This document shows positions 1 through 64,000 of a stretch of DNA of 64,000 nucleotides, piece after piece. Position 1 is the stretch's first letter. Each line of letters starts with the position of its first letter. Origin of the DNA: Labia minor (lineage: Eukaryota; Arthropoda; Insecta; Dermaptera; Spongiphoridae); contig OY720345.1 of the NCBI GenBank assembly GCA_963082975.1, forward strand, positions 1,749,001 to 1,813,000. The letters run 5' to 3'. A model generated the notes under the pieces. That model had not been told where the DNA came from and made no database searches. It saw only the letters and a list, made by a program, of their open reading frames with translations. Position numbers and translations under genes: made by a program.

Positions 1-2900
1 CGAAAACTATTCCAAGATTATTTATTGGATGATAGCGATAACTTTCCAATATTTGAGTTTACCTGTTTAGAAAGCTTAATATGAAGTTTGTTATAAGCTC
101 AACTTACCTCATCCCTCGTTTTGAAAGTTTGCTGACACAGGGGTCTTGAATAACAGAGCGATTTGTATGAGCTGAGGTCCTTTAAACGCGAATTTGTTTC
201 TTGCACGAGTTTAATCCGAGAATATAAATAAGCAAAATGAAGAGAGTAAAGTCTTGGGCAGCAAACTTTTATAATAAATATTATTTCCTGGCTATTTCAT
301 TTTCATTTAAAATGTTCTCTCACATTTTTCAAATTTAATTTATATAAAATAGTTCCAAAATTTTATAATTACAAAATATTTTAATACATATTTAAAATGG
401 ATTAAATTTATTCAATGATATTGATTTGTCAAAATAATTTTTAATGCATTTCTATTTTCTTATTTCCATATCCAAACCGAACAGAAAAACCCGAAAATTA
501 GTGAATTAGTCAATAAAAATTACTTAATGGTTGCACATTTCGACATTCATAGTCATCTAATTTATATCCAATTTTTAATCCTTTTTATCTCAAAAACTAG
601 AAGGAAAAAGTTTCTTAGAATTAATCTCAAAGAATCAACTGGCGAAGTTTCATCAAAGTCCTCGAGGTGCCTGGTTCGAATAATATATATTTACCATTGA
701 AATACTGAATTTTATATCAGTTCCTTTATTTTTAAGCTAAATTAAAATCACCTATGTTAAGTTAAATTTAATAAATTAAATTATTTGAAAAATAAAGGTT
801 TATTTGTTTTATTTATAATTAACAATTAATTATTTCGCATCAGACTACCAATCAAACGAACTGCTCAGAGGATCACTCAGGAAGTTCAACACGATTTAAC
901 ACAAAAATTAATGATTGTATTCATCATTGAATTGGATCTTTAAAATTTCTAATCCCCCCCCCCCCTATACACTAGTTGATAAAATGTAGCCCCTCTTTCA
1001 TATACATAGAGAGAGAGAGAGAGAGAGAGGTATATTATATACCTACTTTAACTCCCTGTCCATTTAATCTGTTATTATCTTTGCTTTTATTTATATTAAA
1101 ATTTTGAAAAGGCGGTTTAGTTAAGAATTAACATACATTTAAAAAATGAGAATAGCAATTAAAACCATGTGATACGCCCTTTATAAATTAAATTTAAAAA
1201 ATGAATAAACAATAATAGATATAAAAAAAATTAAAAATATTTAGATTATATAGTATCATTTATTTATTTTATTATTTACATTTATACTTTTGAAATTCAA
1301 AAAAATAATTTCAAAGTTTAATCCAGTGATTCTCAACCTTTTGTTTTTACCACGGTACACTTTTAACGGTTTAAAAATTTGGGGGCACACAAAGAAAAAG
1401 ATAAGTGTAAAAGTTATTTACTTACCTATCATAGGACTGTGTGCAGAAAAATTTCGTTTATTAGTTTTGTAAATTAAAATTTTTTGTGAGAAGTGGCTGG
1501 TTAACCAAACCAACTCTAATATTATAGAACATTTTCATTTTTTTTTTTTTTTTTAAATATATATAGTATTATTTTTATATAAAGGAAAATTAAAAGAAAA
1601 AACAATTAATATTGTTTTATTTCTCTTATATTTATTTTTTAATACAATATTTGACAGGATTTAATTTGATTTTCGCAAATTAATGAATTCTGGGTAGGCG
1701 GGTGGAAAATGTCAACAGATGATTGAAACAATTCAGATTGATGGGACATTTATGTATATACACACAATAATAGTTAGTTTTTATTATTTTTGAAAAACAT
1801 AATACATTTATATGAATATATAATTGATTTTTTTTTTTTGTATAAAAAAAAAAATTGGATATTGAATGGGTTTGGGTGGCTCATTTATTCAGAAAAAAAA
1901 GGATTTTATCTGTGTTAATTAAGGATTGGTTAATACTAAATATTATAATAATACATCAACATGAAATTACTTGTAAAATAATACTATGAACAGTAATTTG
2001 ATTTTATAGATAAAGCTATAATATTTAATTAATAAATACTGAAAATACTATTTTGAAAATATAAATTAATAATTGTTTTATATTAATGGAAAAAAAAATA
2101 AAAATCTTACATGGATTTGTTCATTGGAAAACAATTTTCTTTTTGAATCTGGAGTGTTTGTAAGAGAAGAAATAAATTGTCCTATTAAGCACATCTTAAG
2201 TAAAAGCCCTTAATTCTTCCCTTGACGTTCAATGATAAAGCCTAAGCTAAGCGTGACTAATAAGAAAAAATACAACCCATTTACCAGTCTCGGATAACGG
2301 AGAGAACGAAAATAAATGAAAACAATTTTATATGTTTTTTTTTTTTCTTTTTTATAATATCAAAAAGAAATATTAATTAGAATATATAAAAGAAAATAAA
2401 AGAAATAAAAGTAGAGATATTTATTGCTTTTTAGATGTTATAAAATCTTCTATATTTTTTATCTAGTTAATATTATTAAAATTAAAAAATTACTTAATAT
2501 TAAGTATATATTATATTTATATAGAAACTAAAACATTTTTGTTATAAATTAGCTCTAAAATTCAAATACATACTCTCTCTTTTTGAAAAATTTCAAAGTC
2601 TGGAAACTCAAGAATTTTCAGAAAAATATGTTGTATTTATTTCAAAATCCATTAAAAAAAAATAAAATAAAATAAAATTCATATAGAATTTTTACTAAAT
2701 ACATCCTATTTATATAATATATATAATTTAACTATTCAAACAATTAATAAAAAGTCTTAAAAACAGATATTTGATAAATATTGTGATTATATGTGATTAT
2801 GTGGTAAAGAGATTGAAGAAATTGTTTTTTTTTTTTATTTTATTTTATTCAAGAATGAAAAATAGAATAGGAAATGGTTGAATATAAGTAACATTTTTTT
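1..2900. other. AT-rich stretch, no gene seen
   Basis: Long A+T-rich sequence with stop codons in all frames. It holds a 12-base C run (954-965) followed by an AG dinucleotide repeat (1008-1029) and many short A or T runs. A weak B-box-like GGTTCGAAT near 671 has no convincing A box in front of it. Most likely intron of the minus-strand CELF-like gene or intergenic sequence. Confidence 0.6.
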
Positions 2901-3200
2901 TTCCTCTCCCGGAAACCGTTGACTGAACCACAATCTCCCCCAGAAAGTGGAAATCATTGTTTATCATTTGCAAGTCGGTGTTGGTTGGCCGAATGAATAG
3001 CTGAGTGCTTTCAGTCCATGAAAAATCAACAGCTCTGCCGCAGGCATCACAGTTTCATGAGCAGCCGGACAAAGGACCCAACCAAAGGCAGCCGCCTGTT
3101 TTATTCATCGTACAATGCGATCGATCGTCGTTTTAGTCCCCACAAACCAATATTGTTTTTTTTTATAGCAATTATCCATTCAGATCATGGTAATAGTTAG
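2901..3200. other. GC-richer island, no recognised product
   Basis: This segment stands out from the AT-rich flanks. A plus-strand open frame of 60 codons lies at 3018-3200, but its peptide has no motif I recognise and ends in low-complexity hydrophobic residues. It could be conserved non-coding sequence or part of an old repeat. I do not call it a gene. Confidence 0.35.
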
Positions 3201-4371
3201 CAAGTAGAAGGGGATCATTGTTTTAATTATAGGTATATTGAGGTGGGCACCTTTGGGACACGAAATATCAGCTATTGTGGCGTAACACCCTTCAACCCTT
3301 ATTTGGAATATATTTATTTATTTATTTTTAATTTTATTTTATAGAATAACAATTTCTAATTCAATTTATTCTTATTTTCACAAATGGTTTTCTGATATGC
3401 CTTATGAAATGATTTTATTTGAAATAAAATAGAAATATATATATATATATTGTCGTATATTGGAGGTTTAGTATGTGTTGGGTTATAAAAAAAAAATGGA
3501 GTTCAAATTAATAAATTTAATGTTGAATATGAATAGAAAATAGTTGAGTGAATCAAGCGACGGTTGATAAGGGAAAGGGTAAAGTTGAATTCAATCAGAA
3601 GAAAAATCAGTTATGAAATTAAGATAAAATTAATAATTAATAATAAAAGAATTTAACATAATAATAATTGATATCTTAAAAGAAATTATAAAGAGGTACT
3701 TAATTGATTATAGAATAAAGTTATTTATTTAATATTAGAAATTAAAGCAAATTTTGTAATTAATTAGTAATTGCAATTTTAATAATGGTTGACCACTTGG
3801 CTGTTATTGATAATAGGAATAGCTGGAGCAAATAGAGACACGAGTCTTAAGTTATTCCTTCAAAGTGAGACATGGCCCCCCCCCCATGTGGGGGTTGGAA
3901 GTCGGCCGTGATGCTGGCTCCTGGGACTGGGAAATATTTGTCCTTATATGCATAAGGAAAACTATTCATCCCCTCCAAGTCGTCACTGCTAACTTTCAAA
4001 TTGTAACTCACTCCAATCTTGTAGACACACTTCTCGCAAATATTGACAAACCTATGTCAAGTAATTTATGAGTTTTAAAAAAAAAAATGCAATTTCTAAA
4101 ATATATTTCCTCTTCTTCAATTGAAAATACTGCTATTATCTTTTCGGCTTTCAGCTCTTTTGTTCACTAAAAGTTTGAAGAAAGAGTTTAATTCATGACA
4201 ATCATTTTCAATTTTTAATCGAGAATATTTCTTTATAACGTCCACATGTTTTCAACGCAAAATGGACGTGAGAATGTCAATGTCTGTTATAAATGTTAAT
4301 TTATAGTATTTTTACTTTATTTCTGTATTAAAGGGCATTTTTATGCTTATATATTACAATATACTATAAAT
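3201..4371. other. AT-rich stretch, no gene seen
   Basis: No supported gene. It contains a short TA repeat near 3437 and a C run near 3877 inside a 68-codon frame without recognisable features. Confidence 0.5.
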
Positions 4372-4650
4372 TTAATTCCCTAAACTATTCTCTGAACACG
4401 GAAGATACGCGGTGGACGTGAGACTAATAGCGTGAACGGATTGGTTCAGAGCAGGTATCCCTCCGCGTGTCATAGGAGAAGTGAACCAGAAAATAATGTT
4501 GTGGCGGCTTGGGTCTTGAGCGGAGCACAAAATTGACTCGCTCCAAGACAAAGCACCGCCATCTTGCATTTCGTTCTGTGGGCAACGGCGGACTATCAAG
4601 AAGGACTCGAAGATCAAAAGTTGCCGAACAAACGTCTCGCGGCAACAAAT
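4372..4650. other. GC-rich island with YY1/Pho-like motif
   Basis: About 280 bases of much higher GC than the flanks, with several CpGs. At 4556-4566 the plus strand reads CCGCCATCTTG, which matches the core GCCAT and flanks of YY1/Pleiohomeotic sites. Overlapping minus-strand frames of 74 and 81 codons show no known domain. A regulatory element is one reading; an exon is not supported because no convincing splice pair is visible. Confidence 0.35.
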
Positions 4651-4795
4651 TTTCGTGATATATTATATATTATAAAAAAAAAACCTATATAAGTAGGTAT
4701 TTATTAAAAAAATAATCAAATATATATAAATATCAATCGCGATGGTTATAATATTAAATAAAAATCTGTTTTCGACTTTATTTGTATTATTATTA

Positions 4796-5345
4796 TTATT
4801 CATTTAAAAGAGAATGCCAATTTTTTAAACAAATTCGATTCTTAAAGAAAAAATGTAACAAAGGATAAGAAAAGGATGAGTATTGAGGGGGAAATTGGAG
4901 GAAGGTGACGAATGGTTGTTGAGTTTGTATGCGTGTGTCTGTTTCGAAGAGATAGCGGATGAAATCGAACGACCTCTCCTCCTGCCTGGTGGCAAAAGGA
5001 TAAAAATAAGCAGAGAGTGGAAAGGGGACGTCTCGTTCAGCACAGGACAATGATATATCCGCACGGATTATCGAAGAAGGCCAACAGCAGAAAAAGAGGA
5101 AGGAAGGAAAGTTGCGGCGGAGCTGCAAATTGAATGGCACCAAATCCCCACTCTTTTGCCACCCCCTCCCCCCCTCCCCCAGGAACATCCACTCCAAATC
5201 ACCTTTCTCTCTCTCTCTCTCTCTCTCCCATCACTACTACCACCACCATCACCCCCCAACAACAACAACAACAACAACAGTTTTCATCTATATTTCTACT
5301 TCGACTGACTTTTATACACCTTTCTTCTCCTTTGAATTGTAAACA
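4796..5345. repeat. Strand-asymmetric low-complexity block with (CT)n and (CAA)n
   Basis: The left part of the block is purine-rich on the plus strand and the right part pyrimidine-rich. It includes a C-rich run at about 5161-5182, a CT repeat at 5206-5227 and a CAA repeat at 5257-5280. Five overlapping open frames on both strands are explained by this low complexity and encode Ser/Thr/His/Pro runs or their complements. Confidence 0.8.
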
Positions 5346-5553
5346 ATGTAAAGACAATGTATAGCGTTGATCTCATTTATTTTCTATAAGCTAAAACAAA
5401 TATTTTCATTAAAAGTAAAGTTTTCTTCCAGAGATTGAGTTCGCTTTAGAAATTTTAAGACCGAAAGATTAATAAGTAATTGCCGGAAAGCGTAGGAAGA
5501 ACCTAAATACTTAATCTGTTTTAAAGGAAGATTTTGCTTAGTTTTTGATATAA

Positions 5554-5555
<2 letters not shown>

Positions 5556-5584
<29 letters not shown>
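5556..5584. repeat. (TA)n microsatellite
   Basis: Uninterrupted TA dinucleotide repeat, followed by a short GA repeat near 5600. Confidence 0.95.
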
Positions 5585-5587
<3 letters not shown>

Positions 5588-6340
5588 AGACTGTGTGAAA
5601 GAGAGAGAGATATCTAGATAAATAATGTCATCGATGATCAATCCTTTTAGTAGAGGTAGGCAAATTATTGTAGAGTAGCCATAGGTATGATTATGAAAAC
5701 TTAAATATAAGAAAAAAATGTTAGGAGAGAGATTAGTGAATTGATGATCTCATCTCCTTAATTTTTCCAATTTTTATTTTTATTTAATTAAACTCTATTA
5801 CAAGAACATTTTCATTATTATATTTCGAATAACAAGAAGGTAACTATATGAAATATATAATTTTATTATTATTATTATTATTAATTTAAAATATAATTTA
5901 AATAAAAATAATTTATCTTTTGCATTATAATAATATACTAGCATTTGCAACATTATAAAATTAAGCATTTTTTTAGAAAAATCAAATAAATGTAGTCTAT
6001 TAGTAGTAGTATTATTAATTTATTCGTTGATTGAAAAATAAAACCATGTGTAGTAACTTATATTTGAATATTAAAATGTTCTCTAATTTGAATTTTGAAA
6101 TTTTAAAATAGGCTAATCCAGAATTTGAATTATGATGTTGAAAAATACAATAAACTTACAAAGATTCTAGATAAATTTTATACATCATAAATATTAGGAG
6201 TAATTTTAAGAAGTTTAGATTGAAAAATCTGGTGAACGAATGAAAATTTCTTCCCCCAACTGCTTTTTTCCCTCCCAATATAATATTAGATAACATTGAT
6301 AATAATTAATAATACATCGAAATAATACTAGAGATAGGAA
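5585..6340. other. AT-rich stretch, no gene seen
   Basis: No supported coding or RNA feature, only short ATT/TTA repeats (around 5865-5881). Confidence 0.5.
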
Positions 6341-6960
6341 ACTCTCTCTTTTTAGGAAAAGGAATGTCATCCATTTTGTAAAGCACCCAATTATAGATCC
6401 ATTTCCAGATAAGGAATCGTGTGTTTTAGAAAGCGAAAGAAGAGAGGTAGACGAAGCATAATTAAGGGTGTCATAACAAAATGTTCATTTGAAATGTAAC
6501 TGCAGGCAATTTGTAAGAGTAGGTACCCAAGCATCCCAATGATGAGGGCAAAGAGAGCTGCACAGTGTAATTAGTAGTTGGAATTTGCTGGCAAACCCGC
6601 GAACTTGTATCAATAGAAGTCCCTCCCCCCCCCCACCCACCCAGATCCTGGCTGCCCTACTCTCGTCCCGCTCGTCTTCTATTAAATATGGTCTCTATTT
6701 ATATGCACCTGAGAAAATTGCACGCACGAATGCAGCATGGAAGCGGTTCTCGTTCCATCTCGTCGTACCTTTTCATGATATATTCAACGAAATTATCTTC
6801 TCTCGGGGTGGATGGGTGGATGGATGGAGACGAGTTACACTCCTTTCATATATTTACATTACTTACTGTTACTGTTAGTTTCAACGAAGCAAGAGGAGAA
6901 CTAATTGTAAGCTTCTTAAAGAATTGCACGGACTAAAGGAATAAATTTCATCAAATTAGC
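6341..6960. other. GC-richer island, no recognised product
   Basis: Moderately GC-rich with a C-rich run at about 6624-6642. Two overlapping plus-strand frames (6585-6878, 6688-6936) have no recognisable motifs. Possible conserved non-coding sequence. Confidence 0.3.
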
Positions 6961-7719
6961 ATCGTTAAAAGAACAAATTATCTTCAAGATAGATAAGATA
7001 TTTTCTGAAAAGTAAATTAGTATATAAATATTAAAAAAAAAAAAAAAAAAATATAATAAATATTCTTCTGTTTGTTTATTTCTTTATTTAATAATTATTT
7101 ATTAATGCAATGTGTTGTTCTTTATTAAAAATTTCTATATGATTTTCTCTTATTTTCTTTATTGAAATTATTTTTATTCTATTTTTTTTTTTTTTTTAGT
7201 TTTTTCGTTATCATTCGTGTCCCGATAATTTCTTATATCATTTGAATCATAATATACGATAGGGTAGGGGGGAGGGGTAATTTTTCTTTAAAATAACCAA
7301 CACACACAAACACATAAATAAACACATTGAATAGTCAGTTCAAACTTTTTACTGAATGAACAAAAATTGTTAAATTAATCAGGAATCTACTTGATATATT
7401 TAATTTATTTATTGAAATTTGTCTACCTTATATTTAAAAAATACGTATATGATAATAATTTTTATTGGGGAAAGGTGGGCGATATCCCCCAATGACCCGG
7501 GATATAAATGATCACCAAAAATATATGGGATATCTATTTATACATTTTATTGATTAGACCGACAATTATCATTATTTCAAATCAGTAGAATTTTTTTTTT
7601 TTTTTTGTTTTTTTTTAATAGAAATTGCCGTTCATATCTATCTATATCTATATTCTATATTCTATATAGATTATAAATACTATAAAAAGATTATCAAATT
7701 ATAGTTAAAATTATTTTAA

Positions 7720-7763
<44 letters not shown>

Positions 7764-8046
7764 ATATATTATATATATTATATATATTATATATTATAAT
7801 AATTATTATTATTAAGTTTATAAATATATAATTTAATTTTAAATTTTGAAGGATGAAGAAGTAAGTATTAAATTAGTATTTTGCAATTATGAATGTTTAT
7901 AACTTGATACAAGATATAGGAATAGATAAAGTATACCTATCTACTTGAGTAAATATTTTTTGAATGGTGTAGTAGTATGTGGGTGACATCTATGACCTCT
8001 AAATATTAATTACAACGAATTGAACATAAAACAAACAAAAAAATCG
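6961..8046. repeat. AT-rich stretch with A runs and compound TA repeats
   Basis: Includes an A run at 7033-7051, T runs near 7182 and 7591, and a compound TA/TTA tract at about 7721-7800. No gene is visible. Confidence 0.7.
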
Positions 8047-8357
8047 GGAGTGTCTCCACTCGATTATCTCGCAAATTTGAAATGAATTAATTAACATATT
8101 TATATTATATATTTAAATTAAATTTAATTAATTATAAATTATAAATTATAAATTAATAAATAATATTTATTAAATCAGCGCGTGTTTGGCTCTTTATTGA
8201 TGGCACCACGTCACGTGCTGGCGCGTGATTTGCAGTCGTGTTAAAAAATTAATTCCGGTACTTTCAGTAATTAAATCAAGCTGAAATTCTATTCCAATAG
8301 TAGTTTTATACAATTTCTAATCATGTGAAAAACTATCAAACATATAATTTTATTTTC
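8047..8357 (+). mobile_element. Family A short element, left half (copy A1)
   Basis: Starts with the GGAGTGTCTCC hairpin end followed by a TATCTCGC motif. It continues through a block around 8178-8235 with CACGTCACGTG and a block with TCAAGCTGAAATTC. The same ordered blocks occur at 10032-10318 (inverted), 31443-31745 and 51406-51636. No protein is encoded, so it is a non-autonomous repeat. The right half seen in copy A4 is missing here. Confidence 0.85.
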
Positions 8358-8994
8358 AAATCGAGTGATTACACTTAAATTAATGTTTATTTTTTTAATG
8401 TGTTTAATTTTTATATTTATACGATAAAACATTTCAGATATAGTCAAACCTTAGATTCTGTTGTTGTTTTTCTTTAATTTTAATTTTCTATCAAATTATA
8501 ATAAAAAATTAGTTATTAATCAAAAAAGAATGTTGTTGTTTAAATATTTGAAATTTTATCTTTTTAAAATGAATTCGAAAACTTTTAGAATAACATTTGA
8601 ATGAATGAGTTTGAAACAAAAACGTTAAAAAATGTTATTTATTTATTTATTATTATCTATAACATTATACATTGAGAAAATATAAATAATAAATAAAAAA
8701 CAAAAAAGTTAAAAACCAGGAATGTTTTAATTTTAGCTGTATAATTAATTGATAAAATCTTCTAGTCTTCTTTGAAAAGGGGTGTCTCCCGCCTTTCTGG
8801 AGTTGAAAAGTAATTAAATGGATAAAACTAAAACTGATGAGAGTTCTTGTCTAATGAAAAATACTCGTTATAAAATAAAACACAATTTCATCCCTTAAAC
8901 AAATTATCATTTATACATATTTAAAATTCTTTTTTATGTTATTTATTTATTTTGACAAAATAAGATCATCAACGTCCTAATTATGTATTATTTT
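8358..8994. other. AT-rich stretch between family A and family B copies
   Basis: No supported feature. A CTGATGA near 8835 was checked as a hammerhead ribozyme core and rejected for lack of stem II pairing. Confidence 0.5.
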
Positions 8995-9444
8995 TACCGA
9001 CCAACGATAGGAAGGCAAGGTATATTGTTTTCACACCAACTTTCACATAATGGAGATTTTTACATATCTCCAAGAATCATGCATTTTCTTAACCGGAAAA
9101 AAGTAATTTTAGCATGATATCTGTTCGTCCGTCCTTCTGTCCATTGTGTGTCCGTATAGACAGACGTGTACAGCTCGAACGGTACAACGGATTTTCACAA
9201 AATTTGATATATTTACTTAATGATTTGTAAAGTATTAATTTTATATTCATTGTCCCAAAATATTTCACTTCAAATTATATTATTAATTAATAATTGAGTA
9301 ATTAAAATAAAAATAATAACCAAGATAATATAATTTAGTCATTTTAATTCAAGTTTTAAAAATATTTTTTTTTTGATACTTTATATGTATATATAGGAGT
9401 ATAATGTTGTTTGGAAATTAATTTATTTCAAATCATCGGTCGGT
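8995..9444 (+). mobile_element. Family B inverted-repeat element (copy B1)
   Basis: The left end reads TACCGACCAACGATAG and the right end ATCGGTCGGT, forming imperfect terminal inverted repeats. Between them are the conserved blocks of this family: TTGTTTTCACACCAA, a CATGCATTTTCTTAAC block, a run of TCCGTC/GTCTGT-like words, and AACGGATTTTCACAAAATTTG. Four more copies lie in the window (11939-12266, 27695-28130, 48860-49245, 58789-59326). It has no coding capacity, so it is a MITE-like non-autonomous DNA element. Confidence 0.85.
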
Positions 9445-9574
9445 TCTGTGCCTGACCACAGCTCATTATTTTTAAAATAAACCAAAATACGATATATAAA
9501 TAAATTCAATTTATTGATTCATATTTATGAAAATAGTTCATGGATTAAGTATCTCTAAATATGGTCAAAATAAA

Positions 9575-9746
9575 ACTTTATAGGTTTTTTTTTTTTTTTT
9601 TTTTTTGAAGTGAAAACTTCTTTAGCGGCGCTGAGCACTTTTGCGGGATGGGGAAAAAGTATAGAACTCGCGTGTGAGATTCCAGAACGACCCGACCCGT
9701 GAGATCGACCCAACCCGACAGATATACGCATGCGCAATACGCCAGA
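9575..9746 (-). mobile_element. Retroelement 3' end with poly(A) tail, SINE-like
   Basis: Read on the minus strand, a GC-rich body of about 150 bases (with GCGCATGCG and GGGTCGGGTCG) runs into CGCCGCTAAAGAAG, then the small hairpin GAAGTTTTCACTTC, then an uninterrupted A tract (plus-strand T run at about 9583-9606). A GC-rich body, a terminal hairpin and a long A tail are the shape of a SINE or a 5'-truncated LINE tail. No pol III boxes were identified, so the class is left open. Confidence 0.55.
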
Positions 9747-10031
9747 ATGTTAGACACTAAACTTCTGATATATTCTTTACAAAATTTTACATATTTGCCA
9801 TATTAAATATTATTATTTATATTTACATTAATAATCAGTATTACTAAATTATGTATATATAAAATAAAATATTTTAATATATTATTATATGTTAAATTAT
9901 ATTAAATTAATTTCTCTAATATATTTATATAATTAATATATATATATATATATATTAAATTATATACTATATATAATATATTATATAATATATATTTTAA
10001 TAAATTAATTTTTAAATATGTGTGTGTGTGT
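9747..10031. repeat. AT-rich spacer with TA and TG repeats
   Basis: Contains a TA repeat at about 9936-9954 and a TG repeat at about 10019-10031 that abuts the next family A copy. Confidence 0.8.
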
Positions 10032-10318
10032 GACCGTAAAAATAAAGATATATGTTTGATAATTTTTCACATGATTAATAATTGTATAAAACTGCTATAT
10101 ATAGAATTTCAGCTTGATAGAATCGCTGAAAGTACCAGAATTAATTTTTTAACACTGGAAATCTCACGCGCCAACACGTGACGTGGTGCCATCAAAAAAG
10201 AGCCAAACTTTCGCTGGTTTAATAAATATTATTTATTAATTTTAATTTATAATTGAATTAATTTAATTTAATTTAAATTAATATATGTTATTTAATCCAA
10301 TTCAAATTTGCGAGATAT
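10032..10318 (-). mobile_element. Family A short element, left half, inverted (copy A2)
   Basis: Reverse-complement copy of the left-half blocks of family A. It starts with GACCGTAAAAATA, contains the TTTCAGCTTGAT, CACGTGACGTGG and TGGTTTAATAAATA words, and ends at TTGCGAGATA. The hairpin end GGAGTGTCTCC is lost. It faces copy A1 about 1.7 kb away with a family B copy in between. Confidence 0.8.
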
Positions 10319-10741
10319 GCTGAATATGCTTTTAAATAAAAAAAAATTTCAAGAAAGTAATTGGAATTATTAATATTAAGAATCAATAAATAAATTTATT
10401 AAATATACATTTAAACATGTAAATTAATCTATATATAAATTTAATAAATATTCAAACAATAATTGAAACAATATAAATAAAACGATTCAATATTTTACTT
10501 ACATTGTGATTTATATTTTTATTTTTATTACAACTATTATTATGGGTATGTTATTTTTGGCAGTTTAAAAAAAATTAAAAATATTAATAAAATTTATCAA
10601 AATAATAAGTTGAAAAGATTTCCAATTATTTTTATTTATTTATTGTAAATTTTTCAATGTAACCATGGTAACCATAAATAGACTTTTACCAAAATATTAC
10701 TAATTAAATTAATTTTGGATAAATTTATTTTGGATTTAACT

Positions 10742-10860
10742 ACACTAAAACCTTCCCTGGGACGCCCACAACAATCCCTGAAAGTTTCATCGCAATCGGA
10801 CGGGTAGTTTTTGAGTATTTGACAGACACACACACAGACATACACACAGACAGACATTGC

Positions 10861-10891
<31 letters not shown>

Positions 10892-10892
10892 T
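10742..10892 (+). repeat. Short repeat: conserved core followed by (ACAC/GACA) and (TA)n
   Basis: CCTTCCCTGGGACGCC leads into AAAGTTTCATCGCAATCGG, then GTAGTTTTTGAGTATTTGAC, then ACAC/GACA repeats and a TA repeat at 10865-10891. The plan (TTTCATC core, about 40 bases, then a CA/GACA microsatellite) is shared with families A and B in this window, although the ends differ. No coding function is claimed. Confidence 0.6.
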
Positions 10893-11938
10893 CATACACA
10901 TCGTATTTTTAATATTTTTGTAATAATAATCAGTTTGCTGAAAAAAATAATTATGAATTTTATATATAAGATATATACGTATATAAATTTCATTTTTCTC
11001 GTGAAGCTGGTGCGCATTCCGTCTGCTTTCAAATTTCTTACGCACAAGTTTTCACTTCTGTCGGCCAGTCCCACGACTGCCAATTCGACTTTTTTTATTT
11101 TTTTATCTTAATAGAATTTGAGGGTAGTGGTTCCTTGAGTTGAGTTCTTGTTAGAACAATAATTTCTGGTCAAGTTATTTATTTTCAATTGTGGTAGGGA
11201 AGCAGCCCGCCTTCATAACTCATCCAGAGGCTGGTAGGCAACCTTCATCCATCACAAAAGAGAAAGCACGTGGATAGGCAGGAGTGAGAGAGTGAGTGCA
11301 AACGAATGGGGAAATAAACGATTAAACATGGCAGTATTATTTGACCCGTTTTGACCTAAATTGCAAATCATTTTAAGTAATACCTCACAACCGATTAGCA
11401 TTTTCATAAAATTATACTAGATTTATATTTATTATAAAATGTTTAATTTAAATAAATAAAAATAAATTTATTTTATATAATATATTAAATAGAGAGAGAG
11501 AGAGAGAGATAATTATTTTCCCCTAAATCTATTTAAAGAATATATTTATAGATTATCCACCATATAATTATAATTTTATATTTTTAATATTAGTAGTAGT
11601 AGTATATAAGTCACAATGATATTTATTATTTAGTTAGGACAAAATGATGATAAGAATAATCGATCAATAAAATCACAGAAAATATAGCAAAGAAGTTAAT
11701 CAATAAAATTTGCATTAATTTTAAAGAGATTTTTTAAAAAAAAGTATAAATAGTATTTAAAATAAATTTTATCGGGTTATAATGATGTCGTTTTCTTTGT
11801 CGTTGTTTACATTGCTTTAATGAAAAGTTTATAAATTTATAAATTTTTTTCTAAACATGAATGGACACTTGTTAATATTTTCTTATTTAATCATTCCAAA
11901 GATATAATTTTGTCAATTAAATTACTTATTATAATTTT
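10893..11938. other. AT-rich stretch, no gene seen
   Basis: A slightly GC-richer patch at 11000-11340 has no recognised product. An AG repeat lies at 11491-11509. Confidence 0.45.
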
Positions 11939-12266
11939 CACCGACGTTTGAAATAAATTAATTTTCAGCTACAGAAACAATTTCAAATAATTTTAATATA
12001 ATTTAATTAATGCAATAAAAAATATGGATATGGATATAATATAAATATTTTTATTTTTATTTTAACATTAAGTAAATATACCAAATTTCATCAAAATCCG
12101 TTGAGCCGTTCAAGCTGTATACATCTATACGGACGGACAGACAGACATAAAAGCGTAAAATACTTTTTTCTGTTAAGAAAATGCATGATTCGTGGAGATA
12201 TGTAGAAATCTCCACATGTGAAATTTGGTGTGAAAACAATACCTCCCTTACTATCGTCGCGAGGTA
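11939..12266 (-). mobile_element. Family B inverted-repeat element, inverted (copy B2)
   Basis: Reverse-complement copy of family B: the ACCGACG end lies at the left, with GAAATAAATTAATTTTCAGC, AAATTTCATCAAAATCCG, GGACGGACAGACAGACA, the CATGATTCGTGG block and the GGTGTGAAAACAATACC block in order. The terminal repeat at the right is degraded (GTCGCGAGGTA). A 100-codon minus frame over it is a by-product of the repeat. Confidence 0.85.
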
Positions 12267-12814
12267 AAAATTATAATTCTCTGAAATTAAAGATATTTTA
12301 TCAAAAACAAAAATTGAAAAACAATTTTCCAGAGGGTTGATTCTCTCAGTACATTTCAACCACTTATGAAAAAATCCGATTAATTCTCTTTTTCATTCTT
12401 AAAATATTTCCGATTACGTTTTATACCCTTTCTTTTACACTATGATTGGATTCTCGGTGACTTTCTTTCTCTTCCTTTCACTCATCGATAAAACGCTTAT
12501 GGAAACAATTTATTTAAATTTTAATTTCTTTTTTGAAACCTTTAATTTTCTGGTTAAGTAATTTCGGAAAGAACGCTCGCGGAAGATGAAATAGAAAAAG
12601 ATTGGAGAAATATTTCTCATCTTCACCACTTATTCATCTAAGCCCTGCAACTACTCTTTTTTTTCCTTTTCTCCACCGTTTATCTTTACAAAATAATCAC
12701 TAGACACTTTTCAAATAGAATCCGCCTACCTTTCGGCACCTTTGCCAACACGCGAATGCATATCCATCGTATATTGGTATGCTATTTTAGTATATGAAAA
12801 TGTAAACAATCTCA

Positions 12815-12859
<45 letters not shown>

Positions 12860-13270
12860 AAGAACTCTGCGATTATTATTAAAGAAATGAATTATCCCTC
12901 CTCCAAACTTGAACTCTTTTCATTGAATTTTTAATTCTTTTAGTTTTCATAGTTATTTTTTAATAAAAAAATCTTTGGATAATAGTCATCGGCTGTTCTA
13001 AAGTCACTTTTAGATTCTAGAGATCATGAAACGCGAAGATATGCAAAAAAATTTTAAATTCTGAGCAATATGCAGACTAAAAACTTTTTTTATACATATA
13101 GATAATTAGAAAGCTACATAAAGGAAAGATCTTAAACTCAGTTTATTAGTTAAGATGTTTATATTATAATGTGTTATTAATTGAATGTGTATTTTTATGT
13201 TTTTAAAATTTTAGTTGTGTTCTACTATTTAATGAATGAAGATTTTTTCATCAATTTTTTATAATTATTC
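12267..13270. repeat. AT-rich stretch with (TG)n(GA)n microsatellite
   Basis: A compound TG repeat (about 12817-12846) runs into a GA repeat (to about 12859). No gene is visible. Confidence 0.7.
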
Positions 13271-13310
13271 TATATATATATATATATATATAATATTTAT
13301 CGGTTTTGAG

Positions 13311-13695
13311 TGGTTGTATTATATGGATCTGAGGCATGATCTATGATCCTGGGAGATGAGAGTAGATTGAAAATTGGATTCTTCGCAGCATTCATGTACC
13401 AAAGAAAGATGAGGTCACCGGAGAATGGCGGAGACTGAATAACGAGGAATTGCATGACCTTTATGCATCTCCATAAATAGCCAAGAGTCATAGAATCAAG
13501 AAAATTGCGATGGGCAAGAATGAAAGAGAAAAAAAAAAGAATGGTAAAGGATCTATGGGTGGGGAGACCGATTGGGAAACGTCCGGTTGGAAGACCAAGA
13601 ACGCGATGAGTGGACAATAATAGGAAGGGACGTGAAAGAGATGGGAGAGGGTAGTGGTTGGATGGTTATAGCTCAGGATAAGGACATTTGGAGAA
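13311..13695 (+). pseudogene. Non-LTR retrotransposon 3' fragment (copy R1)
   Basis: Aligns by eye with the 3' part of the reverse transcriptase pseudogene at 37322-38481: GGATCTGAGGCATG, CTTCGCAGCATTCATG, GATGAGGTCACCGGAGA, ACGAGGAATTGCATGACC, then the GGTTGGAAGACCAAGAACGCG stretch. In related elements this segment encodes the post-RT tail (YGSEAW, RRxLYNEEL, GRPRxRW words). Here it has stops and shifts. A TA repeat (13271-13292) abuts the 5' side. Confidence 0.85.
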
Positions 13696-14206
13696 AAAAG
13701 ATTTTTTTTATAAAATATACATATATCAAAAATCAAAATAACTTTAAAATTATGTTAAAAATATTTATAAGAAATGATTCAACTTGTTATTTATTAATGA
13801 ATACATTTATTAAAAACAGTTTAAAATGCCAATTCGATATGAATTTATCTTATTAATTCATTATTCAAATATTCTTTTAAATAATACGGAATATACTAGA
13901 TTTTATTTTTTAATTTTATTGAAAACAAAATGTACCATATGAATACAAAATTAAAAGTATTATTATTAGATTACTTTTTTATTTTTAAAATAAATTTATT
14001 GAATATAAATATAAATATTTTAGCTATGGTAATAGTGTATTATGATATCTCAAAACACCATATCTTCTTTTAATTGATAATTTTCCATTCATCAAATTTA
14101 CCAAATCAAAATAAATTAAAAATATTTATACATATATATATAAAATCTACAATATACATATTATTTTGGATATTTTTTAATTCTAGTTTTGTTTTATCAT
14201 ATATAA
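13696..14206. other. AT-rich stretch, no gene seen
   Basis: No supported feature beyond A/T runs. Confidence 0.5.
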
Positions 14207-14207
14207 T

Positions 14208-14615
14208 AGGTTGGGTAATAAGTTTGCAGTGTTTTTATATATTCTTTATTTTAGCCTGAATTGTTTGTAGATTAAAATGAGAAATTTAAAGAAGACCATC
14301 ATGATCTGTGCTTTTGGGAGTGCATGGGAGTGGTATTCTTTGGACCTTGCACCTATCAATTACCATCTTCCACTCTCTGTGAAATCATATTTGGGGCGTT
14401 AGCAACGACAATAAAGAGGATCTTAAAAAAACTGTCTCAACAACCTCTTCAATAACAGACCGAGAGAATTTTGGCAAAATGGCATGTGGGAAGAGGTCAT
14501 TGGCTAAGACATAATTAATTAATTTATGATTATAAATATTGATTTTTGATTAAATTAAAGTTTTTGAAAAAAAAAAAATAATAATAAAACGCTACGAACT
14601 TATTACCCATCTCAA
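14208..14615 (+). mobile_element. Internally deleted mariner element with both terminal repeats
   Basis: Left end GGTTGGGTAATAAGTTTGC and right end, in reverse complement, GATGGGTAATAAGTTCG form mariner-type terminal inverted repeats next to TA dinucleotides. Inside, 14331-14372 reads WYSLDLAPINYHLP, which corresponds to the YSPDLAPSDYHLF signature around the third catalytic Asp of mariner transposases. That Asp codon is AAT (Asn) here, at 14358-14360. Downstream, FWQNGMWEE-like codons match the transposase C-terminus. At about 0.4 kb, against about 1.3 kb for intact mariners, it is a deletion derivative that could only move in trans. Confidence 0.88.
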
Positions 14616-15440
14616 TAATTGTATAAATTTAAAAAAAAAATTTTTTATTCACTTTACTAATATTTTTTTGGTACTTTTAAATATTAATAGAAATAATTTA
14701 TTTTAATATATAAATTGAATAGATAGACTTTTTAATAATAAAATTGGCATAAATATTTATAGGAGTGTTCAATAGAGATAAAACCGAATAGTTTTATCAT
14801 AATAATTCAATTCTCCAAAACATGTATTTTGTTTTGATATATTTCTATGTGAGGAGTGGAGGAAAGAACTATTCAAGCGTGAAACCAATATCAATAAGGA
14901 CGGTCGAAACGTAGAAAGAAATCCAATAACATGAGGAAAAAAATCATGAGCATACAAATCAAAATAAATTTATTGGCAACATTTTGTTCTGAAATTATGG
15001 AATGGATATAATTCACCCTAATCTTTTTTTTTTTTACCATATGTAAATTGTCCATAAATTTGTAGAAAAACATACCAAAGTAGGACAAATTGTCCATAAG
15101 CAAAAATAAAAATGCTTTTTGTCCCCCTCACCTCCATCATCTTGAATAAAAAGAGATTTTTTTTTTCACCTAAGATTTAGATCAGTTTCAAATATCAAGA
15201 ATATTATATATGAATGCAATTACTTCTATTCATCTTTGTGATTTGTTAGAAATAAAAGATGGCTCTCACGCCTGGAAATAAAACGCGACCGAACTCCTAA
15301 AAATGTTATGTTATGTTACTAGGCTAAAAATCTTGATATATATAATTGATGTTGGCCACATTAAAGAGACGGAACCCACTCATACAATGGAAATTTCATT
15401 TTGCACAAGACAAGAAGAAAAACGAAGCTGTCAAGTGATA
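14616..15440. other. AT-rich stretch, no gene seen
   Basis: Short overlapping frames on both strands (14769-14957, 14891-15103, 15303-15515) have no recognisable motifs. Confidence 0.45.
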
Positions 15441-15458
15441 GAAAAAGGCTGGAGCGGA

Positions 15459-15566
15459 CGAGGAGGAGGAGGGGGGGGGGGCGGGGGTGACCGCAAGTTG
15501 CCAATCATTGAATAGCGTTCAGTCTCGAAATGGATTCGAATCCCTCCCCCTCCCCCTCCCCCTCCG
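15459..15566. repeat. G-run and C-run pair with G-quadruplex potential on both strands
   Basis: A GGA repeat and a 12-base G run (15460-15486) are followed about 55 bases later by three repeats of CCCTCC-like units (15541-15566). The second block has four C runs of at least three separated by single T, a G-quadruplex motif on the minus strand. Confidence 0.85.
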
Positions 15567-16590
15567 ATCCGATATACAGACAACCAACCCCTTCCTTTTG
15601 GCGGATATTACATCGCAGATGGAAGCTCAAGGCCTGGGGTTATAAATGAATCGCCGATATAATCCTACGATTTGTTACGACAAGGTTATTCTTCTGCTTG
15701 GATCGAAACGAACTCGGTAATATATTATTACCGAAGCGATATTAGCGCTAATAGGTGATTTATCATCGCCTAAGTGATTTCTACGAGTGTTCAAGAAGAT
15801 AGCAAAAAATGGATAGCAGGCAACCTTCGGGAAAAAATCCAATCCCCTCCCCTCACCCCCGTCCAGTTCACATTCTTTTAATATACAAATTAAATCCAGT
15901 CAGAAGGGAGTAAAACGATTCTTTCCGATGTTAAAGAAAATAAATTAAATAGTGTACCCAATTTAAAATTTTCTTGGCTAAAAATCAAAATTAGATAATT
16001 TTTCATTGAATCATTTCAAATGAATATCATTTTATGAAAATTAGTTATTTTCTGTTCAATCGTTTATAAATTACCAGAGAATTTAAATTAAAATAAAATT
16101 AATAATAAGATAAAAGTTAGGCAACTATGAATGTCAGAATCATCATTATCATGAATAAAATATTTTCTAGACAAGGAAATTTTATTATATTATATTGAAT
16201 CATTATCTCTTTGAAAGGAAAATAATATTCAATCTTTTTCATCTTATACATATATTATCTAAACACATATAAATATAACCATGTTCAAAAAGACCCATTG
16301 CAATATTAGTTCATAAAATATTTAAATCAACATATAATATACGAGATTTAGTAAAAAGTACAATTTTAAGGAATGATTCAATTTTTTTTTATTTTTATTT
16401 ATAATAAATAACAATAATGATGATGATGATGATGATGATGAGACAAATATGTAGATAGATTCTATATTGTTTTAACGATTTCAATAACAAGTTTTTATCT
16501 TTTGCAATCTATTAAATATTAATATTTTCATTTGAAATCATACAATATCTAATAAAATGAAGTTATTATTCATTTATTCCAACAAGATCG
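15567..16590. other. Moderate-GC then AT-rich stretch, no gene seen
   Basis: 15590-15870 is GC-richer without a recognisable frame. An ATG/GAT trinucleotide repeat lies at 16418-16440. Confidence 0.45.
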
Positions 16591-17005
16591 GTCTATCTCT
16601 GAATTTGGCTCTACGGAACTCGAAAATGCTTGGTCGCAGCAATCCCATTTCTTCAAGTGTCCTTATTCTGTGAGCGACACAACCATCCAACTCCTACCCT
16701 CTCCCATCTCTCTCACTTCCCATCCTACATTGTCCATCCATCGCGTTCTTTGTCTTCCAACCGGTCGTTTCCCAATCGATTTCCCCATCAATATATCCTT
16801 CACCAGTCTTTTTTTTTTCTCTATCAATTCTAGTCACGTGTCCTGTGCATCACAATCTTTTTGATTTTATGACTCATAGAGGTCATGCAATTCCTCGTTA
16901 TGCATGCTTCGTCATTTCCCGGTGACCTGATCTTTTTTTGGCTCACATATGCTGCGAAAAATCCTTTTTTTTCAAATACTCTAAATCTACTCTCATCTCC
17001 TTGGA
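16591..17005 (-). pseudogene. Non-LTR retrotransposon 3' fragment, inverted (copy R2)
   Basis: Reverse-complement match to the 3' portion of the element at 37322-38481. From left to right it shows GGCTCTACGGAAC (3' terminus), GTCGCAGCAA, CCCTCTCCCATCTCTCTCAC, GGTCATGCAATTCCTCGTTAT, and GCTGCGAAAAATCC. It keeps the 3' terminal segment that copies R1 and R4 lack. Overlapping plus-strand frames over it are shadows. Confidence 0.85.
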
Positions 17006-17680
17006 TGAAAGGCCAATAATTGTTTTATATATTTTAATTTGGATTCCCTTTTTGATAATAATTTTGACGAGATACATGCGTTATCCGAATGTCACCTCAT
17101 TATTAGTATCCTTTGTGAGTTTTTAAATTTTTCTACATTTTCCTATTATTCAAACATAATAATAATATTAAACAAGTAGTTAATACATATAATAGTTAGC
17201 CTAATATTTAACTTGAACATATCTTTGTTTATGATATAACATAATTTAGATTTAAACAAATGTATTTATTTAAGTTTGTTCTTATTTTAAGAATAAATAA
17301 TAAAAAATTTTTTTTTTTATTTTAATTATTAAAATTATTTTTAATTTTATTATTAATTATTATTTGGTTACAGAGTTATTTGGGGGTTATTTATATAATT
17401 AATCGTAAAATTAAAATAAATGTATGATTTTATTTATTTTAAACATCAAATTAAATTGAATTTTTCAGTAGTTAGTCCAAATATTCTTAAAGTTTTTAAA
17501 AGTAACAATATACATAAACTATTGATGAAATATTTTGAAAAAAATAATAAAACGGAGAGAAAATAGAAACACCAGGCAAGATAATAGTTGAAGAATTTAA
17601 TAATAAAATATATAATTCAATTGGAACGGTACACTGGTTGTATTGTGTATAGAAATAATAGTCGATAATTGAAACCCCGT
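17006..17680. other. AT-rich stretch, no gene seen
   Basis: A 75-codon minus frame at 17496-17723 is hydrophobic and featureless. No supported gene. Confidence 0.45.
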
Positions 17681-17789
17681 TCATCATGCATGCTGGACGG
17701 ACCTCGGTCCTGTTCGCTAACAAAATCTTATTTGGCAGTGTCCAAGGAAACCTTTTCGGAAATAGTATTTATCAAATGCATTGAATCAT

Positions 17790-17869
17790 GGGGGGGGGGG
17801 GGTTGTTTGGTAGACGTAGTGTGTGTGTGTGTGTGTGTGTGGTGGGGGAGAGAGAGAGAGAGAGAGAGA
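17790..17869. repeat. G-run, (GT)n and (GA)n compound microsatellite
   Basis: A 13-base G run (17790-17802) is followed by a GT repeat (17819-17841) and a GA repeat (17848-17869). It accounts for the start of the 73- and 114-codon plus-strand frames here. Confidence 0.95.
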
Positions 17870-18245
17870 TTCGGGTGGTCTGTCTGTTAGTTGATGTGAG
17901 TCACGCTCGAATGGCTTGCCGTTTTATCGGGCACCAGAAAGAGAGGAGGGGAGAAATCCCCACCAAAACAAAACCCCTCCCTCCTTTTTTTTTTTCCAAA
18001 TTCACAATATGTAACATGAATAGGATTAGGATGAAGGATTTGGGAGGTACACTTGCTACTTATCAACGGCCGAGCTTGTTAATGGAAATCGAAGAAAAGA
18101 AGCATCGTTGGCGACATCCTATTAAACTGTAACGTTTCAGGAACAAAAGACAGAAGCCGATGAAGTGGACGAGTCCATCAAATAATCGGCATGGGGAACA
18201 GAATCGGTGGAGAGCGGGGAGATGGATGAGGGAAATCAAATAAGA
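17870..18245. other. GC-richer island, no recognised product
   Basis: A plus-strand frame runs to a stop at 18132 and ends in a charged peptide (MEIEEKKHRWRHPIKL), but it starts inside the microsatellite and shows no known domain. Possible conserved non-coding sequence or a short exon. Left unassigned. Confidence 0.25.
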
Positions 18246-19960
18246 AAGATGACTCGATAAAAAATTGATTTCTTTTTATTGCGGTTTTTAAAAAAGAAAA
18301 ACTTCCCTTGAATTTAATCGTTTATTCAAGAATTTAGGCCACGAGCCAAAATCGAAAGATAGAATACCATTTGGAAAAAATATTTTTATGAAAATGTACA
18401 TAACTGAAGAAATTGAAGATTAATATATATTGGCTCGAAAATAGACAAGTAATAATTATGTTCTTATGATCTATAATAAGAGTATATATATATATATATA
18501 ATATTATAGAATAAATAAGAAAGAAAAGAAAAGAAAAAAAAATATTATTTATTAATTCATATCAATTCATATCAAATCTATATACTATACCATTAAGTTA
18601 TATTTAAACTAATAATAATAAATAATCACCCAAAACAGGACTTGATTAAATTTTGGATTTAATTTGTAAAAAAATTGGTCAAAATATACGAAAAATTGAT
18701 TTTAAGTACACTTTTATGTCTTTATTTTATTTATTTAATATTTACGTTTTAGTTTAAATTTATTTATATTTTTTATTTACAAAAGAGTCTTAAGTTTTTA
18801 TTTCATGAATAATATATATTTTATTTTTAAAGGTTTATTTAAAAATGAGAATAATATAAATATCATAGATAATGTTTTAATTATTATAATTATCCTTTTC
18901 AGAAATATTCACTTAAATCAAACTATAATATTATAATTATATTATAACATTATTTGCCCTTAATTTAAGACATAAACAAACAAGTAGAATCATATATTAA
19001 ACAAAGTAGTAAATTTTACCTTTCTCGTTATTAAAGGCATTTAGATGAAATTAAACCATTTAAAATCACAAAAGCGTTGATTATTCTTAAGATATGTAGG
19101 TACAATATATGCGGTATGTTCTAAACAGATTAACATTAATGCAAGATTAAGCTGCAAGATGGATGAAAACAAAGCGAGACAAGCCAGAGACAGGAGAAAG
19201 ATACATGGGAAAGGGTGGGGAGAATAAAGAAGATCAATCAGCATCATCTAAAAAATTAACATATAAAGTAAGTATATACTTACATAGACATATTAATTAA
19301 CAGATATGTTATCATAAAATAATAAATTATGGAGTAATTTATTTCATTCTACTTATTTGAAATTATTAAAAGAAAACAATATTAGTAATATAGAAATGAT
19401 TAAATTATTTATTCAAATTTTTGATGAAAAGAAATGATGATGATGATGATCAACGGTTTCAATAGACATATAAAAAAAACTCTGTTTCATTAAACACTTT
19501 AAATTGTCGACTATTTGCAATTATCTCGACATGTTAATTATTATCAAATTTGTTCATATTTTCTATTTAATCATATTTTTTATATTAATATTAATAATAT
19601 TTAATGTTTATCTAACAAAAACAACTAAAAAATAATATCTATAAACAAAATCATCTTCCTACATAAAACTGTTAAAATTCTAATTAAAGTATTAAAAATT
19701 ATTTGAAAATTTATAGATATATAAATATTTTTTTTAAATAGTAGACTAATATATTATATGTATATGCAGGGAAATATCTTATATTAAGAGAATTTTTTTT
19801 GTCTATCAAATAAAGCATAAATTCATAAATTATATTTAACTAATGTATTAATATTTGAAAAAATAAAAACTTTATTGTTTAAGCGTAATTGTGTGTGTGT
19901 GTGAACTTCTCGCTAATTTGAAATTGAAAAATTTTGAAAAACTCTACGGACAAAGGGGGC
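18246..19960. other. AT-rich stretch, no gene seen
   Basis: TA repeat at 18483-18500 and a short ATG repeat near 19435. A small GC-richer patch at 19130-19250 encodes charged residues on the plus strand and hydrophobic ones on the minus strand, with no motif. Confidence 0.45.
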
Positions 19961-19965
19961 AAACA

Positions 19966-19979
19966 CTGTCACGTGACAG
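19966..19979. promoter_or_regulatory. Perfect E-box palindrome CTGTCACGTGACAG
   Basis: A 14-base perfect palindrome with a central CACGTG, containing GTCACGTGAC, the preferred site of bHLH-zip factors of the USF/MITF/TFEB type. No coding context is nearby, so the regulatory role is inferred from the motif alone. Confidence 0.4.
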
Positions 19980-21620
19980 AGGTCTGAGAATTTGAATATG
20001 CCTGCTTGTTTTAATGCCTTTTGTTTTGAGCTTCTTATCCAGCGACCTCACTAGAGAGGTATTTGAATTTGTATTAATTAATTTGTTAATTTACTTCTAA
20101 ATTATAATTTAGAATCTATTGTTTATTTGAGGTCCATTGGTTACGATTTTCTTTGTTTGCATATTGAACGACCTCAAATTTGACAATTTTTTTTAAGTTG
20201 GACATGATCAATTTTCATCGAATTAAAGAAATTTGTTTTTATCATTTTTAAATTTTTCTTATAATTTTTTTTTATTAATTATATTATATATGACTTATAG
20301 GTAGGTAAAAAGAAAATATTTTTAATTAATAATACAAATGAAAACATTAAATAATTTAGTTGAAAAATAAAATCATTTTTTTACATTGCGTGTTTATTAG
20401 AATAAATTAAAATTGTCATATGCAGATGAGGCCCACATTAAAATTATAAATTATTTAGGTATCTATTTTAATTAAATAGGTATATAAAGTTAAATTTTAT
20501 CCTTTGAAATTTATTGGATATAATATACGCTAGAAGTATTTATTGGTATCCTACGTGTATATAAATACATACAAATACATGTACCTAGTAGTAGTAGTGT
20601 AGTAGTATAAATGTTTCCTTTGAATTTTATAATTTCCATTCAGTGTAATATTATATTTTGTATGTTAAACTATGTATATCGTATACATACATATATATAT
20701 ATTAAATAAATTGTTTTTTAAATTTTCAAAATAATAATAAGCTAAAATATTCATTTAGATACGAATATAGGTAATACACAATAGAAAGAATTTGTTATTA
20801 GAGTTAGTAGAGTAAATATATTTGAATGTTCATTTGCCAAAATGAAATAAAATCAATAATCCCCATTCTAAATCTTTATTTACACAAAACGTTTACCGGT
20901 CAAATGGTCATCATCGAATTAAATCAATAATATTATTCAATCTAATAGCACAAGAGTCTATATTAGAAAATCTAGAGAGTAAAAAGTGTCTCTAGTGAGT
21001 ATAAATAGAATATAATGTACCAATTTATTGAAGGATATTAATATAATATTATATATAATGAACTCTCTTAAAAATAGGACCAAAATGGAGACCGAAATCT
21101 CACAATCAAATGTGAAAATTTCCCGGAAATAATTTCTCATTATATTTATATAATATAAATGATATTTTTTTTTTGATTTTCCAATTCAAATTTTTATATC
21201 TGCCCATTTTTTGGGCAATAATAAAATATTTATAATTATTTACAATATAATATATAAATGAGCACTGATTTTGGAAATATTGGTAATATGACAGGGAAGG
21301 GAGAAAGTGTGTATTGGGCATTAGAGGGTATTCAGGGAGATAATAGGATGGGAGAGGGAATCAGAGAGAGATGGGTAGGGGCAGCGTGCTAACGTCAGGT
21401 TGTAACAAGTAAATCATGTGGCTGCAGTCGTCAAAGTCTCTTCTTAAGTTCTCAAGTTAAGTTCTCTGTAGTAATAAGTAATAAGATGTCTTGCTTGTGG
21501 GTTTTGATGAGAGGTGAGTTTGTTTTTGTTTTTTTTTATTGTAATTAATGCTGTTCTCTCTCTCCTATGTTGAATGATATGATCGGTGAAAGGGGGGAGA
21601 TGTTGAAGATATGATTTTGT
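19980..21620. other. AT-rich stretch, no gene seen
   Basis: 19980-20070 is slightly GC-richer. Minus-strand frames at 20958-21140 and 21106-21321 are low-complexity AT-rich shadows. Confidence 0.45.
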
Positions 21621-21623
21621 TTA

Positions 21624-21938
21624 TTACCATAACCATTCTTCATCGGGCTCACCAGGGTCGAATTCGGTAGGTCTAACAAATGGATTTGTAAAGTGGCGGA
21701 CGCCTGAATTGGATTCTCGTGACTGTGTCATCCGCGAAGGGGTGGCCAGAGTAGTGAGATCGCTCAGAGGAATGTCTGCAGTGAATAAGTGATATAGTAG
21801 TAGGGGCCTTGAGGGACTCCTGTCCTGCATACATATGTCATATGTCACACGATAGATAGAATAGAACATAGCAAAAAGGTGATTGGACAATTGAACGAAC
21901 GAGGGAGGAGGCTCTGATGCCAAACCAACAATAACCAC
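21624..21938 (-). pseudogene. Jockey-like non-LTR reverse transcriptase remnant
   Basis: On the minus strand the three frames together show, in order, GVPQG, LLLYHLFTADIPLS and PFADDT. These are the hallmarks of RT motifs 4 (GVPQGSxLSP), the following LYNIYTADIP stretch, and the catalytic FADDT box in jockey/CR1/I-type elements. They fall in different frames, so at least two frameshifts have accumulated, and nothing of the endonuclease or the thumb is kept. A 104-codon frame covers part of the region but is not a functional gene. It is unrelated in sequence to the element at 37322-38481. Confidence 0.72.
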
Positions 21939-22145
21939 AGCCCTTCAGATCACACGTACCACTCACTCTATGGGCCTGCTCCAGATTTGAAACAAGCAAT
22001 GACATTTACATCGACCATCGACATTGGCAGTATCCTTTTAAAAAGTTTGGAGACAAAAGTGAGAAGACTGATATGTATAAAAGATATTTGATGTAAATAT
22101 AAACATTTCTGATTCTGATTCTGATTCTGATTGGATTTTTTTTTA
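21939..22145. repeat. Flank with (TTCTGA)n repeat
   Basis: Contains four and a half tandem copies of a TTCTGA hexamer (about 22108-22132) and a T run directly before the LTR fragment. Confidence 0.8.
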
Positions 22146-22313
22146 TGTAATAGTGGGAAAAATGACCCTTGATCTGGTGAGGGTGGCTGGCGTTTGCCTG
22201 CTGCTGGCTAGACAGACCGAGCTCGGACACTGAGGTGAGAGGAAGGGAACGAAGAGAGTGTGGCCCGAGAAGAAAGAAGACTTGTGACTATCTCAATTGA
22301 GACATTTATTTTT
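22146..22313 (+). mobile_element. Truncated LTR (5' part), plus orientation
   Basis: Begins TGTAATAGTGGG and is identical, base for base, to the first 168 bases of the complete LTR at 22621-22914 read in the opposite direction. Identity stops at 22313, after which the sequence becomes an unrelated CA/TA-rich tract. With one more matching base at 22145 the two form a perfect 169-bp inverted repeat. No polypurine tract precedes it, so it is a fragment and not the 3' LTR of an element lying to its left. Confidence 0.9.
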
Positions 22314-22501
22314 ATAAACACACACAAATATTATATATATTTAAAGATATAAATACACATTACTATTATAAATAATATTATATAAATTTATAAATAAAAC
22401 TTATTTTCTATTTGAAAAACATTTAAGTAGATTAACTGAATGAATACGGACTTTGAACATACACATTTTAGAAAAAAAACTTTATATATTATAAAAATTC
22501 T

Positions 22502-22505
<4 letters not shown>

Positions 22506-22548
<43 letters not shown>
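22506..22548. repeat. (AT)n microsatellite
   Basis: About 21 uninterrupted AT units lying between the two LTR copies. It cuts off the internal part of the retrotransposon. Confidence 0.95.
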
Positions 22549-22551
<3 letters not shown>

Positions 22552-22600
22552 ATGAAGGGTCCCTAATTTATTCTAATTGTAGAATAGTATAGGTAACTCA

Positions 22601-22617
22601 CCCCACACCTGACACCA
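22601..22617 (-). promoter_or_regulatory. LTR retrotransposon primer binding site
   Basis: On the minus strand TGGTGTCAGGTGTGGGG starts three bases (ATT) after the LTR end. It begins with TGG, the complement of a tRNA CCA end, as expected for a reverse-transcription primer site. TGGTGTCAG resembles sites attributed to leucine tRNA; that assignment is from memory. Confidence 0.75.
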
Positions 22618-22620
22618 AAT

Positions 22621-22914
22621 TGTAAGCGGGTTGTCCCCTGGTTAAATCACAAATTAAATATAAAATAATTTAGATTTATTTGAATCCAAATTTTAATTAC
22701 ATTTATAAACTCTAAAATAAATGACAACTTAAAAGTAATTATTAAAAAAAATAAATGTCTCAATTGAGATAGTCACAAGTCTTCTTTCTTCTCGGGCCAC
22801 ACTCTCTTCGTTCCCTTCCTCTCACCTCAGTGTCCGAGCTCGGTCTGTCTAGCCAGCAGCAGGCAAACGCCAGCCACCCTCACCAGATCAAGGGTCATTT
22901 TTCCCACTATTACA
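22621..22914 (-). mobile_element. Complete LTR of an LTR retrotransposon
   Basis: Read on the minus strand the 294-bp LTR starts TGTAATAG and ends CGCTTACA. It has the TG...CA ends of LTRs, with 5-bp terminal inverted repeats TGTAA/TTACA, and a primer binding site follows it directly. About 70 bases of internal leader remain before the AT microsatellite at 22548. No gag or pol sequence of this element is present in the window. The 5' two thirds is duplicated in inverse orientation at 22146-22313 without a single difference. Confidence 0.9.
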
Positions 22915-22915
22915 T

Positions 22916-24049
22916 TTAAATTTCCCGAATAATAAATTAACCTTGTCCTCTTATTTTATTATATTTGGTTAAAAACAAATTCAAAAGTACATAATTGACT
23001 TATCTAAATAAATTAATCCTTATTGAAAGGTCAACTTTTTTTGAAATTACTTATATTTTATTTATCATTATTATTCTCTTTTTTTCGTATTTTTATATAA
23101 TAAAATTATTGCGGTGGAGAAATTAATAAAATAAAAATTAAAAATAATAATAATAATAATAATTACCATTTATTTATCAATCTCTAAATACATTATTTTA
23201 TTTGATTATTATTATTATTATTATTATTTAATGGAAATATTTTTATTTAATTTAAATTTGTCAAACGTGACAATTGATTAAAATAAAAAAAAAAAAAAAA
23301 AAAAAAATCTATTCTCTCTCTCTTTTTTTTTTTTTTATCCCCTCGAGTTAATCACTTGCGTTGTGCTGACGAGATATACATATATACTACATAGGTATGG
23401 TTCGATGCATGTGTGGGTGCTTTGGTGAAGGGTATGAAAGCGGTGGGGCGTGCAAAGCAACCCCACCCCCACCCCCCTTCAACCCCACCTCCTCATCCTT
23501 CCCTCCAATTCACTCATCCAAGCCAACGTCAAAACGCCTACATTATATCCAAATGAAAGCTTATTATAATGGCTCTGGTGCGAACTGCCCATAAAGCAGT
23601 GACAATGCATAAAAAAACAATATCAAAGGATAAAAACCTTGAGATGTTGAGAATTTCAAAAAAATATAAAAAAAAAACATTCTACTCCCACTATTCTGTT
23701 GTATACATTAAGTATACCACGAATAATAAAAGAAAATCATTTTGAATGAATTATTAATGATCATTCCAATGTGCAACAACCAAAAGGTTAATAGAGATCG
23801 TTTAAGAGTTATTTTTATATATATAGTTCAAACACAGATGGAGAAACCACACATCAATAAACAGAAAATGCACAGTTTTTTTTAAATAAAAAGAGATTCA
23901 TAATTGATATAGGAATATTATACGATATTATATAAAAGAAGTATAATTTCTTCTTCTTCTTATTCTTTGTTTTTTTTTTAAATTTCCCCATAAAACTTAT
24001 TATAAAATAATTTCAATTTTAATCAATAAAAAAATATAATTAATGGTAG
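22916..24049. other. Intron sequence downstream of the CELF exon
   Basis: AT-rich, with AAT/TTA repeats (about 23145-23230), a 23-base A run (23285-23307) and a C-rich patch at 23461-23482. The 65-codon plus frame at 23397-23594 is low complexity. On the minus strand this is the intron that starts at the donor 24055. Confidence 0.6.
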
Positions 24050-24055
24050 ACTTAC
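24050..24055 (-). other. Splice donor of the CELF-like exon
   Basis: The minus strand reads CAGGG|GTAAGT, a consensus GT donor directly after the Gly codon that ends the exon in phase 0. Confidence 0.9.
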
Positions 24056-24138
24056 CCCTGGCAATGTCCGCTTCTCATGTAAGACGCTTTGTGCGTTGAG
24101 TGCGCTCTCTCGACTGTAGTAGGTGAGGAATGCACACC
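24056..24138 (-). CDS. bru3: CELF/Bruno-like RNA-binding protein, RRM1 exon (partial gene)
   Basis: CELF proteins bind UG/GU-rich RNA and control alternative splicing, translation and decay. The exon encodes (G)[16 protein letters not shown], then [11 protein letters not shown]: the RNP1 strand of the first RRM (CELF consensus KGCAFLTY), the second helix and the following turn. CAFLTY and SALxAQ fit the CELF3-6/bru3 branch; CELF1/2 have CCFVTF here. The exon is 83 bp, enters after the first base of a Gly codon and leaves in phase 0, as I know for this exon in CELF genes. Minus-strand flanks are a T-rich tract ending GTAG and a GTAAGT donor. Frame 1 is also open but has no known similarity. 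The preceding exon (KLFVGQIP half) and the following one (MNRPIQVKPADSE) were not found, so introns are long on both sides. The match is by recall, not by search. Confidence 0.93.
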
Positions 24139-24162
24139 CTACAAAAAAAACAAAATAAAAAA
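24139..24162 (-). other. Splice acceptor and polypyrimidine tract of the CELF-like exon
   Basis: The minus strand reads TTTTGTTTTTTTTGTAG|GG, a nearly pure T tract ending in the AG acceptor at 24140-24139. Confidence 0.9.
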
Positions 24163-25430
24163 ACAGCACTTTGATTAATTTAAATTCCAAAAAATATTTA
24201 ATACTTAACCAAATAATATATAATAATTATTATAAAAAAACAAGTATACTAAAAAAATATATTAGATACAAATAAAACATTGAAAATACAATTATACTCG
24301 TATGTATATGTGCCACTGAGAAGTTAAACCGATTAACCGATTAATTTTTAAAATTTTGCTAGTAATTTAATGTAATATAATGTAATGTAATCTGTAACAT
24401 ATGAAATCAATAATGAACTTGATAATCTTAATATTGCAATGTCGTAATATACATTTTTTCTGGAATCAATAACCCTGGATTTCCTACAAGCTGTGAACTT
24501 TGGACTTCATTTTCTTACTTTATTTATATGTGGAGTTGAACGCTTTGACTTCTGCCTTGAGTGGCACATAGGTACATATATAAAATCCCTAATCACTGTT
24601 TCTGTAACAGTAAGTTGCTCCCGAACGCGACCCTTGGTGGCCGAAGTGTCTCGAGCCTCTTACAAAAAAATGCCGAGAAAGTACAATTTTTTCTATAATA
24701 ATAATAATAATAATAATAGTGGTTGTAATGAATAGAATAGAAAAAATATATTTCTCTTTGTTTATTGATATCAAATATGTCTATTATTTATTACAAATTC
24801 AATAAAGTTTAATCACTGTACTAATAAGATTTTTGTTGCAAGATAAAATTTAATTGATTGAAAATTGATTACTCTGATCTGTGAAAATGACAATCTCATT
24901 CTCTAAGGGATATATTCTTCTGTTCAGACAGATTTTGTTCATTAATTAATATATTTTTTATACTTTTACTTATCTAAATTTAGTTATTATCACCAAACTA
25001 AAACATTTTAATGAATTATAAATACTTATACAACAGTTGGTTTCTATTAATATTAAATATTTAAAAACAAGAGTAAACAAAAAAATTCCAATACATGTTT
25101 TGTTCTAAGAACAATACATGTTGTACGTGTTTATTATTTATTATAGATTTACAATGATCTTGTGTTGTGTAATTGCATTTCTTGTTATTATTTCTAATTT
25201 ACTTTTCAAGAGCTCCCTCTCCAAGTTAATGGTATGATAACAATTATTATTAATGAAAATTGTAAACCATCCTCCTCCTATCTCTAAATGTGTTGTTTTG
25301 TTTAGTTTAATTAGTTAAAGTGTTTAATGATTTTCCTTAAATGATACATAATAAGAATAATCGAGTGGGAGATACGAGTAATTTTGGAGTTAAGACAATT
25401 CGACAGTAGTAAAGTATGATAAATTCATGC
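24163..25430. other. Intron sequence upstream of the CELF exon
   Basis: AT-rich, with an AAT repeat at about 24698-24718. An 80-codon plus frame at 24493-24735 contains that repeat and has no motif. TACTCGTA and TACGAGTA octamers occur at about 24296 and 25374. Confidence 0.5.
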
Positions 25431-25950
25431 TGAAACTATTATCAGTAGATTTGGGGAGATGGAGACGCTTGTCTCTTACCTTCATGATGGGCTAAGTTCA
25501 TTTCCGAAGGGGCGCTAATGAGACATTGGGGTTGAAGTCGCCTCTGTATAAAAGAAGAAGAGGGTCCCGATATTGGACACGAGGCTATCCTCCCACGCCC
25601 TATCCCATTCTGGCCGTTTGTGCGAAACAAAGATAAATGACGAACGATTTAAGGAAGAAAGGAGAGAGAGAGAGAGAGAGAGAGAGAAACGATGACCAGA
25701 GCGAAGTTAAAAACTAATTACAGTCCCAAGAAGGCAAAGAAAAGCTGACACAAGGAGAACAATATGGAGGTGAATCGTCAAAATGATGACACAATATATT
25801 GCATCCAAGTCCAATAAAAGCCTCGCTGACAACTTTATCTAATTCAATTAAAGAATGTCGGGCTAGTGCCAAAATATACACATGGACAATGGCCCTGGCC
25901 TCTTTCAAAACTATCTCAAATAAAGGAAAAAACAACTTTGACCAAATTCT
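25431..25950. other. GC-richer island with (GA)n, unassigned open frames
   Basis: Contains a GA repeat (25661-25687). On the minus strand a frame of about 80 codons (to a stop at 25714) encodes an amphipathic peptide including LARHSLIELDKVVSEAF with no family I recognise and no acceptor in front, only an A-rich tract. Random frames of this length are expected in 64 kb, so I do not call a gene. Confidence 0.3.
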
Positions 25951-27694
25951 ATAAACAGCTTCATTTTTGTTTTGTTTTGTTTTTTTTTTTTTTTTTTTGT
26001 TTTTATTAATACTTCGTTTAAAATATTATTGATTAATATTCAGGAGGAAAAACTTGAATTGATTTTATTAAACAAAAGTAAAATATCCAGTGATGAAAGC
26101 AATTTAAAGACTGATTAATTAATCAATATTACAATTCAAAACGATTATATTTGGTTATGTCACTATAGAAATTGAAATATTTATACTAGATAAATTAATA
26201 TGATTCTGCAATTCTAAATTCATTCATTAAGAGAGTTCATGGGGGATTGGATCAATTTATAATATGTTTAGTAATTAGTACTACTATTTCTAACAGCTAC
26301 GTTACAAGGATTTGATGAAAGACAGAAAAATCAATAATAAATAATATATATATATAAACTATTTTATCTGTACAAATAATATAGATAAATATTATTTATG
26401 AACAAATAAAAAAAAGAATTACTGTTTTATATACCAAAAATTATTATTTTTATTTAAAATTAATTTATTATATAGATATATTTTAATTTAAAAAAAAAAA
26501 AAAACTGGTAACTAAACATTACATATAAACACACACACACACACACACACACGCACATATATATATATATATATATATATAAAATCTTAATTGAAACTAG
26601 CTAGTATGGAAGATTTTTTTTTCCAACTTTTTTTTTATTATGGAAGTTTTTTGAACATAAACTTGTACTATAAAAATATAACTCTTTTGAACTTTTTATG
26701 ATTCCAATTATTTCCATGTGCCAAGTTCATCATTTCATTTCGTGTCACTTATCAAAAGTTCATTGATCATAAACAAGTTATAGTTTGGAATAATATTAAA
26801 ATATTATAAGGTAAAAAACAATAATATAAATTACCTCTATGAAAATTATATTATATTTTATTTATGTAGTAAAATTTAAAATTTATAAATAGTTTAAGAT
26901 CAATTTTAGTTTAGTTTAATATAGTTTAATATATTCTTACATAAGCATATGAGATTAGGAATAATTATAATATTTGTTTTCTTTCGATTTAATTTCTTAA
27001 TTTATTTTATATCTTCACAAAATAAAACAAACATTGTTTAATCAAAGATGAGCACATTTGGATAATATATTTAATTTATTTTCAAAAAGGGCTTAGAAAA
27101 GGATCTTCTTGAAGAGAGCAACGTCTTTTGGTCATGAATGCCAGTCGGGGAACTTCATTGCCTTCTGTCACCATGCTAATGTAACACACCAGAATAATCC
27201 GATGTACATCCAAATGACGCCATTATGAATACTCGGGTCCAGCCAGCCTCCGGGTCCACATCACAGCTGAGTGTTGAAATATTGTCCTGATCAAAGACAA
27301 ATCTAATAATACTGATTCGAGAATATAAATAGACTTTGTATTTGAACTTGAATAATGCATTAGGTTGATGGGATGGATTTATATATTGAATTAAATATGC
27401 ATAGAGGTTGATGGACAAACTTGACGATTAGACAAAATCTTGATCTATAAATAAAATGCATCGAATTGTAAGATTTGAAATCATTTCTTTTCGTTATAAT
27501 TAGAATAGTTCAAAAAGTATAAATATTCTAATAAAAAAGAGAAAAATTAAAGTATAAATGTATCTAGAGTTAGTTAAATTAAATTTGATTTGTATGGAAT
27601 TACACATATTTTGAAGTAAATCTTATATCGCCCCCCCCCCCCCCTTAAAAACAAAAACAAAAAATAAAATTAAAAAGTTAATCGTCATCATTGA
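25951..27694. repeat. AT-rich stretch with T runs and (CA)n(AT)n
   Basis: T run near 25980, a compound CA repeat (26529-26552) plus AT repeat (26557-26581), and a 14-base C run at 27631-27644. A GC-richer patch at 27070-27300 has no recognised frame. Confidence 0.6.
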
Positions 27695-28130
27695 AAAAAT
27701 AAGTTGACCTGTGGCCAGGCGCATAACTGACGGACAGTTTGAAATAAATTAATTTCCAGCTACAGAAACAATTTCAAATAATTTTAAATGTATCTTATAA
27801 TGCAATATAAAACAGATTTGAATGGATATAACATAAATATTTTTAATTTTATTTTATTTATAATATATAAATTGAGCTGGCTGTGACTTCATGAAGAGCT
27901 GGATGACGTCCTATAATTTTAAATTAAGAAAAAACTAATGAAGATGATTTTCCCGAGGAGATAAAACCAATACAAAGTCCATGATTCGTGGAGATATGTA
28001 AAAAAAAGCTGTACACATCTATACGGACACACAGCGAACGGACGGACAGACATCCTGCTAAAAATTCCTTTTTATTTTCTGTGAAATTTGGTGTGAAAAC
28101 AATACCTCCCTTACTATCGTCGGTCGGTAA
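27695..28130 (-). mobile_element. Family B inverted-repeat element, inverted (copy B3)
   Basis: Starts with AAGTTGACCTGTGGCCAGG and GACGGACAGTTTGAAATAAA at the left and ends with GTGTGAAAACAATACC and the terminal repeat CGTCGGTCGGTA at the right. The middle carries a variant block, GACTTCATGAAGAGCTGGATG and ACCAATACAAAGTCCATG, shared with copy B4 and absent from B1, B2 and B5. There are therefore two subfamilies in the window. Confidence 0.85.
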
Positions 28131-29591
28131 TAAAATAAAATTGTCCAAATTTATTAAGTAAATTGTACATTTATTAATTTTGAGATAATCCCTAAATGAA
28201 CAGAGTGAAAGGTTATATCGTATGGTGTTTACGCATGTATGCGTAATTTCAAAAAAAAAAAAAAATGAAATATTTAATTAAATAATTATTTTATAAATGT
28301 AAGTTGCTAGAATTAAGAGATTTCAATTTTTATAAGTTGGTGAACAGTTCAAGTACGCTAGCTCTATCTTCACTACTTTCCCCGAACGTCACAGTTGTTC
28401 AACGTGTGGCTTCTTCTCCATCTGCTTCTGATCCTGTTCGAGTATCAGAGATCATTGAAGCTCTGATTCCATAGGTCATTTATTTATTTTAATAAGATCA
28501 TTTTGGGCTTTTTTAATAAATTTATCAATCTTTAGAATTATTTTATTTAATTAAATAATTATTTTATAAACTTGTTATAAATCTTCAGTAATTAAGTAAT
28601 TTAAGTATTATTTTAATATTACGGTGATCTTGTTCATTTATATATATTTTTTTTTTTTGTAATTAATTTTGTTAATTTAAATTATTATAATTTAAATTTA
28701 AATATTTCTTTTTTCTGAATAATTTTCAATTACTGAATTTTGTATCAGTTTCTTTATTTTTAACGTTATTTTTAATATTTCATCTATGTATATCAAGTTA
28801 AAAATGATTTAAAAAATAAGTGTTTATTTGTTATATTTAATTAAGAATTCTTTCGCATCTGCCAAACAAACTGCTTCTGAAGATCATTGCTGAAGAGGTT
28901 GCTGATTTAACACGAAAATGAATTTCTAATTGTATTCAGCAATGGATTGGATCTTTTGAATTTCCCAAAAATCCTACGCTTGTACCCAGATATCGCCACT
29001 CTTGAATTATAGAGTGTATGTCTCCTTTTTATCGAAAGGAATGAAATGATGTAAAATAATAATTAAAGAGATTAAGCGATAGAAATGATCCAGAATGGTT
29101 TCCAAGGGACGCGAAAAGGGAGGCAAGTCTTATTATGGCAACAATGCTAACTTTGGTGGTGGGCTATCGATCGTAACTTTTGTGTATTCTTCAAAAATGT
29201 CTTCTTTTAGTAAACTCACCCGAATCACTCCCACCATTCCCATTGCTACCATGTGACACGCCTATATATCAACGAGCACAAGAGAACACTTCTCCAAATG
29301 TTTAAAAAAAAAAAAAAACTCACCACAAAGTCATTTGAACTGCTTGAGATTTAGTTTCCTTTTAAAGGATTTCCATAAATTTAATAAAAAAAAAAACAAC
29401 AACTTTATCGCATATTCACTCAGGTGAAAGTATATTTGCATTCACTTTTATCACACTGACATCTATAAATCAATTAATTAATAATATAACATTTCAAACT
29501 TTTAAATTTGTAAATATTTTCAGATTATTTAAAATTCTAAACCGGGATTCTCTCGCTCTCTCTCTCTCTCTCTTTCTTCCTTATAATTTTT
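28131..29591. other. AT-rich stretch, no firm gene
   Basis: 28340-28470 and 28850-29330 are somewhat GC-richer. A CT repeat lies at about 29551-29572. A candidate minus-strand splice donor, TTCGG|GTGAGT at 29220, follows codons for SNGNGGSDSG. It is unproven and discussed as a finding. Confidence 0.35.
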
Positions 29592-29943
29592 ACTATCTCG
29601 CAAGAAAATTTTTGATGTTTTTATACGTTTTGAAGGTTCCTGAATCCTTTTCATTAAGGTTGAGAAAAATGTCTGTCTCTGTGTGTGTGTATGTATGTAT
29701 GTAAACAAGATTACGAGAAAAAAGGTTTGAGCTAAAATCATGAAATTTGGTATACGGGCATTATTCAAAATTCCTAGTTTTCTATTAACTTTTGAGAAAT
29801 GGAGCTCAACCGGAAGAGGGTCATTACCTACCACGTTTTGATAGCCAATTTTAATTTATAATTAATTAAATTTAATTTAAATATAATATATTATGTTAAT
29901 TAATCCAATTCAAAATTGCGAGATAGTCGAGTGGAGACACTCC
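29592..29943 (-). mobile_element. Family A element, inverted, with both terminal repeats (copy A3)
   Basis: Left end ACTATCTCGC and right end GCGAGATAGT are a perfect 10-bp inverted repeat; the hairpin end GGAGACACTCC follows to 29943. Inside are the right-half blocks: AACGTTTTGAAGGTTCCTGA in part, a TGTG/ATGT microsatellite, GGTTTGAGCTAAAATCATG, and CAACCGGAAGAGGGTCATTA. The middle of the left half is deleted compared with A4. Confidence 0.88.
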
Positions 29944-30260
29944 AGCTAATTGTATATATTTTTCTTTTAGCAATATCTCTAAACTCAAAATAATAATTAA
30001 AATGATAAATTTAGAGAATTATTGAAATGAATTCATTTATATATTCAAGATGATGAATTGAATAAATACACTTATTTATTTATTTTTTTTTAATTTTATT
30101 TTAATAAAGAAGAAAATATTAAGTATTATGATGAAAATAATGATAAAAACTGCTATTTATGATTGTATTATAATGTTATTTAATGGAGATATTATTATAT
30201 ATATTAGAAATCTATAATACGAATACGTAACATATTATATATGTATTTTCAAGTTCTTTT
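29944..30260. other. AT-rich stretch, no gene seen
   Basis: No supported feature. Confidence 0.5.
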
Positions 30261-30920
30261 TTTAGTGAATGTTGTTCAAAGGGATCCCTGCTCGGATTTT
30301 CACGATAGAAAACAATTTGACTTTCATGTTTCGTGATTTTGACATTCTCGTAACGTTCAACAGTGTGAATGTGTGTGTGTGTATATATGAGCATCATCAT
30401 TCCTGTGGTTTTTCTGTTCTCTAACATGCCAGACAAAAACAGGAGGATAAAAAGGCAGTGGTGTCCGTCCGTCCGTCTGCCACTACGATGCATTCGTTAT
30501 GGGGACGTGTGCGCTCATGGAAATTCGCTTGGGTGTCGCTTGCCTTTCGGCGATGGCGTCATCGCCTCGTTTATCAGCTTTCCATCCCCTGGCTTCTTTC
30601 TTTCACCTCGGCATGAAGAGAGAACGAACGAGAACGGACACATCCCATACCCATACAATAAGCCAGCAAGACTCGACAAAGATAATTTGCCTTTGTGCCT
30701 GGTCCTATGGCAATGGGTTGCCATGGCAACGAGACAGACAAGCACGTATATTTACATCGGTGGTCCATTTATCAAACGGACCCGAGGAGCCATCTTATAT
30801 TACTAACTCCTCCTGTCACAAACTGGAACCAGTAACAAAAAAAAACAACAAACGAATACAAATTAACAATATCATCGCATCAAAGAATAGGATTGGAGTG
30901 TGGATTTTTCTATTCTAATC
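30261..30920. other. Moderate-GC island with long overlapping frames, candidate regulatory region
   Basis: The longest plus-strand frames of the window (145 and 139 codons, 30369-30806 and 30499-30918) overlap in different frames here, with minus-strand frames across them. None shows a domain, and splice signals are not convincing, so the open frames reflect higher GC. A GT repeat lies at about 30367-30382. The segment holds the RFX-type palindrome described separately. An enhancer within the CELF intron is one reading. Confidence 0.4.
30717..30730. promoter_or_regulatory. Perfect RFX X-box palindrome
   Basis: GTTGCCATGGCAAC is a full match to the X-box consensus GTNRCC-N(0-3)-RGYAAC bound by RFX factors. 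A second inverted pair, ATGGCAA and TTGCCAT, overlaps it at 30708-30725, so three half sites lie within about 25 bases. In animals such sites are typical of ciliary genes and neuronal enhancers. No ciliary gene is visible nearby. Confidence 0.6.
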
Positions 30921-31442
30921 TAAAATTAAAATTAAATAGATCGCCGGGGAAATGAATTTCATCATTCAAAGGGAATGGACCGTTTTTGTTTTTCCGGTGG
31001 AATAAATAAGAAAACCTTTTAATTTTTTAACTTTTTCTAAAAAGAAAATTAAAATATTCTACTTTATATCATTACTAGAGTATTATTTAGTAAAGTATTT
31101 TAATTTTTAATAAATATTTATTTTGTTTAATTACATGTGTAAAAATATTAAAACTAGGTCAGTGAAACAATTCCAATCTTTTAATATCAATGAATTCTGA
31201 ATACTAATTTCAATATTTAAAAGAACTTTCATTAAAAATAGATAATTATTTAAAAAAAAAAAAAAAAATAAAAAATAGATAATGATTATTGACGTGAATA
31301 AAAAATATTATATGTACAATTTAAATGAAATTGACTTACAATGAAGGTGAATAAGGATGGTTAATGGTGAAAATTTGTTATTACTAGTACCAATATTATA
31401 TAAAAATTGCAACTTTTTGAAACTTTTGTTAAAGAAATTAGC
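30921..31442. other. AT-rich stretch, no gene seen
   Basis: A-rich with one A run near 31252-31268. No supported feature. Confidence 0.5.
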
Positions 31443-32036
31443 TGGAGTGTCTCCACTCGACTATCTCGCAATTTGAATTGGATTAAATAACATAATATAT
31501 TATATTTAAATTAAATTTAATTAATTATAAATTATAAATAATAAATATTAAACCAGCGCATGTTTGGCTTTTTATTGATGGCACCATGGCACGTGTTGGC
31601 GCGTGAGATTTGCAGTGTTAAAAAATTAATTCTGGTACTTTCAGCAATTCAATCAAGCTGAAATTCTATATATAGCAGTTTTATACAATTATTAATCATG
31701 TGAAAAATTATCAAACATATATTTTTATTTTTACGGTCACTTTAGAGGAAAAAAAATCAAAACGTTGTAGGTAATGACCCTCTTCCGGTTGAGCTACGTT
31801 TCTCAAAAGTTGATAGAAAACTATGAATTTTGAATAATGTCCATGTACCAAATTTCATCATTCTAGCTCAAACCGTTTTTGCGTAATCTTGTCTACATAC
31901 ACACACACACACACACACACAGACATTTTTCTCAACCTTAGTGAAAATGATTCAGGAACCTTCAAAACGTATAAAAACATAAAAATCTCAACATCGAAAA
32001 TTTTCATGATCGCAATACTATCTCTGGCGAGATAGT
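31443..32036 (+). mobile_element. Family A element, most complete copy (A4)
   Basis: Hairpin end GGAGTGTCTCC (31443), then ACTATCTCGC at 31460-31469, and the inverse GCGAGATAGT at 32027-32036. The left half carries CCAGCGCATGTTTGGC, a GGCACGTG block and TCAAGCTGAAATTC and ends at ACGGTCAC (about 31740). The right half starts TTTAGAGGAAAA and carries GACCCTCTTCCGGTTGAG, TAGCTCAAACCGTTTTTGCG, a CA repeat (31899-31921) and GGAACCTTCAAAACG. About 0.6 kb with no coding capacity: a non-autonomous inverted-repeat element. Confidence 0.9.
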
Positions 32037-32560
32037 AAAAAGAAATGGTCCAAAATTGTGAAAGGTTAAGATGATTAAATCGATAAATAACTAATTTTGA
32101 TAGAATTTCTTGTTTGCAATCTTGCAATCTCGTTCCAATAGCTAAAGACAGACCGACACGCACTCCGTTTTGTTCCCCGGTGGGAATGTCGTCAAGTCTT
32201 ATTTGGTGACTTTCAATATTCCCAGATGAATGAAGATGTGCCTATACTAACAAATGAATCGCAGACGGTCGTATTTAATTTACATAAATTGAAATCCCCA
32301 AGATAGTCGAGGCTACTATTTCTATTTAATTGGAAGAACTCGATTGCAGAATTTACAGACGACAAATTTGCATGATACCTTGGAGAGTTCCCAGAGCAAC
32401 TCAGCATGTCACTTTATAAAATAAATATCGGAAAAGAGAAGGCATCGCTTGAGATAAATTGGCAGTCAGGACAGAAGGAAATATCTATGGATTGTATAAT
32501 ATATCTAGAGAACATATTGAACTTGAAGTATATTTGCCTTGAATATGATTAAGAAAGTCT
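32037..32560. other. Moderate-GC stretch, possible 3' UTR side of the candidate exon
   Basis: No recognised frame. If the exon at 32653-32862 is real, this lies downstream of its transcript end. The reverse complement of 32562-32567 is AATAAA. Confidence 0.3.
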
Positions 32561-32652
32561 CGGTTTATTTGTGGTTGATTTATGTGTTTGTAGGGAGAAC
32601 ACTTGTGAATACAAACATTGCATTCACTCGATACACAACAACAACAACAACA

Positions 32653-32862
32653 TCAACAACTTCCATTGCATAAACATGGAGGTGAATCTATCTTGAGTTC
32701 GTTCTTCACTCCTTCTTTTTGCCATAAATAAGAACCAATAATTCCAAAAGCAACTCCTCCTGTCAAAGAACCTCGACAAAATTTCACTACATCTCGTATA
32801 GAAATCATCAAATTCGACAATTGTCGAAAGGACAACTTCCTTTGCTTCTTGTGTCTATGCTC
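32653..32862 (-). CDS. Candidate terminal exon, unrecognised small membrane protein
   Basis: On the minus strand an open frame of 69 codons starts right after TATTTTTAG, a plausible acceptor (the in-frame TAG of that acceptor closes the frame upstream), and ends with TGA. The peptide begins very basic (EHRHKKQRK), then has one hydrophobic stretch around GSLTGGVAFGIIGSYLW that could cross a membrane, and ends with a Cys-rich tail (PPCLCNGSC). An AATAAA on the same strand lies about 85 bases past the stop. I do not recognise the family. It does not belong to CELF, so it would be a nested gene or chance. Evidence is composition and signals only. Confidence 0.25.
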   Translation of the reverse strand, partial: EHRHKKQRKLSFRQLSNLMISIRDVVKFCRGSLTGGVAFGIIGSYLWQKEGVKNELKIDSPPCLCNGSC

Positions 32863-33795
32863 CTAAAAATACTATTAATTGATTATTATTATTATTATTA
32901 TTATTGTTATTGTTATGTAAAAGAATCATTAAATTCATTTTAAGTTTCTTATTAAAAATATATTATTATTCAAAAAATATATTATTTTTCAATAAATTTT
33001 TTTTTTTTTATAAAAAAGGGTTTTACTGATTTGATGAATTGATAAATTAAGTTATTGAGTTGTTGATGAATTGTGGGGGATAATTTGAGCCTTTAGCAGA
33101 TAAATTTATAGACGCAATCAGGTTAGACTAGGATTAAATTTCCTTTCGTAAGATAATCTCCGCTCTATAATTAGCGGGCGAGTTTCATTTTAATATATTA
33201 TTTTCATTAGCGATATTCAATCCCACGAAGGGAGAATATTAAAATCGAGATTTTTAATTTAGTTTTCAAAATCTTATGGAGTTGGTAGTTGGTTTGGGAA
33301 TACTGGGTTGGAGTTATGAGAGGATGGAGGGGAAGGGCAGTTAAACTCTCTGTTTTTTGCAAGCCGGAAAATCACGTAGGAAAATTCATCCCTGCCTTGT
33401 GGAATTTTTAATGCATAGGAAGCTAATGTAACGAGAAGCAAATGAGCTTGCCGCCCTTGTCTCAGATGCGTGGGTGTGTATTGGGAGAGGGGAGGGGAGG
33501 GGAGGGCAAGGGGAGGGTGAGATGTTCTAACCCAACGCGAGGGACCTGCTTTTTGAAGGGAGTAAAAGACTTTGGCGAACAGACCTTGGAGTCTCGAACG
33601 TTGTTGCGAACAACGAAGGCAATTTAATGAAAATTAATCTTAACTAGAGAACAAATTCATGCCAACAACCCTTGACATATTAAAAATAATATTCAAATAT
33701 TCAAAAATAATTAATTTATTAAGAGTTTTCAATGATCATTAAAACTGTTTAATCATAATTAGAAAAGTTGAACGTTTTAATGAACAACACTTTTT

Positions 33796-33834
<39 letters not shown>

Positions 33835-34327
33835 AATGAAGGGCAAAGTAAAAAGTCGTGGGGAACAATTAGAATAAGTACCTACATACTATACAAATAA
33901 TTACGCTCTAAAAATATTTAAAATTCTTAAAGAGATAATTAAAGTTATATAATAATTGTAATTGAAATTGAAATTTCAATTGCAAAATATGTGTAATACT
34001 ATTTTTTTTTATTTTTTATAACTGTGTCTATATAATTTTAGTCAAGGGAGCGAAATAAAGAGAATAAAAAACGAGAAAGAAAAAAACAAGACACAAGACA
34101 AAATAAATAAATAAATATATGTATAGGTAAATGGAGAGGGTCAAAGTATATAAGAGCTATAAACTTTAAATCGATCCAATTTAATATGAAATTAATTAAT
34201 CAAATAATAAATTCGACATTTATTTTATTTTTTTCTTTAATTTAACGTCATAATTTATTAACTAAATTTGATAGTCAATGAATTAAAATTTCAGAATAGG
34301 ATGAGATGAGGTATCTGATTGAAATAT
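32863..34327. other. AT-rich stretch with GC-richer block and G-quadruplex
   Basis: Includes an ATT repeat (about 32884-32906), a GC-richer block at 33060-33640 with the G-run cluster at 33489-33517, and an AT repeat (33799-33831). A 61-codon plus frame at 33442-33627 spans the G runs and is not supported. Confidence 0.5.
33489..33517 (+). other. G-quadruplex motif
   Basis: Three GGGG runs and one GGG run are separated by single A (33489-33506), followed by further GGGG and GGG runs to 33517. This exceeds the G3+N1-7 pattern for an intramolecular quadruplex with very short loops. Confidence 0.85.
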
Positions 34328-35133
34328 CTTATCTTATTATGCTAGCTAAAATTGTATATATCTATCTATATATATTTCTATATATATTTCTATATATATA
34401 TCTATATATCTATTTATCTATAACCATTGGTTCTCAAAAACCGCTCTAACGTTTTTTTTCAAATTCACACTAGATATAGTATTTATAAAGAAAAATTGAG
34501 TTTTATTGATCACATCTCTTGAAACTTACAGCTTCATTATTAATTTCTTAATTGAAAATTATATATGGGTGACGTAAATGGCATCCATTTTGAAATTTTA
34601 CTCACGCCTTTTTTTAATTTTGTATTAATATTTTTTTTATTTATATTTAAAATATTTTAAAATTTATTATTTAATTTCGAAATAAAATTAAAAATATTTA
34701 TTTTTAATAAAATATATATATATATTTATTAATCTCTCTCAAAAAAAAATAACAACAAAATAAAAAATGGTTTTGAAATAATTTTTTTTTTTTTTTTAAT
34801 CTATTATTTTTTAATAAATTACTATTTTATATTTATTTATTCATTGTTCTTTTATTAAATTTAATATTTATTAATATTATTTATTATTTATCGATGACAT
34901 ATGACATTCATATTGAAATTTTACTCCCGCTTTTTTTTTAAATGATATTGTATTAACATTTTTTTATATTTAAAATATTTTAAAATTCATTATTTAATTT
35001 CGAAATAAAATTAAAAATATTTATTTTTAATAAAATATATATATATTTATTAATCTCTCTCAAAAAAAAACAACAAAACAAATAAATGTCTTTGAAAGAT
35101 GGTAAAAATATCTTTGTAATTATCAAAATATCA

Positions 35134-35187
35134 TAGACCAGCGGTAAGTACAATTGTTTTTACTCCCCGAGTTCGAAGGATCGAAAC
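35134..35187 (+). repeat. tRNA-like (SINE head) segment in unit I
   Basis: TAGACCAGCGG at 35134 resembles a pol III A box and GGATCGAAAC at 35178 a B box. Upstream GATGGTAAAAA is shared with the corresponding segment in unit II. A T run follows. The spacing is tRNA-like but the cloverleaf is not intact. Confidence 0.45.
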
Positions 35188-35370
35188 TCGCCGCGTGCAT
35201 TTTTTTTTTATCTATTTTCGTGATTTATTTATTCATTGTTCTTTTATTAATTAAGTTTTAGATAGTTTTATAATTTTTAATATTTTTTCAATAAAATATT
35301 ATTTAATACATTTAATAATTGTAATAAATAATTAAAGAATTGTATATCAATATTTTTTAACGGGTAGAGC

Positions 35371-35470
35371 GAGCTCGGTGTCCCAGGTATTAATATTACC
35401 AGCCAAATCCAATAATAATGAATCATTTTTTTTAACTTAAGTACCGAGCCGAGGCTCGGGGTCCCGGTAT
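35371..35470 (+). repeat. Hairpin module, copy 1
   Basis: About 100 bp. It begins GAGCTCGGTGTCCCAGGTAT and ends GGCTCGGGGTCCCGGTAT, near-identical direct repeats. Just after the first repeat is TAATATTAC within GGTATTAATATTACC, and before the last is the hairpin CCGAGCC-GA-GGCTCGG. GC-rich ends stand out in AT-rich surroundings. Confidence 0.85.
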
Positions 35471-35558
35471 ACATATTTATGTATTATTGAGGACCCCAAG
35501 TTCCATGCAATGATGCAACATTTAATAATTGTAATAAATAATTAAAGAATTGTATATC

Positions 35559-35658
35559 AGCTCGGTGTCCCAAGTATTAATATTACCAGCCAAACCCAAT
35601 ATAATAATGAATTTTTTTTTTTTAACTTAATTACCTAGCCGAGGCTCGGGGTCCCGGT
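35559..35658 (+). repeat. Hairpin module, copy 2
   Basis: Same layout: AGCTCGGTGTCCCAAGTAT, TAATATTACCAGCC, a T run, then CCTAGCCGAGGCTCGGGG and GTCCCGGTG. The hairpin stem has one change (CTAGCC against GGCTCGG). It is preceded by the 42-base word that also precedes copies 1 and 4. Confidence 0.85.
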
Positions 35659-35803
35659 GTGATCTTAATATATTGTCAGAATTAGATAAATAATGTAGAG
35701 AGAAAAATTATTTAAAAATAGATATTTATTTAAATGAAATAAAATATTTTAATTTACAGAATGAAAATGTCTATAATAATGTCTAAACATTTTTTCGAGC
35801 GAC

Positions 35804-35898
35804 AGCTCGGTATCCCAGGTATTAATATTACCAGCCAAACCCAATAATAATGAATCATTTTTTTTAACTTAAGTACCGAGCCGAGGCTCGGGGTCCCG
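35804..35898 (+). repeat. Hairpin module, copy 3
   Basis: AGCTCGGTATCCCAGGTAT, TAATATTACCAGCC, then ACCGAGCCGAGGCTCGG and GGTCCCG. It ends where unit II begins (35904). Confidence 0.85.
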
Positions 35899-36375
35899 AA
35901 ACTCTTATCTTATTATGCTAGCTAAAATTGGATATATCTATCTATATATATTTCTATATATATTTCTATATATATTGGTTCTCAAAAACCGCTCTAACGA
36001 TTTTTTTCAAATTCACACTAGATATAGTATTTATAAAGAAAAATTGAGTTTTATTGATCACATCTCTTGAAACTTACAGCTTCATTATTAATTTCTTAAT
36101 TAAAAATTATATATGGGTGACGTCAATGGCATCCATTTTGGAATTTTACTCCCGCCTTTTTTTAAAGAATATTGTATTAATATTTTTTTTATATTTAAAA
36201 TATTTTAAAATTTATTATTTAATTTTGAAATAAAATTAAAAATATTTATTTTTAATAAAATATATATATATATATATATATATTAATCTCTCTCAAAAAA
36301 AAAAAAATAACAACAAAATAAAAAATGGTTTGGTATTTGGTGTCGGAAGATGGTAAAAAGATTATCTAAATATCT

Positions 36376-36430
36376 TAGACAAGTGGGTAAAGCCACTGTT
36401 TTGATGAGTCAACTTCGCAGGATCGAAACC
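36376..36430 (+). repeat. tRNA-like (SINE head) segment in unit II
   Basis: TAGACAAGTGGG at 36376-36387 fits a pol III A box and GGATCGAAACC at 36420-36430 a B box, about 33 bases apart as in tRNA genes. The sequence continues into CGGCGG and a T run. It is homologous to 35134-35187. The likely source is an old tRNA-derived SINE carried inside the larger repeat. Confidence 0.5.
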
Positions 36431-36891
36431 GGCGGAAAATAATTTTTTTTTTTTTTTAATCTATTATTTTTTAATAAATTACTATTTTATATTTATTTAT
36501 TCATTGTTCTTTTATTAAATTTAATATTTATTAATATTATTTATTATTAATTTATATATGGACAAATGACACACATATTGAAATTTGACTCCCGCCTTTT
36601 TTTAAAAGATATTGTATTAATATTTTTTTTATATTTAAAATATTTTAAAATTTTTTATTTAATTTCGAAATAAAATTAAAAATATATATTTTAATAATAT
36701 TTTATAATTATAAATTACGATATATATTTATCATTTTTCCAATAAAAAAAAAATATTCATGCACTTAGAAACATATCTAATAATACATATTTATGTATTA
36801 TTGAGGACCCCAAGTTCCATTCATTTTAATCAGATTGATGCAATGATGCAACATTTAATAATTGTAATAAATAATTAAAGAATTGTATATC

Positions 36892-36991
36892 AGCTCGGTG
36901 TCCCAAGTATTAATATTATCAGCCAAACCCAATATAATAATGAATTATTTTTTTTTAACTTAATTACCTAGCCGAGGCTCGGGGTCCCGGT
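36892..36991 (+). repeat. Hairpin module, copy 4
   Basis: Close to copy 2. The conserved TAATATTAC reads TAATATTAT here (single change). Hairpin CTAGCCGAGGCTCGG and terminal GGTCCCGG are kept. Confidence 0.85.
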
Positions 36992-37136
36992 GTGATCTTA
37001 ATATATTGTCAGAATTAGATAAATAATGTAGAGAGAAAAATTATTTAAAAATAGATATTTATTTAAATGAAATAAAATTATTTAATTTACAGAATGAAAA
37101 TGTCTATAATAATGTCTAAACATTTTTTCGAGCGAC

Positions 37137-37233
37137 AGCTCGGTATCCCAGGTATTAATATTACCAGCCAAACCCAATAATAATGAATCATTTTTTTTAA
37201 CTTAAGTGCCGAGCCGAGGCTCGGGGTCCCGGT
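37137..37233 (+). repeat. Hairpin module, copy 5
   Basis: Close to copy 3: AGCTCGGTATCCCAGG, TAATATTACCAGCC, then GCCGAGCCGAGGCTCGG and GGTCCCGGTA. It lies about 90 bases before the reverse transcriptase pseudogene. Confidence 0.85.
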
Positions 37234-37321
37234 ACTATTATTTATTTCAATTGCTTTTTTAAATTTCTTTACTTAGAAATCCAAAATAAAATTTTAATAG
37301 TATTTTTTATCTTATAAATAA

Positions 37322-38481
37322 AAATGAATTCAATATTTCTGTTCACCAATTTTTTGAAAACAATACGAAAGCTTATGACTCAATTGACCGGGCAAAACTT
37401 TTTCAAATCTTGATCTTAAGGGGAATTCCAAAAAAAAAAATAGTACGTATACGTATGATTCAAATTTGTTTTGAAGGTAGTAAAGGAAGAGTAAGATGCT
37501 GGAATCAAATATCAGAAACTTTCGAAATTCGGAGTGGGTTAAAACAAGGAGTCGCATTATCACCAATTTTATTTAATTTAGTTCTGGAATATGGAGTTAG
37601 TAGACAAATTGGGGAATAATCAAACGGAATCGAATTAAACAAAAAAATTCAAGCATTAGGTTACGTAGACGACTTAAATAGAATAGGAGATTTGGCAATT
37701 GCAATTATAGATAGATAGCGTAGAAAAATTAATCAAAACAGGAAAAGAGGTGGGACTGGAAATTAATAATGCTAAGACTAAATATTTAGTAACAGAGAGG
37801 AATAATATTAATACACAAAGTCTTAACAAACAAAATGTAGAATTCAAAAATGGAGAAAAATTTAAATTCTTATGATCTGTAATCACGAAGGATAATAATA
37901 TTCGAGAAGAATTTAAAGCTTGGTCCCAATCGGGAAAAGCCTGTTATAAAGGGGCAATAAAGGGGCTTATCGAGACAAAATTTTTATCAAAGGGGATAAA
38001 AATTAAAATATCTAAAACAATTTTTTTTACCGCTTGTGTTATATGGATGTGAGGCATGGTCTATGACCTTAGAAGACGAGAGTTGATTTTAGAGTATTTG
38101 AGAATAAGATTCTTCGCAGCATTTATGGGCCACAGAAAGATGAGGTCACCGGGGTATGACGGAGACTGTATAACGAGGAATTGTATGAACTCCAAATATA
38201 GTTAAGGTTATAAAATCGAGTAAGGCTGCGATGGGTAGGGCACGTGGCTAGAATGGGAGAGGAAAGAATGGCGAAAAATATATTGGTGGGAAACGTCCTC
38301 TTGCAAGACCAAGGACGCGGTGGGTGGATAATGTAGGAAGGGACGTGAGAGAGATGGGAGAGGGTAGAGATTGAAGGGTTGTGGCTCAGAATAGGGATAC
38401 TTGGAGAAGTGTGGTTGCTGCGGCCAACAACTTTCAAGTTTCGTAGAGCCACACAGATAAATTAGATAGATAGATAGATAT
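37322..38481 (+). pseudogene. Non-LTR retrotransposon reverse transcriptase, 5'-truncated (copy R3)
   Basis: A frame over 37362-37720 shows successive RT motifs: AYDSIDRAKLFQIL, GIPKKK, RSGLKQGVALSPILFN and GYVDDLN, the last being the catalytic YxDD box at 37662-37673. One in-frame stop (37617) lies between motifs. Further on, FLSVITKDNNI and LSKGIKIK resemble the post-RT region, then GCATGGTCTATGACC and ATTCTTCGCAGCATTTATG lead to the C-terminal words found also in copies R1, R2, R4 and R5. The 3' end has GTAGAGCCACACAG and a GATA repeat tail (38464-38481). The endonuclease domain is missing; the hairpin-module array sits in its place. Dead by stops and frameshifts. Confidence 0.92.
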
Positions 38482-38711
38482 AACAATAACAATTAATATT
38501 AGAAAAATATTTTTTAAATTGTAATTTTTGTTACAAAATAATTATTTTGACTAATTTCATTATAAAACAATAAGTTATCAAGTACACGGATTCCTATTAA
38601 TTATGATATTGAAAAAAGTCAATCAAAATCAATTTTTTATTCTTTAAATTATAAAAATTAAAATAATAATTGTTTAATTGAATTGATAACACCGATTAAA
38701 AACACAATGGC

Positions 38712-38750
<39 letters not shown>

Positions 38751-40361
38751 ATCTATTGAGAATATCGATTTTTATTGAAGCAAGAAAGTATTTCAGGGCT
38801 AATGTTTGGTGCCTTATCAAAAGTGCAAATGGAAGTTTATTTTGAAAAGTTTGTAGGTGAACTCAAGTTGAATTCAATTAATCAACCATTTGATCAAACT
38901 CATTATAGGCGTGGGAAGAGCAATTCAGAAAGCAATCACTCAATCTTTCTTCTATTGAGTGGCAACCGAGCAGAGAGAGAACTAAGAGAACCCCCCACTC
39001 CCTACTTCCTCTTTTAAACGACCCACCAACTAATCATGCCAGTCATGAAATTATTTCCAAAAATCACTATTTTTTCACCTTACTTCAGTAAATAAATTTG
39101 GCAATATTTAAATTCAATATATTTTTATAACGTTTTTCTCAACTTCACTTGGCGTCTCTCTCCCTGTCTGTCTGTCTGTCTGTCTGTTCGCTCTTTTGAC
39201 AAATTGAAATCGATTTTTCATCATCTTTAGATTGAGATAGACTTTTGAAAATTTATATAGATATTTCAATCGATCCCTTGAAGGCTTAAAAGAAATATAA
39301 TTGAATTATAATTAATTATGTAATTTATAAAATCTGAAAACAGTTTTATTTGAATAAAAAAAAATTCTTTAATAATTTTTGTGAATTACTTACTATCTAT
39401 TATATTTTTGAAATTTTTGAAATTTCATTTATAATTCAATATTAACAATATTAATTTAGTAACTCAGAAGTTAATGTGATCTCAGAAAAGAATATATAAT
39501 TTGTGTTTTATATGTAAATAATGTAAAACATAATTATAAAATAAATTGCTTTTTGGGATTGAGTTGAAAATCATTATAGAATACCAATTTAATGGGAAAT
39601 ATATTCATTATAAAATAATTTAATTGCACATCAAGCCTTTATACAAAATCCCGATCATCATTTATTTATTTTGGCGAAAATAAATAATAATTAAAAAATA
39701 AATTAAAAATTTTCATATTTTTATATTAATATAACAAATGAATCAAAAAGTAAAATTGAAATATAGTTTCAAGATTGAATATCCATGTAGTTAATTCATT
39801 TAAATTATTTATTTTCGAGGGCCAATGAAAAGAGAATTTAATGAAATTCAATCAATTAAACATACATTAATAACTACCCAATTCTGGTTGTGTTAAACAT
39901 CATAAACATCATGGCATATACTTGTATCAATAAAAAACAATATTTTTTAATGTTTCAAATTTATTTGTGATATTGTTAAAAAGTTACTCGTAGTTAGTTA
40001 TCTATGTTAATGTAATGCAAAAATCGAATGAGTGTCTAGTGTTTATTTATAATGAATAATCTCTACCGAATCATTGAGTTGGATTCGCATATGAAACTCC
40101 GAGAATTGTGAAGTTAAAAGAAACAACAAAGAAATAATAAACAAAAGACAAATAAAATAAATAAATAAATAATTACAAAGGTGTATTTCAACAGTCTCTT
40201 AAAAAATCTCTGTAGTTCCATTCGAGACGTTTATATTACTATTATTATTATAAAGTATTCTTTTAAATTCAATGAAAATAATATTATAATCTGTTTACTG
40301 GTGGCATAGTCAACACAAAAAACAGATTAGTGTAAAAGTCTACCAGCTCTCAGAAAAATAA
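38482..40361. repeat. AT-rich stretch with (AT)n and (CTGT)n
   Basis: AT repeat at 38718-38747 and CTGT repeat at about 39164-39187. An 80-codon plus frame at 38775-39017 has no motif. Confidence 0.55.
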
Positions 40362-40419
40362 TAACTGAAACTCTACGCCCCCTTATTAAATAACTGAAAC
40401 TCTACGCCCCCTTATTAAA
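40362..40419 (+). repeat. Perfect 29-bp tandem duplication
   Basis: Two identical head-to-tail copies (40362-40390 and 40391-40419) of a 29-bp unit containing CTGAAACTCTACGCCCCC. No differences, so it is recent. Confidence 0.97.
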
Positions 40420-40679
40420 AAATGGATGAAATAAGAAGAAAAATTAGTATAATTATAGGAAATATTAAATGTTTATAATTGATTCTTTTATAATATATAC
40501 CATTTATTATAATATATCATAATTTTAAAACTATTATATCTTTTTATATTTTTTAGTTTCTTTACGTTGAATCTTGAATTTATGTTATTACATTAATCAG
40601 AAAACTTAAATTAGAAATATATTAAAATAAAAATGATTAATTGAGCTTATTATCTGTCAAAATTATTTAAGAGAAAGAT

Positions 40680-41400
40680 GTAATTGGATTGGCTCTTTTC
40701 ATCTATTTCTTCTTCTCTTTTCATAAGCGTAGAATATTTCATCTCTCTTTTTGTCTCCCTATTTTTCTTTGGGAGATGAAGAGAAGAAGTGAAAGAGTGT
40801 TGTGGAGGAGAGGGTGGGGGGGGGGGGGGGTGCTAGCAAAAAGGGTAAGAAATAGGCGTCAAAGCTCTGGCAAATGAAAAATAAGCATTCATGGTGTCTG
40901 CACCAATGAGATAATAAGAAAAGTTTGCAAATTGTCCTTTAAATAATTGTTTCAATTAATAATCCTTGTTTTCAACTGAAAATTATTCCTTATCTAATTT
41001 GAAAGTATCTACCAGTAGAGGACAAAAGATTTCATCTGAATGAATGGCTTCTTATAAAGTATGCATTGAATTTAGATTAGAGATAAAATTGATTAATTCG
41101 CATATTATCGCAAGACGTATTGCGAATAATTTGTGTGGACCTGGACGTGCCTTCAATTCCCTTTCCACATACACACACACACACACAGAGAGATTATTGG
41201 ACTTGTGTGTTTCATCTTATCACCAACAACCAGGCTCTTTGGCTCTTCGTGCACCAACTAATCTCTTTCAAGCCTTTATTGATAGTTCATCCTTCAACCA
41301 CTTAATTGGGATGATGGTTTATTGCTATGTTCTATTGAAAAGATGTTCTCACCACCTCAGTCAATGAACCATGTTCCATCATTATTTTACTAGTGTTAAT
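40680..41400. other. GC-richer island with G run and (CA)n
   Basis: A 16-base G run (40815-40830) and a CA repeat (41169-41188) account for the 62-, 61- and 107-codon frames. No domain is visible. Confidence 0.4.
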
Positions 41401-41890
41401 TTATTTTTCAATGTTCCTATTATACAAGCTTAGTGGATAATCGAATGGAATTACTAGCCATAATCCAATTATCAATTAATAAATAAATTATTGTTAGGAA
41501 AAAGTTAATTGTAACATTGCGCGCGCGCCAGATATAAAATAAATATTATATAAAGAGATCATCATGTGACTTAACTTGTCTATATATATATATATATATA
41601 TAATTATGATAAAAGACAATATTTGATTCCAGAAAAAATTTATTTGGGGGGAATGAGTATCGAGAAATCACGTCTCTACTATATTCTCTCTCTATATCAA
41701 CTCTACTGACTCAATTAACTCTATTATCTCAATACTGTCTCAATACCACAGACTATCCGTATCAGACTGATTCACTCCAGGTTAGTTTTTGAAACAAAGT
41801 TTTAAGGACATCGTTCCATCCCTTGCCGTATTCATAGTACTAATTTTAAAAAAATGTTTAAAAAAAGCGGGCTTGTGTGTACATTCGGCG
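41401..41890. other. AT-rich stretch with short (GC)n and (AT)n
   Basis: Alternating GC run at 41519-41529, unusual in this base composition and a potential Z-DNA former, and an AT repeat at 41581-41602. Confidence 0.6.
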
Positions 41891-41891
41891 A

Positions 41892-41944
41892 GGTTTGATC
41901 CCTCGAACTCGAGTCGGCGAACCACGCGGCTAACCTCCTGGCCA
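41892..41944 (-). repeat. tRNA-derived SINE head (candidate)
   Basis: On the minus strand TGGCCAGGAGGTTA resembles an A box and GGATCAAACC a B box about 30 bases downstream, with GC-rich sequence between. The downstream sequence becomes T/A-rich. No intact cloverleaf was found, so a SINE remnant is more likely than a tRNA gene. Confidence 0.5.
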
Positions 41945-43180
41945 ATATTGGAAATTAAATAATGTATAGGTATAAGGGGTAGGTGATGGGATGGGGTTTG
42001 TTTCAAGGGTGTGAACACATAAGAAAAATTATAATCTCTCCAAAAAGGTCAAGTGTTATTTTATATATGTGAACCTCATAAACCATTCGATACAGGTACG
42101 AATTGTTTTTATTATTGTTTCCTTTTTCCAAATTTCTTTTCTAATATTTAACAAATGGTCATGTATACAATTAAAAGAAACCCAAGTTTGTGAAAATAGA
42201 ATTCAAAATTGATTGTTTATAAGTTATTCTATTTGTGTATTATATTATTCCAATTGTGTGATCACGTACAAGAGAAAATGTATATGTACGCGGACGTATA
42301 ACTATATATCTTAGAAAAAGTATATATTGAATGTAAATATTATTTTTTCTTAATCATATTAATCAAATTCTTCCATTTGTATTTCTTTATCTTAATATAT
42401 ATACGAGTATTTTTTATAGTATAATAATGAATGATGATTGTAAACTAAGACATTTTTATCTTTGTGCGTTTTTATATGTAAATTAATAATTATATTCAAC
42501 ACTCCTTGGAACCTTCTCGAATATTCGTGAGTATGAAACATATTATTTTTATTTTTATACATAAAATATAAATTTATAAACATTCTGATATCATTGAAAA
42601 TTTTTATTGTATATACAAATAATATTCCTTTGTCAGAGACTGGAATCGAAATAGGATCTTCTTGAATTGAAGACATACAAAAGGAAAATATGGTATATAC
42701 ATATAACTTTACAAGCTTTCTAGATATTTTCAATAAAGTAAGATAATATGGAAAATAAAATTTTTCGCTTTAAAAATGTAATATAAATAATATATTTCTT
42801 CATCCAATTTTTAACGATTTTATTGTTTCTATTTCATTCTAAAAAATAATAATTTATAATAACAAAAAAAAATAAAAATGATAATTAAAAATTATATATT
42901 TATATTAAATTAATATAATATTTTTTTTTATAAATATTATTAATAAAAGTATTAATTAATTTTGAACAAAATTAATGTTTTCAAATTTTTATATCACTTA
43001 TCAACAACATAACTGGTCATAATTTAATAATTTATGTAATAACATTTATTGTAATAAATATTATATCTTTTAAAGATCTTTTAAAAGGTTGAGTGTTTTG
43101 AATTTTCATTTTCCCTTTGTAAAGATTACAATTAGAAATTTAAATCAATCATGTGCAAAGGACATGAATGATTTTATTTG
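41945..43180. other. AT-rich stretch, no gene seen
   Basis: A 113-codon minus frame (42392-42733) is Tyr/Ile/Asn/Lys-rich low complexity with no motif, as expected by chance in AT-rich DNA. Confidence 0.45.
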
Positions 43181-43640
43181 TTCTTTGAAAAAGAATCAGA
43201 TGGAAAGTTTGCCTCGGCGTCCCTTTCTATTTAGCTTGGAATAAACATGAAGTTCAAAATGAACAGACACATGCAGAAGGAAAAGGCGACGAGCTCCATC
43301 CATCCAATGGCGGGGGTTGAATTTTTGATGAACACGAAACACAAAGAATAAAGAATACAACTTTGCTTTTGTGTGCTCTCCACAACGAGTCACTCAACGG
43401 GTTGATCTAATTTAAAATTATGTTAAATAATTCACGACGAATCATTACTTGGAGAGTGGGTCTAAGGGAGCGGGTCATTATTAACTTGCAAGCCTGCTAC
43501 CCCCCCCCCGGCGTCCCCTTGGGCTACATGGTCAGGGATATTGTCCGCCTCGAGCGCACATTCGGTTAATTACATCCCAAATCACCCTTCGCGCAAGCTA
43601 TTGTGCCTTTGATTTATATAATTGATAAGCAAGAGAAACC
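43181..43640. other. GC-richer island, no recognised product
   Basis: Contains a C run at 43500-43509 and several CpGs. A 65-codon minus frame at 43196-43393 has no recognised motif. Possible conserved non-coding sequence. Confidence 0.3.
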
Positions 43641-45850
43641 AGAACCTTCGATAGCCCTATTGTACTGTTAGATTAAAATATTTCTATACATTTTCAACAA
43701 TTACGTTGCAAATCTTAATAATTAATAAAGACTTTTCAAAATAATAATGTAATATAAGTAAAGTATTCGATTATTGTATCAATAATTTGATATGGACAAG
43801 CAAAAAAATAAATCATCGTACAAAAAATCTTCAATTTTTAAATGCAACATATCTCTATAATTGGAATTTGAAATACTATAATATGTACTATTGAAATTTT
43901 ATACAAATACAGTGCAAAACAATTTTACTTTTGTTTATCAATAAATTAATATCAATTAAATATATACGAGTACAACAGTACTATTTATGTTGAATGTGTA
44001 CAACAAACAGCTACATTATTATTATTATTATTATTATGATCTCAATGAATTTTAATTTTAATAAAAATTCGGCATATTCAATATTATTATTGTATGAGTC
44101 AATTTGCTTTCCATGTCAGTGGATTAAGTAGAAAAAAGTTTTAATCTAATTATAGTGGAAAGTAAGAATCATTTGTTTTAATTTCATTGTAATCAATCAA
44201 TTTAGTTGAGTTTATAAACATACAATTTCCAAGGACAGACAAATAAATATCTGTTGAAAAAATGCTAAAGTCATACAAGTTTTGGGTATGAAGAAATTAT
44301 TTAAAAAAAAAAAAGTGTTAAATTTGATTAAAAATTAATACGTAAAGATAATTAAAATTTAAATGAAATGTTAGAGATGTTCTCGAGTATATTGAATGTA
44401 TACGAGATACTTAAAATATATAAGTATATATACGAGTTGGTATACTATTATACGTAATATAATAATGTATAATGTATATTTCTCCTAGTCTACTAGAATC
44501 GCCTTGAAAGTAGACAACCAACAACAAAAACGACGTTGAAAGGTTGTATTTCCTATTCACTCTTATCAATCATTTATTTGATCTTTGTTTAATTTATTAA
44601 TTCTTTTTTTGTTAATTAAATATAGAATCATCTGTTTTATTTTCAATGTTTATTATATACTCGTATCTAAAATAAAATTTGTATATATCTATATCCTAAT
44701 ACGTATATATACTATACGTATATTATTCTAGACAAAATATTATTATTATTATTATTATAAAAAATATAAGTGCTAGAAACATAAACATCATAAACATTTT
44801 ATTATGTTATGTAAATTAATATAAAATATAAAAATCTAATAATAACTTGATAAGAATAATTTTTAATTACAACTCTCAATGATGTCTCAACTCAATTTAA
44901 ATAAAAGAAAAACTTCTAAGGTGTGTGTTGGGGTTTAAAAACATTAAGCAAATATATCAATCAACTTGAAATTGCACCTACTGTTTTAATTAAAAATTAA
45001 TCTTATTAAGTTATTAATACATTTTTATGTTCTATATTAATTGATATAACATAAAAATTAAATTACCCGATATATTCAACTAAATTAATACTAGATTAAT
45101 TTCGCGAATATGGCAATTAATAAATTCTAATCCATTTTATTATTTTTTTATTATCTTTCTTATACTATTATTATTATTATATATATAAATACATATATAA
45201 ACGAATGTAATTTATGTAGATTGAAATAATTATTGATTTTTTTTTTAAGCGAATAAAATAGTATGACAGAATTCTTAATTTAATCAAATTAAGCTGCTTT
45301 TATAGTCTTCTTGACTCTGTTTTAACTTTTTGTCTATCTTTTAGATTAATCGTGAAATTCAAAGAGATCCATCCGTCTCATTAACTAAAAATGTTTTTTT
45401 TTTTTTTTTTTTTGTCATAAGATAACTCATGACTACTTTATTTCTTATAAATAGGTAGAGGAGAGTGCTTATGTCCTCGAGAAGCGTATGAAAAAACTTA
45501 CTGCTGGTAGTTAATAGGGCAAGGCGCCAGTGAGAAATGTCCATCATTTGTTAAAAAAAAGCAGGCGACGAGAATCTTAAATCCTTATTCTTGGCATTTA
45601 ATGGAACAGATATCTTTTATCCAATATTATTATTATAATATTTTAGCTTATTTCTTTTGCTCTATTATACTCTTTCAATAATAATATATGTATATTGATA
45701 CTACTGAACTACTAGGTTGTCTAAAGTTGTACTTTGAATATAAAATAAAATATAAATTAGGATAATACAATAAATGACTGAAAAATAATTTATTGTATAT
45801 GTGTTTTTGGTATTCAAATAAATTTTTCTATAAGAGTTCATTAAACCACA
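43641..45850. other. AT-rich stretch, no gene seen
   Basis: ATT repeats near 44017-44036 and 44740-44758 and a T run at about 45393-45413. Several TACTCGTA/TACGAGTA octamers lie around 43970-44660. Confidence 0.5.
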
Positions 45851-45851
45851 A

Positions 45852-46100
45852 AAATTGTGAGAATTGTAGACCAAGCCCCAATGTTTCGACTACTCCAAGT
45901 TACTAATTCAACTGTTGATATCTTACTATGTCGAGGTTCTCGATGTGTCAAAGTCTAGACACCCAAGATAATTGACAATGACACCCCAGAGAAATTCGAG
46001 TTGACTGATTCAGCATCTGTCATTCTAATAACTCGAATATACAATGGAAACATGAAAACTTCTCCTAACGTTTTCACATTTTATTTTACATTTTTTATCT
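45852..46100 (+). other. Open frame interrupted by one TAG, unrecognised
   Basis: One plus-strand frame is open on both sides of a single TAG near 45957. Before it: IVRIVDQAPMFRLLQ and VDILLCRGSRCVKV. After it: TPKIIDNDTPEKFELTDSA. The peptide is less repetitive than other chance frames here. It may be a decayed gene or transposon fragment. No family recognised, and chance is not excluded. Confidence 0.2.
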
Positions 46101-46730
46101 AAAAACTGATTTTTTTTTAACACGTCCTTATTTATTTAAGCAAATTTTTTTATTAAAATGTTATTAAATTCTTTGATACTGTTATTATACTGTTATTATA
46201 TGATCAAAATTTAAATAATAATTATCTTGATAGTTAATTGTATAGTTATCTAGAGATGTCACAAAATGTGCTTTACAAAATTTCAAAAAATAAGAGAATG
46301 CAAATCAGATAATTTTGAATATTAGAAATACATTTTTCCGATGTTTTTTTGTTTTTTTGTCATAAAATTATTCCTATATTACTGACTCACTTTCCTAAAA
46401 ATTAAATTTTGCTTTATTTTATATATATATATTTAAGGATTGAAATATTATTTAAGTATTTAGAATATTGCCAATTTTCAAATTATTTATTATTATTTAA
46501 AAAAATATTGTTGCAATAATTTAAACTACATAAGAGTATAACTTTTGAAATTCAAAGGTTTTCATATTATTTATATTTTACTACTTTTCGCCCATATTTA
46601 TATAAGACACTAAGATATAAAGATGTTTCAGTTCTACGTACTACATAGTCTAATAATAATAAGAATAATAGGTAATAGTAGGTATATATGTATTATATAT
46701 ATTATCATGTTCAAAGACCAGTGCTGGGTG
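46101..46730. other. AT-rich stretch, no gene seen
   Basis: No supported feature. Confidence 0.5.
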
Positions 46731-46734
46731 AGTC

Positions 46735-47004
46735 AAAAGGCTGTAAGGCGTGGTCTATCATCTTGGAAGAGGAGAGTAGATTTAGAATATTTGAAAATAA
46801 GATTCTTCGCAGCATTTAAGGACCAAATAAAGATGTTTGGATTGCAGAGACTGCATAATGATAAGAGGAATTGCATGACCTCTATGCATCTTCAGACATA
46901 TTTAAGGAAATAAATAACATCGTGAAGATTGCAACGAACAAGAGACGTGACAAGAATTGGTGATGAAAGGCGTGGAAAGACCGTTTGGGCGGTGGTCAAC
47001 AACG
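46735..47004 (+). pseudogene. Non-LTR retrotransposon 3' fragment (copy R4)
   Basis: Shares AGGCGTGGTCTATCATCTTG, GATTCTTCGCAGCATTTA, AAAGATG, GAGGAATTGCATGACCTC and ATGCATCT with copies R1-R3, in the same order. The usual GGTCACCGG block is diverged (GTTTGGATTGC). A 96-codon frame across it is the decayed RT tail. Confidence 0.8.
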
Positions 47005-48859
47005 ATTATTTCATTTCCCTTGCATTTTATAAATATTTTACTTGTATTCTGAACCCAATTGAAATAGGCATCATTTGACATTGAAAGAGAAATTTCAATA
47101 ATTTAGTGAAAGCATCTATGCAATATTAAATATATAATGAACTAACAATAATATAATAACGCAAGTACATACTTAGTTGATTTAGTTTTCATATAAAAAA
47201 AACAAACAAACATTTGATTTCTATTTATCTAATAATAATGAAATTATAAATTAGGATCGTGTAAGATTTAAGGAGTACCTCTAATTAAGTATTTCCGATG
47301 AAAAAAAAAAAAATAAAAAATATTTTAGTCACAATCACATTGTTCTTGTTTTTCTTTTTTCTTTTTCATTTATTGAATAGAGTTACGAGTTCATTAGTGA
47401 AATCCGTATGAATCGAAAGGAAAGTCATTAAGGCTAGAAAAGCAAATCCTGTGTGGCTTAGTCCTATCAGCTGATAATCCTGCTTAGGATGACAGGAGGC
47501 TTCTTCCACAAGAAGAATGAACGATCTCTTCTAGCCAGATTACATTTTTGCGTGGCCAGGTCACAATATACTAGACATGTCTACCCTGTATATATCTCAA
47601 TCCATTACGATAACCTGGACTAATCGTATCATTCAGGCGGGGTTGGTTTTTATCTACTCAGTGTTAGAAATTCAAATTACCTTGAAAAGAAGAGATAATC
47701 AATATTGGAATGTCACTTAATTATTTAATAAAATTATATATATTGACAAAAATAAATATTTACTCTTTTTACAATCTTTGTCGATACAAATAAAATATAA
47801 AAAAACAAATTCTACATAATCATATCGGCAAGTTTGGCATAAATTTCCATACACGAAATGTCAATTATTCTTTCCCTTTTGTTCGTATTTGTCAACTGGA
47901 CAAATGTTTTTTTTTTTTTTTTTTCTTTTAAAAAATATAACAAAAGAATATATAGAACACAAGAGCCCTTAAAGAGAGACACAGAAAGCATAAAAAAGAT
48001 ATCATATTTATGATCTATATAATATTATTTGTTTAAGGATAAGTATAATTATATCTTAGAGTGGATTAAATATACTTATGATAATATTATCGTATTATTA
48101 TAATATCTAATATGTAATAATCTATATATTAATAATATATTAATATATTGTAGATTAATTTTGTAGATGACTAATGACCATGAATATTTATTTATTCATT
48201 AACAACAAAATAATTTATTAGTTTATTATTAAAAATTCTAAATAATTCAAAATATGAATAAAATTTTTAGTAATATGGATAGCTTTTCTATTAAATCTCT
48301 TTGATTTTTCTTAGATTTTAGACTTTAATTAAATATTGTAAATATATCTGGAGTGTGTGTGTGTGTGTGTTTGGGGGGGGGGGGGGACTTTATATATATA
48401 TATATATTGTAACATACTTTTAATTTAATATTCTCTCTCGTATTGACTCCCGTATTTATTATATGCACATTATTAAAAGTATATGTAATACAAAATAATA
48501 TTTGAAATTTAAAAAATAAAAATGTACATATTATATAAACAAATAAAACTTGGAAAAAAAATGTATATTATTTATTTAATTATTTATCATTAATAATTTT
48601 CTATAGATATTTTTAAATCTTAATATAATCATAATATAATATATATATATTTCTATTTATTTATTTTTTTTTTATTACAATTAAGTAAATGGTAAATTAA
48701 AATTCGTAAGATAAAAAAAATAAAAAAATTATGATTGTGATTTATGTTATATGATCAAAACTAGAATAAATCACTTTAATCTATTAAGTTATTTTAATCA
48801 AGGCACAAACAAATCGCATTTTATTTTCTTCAGATATCATAAACTCATTATTTTATTTT
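47005..48859. other. AT-rich stretch with GC-richer patch and G run
   Basis: 47400-47650 is GC-richer with no recognised frame and holds the palindrome at 47465. A compound GT repeat, 14-base G run and TA repeat lie at about 48353-48407. Confidence 0.5.
47465..47476. promoter_or_regulatory. Palindromic GATA/E-box composite TATCAGCTGATA
   Basis: A perfect 12-base palindrome joins two inverted GATA sites over a central CAGCTG E-box. It lies in a GC-richer patch of the presumed intron. Regulatory role inferred from motif only. Confidence 0.35.
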
Positions 48860-49245
48860 TACCGACCGAGTAGTAAGGGAGGTATTGTTTTCACACCAAA
48901 TTTCACATGAGGAGATGTTTTTATATATCACCACGAATCATGCACTTTGTATTGGTTTTATTCTCGAGAAAAATCATATTATTTAGTTTTTCCTTGATTT
49001 AAAATTATATGACGTCATCCAGTCATTCATGACGTCACAGCCTGGTCTTACATATATATATATATATATATATTATAAATAAAATAAAATTAAAAATATT
49101 TATGTTATATACATACTTATCTGTTTTTATTACATTAATAGATAAGTATATTAAAATTATTTGAAATTGTTTCTGTAGCTGGAAATTAATTTACTTCAAA
49201 CCGTCGGTCGGTTCGGACCTGGCCACAGGTCAACTTATTTTTTTT
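48860..49245 (+). mobile_element. Family B inverted-repeat element, variant subfamily (copy B4)
   Basis: TACCGACCGAG at the left, CCGTCGGTCGGT near the right (about 49200-49212), then CTGGCCACAGGTCAACTTA. It shares with B3 the block TGTATTGGTTTTATTCTCGAG in part and GACGTCATCCAG...GACGTCACAGCC, and lacks the CCGTC/GACA repeat core. Two perfect TGACGTCA palindromes lie at 49010-49017 and 49030-49037. A TA repeat follows. Confidence 0.85.
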
Positions 49246-51405
49246 TTTATTTTAAAAAAAACTTATCCTACGTATTATATCCCATTATAACATTTACTAG
49301 AATAATAAAATAATATATAATTAATTTATAGATTAAACTAAAAAATAAATAAGAACACAAAATGGAAATGAATCTTTTAAATATACTGATTGAAATTAAG
49401 TAGGTAAATGAAAATATTCCAACGGTGGAAGAGGGGGTCGAGTCCCTGTCTCGGATGATGAAGGCGAACTTGAGCACCTAGTATAAAATATTTTTCAAGT
49501 TGTTTTATATGTTTATTATAAATTGGTTTGAAAATTTTACAAAGAAAAATCATTTCATTAGTAAAATGTCAGGTGCATTTTCGTTGACCTAATCTCCTCT
49601 TAATACTACTTTTTTTTTTGTCTCTTTATTATCTTAAATTAGTTTTAGTAATGAAAGAAAAAAAAGAAGAAAGATAAGTGCAACGAATCGATTAATCTAA
49701 ATCTAATTACGAAAGGATGCAGAAAGTCTTATCTAATAGAAGAGAGCTGAGATAGCGTTAGAGAAAAGGGTATGGGGGAGGGGGAGGGTAGAAAAAGGGA
49801 GAGAGAGAGAGTTACATGTAGTAGTTAATGCCTAAAGGGCTTAGAATCCAAGTTGAATCCTCAGGGGAGGGCAAAGAAAGCGCCACTATTGTCGACGAAG
49901 AATTTTAACAAATTAAAATAAATGCAAATTTATATTCTAAGGAGAGAGAGAGAGAAATTGTAAATATTTTGTCTATTTTTTTTTTTAATTAAATTTCAAA
50001 AGGTAAAAATGAAAAATGAACATAGTTTTTTTTTTTAAAAAAAAATGGATATTTTGGAATGAATACATATTTACCTGTACAATTTTTCATTTTGGAAAAT
50101 GACAAATTTGGAATCGTATAAGTATAGCATAAATATCATAATATATGAATCTCTATAGATATAGATTTATCTTTCTAACTTCATATATATTTCCATTGTA
50201 TATTTATTTATTTATATAAATATTGGAGATTTTATTTCCTTAATAGAAATCTTTTTGTTTTATCATTTTGTTTTTATTATATTTACAAATCTAAAGTTTT
50301 ATCAATTATTCAATTATCGTATTTACACGGTTGAAAAATAAATATGAAAAGATCTGATTTCTTAATGAAAGAAATGATAATTTGAATGGAAGGAGAAATT
50401 ATGAGCCTAATAGGTGAATATATAAAAGAGCAAATGTGCATTTATGTAATTTTCTGCCAGTAACCCTAAGATATACTATATATATTCATCTAAAGAATAT
50501 AAGTCATTTTTCATATTATTTCAATTGAAATAGTATTATCAAAACTTAAATAAATCAAATTTGACGAGAGAATTAATCTCTTAATTTCAAGTTTAACGAA
50601 CCAATACTAAATAATTACGTACATTAATCTACACAGCTAATATTTTTTAATGGGTCAAAATAGATTTGCTATGACAAACTCAATAAAACGAAATTGATTT
50701 TAACAAAATAATCTATCAATGAATAAAAATCAATGTGAGCTGATTAGAAATTGTTAAATAAAATAGCAAGTTAATATTGAATAATATTGAGCAAATACAA
50801 ACGAACCAAGTTCTGAATATTTTATGCTTAATTTAAAATTGTAAAAAATATAAGATTATATAATAGAATAATAAATATTAAAATATTCTAATGTTTGTCT
50901 CGAAAAGCTCTCTTCCTCACTGAATCCTTATTCCCGTACCGAATATACATTATAAGACATCAAATAAACTGTGTTTTATTTATATTATTTGTACATTTTG
51001 ATAAAAAAAAATTGTTTACTTTTAATGGAAATCTCATCAATCATTTATGCTTCATGCTTATTTTCATTCCATTCATAAAAATATATTATTTGAGAAAGGT
51101 GGGGGGGGGGGGGTGGTAGATAATATTTTATAAAATATTTATATTATAAATTGTTTGGTTTTATTTATTTATTTTCATATTTTGGTTTGTTTAAATTTAA
51201 AGTAAACTAATTCCTAAATATTAAAATTTTTAATATTAAATATAGTAAAATATTTTTTATTTTAAAATTTAATTAAATTAATAAAGTGTGATGGTTAATT
51301 TTTTATATTTATGATTATAATTTCCAAATTTTATCTAAAAAAAAAATTATAACTATAATTTTTTGTTTTATAAAGAAAAATTTAAAAATGATAAAAAAAA
51401 AATCT
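49246..51405. other. AT-rich stretch with G-rich patches
   Basis: A weak minus-strand B-box-like GGGACTCGACCC lies near 49436. A G-run cluster at about 49767-49790 (GGGTAT, GGGGGA twice, GGG) has quadruplex potential. GA repeats near 49799 and 49943, and a 12-base G run at 51101-51112. No gene. Confidence 0.5.
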
Positions 51406-51636
51406 GGAGTGTCTCTAATCGATTATCTCGCTAATTTGAATTCGACTAATTAACATATATAATTAACATATTAACACATAATTATAACTTAAAATTAATA
51501 AATAATATTTATTAAACCAGCACGTATTTGGCTCTTTGTTGATGACACCACGTCACGTGTTAAAAAATGAATTCCGGTACTTTCAGCTATACAATCAAGC
51601 TGAAATTATATACCAATAGCAGTTTTATACAATTTT
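51406..51636 (+). mobile_element. Family A short element, left half (copy A5)
   Basis: GGAGTGTCTC end, TTATCTCGC, then TAAACCAGCACGTATTTGGC, CACCACGTCACGTGTTA, CCGGTACTTTCAGC and CAATCAAGCTGAAATT, ending near TTTTATACAATTTT. The right half is absent, as in A1. Confidence 0.85.
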
Positions 51637-53707
51637 GGAGCGATTCCCCATACGATATTTCGTTCAAAACACAAAATTTGACACGAACTCGTTGTTCAAT
51701 ATTTTTTTTGCATTGTAAACTTGGACGAGCACTTATGAGGTGAACTGGTATTAACAGCTACCGTAAACACAAAATGGTTGACATATCCCACTCACGTTTG
51801 GCATAATCATTCAGTACAGTCCTTCCAATATACAGAAACGAAAAATACTGAAAAATACTTAACTTAGTTTTATTGAATAGAAAAAAATTCTATTAATATA
51901 AGATATTTCCCTGGATATATAATATATTAGTCTATTATTTAAAAATATATATATAATAATTTTATTTTCTAATAAATAAAATAAATATATTAAGTAAATC
52001 ATTAATTAAGAGCATCAACTTGGAAATTTCATGCCTTCGGATCAAATACAATTTTTTTATTGGATTTTCAAATAATTTTTAAATACATTAATTAGAGTTT
52101 TAGTAATTGCAAGTAGGAATTGTTTGTTGTTTTTTGTTTTTTTTTATTATATATATATTGACTTGTTGTATCTTTTTATCATATAGAAATAGAAATAGAA
52201 ATATCAATCTAAAATCTTTTTTAAAAAAATAGATTTCAGTCTCGTATGGTGTTATAATATTCTGATGGTATTTTAACCTTAGCATAATGCTTTAAAAAAG
52301 AATCGTATCTCAAAAAAAAAGAAGAATGGATCATTTTAAAGTGTTTGAAGGATGTAATAGATACGAAAAACATTGGCCGTTTTACAAGGGTCTCGGGATT
52401 CAAATTGCCTTCCCCAATTTCAATTGCTCCCATTCTTCTCTTGAAAATAGCCACCCGCAGAGTATGTTGCCCTCTTTGATTAAAGGCATTGGCAAGCCCA
52501 CCACCCACTCTGATTAAATTGACGCTATATGCAAAGGAATGCTTTCTCTGTCGTTTGATTTAACAAGAATGTATTAACATCATTCACAACGAAACAGTGA
52601 ACACAATAAATAAACAAACACTCAACAGTCAATAAAAAAAAAAAATAAATAAATAAATAAATTAAATTAAATGAAATGTTGATTCGCGGTGTGTGATATC
52701 ATTAGATTAATTAATATCTTCTCTTGGTTTATATTTCTTCATTGGCTGTGTATATATTCCCGGAAGGCGTTAAGTTTCTTTTACATAGCAATTCTAATTG
52801 TCACATGTCGCAGACAAACGTGCCAAGATGGATTGCATTCTACGTATATTGACACGATAAAAGTGAGATAGCTTGTTGGAATGAAGCGCGCGCGAGGTGG
52901 ATGGGGATGGGGATGGGAATCGGATAAAAACACGACGACTTTGACGTATAGGAATAAAAGGGCGTTGAGAGTTTTTACTTTTACAACTCGAGTTAAAAAA
53001 TAAATTCTTCGTACAACTCTTTTCAAACAGATGTTTCTTGAAAAGTTTACAGAACAGACAGTTAATATCTTAAAAATTAAAATTAATAATCATAGCAAAG
53101 TTGGAAAAGTACTTACTCGAGTTTAGAGAGAAAGAACATTTACTACCAACATAGAAGTGACAATAGTTACTATAAACGTTTGCGTTAAATCTCTCATCTT
53201 CAAAATTAAAACATATTATTACTTTGATTTCATTTTCTTTAATTTTCGTTTTTGTTTTTATATTTCCAGTAATCAAATCTATTATTTATTAATAGTATAG
53301 GAAAAAGTCTGTAATTACTTTATATCTATATATAATAAATATTTATTTATAATGATAAAAAAAAAGTCAACATTTTGGACATGAACTGTGTGACATAATC
53401 CTAAAATTAGAAATTTATTGACTCGAATGGTTGGTTGGTTTATGATCAAAAGGTCAATGATAACTTTTGCAGTGCAGATGAAAATAGAAGTACCAGATCA
53501 GAATTTAAACGTGCATTGAAAATATAATCAATTTAATTTAAAAAGGAAAAACATTTAAACATATTTAAGAGAGATTAGAGAAAATTGAATAACGTTTAAC
53601 GTTAATTTCCTCGAAATATAGTATTCCTATTTTTTGATACGAGGGCAGGTACATTCATGCCCTTTGTAACCTTATATTATATTATTACTCTAACTCTGTG
53701 TTTAGAG
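51637..53707. other. Mixed stretch, no gene supported
   Basis: 51637-51850 is GC-richer and unassigned. 52320-52560 carries overlapping frames on both strands (90 codons minus, 63 plus) without known motifs. 52880-52930 includes a short alternating GC run. The rest is AT-rich. Confidence 0.4.
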
Positions 53708-53858
53708 TTGCATAAATGACCATTTATGTAGTCTCCGCCATTCCCTGGTGACCTCCTCATCTTTCCATTAGCCCACAAATGCTGCGAAAAATCCTATTCT
53801 CAAATACTTTGAATCTACTCTCTTCACCTAAGGTCATAGACCATGCCTCACACATAAA
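53708..53858 (-). pseudogene. Non-LTR retrotransposon 3' fragment, inverted (copy R5)
   Basis: Reverse-complement match to R3: GTCTCCGCCATTCCCTGGTG, ACCTCCTCATCTTTC, AATGCTGCGAAAAATCC and AGGTCATAGACCATGCCTCAC. It covers only the segment around the FFAAFM-like and YGSEAW-like words, about 150 bases. Confidence 0.82.
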
Positions 53859-55228
53859 TTTTAATTTAAGAAAAAATTTTAAAACAAAAATCTTGTACTA
53901 TATTTTAATTTAATTCACTTAACAAAAATACAGTATATTCTTATCAGATTATTATTTTTATTATCAGAAATAAATTTGCATTAATAAAGAAGATATATAG
54001 AGCCGCCACTTGCGCTACTGATAATAATCGTTATGTCAACCGTATCAGCTGCCTTTTATTGGTTGTAAAGAATTAATATTAACCCAAAGCATATTTTAAC
54101 GTGTGTATTTTTTTATCTCAACGGAGAAATGAAAAAATTTCATTTTCCCTGTTTCTTAATATCTTTTTTTTTTTTTTTTTTTTTTTTTCAAATTCAGTTG
54201 AATGCATATCATAATGTAGGCATTTTTTTTTTATATTTCACATTCTTTTTTCGGTCCAGTAATATATATATATATATAAGAGAGTGAGAGAGAAATGAGT
54301 AAATGGGGAAGAGAGAAATATTTCTCATATTACATTGACTAAAGAATTTTTTATTTTTTATTTTTTATTTTTTATTATTTAGTGATTTTTCCATCCATAT
54401 TGTTTTTAGAATAAGGTCCTTTGTCTATAATGGTTCTATTATTTGAGCTCTCATTTTTACAAAATGATGACAGTATATATTTTTAATATTCTGGCTTTAT
54501 TTCTTGAAAATTTATCTATTTATATTATTCTCTACATTCGCCTTTCATCGTGACCATTCAATATAGGATTTTCATGTTTCTGTATCAATCGGTTTGATTG
54601 CCAAAGAAGGGATTTCATCAAAACTCCTAACAGATGCTGAACAAATTCCAGAGCGAATATTTCCAAGCAAAATGCTATCGATTTATTGCCCGGTGAGCTT
54701 TTCGCTCGATGCTATGCTATGCTTGCTTGCTTGCTTGCCTGCTTTGGGGGCAACTAGTGGAGCGAATTGAGAATTGAGCCACGTATCCCCAATATTGATG
54801 CTAACAAGAGGGTGCCATATTAGTTTCAAATAAATCAACACTACCTGATAATTTCTCCAAGTTAAACGATAATCAATTGAATTGTAGAAGAATCCAATTT
54901 ATACACGCTTAAGAAGTGAGAGGGAAAAAAGGCTTTTATTTAAATTGCATGGATTCGATGGGATTACAATTTAAGTTAATGGGGAAATAAAAAAAAAAAA
55001 TATAAATAAATAAATAAATTCAAATTAGAATTAAATCCAAAGAAACAGAATTAGTTAATATTTAGTTAACAGTTAAAAGAAAATATCTCTTTTTAAACGG
55101 TTCTATTCTTCTTCAACCAATATATAAATTATATTATTTTTATTTTATTTGTTATTAATGTCCCTAATTAATAGAGAAAGAAGATAGAAAAGAAAAATAT
55201 TTCAAGAATTTTCAAAAGAGTACTGTTT
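53859..55228. repeat. AT-rich stretch with T run, (TTTTTA)n and (TTGC)n
   Basis: A 24-base T run (54165-54188), TTTTTTA repeats (54348-54378), and TGCTA/TTGC tandem repeats (about 54708-54744) at the start of a GC-richer patch. No gene. Confidence 0.6.
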
Positions 55229-55570
55229 ATGATAAAAGAATTAACCAATTTTACCTATTCTCCGGGCCACAAAAAAATGATCATAAAACTAAATTATGAA
55301 ATGACCAGGATTGTCGAACAGAAGAGGTGTTGTGTTCCCCAAAAACTCAGGGAACTTGGGTGGGAAGTCCTAATGCATCCACCTTACAGTCCGGAACTGG
55401 TACCAAGCGATTATGAAAATCAAATTTTAGAGTTTTTTGCCAGTAAACAAACAAGACTTATGAGAGAGGAATTATGAACAAAACGTTACTTATGTGATCT
55501 AAATCGGACAATCCAAAATATTTTAATTAAACTAATAAATTTCACCCAAAAATAATGGATTACTTTTTCC
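55229..55570 (+). pseudogene. mariner transposase C-terminal fragment
   Basis: An 82-codon frame ends the recognisable part of a mariner transposase: KLRELGWEVLMHPPYSPELV, then PSDYENQ, where the Asp is the third catalytic residue. LEFFASKQ follows, as in the FFxxK segment of the family. A stop at 55475 interrupts it; TKRYLCDLNRTIQNI and FSPTK after the stop look like the decayed C-terminus. The first two catalytic Asp regions and the DNA-binding domain are missing, and no terminal repeats were found. It differs enough from the 14208-14615 copy to be a separate lineage. Confidence 0.88.
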
Positions 55571-57217
55571 CCAACCAAGAGAGAAAATGTCATCTTTAAA
55601 ACTTTAAATGAGGTAAATATAAATTGAAATAATACAATTATGTCTTTTAGGGTTTTTAATTATGATACTGAAATTATATATTTTTCATTCTTATTGGAAA
55701 ATATTTTTCAAAACTTTAGTCAATCATAAATTTATATTTATATTAAGGTAAATAGATACATTTTACCTTCTGCTAGGCAATCCTAGAGATTACTAAAATA
55801 CATAATTGTAAGTTAACTCTGCCCCTTCAATGTTCTCAACAATGAATTGTAATCCGGAAACTTGATAAATTGTTCATCTTTAAGTAGAATAACTAGATAT
55901 TAGATAATGTGTGTGTGTGTGTCGTGGTAAAAGGATAATTCTTCCATTTCAAAAGAATTTAAATCTCTTGGATTATGCATAACATTGGAGAAAATAACAA
56001 AATAATGTTTTTTTTTTTTTGTTTTTTTTTTGTGTGTATTTGTTAAAAATAAATTAAAAATTAAAATCAATATTTATAATATAAAATATTATATTGTTTC
56101 AATAATATATTAATATATTAATTATATATATATATTGTAAAATAAATTTGTTGAAGAACTTTGTAATTTGATTTTATAAAGAGACAGTATAATACGTATA
56201 ACCTTTCCAAAATAGTTGCTCAATAGATAGAGCATTAATTAATTAATTCCATTCCATTCCATTACATATAAACAAGAAAGCATAATGCTTAAAAGATAAT
56301 ATCGATCTAAATAGGAATTGTTGCTGAGTTTCTATCTAATCTGTATAAAATATCCAATATAAAATGAATGAATGAATGAATGATAAGGTAAGCTATAATA
56401 GCAACGCGGCGAGAATTTATCTCGTCGCTTGACTGGGCAAGGACAATTGCTGCTCCATAGGATAGGCCTTGGCAGAATCAACCAGCAATGGCAATGGAGA
56501 GAGAGAGAGCTGGAGGAAATGAGTTGACGGCTGGACAGATAATTAATGAAAAACGAATGAGCCCAGAATGAATAGCACCTAAAAGATCTCGGCGACAATG
56601 ATGCCCGGAGGCTGCAAAGAGAAACAGTCTGGTAAGCTAGCGGAAAGGAGATTAACGGCGGCCTAAACAGCCTAGCTCTTCGAAAAAAACAAAAAACAAA
56701 AAAAAAAAAAAAAATCCAGAGGTGTGGAAATTAAACGGATTCGAAACTTTCGTTGAAATTAAAACAAAACATTAACACTTTAAATTAATTAATTAAGAAA
56801 TAAATATATAATTCTCTCATTTTATTTATTTATTATTTTTTTTAAAATATTAACATGATTATTTAAATATTTGCTATTTTCAATTAAAACTTTAAATAAA
56901 AGGCAGTGATTGATAGGCTTGATATAAAACTTTTTCAAAATATTATATATAGAGAGTATTCTTATTTTATTGTTAAAACATATAAAGATATTTTCGTTTA
57001 CTTAGAAATAATAATAATAAATATTGTTTTAATAATTTAAAACCATTGTAAAAAAATAATAAGAAGAATTATTGAAAAAATAAATAAAGTTTGAAATTTT
57101 GTTTTTTAATTAAAATTAATTTTGTTTAAAAAACTATTTAGAAAATTAATAAAAAATTAACTTGACAAATATTATTTTAGTTTTTTAATTAAAGTAAAAA
57201 TAATATTTGATTGCATT
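55571..57217. other. AT-rich stretch with short repeats, no gene seen
   Basis: GT repeat at 55906-55922, ATTCC repeats at about 56245-56262, AATG repeats at 56363-56382 and a GC-richer island at 56390-56680 with no recognised frame. Confidence 0.5.
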
Positions 57218-57400
57218 TGGCGCCAGCGGGTGGGAGGTAACGAAGCTGCCTCACATTCTCGTGGTCTCGGATTCAAGTCAAGGGATTTTCTCTAGCTGGG
57301 ATCAAAGTTGTGAAGGTACTTGATCCAAAGTAGCACCTCCGATCAAGAAAATCAAGGTAAAAGTTGATAGGACCCGTTCTAGTGATCATCATTTTTATAA
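57218..57400 (+). mobile_element. tRNA-derived SINE (candidate)
   Basis: TGGCGCCAGCGGG fits a pol III A box, and about 35 bases later GGATTCAAGTC fits a B box (GNTTCRANNC). A GC-richer body follows with GGGATCAAAG, GTAGCACCTCCGATC and AGGACCCGTTCTAGTGATC. Both boxes at tRNA-like spacing plus a unique body are typical of SINEs. No poly(A) tail or second full copy is visible in the window. Confidence 0.6.
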
Positions 57401-58788
57401 CCGTTTTTTAATTATTTTTTGAAAAATTAAAATTACTCAAAATTACTGATTATTAAAGTTAATAATTTATTTTAATTTAGTATTAACAATATTTACCGAA
57501 ACAAATTTAATAACTAAATAAATTTTTCCAAATATTATATCGTACATACAAAATTATTTATTTATATTTAAAATTAAATAATAAATGAAAAGGATATTTA
57601 TATAATATATATTTTATATTAGTTTCATCTTCTCATATGACAATAGGATTTTTAATGATTTCATATGGATTAATTATCAAATGCATAAATTTGCGTAATA
57701 TCCTCGTTAAATTGACCATCTCTGCTACCAACGGGATATCCGACTTCAATATCGAACTTCATTAGAATCGGAAATGCTTTTCGCTAACATTTATTATCAC
57801 CTTGTGATAGTATTTATTTATTTATATTTATTATAAAAAATCTAAAATATTAAATTTTCAAATTTAATTCTATTATTATCTTGTTTTTAGTTCTTTTTTA
57901 CAGTGTGGGTTGTCATTAAAAGGAAAAAAACAAAAACAAAAACAATAACAAAATATCATTAAAATGAATCAAGATTAGTTTGTTGTGTTTTGGTGGAAAT
58001 GGTTAACAGCATTAGCATAAAATGGCATAATGACAAACATTCTAAAGAGATCATCAATCATTTTCATTGGAGCGACTTTATGAACATTTCATTCTAATGT
58101 GATGAAAACCTCAACTTAATAAATGTCCTCTGTTCCCTTAAATGCAAGAATATTATAGAAGGTGTTTCAGATGAGTTGCTTTACACATGTAATTTAAGGA
58201 AGAAAACGAACAAATGGACCGGAACAAGCATGGCACTGTCTTTTACAAACTAGGCCAAAAAAGAAATATTGAGCAATAAAATGGTAATGTTTTAAATAAT
58301 GGGAATTGCTGTCATTGGAAGCAACTGAACTATATTAACATTTAGATTAACTAAATTTAATTGTATATTATTCTTGTGAGTTTGTCATTTGTTTAATGAA
58401 ATATAAAATGTAGAGATACAAAAAAAAAATCATCTTTTTTTTTTAATATTATTCCATTAATATTAGAATATTCTATATTAATGAAAACACATAACAAATA
58501 ATTGAATAAAAATACATAATATTATTATATAATATTTGAGAATTTAATTTTAGTTCTGATTATAAAGAAGAAAGTGTTAATTCATTTATTTATTCAATAT
58601 ATATCGTACATTTATATTATTATTATTATTAAAATTGCAACAATTTAATTTTATTTATTTATTTATTTTTATGTCGAGAGAAGTAAATAGTAAATTTCGA
58701 TTTTATTCAATTTGATATTATTATTGATATTTTTATTATTACTTCCTTAGAATTTGGTAAAATAATTTTTAGCTTTTTTTCCGACCGG
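57401..58788. other. AT-rich stretch, no gene seen
   Basis: 57655-57800 and 58000-58340 are slightly GC-richer with no recognised frames. Confidence 0.45.
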
Positions 58789-59326
58789 CGTTACGAAGTG
58801 AAGGTATTGTTTTCACACCAAATTTCACATGTGAAGATTTTTACATATTATCTCCACGTAATCATGCATTTTGTTAACAGAAAAAAGTATTTTTAGCATC
58901 ATGTCTGTACGTCTGTCCGTCTGCCCATCCATCCGTCCGTCCGTCTGTGTGTCCCTCTAGATGTCTAGAGCTTGAACGGCTCAACGGATTTTGACACAAT
59001 TTGGTATAAGTATTTACTTAATGCATCAGTTAACATCAATTCATCAACTTTTAGTGTATATCCGCAAAACCGGAAGTGGCAGTTTACAAAGTATTAATTT
59101 TATATTCAGTGTTCCAAAATATATTTCACTTGAAATAGAGTAGTGATAAATAATTGATTAATTAAACTAAAAAAATAAAAACTAAGATAATATAATTTAG
59201 TCATTTTAATTCAAGTTTTAAGAATACAATTTTTTGTTTTTTATACTTTTTATATATACGAGTACAATACACATGTATTGTATAATATTGCTTGGAAATT
59301 AATTTATTTGAAATTGTCGGTTGGTT
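58789..59326 (+). mobile_element. Family B inverted-repeat element, longest copy (B5)
   Basis: TTCCGACCGGCG at the left and ATTGTCGGTTGGT at the right. It contains all core blocks: AGGTATTGTTTTCACACCAA, CATGCATTTTGTTAACAG, GTCCGTCTGCCCATCC and further CCGTC units, GAACGGCTCAACGGATTTTG. An extra stretch, ATATCCGCAAAACCGGAAG, is not seen in the other copies. About 0.54 kb, non-coding. Confidence 0.87.
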
Positions 59327-60860
59327 TTATTTTTATTTTTAGAAATGTTGAAAGGGCTTTAGATATTATATAAGATAAGATTGGAGTTCATAGATTTTCC
59401 TTTTAATATCTCTGAAAAGTGTTTTAGAGAAAAAAAAAGAGAGAGAGAAATATGTTGCCATAGTCTAAACATCGGATTTCTTATTAAATTGGGCATGTAG
59501 TAAGGGGATGGTGTGCTGGACCACACCCAAGAAGATGTCGCTACGAAATTAAAGCACCAGCCCTTCGTAGCAATTGCACTCCGCAATGCATTGTTGCCTT
59601 TTGTTGCCGGTTTAAATTCCGGCCCTTGTTCTTGTCTAACTTAAAACAGGGTGTACGCAATAGATAATTTGTTTCCTAATACAAATCATATTAAGTAATT
59701 AGAAGCAAATGAAATGGTTGCTTCGTATTATATTCCAAATAATAGCATAAAATTGTATATAGCAAGCAAGAGTAAGAATGATTAAACTTACATTACATCA
59801 TAATTCATTTGGGCTTAACTAAAATGTATATTATTAGTACATTCTTGCGAATGGAATGAAAATAAATAATATTTATTGCAAGTTTAAATCTTTAATTATA
59901 ATCCATCGACCGCTTTCATCTCCTCACTAATGGAAAATTATAAATTATTCAGTTGTTCATGTAATTATATATATACGGAAATTTACAATAAATAATAATA
60001 ATAATTAAATAAATAAATACATTTGAAACTTGGATATATTTATATAAGTTATAATAATATAACTCTTTCAATTTCAATGGCTCATATTTATTTTTTATGT
60101 TTATACGCCCCTATCTACATAAATATTTATATTCTTTGCTATTGACTAATAACAACCGATGTATATGTATTATATGTATAATATAATTACTCGTATTTAA
60201 AGAGCCCCTGACACTTAGATAACCCACTAAACATATTTCCAAATTTAAACTTTTACTTTTACTTAAATTAATATCCTAGAAAAGAAATTTAAACTTATTT
60301 TATCAAATATACTAATAATAAATATTTTTCATGTTAAAAAGTTGAAACCATTATTTTAAACAATAAAAGATTGTATTAAAAATTTCAAAAATGTTATAGT
60401 CAACCTTTGATGATAGTGATTGAATTTTTATTAAATGTCATTTATTTTTATTAAATATTTTATAGAAGACAGTTTTAGAAGGCCTAATGTATAAAATATA
60501 TATTATAAATTAATGTTATTTATTGTCTGAAAAAATCCAATAACAAATGTCTAAAAATGCCATTTAAAAATTACTATTGAAAAACATAACTGTTGGCTCA
60601 TTCAAAATGGTTATCAAACAGGTAGTTTTGGATTATTATTTGCTTCATTAAATTGTTTTTTTTTTTTTTTAAAAAAAAAAAAAAGTAATGTAGATTCTTA
60701 TTGAATCTAAAAAAAAAAAACTTGTACTTGTTGTAAATTGTACTTTCTTTTGAATAAATTGAACAAACAAGAGTAGGACAATTATGCATCCAAGTAGCAG
60801 CAGATTAGTTTTAATGAGAAAAAGAAAATTGATAAAGTTAACAATGAAGAAATCCTTTTT
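59327..60860. other. AT-rich stretch with one GC-richer patch
   Basis: 59440-59640 is GC-richer and contains an 8-bp hairpin GCTACGAA...TTCGTAGC (59540-59571). The 75-codon minus frame here has no motif. The rest is AT-rich, with a T run/A run at 60658-60685. Confidence 0.45.
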
Positions 60861-61110
60861 TGGTTTCTCCTTGGCTAAAAAGGGCATTGGAAGGAAAAGA
60901 GACCCGCCCTCTGGATGATTGATTGTAGATGATGAGTTGCCCCTTCCAAGTGGGTGGCGATTACCGTGGCCAACGAAATAGGTGTCCGAGATTAGGGCCA
61001 TTATCTTTCAGAGGCGACTAAATCAATCACGCCAGAATTGGGAACTCTATCCGAGCCCCATTCCCAATTCCCCATTCCTTTGCCTTGTTCCCTGCCGATT
61101 CAATTCAATG
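60861..61110. other. GC-richer island, no recognised product
   Basis: The 110-codon minus frame 60669-61001 begins here with a plausible soluble stretch but then runs into hydrophobic low complexity. FVGHGNR was compared with the CELF RNP2 word FVGQIPR and rejected because the surroundings do not match. Unassigned. Confidence 0.3.
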
Positions 61111-63010
61111 GATATGAGTAAGTTTACTAATAATTACAAGTAATTTGTAATCGCATGAAAAATGAAAAATATCTAATGAAATTTGCATTCTAATTTAGAA
61201 ACACATGAAGATAAGTGATAAATGGGATGGGGGGAGGAACAAGAAGAGGATGAGTTTATTATTTTTCAAATGCAAATTCGATGTAAAAAAAAAAAAAAAA
61301 ACTAGTAATGTTATAATATTATAAATTATTCAAATTTGGCATAGTAATTAAAATATAATTATAGAAAAGTGCAAAAAATCGATATAAAAGAAAAGTTAAT
61401 AAATTTAACATATAAAATATTTTAAATTTTTATTAAAAATATTTTTTTATATCATGGAAAAATTAAGTATTGCATTTTGATATGCAAATATGCATACTAC
61501 TAGTATGTATAATTCATTCTCTTTTGTTCACTTCTTTAAAAGATGAATTCATGAATTCATGTGGACGGTTATATCACAATATTTCCTAAGAATTGTAATG
61601 AAATTGGATTAATGGGTATGTCTAAACAATAAATAAAATAAAAGCTTCCAATGAAATGGCAAACCAATTTCAAATGAAATAAAGTTTAAAGCTTTGAATG
61701 CATTCGATCATAAAATCCATTAAAAGATCAGTGCATTATAACAAGCAAAGCAGAACATCGTTGTTGATAAGTTGCTTGAGCGACTTCTTAGGTGAAATCG
61801 TTAGTATAAGAAAGTTCTTCTCCAATGACAAGAAGATTTGCTATTCACGCTTGGGTTATCAGGTGAAGATCTTCTTCAAATATATAAACACACTTTGGTG
61901 AATTTTTATTGTCACGAATAAATATTTCTCGTAAAGAAAGTCTTTGAAATAATAATATAATTTTTAACAAAGAAGCCCAACTCCATTTCTAGAATATATT
62001 TATTTTTCTTTTTTTAAGTTAATTCAATTTTCTATTTTATTCTTTTTTTTATTTTTTTATATAATAATATGTTCAAAGTGATCAACCAAACCCGGCCTAC
62101 TCAATAAATAGGTCCATTTGTGTGTGTGTGTGTCCAGTATTATTTTAGGATCATAAGAACATCTTAATTCAAGCTTAAATATCAATTATAAACCAATTTA
62201 ACAATTTAACAAAACAAAAAAATGTTTACTTGAATATGTTTTTCCATTATGACTATTTTAAAGTCATATCAAAAATAATAGGAGAGATAATAAATATTCT
62301 TCAATTTTGCCTTTTTTTTAAATATTATCCAAATAAAAAATAAATTTAAATAAAAAGTATTTTTCTCTTTATTAAATGTGACTGGTGAAAAATTGGAGGT
62401 CCCAATACCATCACTATTAGAATGAATAATTAATAAATAATAATTTATCATAATTTATATGTGTTATAAAAAAGAATAATTCCATTAATTTTTAGTTCAA
62501 TTAGTATGTTTTTTTTTTTTTGCAATACTCTAATAAAATATAGTGGGAGGGGGTGAATGGAAGCCCACTAAAATACATTTAAATTGAATGTATTATTAAT
62601 GTAATTAATATAAAGTTAAGAAAATAGAAAGTTCTTAAATTTGAGTTTCGGTAAAGGAAACAAGTTGAAAGATAAAATAAACTTTATTTTATAAGTTGTA
62701 CTTTCGCCTTGATTATTCCTTTCATCCATTTTTACACACACCTAAATTAATTTGGTAGAACATGTTGTGCAGTATTCTCTACTCTTAAAATTGAGGGTAG
62801 AGCCTGAAATTCTTATTTCTAAATTTAGCTGAGGGGGTAAAAATGTCTCTCTACACTTTTACAGTATTTAAAACTATTATTACAACTTTAATAAATTAAT
62901 TTTATTTTAGAGAAACTCAAATTTAAGATTTTTTTATTTTACTTTCCTACTTTTATAAAATGCTAATAAAGTTGATTTAATAAAATGAATTTGACTTTCT
63001 ATAGATATCT
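61111..63010. other. AT-rich stretch, no gene seen
   Basis: A 67-codon plus frame at 61698-61901 is Lys/Ser/Ile-rich without a motif. GT repeat at about 62119-62133. T and A runs elsewhere. Confidence 0.45.
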
Positions 63011-63014
63011 AAGC

Positions 63015-63228
63015 AGTGAATCAATCGGTCACCAATCTTAGTTTGGCCCGGGTTTGATCAATAGTTTTTTCCCCGTCATTTTTTCACAGTAGTCTTTACA
63101 CAGGGCATAACAGGGTATAACAACTATGAAAAAAATCCTCTGGCATGTTAACACCCCATGAAGGAATATAACCGATCAAGTAGGTTGTTCTCTAAACCGG
63201 GTAGAGGTGTCGTTTGATCATTACAACA
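63015..63228 (+). repeat. Possible SINE-like segment
   Basis: A weak B-box-like GGGTTTGATC lies at about 63050, and the GC-richer body ends in GTCGTTTGATCATTACAAC, which loosely resembles the end of the 57218-57400 candidate (GTTCTAGTGATCATC). The A box is poor. Kept as a low-confidence candidate. Confidence 0.25.
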
Positions 63229-63622
63229 AGGGGGGTTCTCTAAATCTTTTTTTACTTTTGCCTTATACCAACTTTTTATTTCAAATAACTTTCCAAATTT
63301 GATCGCCCAGGTCATAACAACATCGCATCAAAACTGAGTAAGAAAATTTATTAATAATTGAATTTCACTTACCAAGCTCAAGGATCGTACGCGTACTCTG
63401 AGTATTAATTATAAACAATAACTCGCCAACGATTAATTTAAGACTGTATGTTGTCATAGTAAATTTTTTATCCAGACGATGACACTCATTGCAATGTACA
63501 GTGAGTGAACGGTCACAGAGAGAGCATGAGAAATTTTACATTTTCACATTCTATCTTTATTTTATCTAATTAGTATTAACGCATAAAATTATGGATGAAA
63601 CCTGTTTCAAATATTCCACACA
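63229..63622. other. Mixed stretch, no gene seen
   Basis: A minus-strand donor-like TTG|GTAAGTG at about 63370 has no exon-like sequence in front of it. No supported feature. Confidence 0.45.
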
Positions 63623-63897
63623 GTTTAGAGGAAAAAAAAAAAAATCAAAACGTGGTAAGTAATGACCCTCTTCCGGTTGAGCTACATTTCTCAAAAGTTG
63701 ATAGAAAATTACGATTTTGTGAATATCAAATTTCATTTATCTAGCTCAAACCGTTTTTGCGTAATCTTGTCTACATACACACACACACACACACACACAC
63801 AGATATTTTTTCTCAATCCTAATGAAAATGACTCAGGGATTTTCAAAACGTATAAAAACATCAAATTAATCTCGACATCGAAAATTTTCTCTGGCGT
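63623..63897 (+). mobile_element. Family A element, right half (copy A6)
   Basis: Begins GTTTAGAGGAAAA and carries GACCCTCTTCCGGTTGAG, CTCAAAAGTTGATAGAAAA, CTAGCTCAAACCGTTTTTGC, a CA repeat (63776-63800) and TCAAAACGTATAAAAACATC, ending at CTCTGGCG. The terminal GAGATAGT is lost. The complete left half is absent, so the half-element junction seen in A4 recurs here as an end. Confidence 0.85.
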
Positions 63898-64000
63898 AAT
63901 TATATTCGTAGAATTAGTAAAATATATAAATTTTTAATTTTATTTTTAAATTATTGAAGTAATTTATATAATCATGTAATTTTGATTAATTTATTTTAAT

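Follow-up and report, generated by a model that had tools for sequence, protein, structure and literature searches.

Drosophila Bru-3, described with two RRMs and with exons that include 49, 135, 80 and 144 bp (Kandul and Noor, PMC2767349), and the vertebrate CELF3-6 genes are the closest described relatives of the gene reported here. The largest Bru-3 intron given for D. melanogaster is 41,973 bp, and recursive splicing was suggested by the same authors for the large introns of that gene (PMC2767349). Our gene resembles vertebrate CELF3-6 (CELF4, 2dgp; CELF6, 2dgq) in its three RRMs and in an RRM1 with CAFLTY and MNRPIQVKPAD. With Drosophila bruno-3, as described, it shares exons of 49, 80 and 144 bp and a 5' region with large introns; it differs in that RRM1 exons are present, where the Drosophila description has no 83-bp exon and two RRMs, in a 126-bp exon in place of the 135-bp one, and in its largest intron, about 18 times longer than the Drosophila one (PMC2767349). 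Recursive splicing at ratchet points has been described elsewhere (PMC6110457, PMC8605326); here it is predicted from sequence alone. The gigantic Drosophila Y genes, in the account of PMC11207136, likewise have repeat-bearing introns of hundreds of kilobases, but with satellite DNA, whereas here a CELF gene, on a contig of 95 Mb, holds interspersed repeats and a Ty3-like element. Among the entries listed by literature searches on CELF exon sizes and gene structure and on giant insect introns there was no giant CELF intron, although one may exist in print; a search on recursive splicing listed PMC2767349 for Bru-3.

A CELF exon within a 64-kb window

The window analysed is a 64-kb stretch (contig C2, positions 1749001-1813000); the genome comprises 71 contigs and 604,477,936 bases in total. 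Its features are as follows.

24056..24138, minus strand: coding exon of 83 bp that encodes the second half of RRM1 in a CELF3-6/Bru-3-type gene (from sequence, homology and the joined frame)
24139..24150, minus strand: 3' splice site of the upstream intron, TTTTTTTTGTAG (from sequence)
24048..24055, minus strand: 5' splice site of the downstream intron, GTAAGTCT (from sequence)
1..24055, minus strand: first 24 kb of a 772,592-bp intron that extends to C2:1000464 (from the gene model)
24139..64000, minus strand: last 40 kb of a 139,919-bp intron that starts at C2:1913057 (from the gene model)

An initial annotation had proposed a minus-strand exon with strong splice signals at this position, and the 83 bases indeed lie in the right phase between a good acceptor and a good donor. 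The borders are a T-rich acceptor, TTTTTTTTGTAG/GG, and a GTAAGT-type donor, GGG/GTAAGTCT; the exon enters in phase 1 and leaves in phase 0, encoding (G) plus 27 residues with the RNP1 core CAFLTY. Aligned without gaps to CELF2 residues 53-80, the exon scores 96 (BLOSUM62), compared with at most 27 in 12 simulated order-1 Markov windows, confirming a match that leaves chance far behind. The suggested comparison with CELF proteins was equally clear: in a phmmer search of the PDB with the 28 exon residues, all eight distinct sequences matched up to E = 1 are CELF/Bruno-like chains, led by CELF2 (4lmz, 1.8e-11) and including a chain named 'trinucleotide repeat containing 4', which we take to be CELF3. 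Pfam alone did not place this short fragment, the only match being RRM_YTH1 (E 0.096, under the cut-off). Relative to human CELF4 (2dgp), the residue differs at 6 of 27 whole codons. A DNA search of the whole genome with window positions 24000-24200 returned a single locus, the window itself. A splice-pair scan requiring 13 of 14 pyrimidines missed this real exon.

The annotation had also reported no flanking CELF exon nearby, which holds over a wider range: CELF consensus stretches, run by tblastn against the 64-kb window and the surrounding 240 kb (in all, 224 kb on the downstream and 80 kb on the upstream side), matched no further CELF exon.

Gene model on contig C2

A whole-genome tblastn search with a CELF consensus gave 54 matches, most of them, judged by low identity, to other RRM proteins. 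Those to CELF on C2 are collinear and on the minus strand throughout, and gave the following gene model.

C2:1913292-1913058, minus strand: first RRM1 exon (KLFVGQIP), from its ATG, 235 bp
C2:1773138-1773056, minus strand: window exon, RRM1, 83 bp
C2:1000463-1000415, minus strand: exon MNRPIQVKPADSENRG / MNRPIQVKPADSE, 49 bp
C2:958637-958512, minus strand: first exon of RRM2, 126 bp
C2:909889-909810, minus strand: second exon of RRM2, 80 bp
C2:877521-877378, minus strand: exon after RRM2, 144 bp
C2:867705-867553, minus strand: first exon of RRM3, match in the whole-genome search, E 3.2e-27
C2:866433-866302, minus strand: second exon of RRM3, match in the whole-genome search, E 4.0e-20
C2:866301-866299, minus strand: stop codon TAA (from sequence)

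The same search matched the first half of RRM1 at C2:1913181-1913032 (E 1.3e-17), the window exon at 1773148-1773038 (1.4e-11), RRM2 at 958638-958507 (2.1e-16) and 909893-909804 (4.8e-8), and the exon after RRM2 at 877545-877435 (1.3e-8), all on the minus strand. The 49-bp exon was matched weakly (C2:1000463-1000368, minus strand, E 0.65) and became clear once the DNA was read: ACAG/ATGAACCGC...GGCG/GTAAGT. Thus both exons that had been named as ones to look for, KLFVGQIP and MNRPIQVKPADSE, are present on C2, with consistent strand, order and phase.

Among the six delimited exons, AG precedes exons 2-6 and GT follows exons 1-6; GTACAC, after the 144-bp exon, is a weak donor, picked to fit the known exon length. 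Spliced in silico, the six exons (235, 83, 49, 126, 80 and 144 bp) give 239 open residues. RRM1 and RRM2 lie in these joined residues (two RRM_1 stretches) and RRM3 in two further exons, which is the CELF/Bruno-like layout; candidate linker frames can be made out in the tail sequence. In exon order the introns measure 139,919, 772,592, 41,777, 48,622 and 32,288 bp, and the gene extends over 1,046,994 bp from ATG to stop. RRM1, a domain of about 85 residues, is thereby split across three exons over 0.91 Mb. The non-exon remainder of the window falls inside two introns of the model, in keeping with the earlier description of the window as largely intron.

Subfamily and a second CELF gene

By per-domain bit scores, used here in place of a tree, RRM1 of the C2 gene scores highest with CELF4 (156.9), followed by CELF6 (145.5), CELF1 (98.0) and CELF2 (94.0). 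Because the CELF4 score so exceeds that of CELF1, we assign the gene to the CELF3-6/Bru-3 type, and the original 'CELF/bru3' label is right at the subfamily level. Whole-chain scores for CELF1/2 are near-equal (about 154), being sums over two RRMs. For the 88 residues of RRM3, the best match among the 19 sequences listed is CELF2 RRM3 (2my7, 158.4 bits). From its family, the protein would be expected to bind GU-rich elements and to act in control of splicing and translation.

A second CELF gene lies on the plus strand of contig C10, with exons from 4287872 to 4517142. Its RRM1 scores 98.3 bits with CELF2 and 96.2 with CELF1, against 82.7 with CELF6, which places it with the CELF1/2 kind on these scores. 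This paralogue has its own 83-bp and 126-bp exons, the former preceded by about 75 kb of intron.

Candidate ratchet points in the 772.6-kb intron

We examined 304 kb of contiguous sequence, covering about 29% of the 772.6-kb intron. The sense strand of this sequence holds one strong zero-length acceptor/donor site, TTTTTTGTTTTTAG/GTAAGT at C2:1605329; at the same cut-off the opposite strand and 20 Markov-2 simulations yield none. A strict motif, Y10-KK-YYYAG/GTRAGT, designed after inspection of the matches to a looser pattern, has 110 exact matches genome-wide, compared with 5 for the reversed motif and 3 for a scrambled donor (GT to TG). Of the 110, two, C2:1363882 and C2:1443938, lie within the 772.6-kb intron, both on the sense strand. 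Their flanks differ, so they are not copies of one repeat. If sites were uniformly distributed, 0.07 would be expected in this intron (P(>=2) = 0.0024), although uniformity is an unfair null for sites that reside in introns. With two pyrimidines removed, the motif gave 155 matches against 11 in the control and the same two sites in the intron. Many of the strict-motif matches listed have TGTTTYAG before GTRAGT in common.

These motif counts support a predicted recursive splicing of the 772.6-kb intron, and the 110 matches against 3 with the scrambled donor suggest that the process is active across this genome. Removal would proceed stepwise via C2:1605329, 1443938 and 1363882, three ratchet points that would cut the intron into about 168, 161, 80 and 363 kb. 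Other same-strand series of ratchet-like sites, found with the shortened motif, lie at C1:20614050-20847688 (five sites), C4:58054654-58195422 (four) and C4:46330101-46494297 (three), all on the minus strand, as would be expected of other giant introns removed in steps.

Of the alternatives, removal of the intron in a single step survives best: the ratchet-like sites would then be ordinary unused sites or the starts of cryptic exons. In its favour, the looser pattern with one mismatch is not enriched (378 matches against 398 for the reversed control; those listed reach only into C1, with none from C2, and the 29 exact matches among those listed include none in this gene). Weighed against the genome-wide excess over the scrambled donor and the confinement of the sites in this intron to the sense strand, we hold single-step removal to be possible but unlikely.

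Transcription units and possible protein forms

We favour transcription of the C2 CELF gene as a single unit, which would place all three RRMs in one protein. Alternatively, the parts on either side of the 772-kb intron might be mainly two transcription units, with most mRNAs starting within the intron and encoding a two-RRM protein, and the RRM1 exons used in a rarer long form. An in-frame ATG opens the 49-bp exon. The published account of Drosophila Bru-3 gives exons of 60, 42 and 49 bp ahead of RRM2, no 83-bp exon and two RRMs (PMC2767349). The RRM1 exons here are nevertheless intact, in phase and bounded by good splice sites, which suggests that they are used, and we regard a division into two units as improbable.

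Joint skipping of the 83-bp and 49-bp exons (132 bp) keeps the frame; such skipping, or use of the in-frame ATG, may offer routes to a protein without a whole RRM1. Passage of the polymerase over 0.9 Mb takes hours at usual elongation rates. A more speculative proposal, to which we give little weight, is that the giant intron might act as a switch between two proteins: transcription of the full 0.9 Mb would yield the three-RRM form, and starts internal to the intron, with use of the ATG of the 49-bp exon, a form with two RRMs, as described for Drosophila Bru-3. If such a switch existed, intron length and recursive splicing would set the time and place at which RRM1 is present.

Content and continuity of the large intron

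The length of the intron depends on the scaffold of one assembly. Unrelated sequence might have been inserted between its two exons by misassembly, about 29% of the intron having been read contiguously; yet there are no N bases in the 304 kb of contiguous sequence or in 20 probes of 500 bases each across the remaining intron, all exons found are consistent in order and orientation, and the ratchet-like sites within the interval sit on the sense strand. An assembly artefact is therefore very improbable.

Sequence repeated within the 304 kb makes up 24% of it. In the window, interspersed repeats at 8979-9475, 11940-12275, 27692-28135, 48839-49253 and 58728-59258 have 18 to 29 overlapping matches in the 200 kb downstream, and a 29-bp unit lies in tandem at 40360-40419 (2.1 copies, 100% match). 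Some frames of the interspersed repeats gave chance tblastn matches, for example FTYLHESCIFLT. The 64-kb window holds no tRNAs and no Rfam families.

Frames of at least 75 aa number 313 in the 304 kb, and 106 were searched for domains, so small exons might escape. A Ty3-like pol frame (L004:3018-5987, plus strand) and a Ty3-like gag frame with an N-terminal SAP domain (L006:481-2856, plus strand) lie in the 772-kb intron. A 199-aa frame (L003:5782-6378, minus strand) has a FAR1 DNA-binding match at E 1.2e-4, under the Pfam cut-off. Seven other frames searched with these had no match, and a further 96 gave a single weak one, to DDE_3 (E 0.0036). On the frames searched, host genes within the part of the intron that was read were considered and rejected; the two long frames are pieces of a Ty3-like retrotransposon.

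That the window exon is a relic or displaced copy outside any working gene, as the CELF-free 224 kb on the downstream and 80 kb on the upstream side might suggest, is rejected on the collinearity and phase of the C2 exons, its neighbours simply lying farther away, and a second exon of this type is absent from the genome except in the C10 paralogue; we give this reading almost no credence.

Implications

Taken together, the evidence is very probably best explained by a real internal exon in a minus-strand C2 gene of the CELF3-6/Bruno-3 type with three RRMs, for which one transcription unit and a stepwise-spliced intron are predicted. The exons with their phases, splice signals and order, the subfamily, and the zero-length acceptor/donor sites in the large intron can be read from the DNA itself. 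The gene family is ordinary and of a known kind; the interest lies in the size of the intron and in its ratchet-like sites.

Gene prediction programs that limit intron length will break this gene apart and miss its RRM1. With its predicted ratchet points, a 773-kb intron (approximate length) within a single small domain of a conserved gene, in a 604-Mb genome, would serve as a clean test case for the transcription and splicing of giant introns beyond the well-studied cases.
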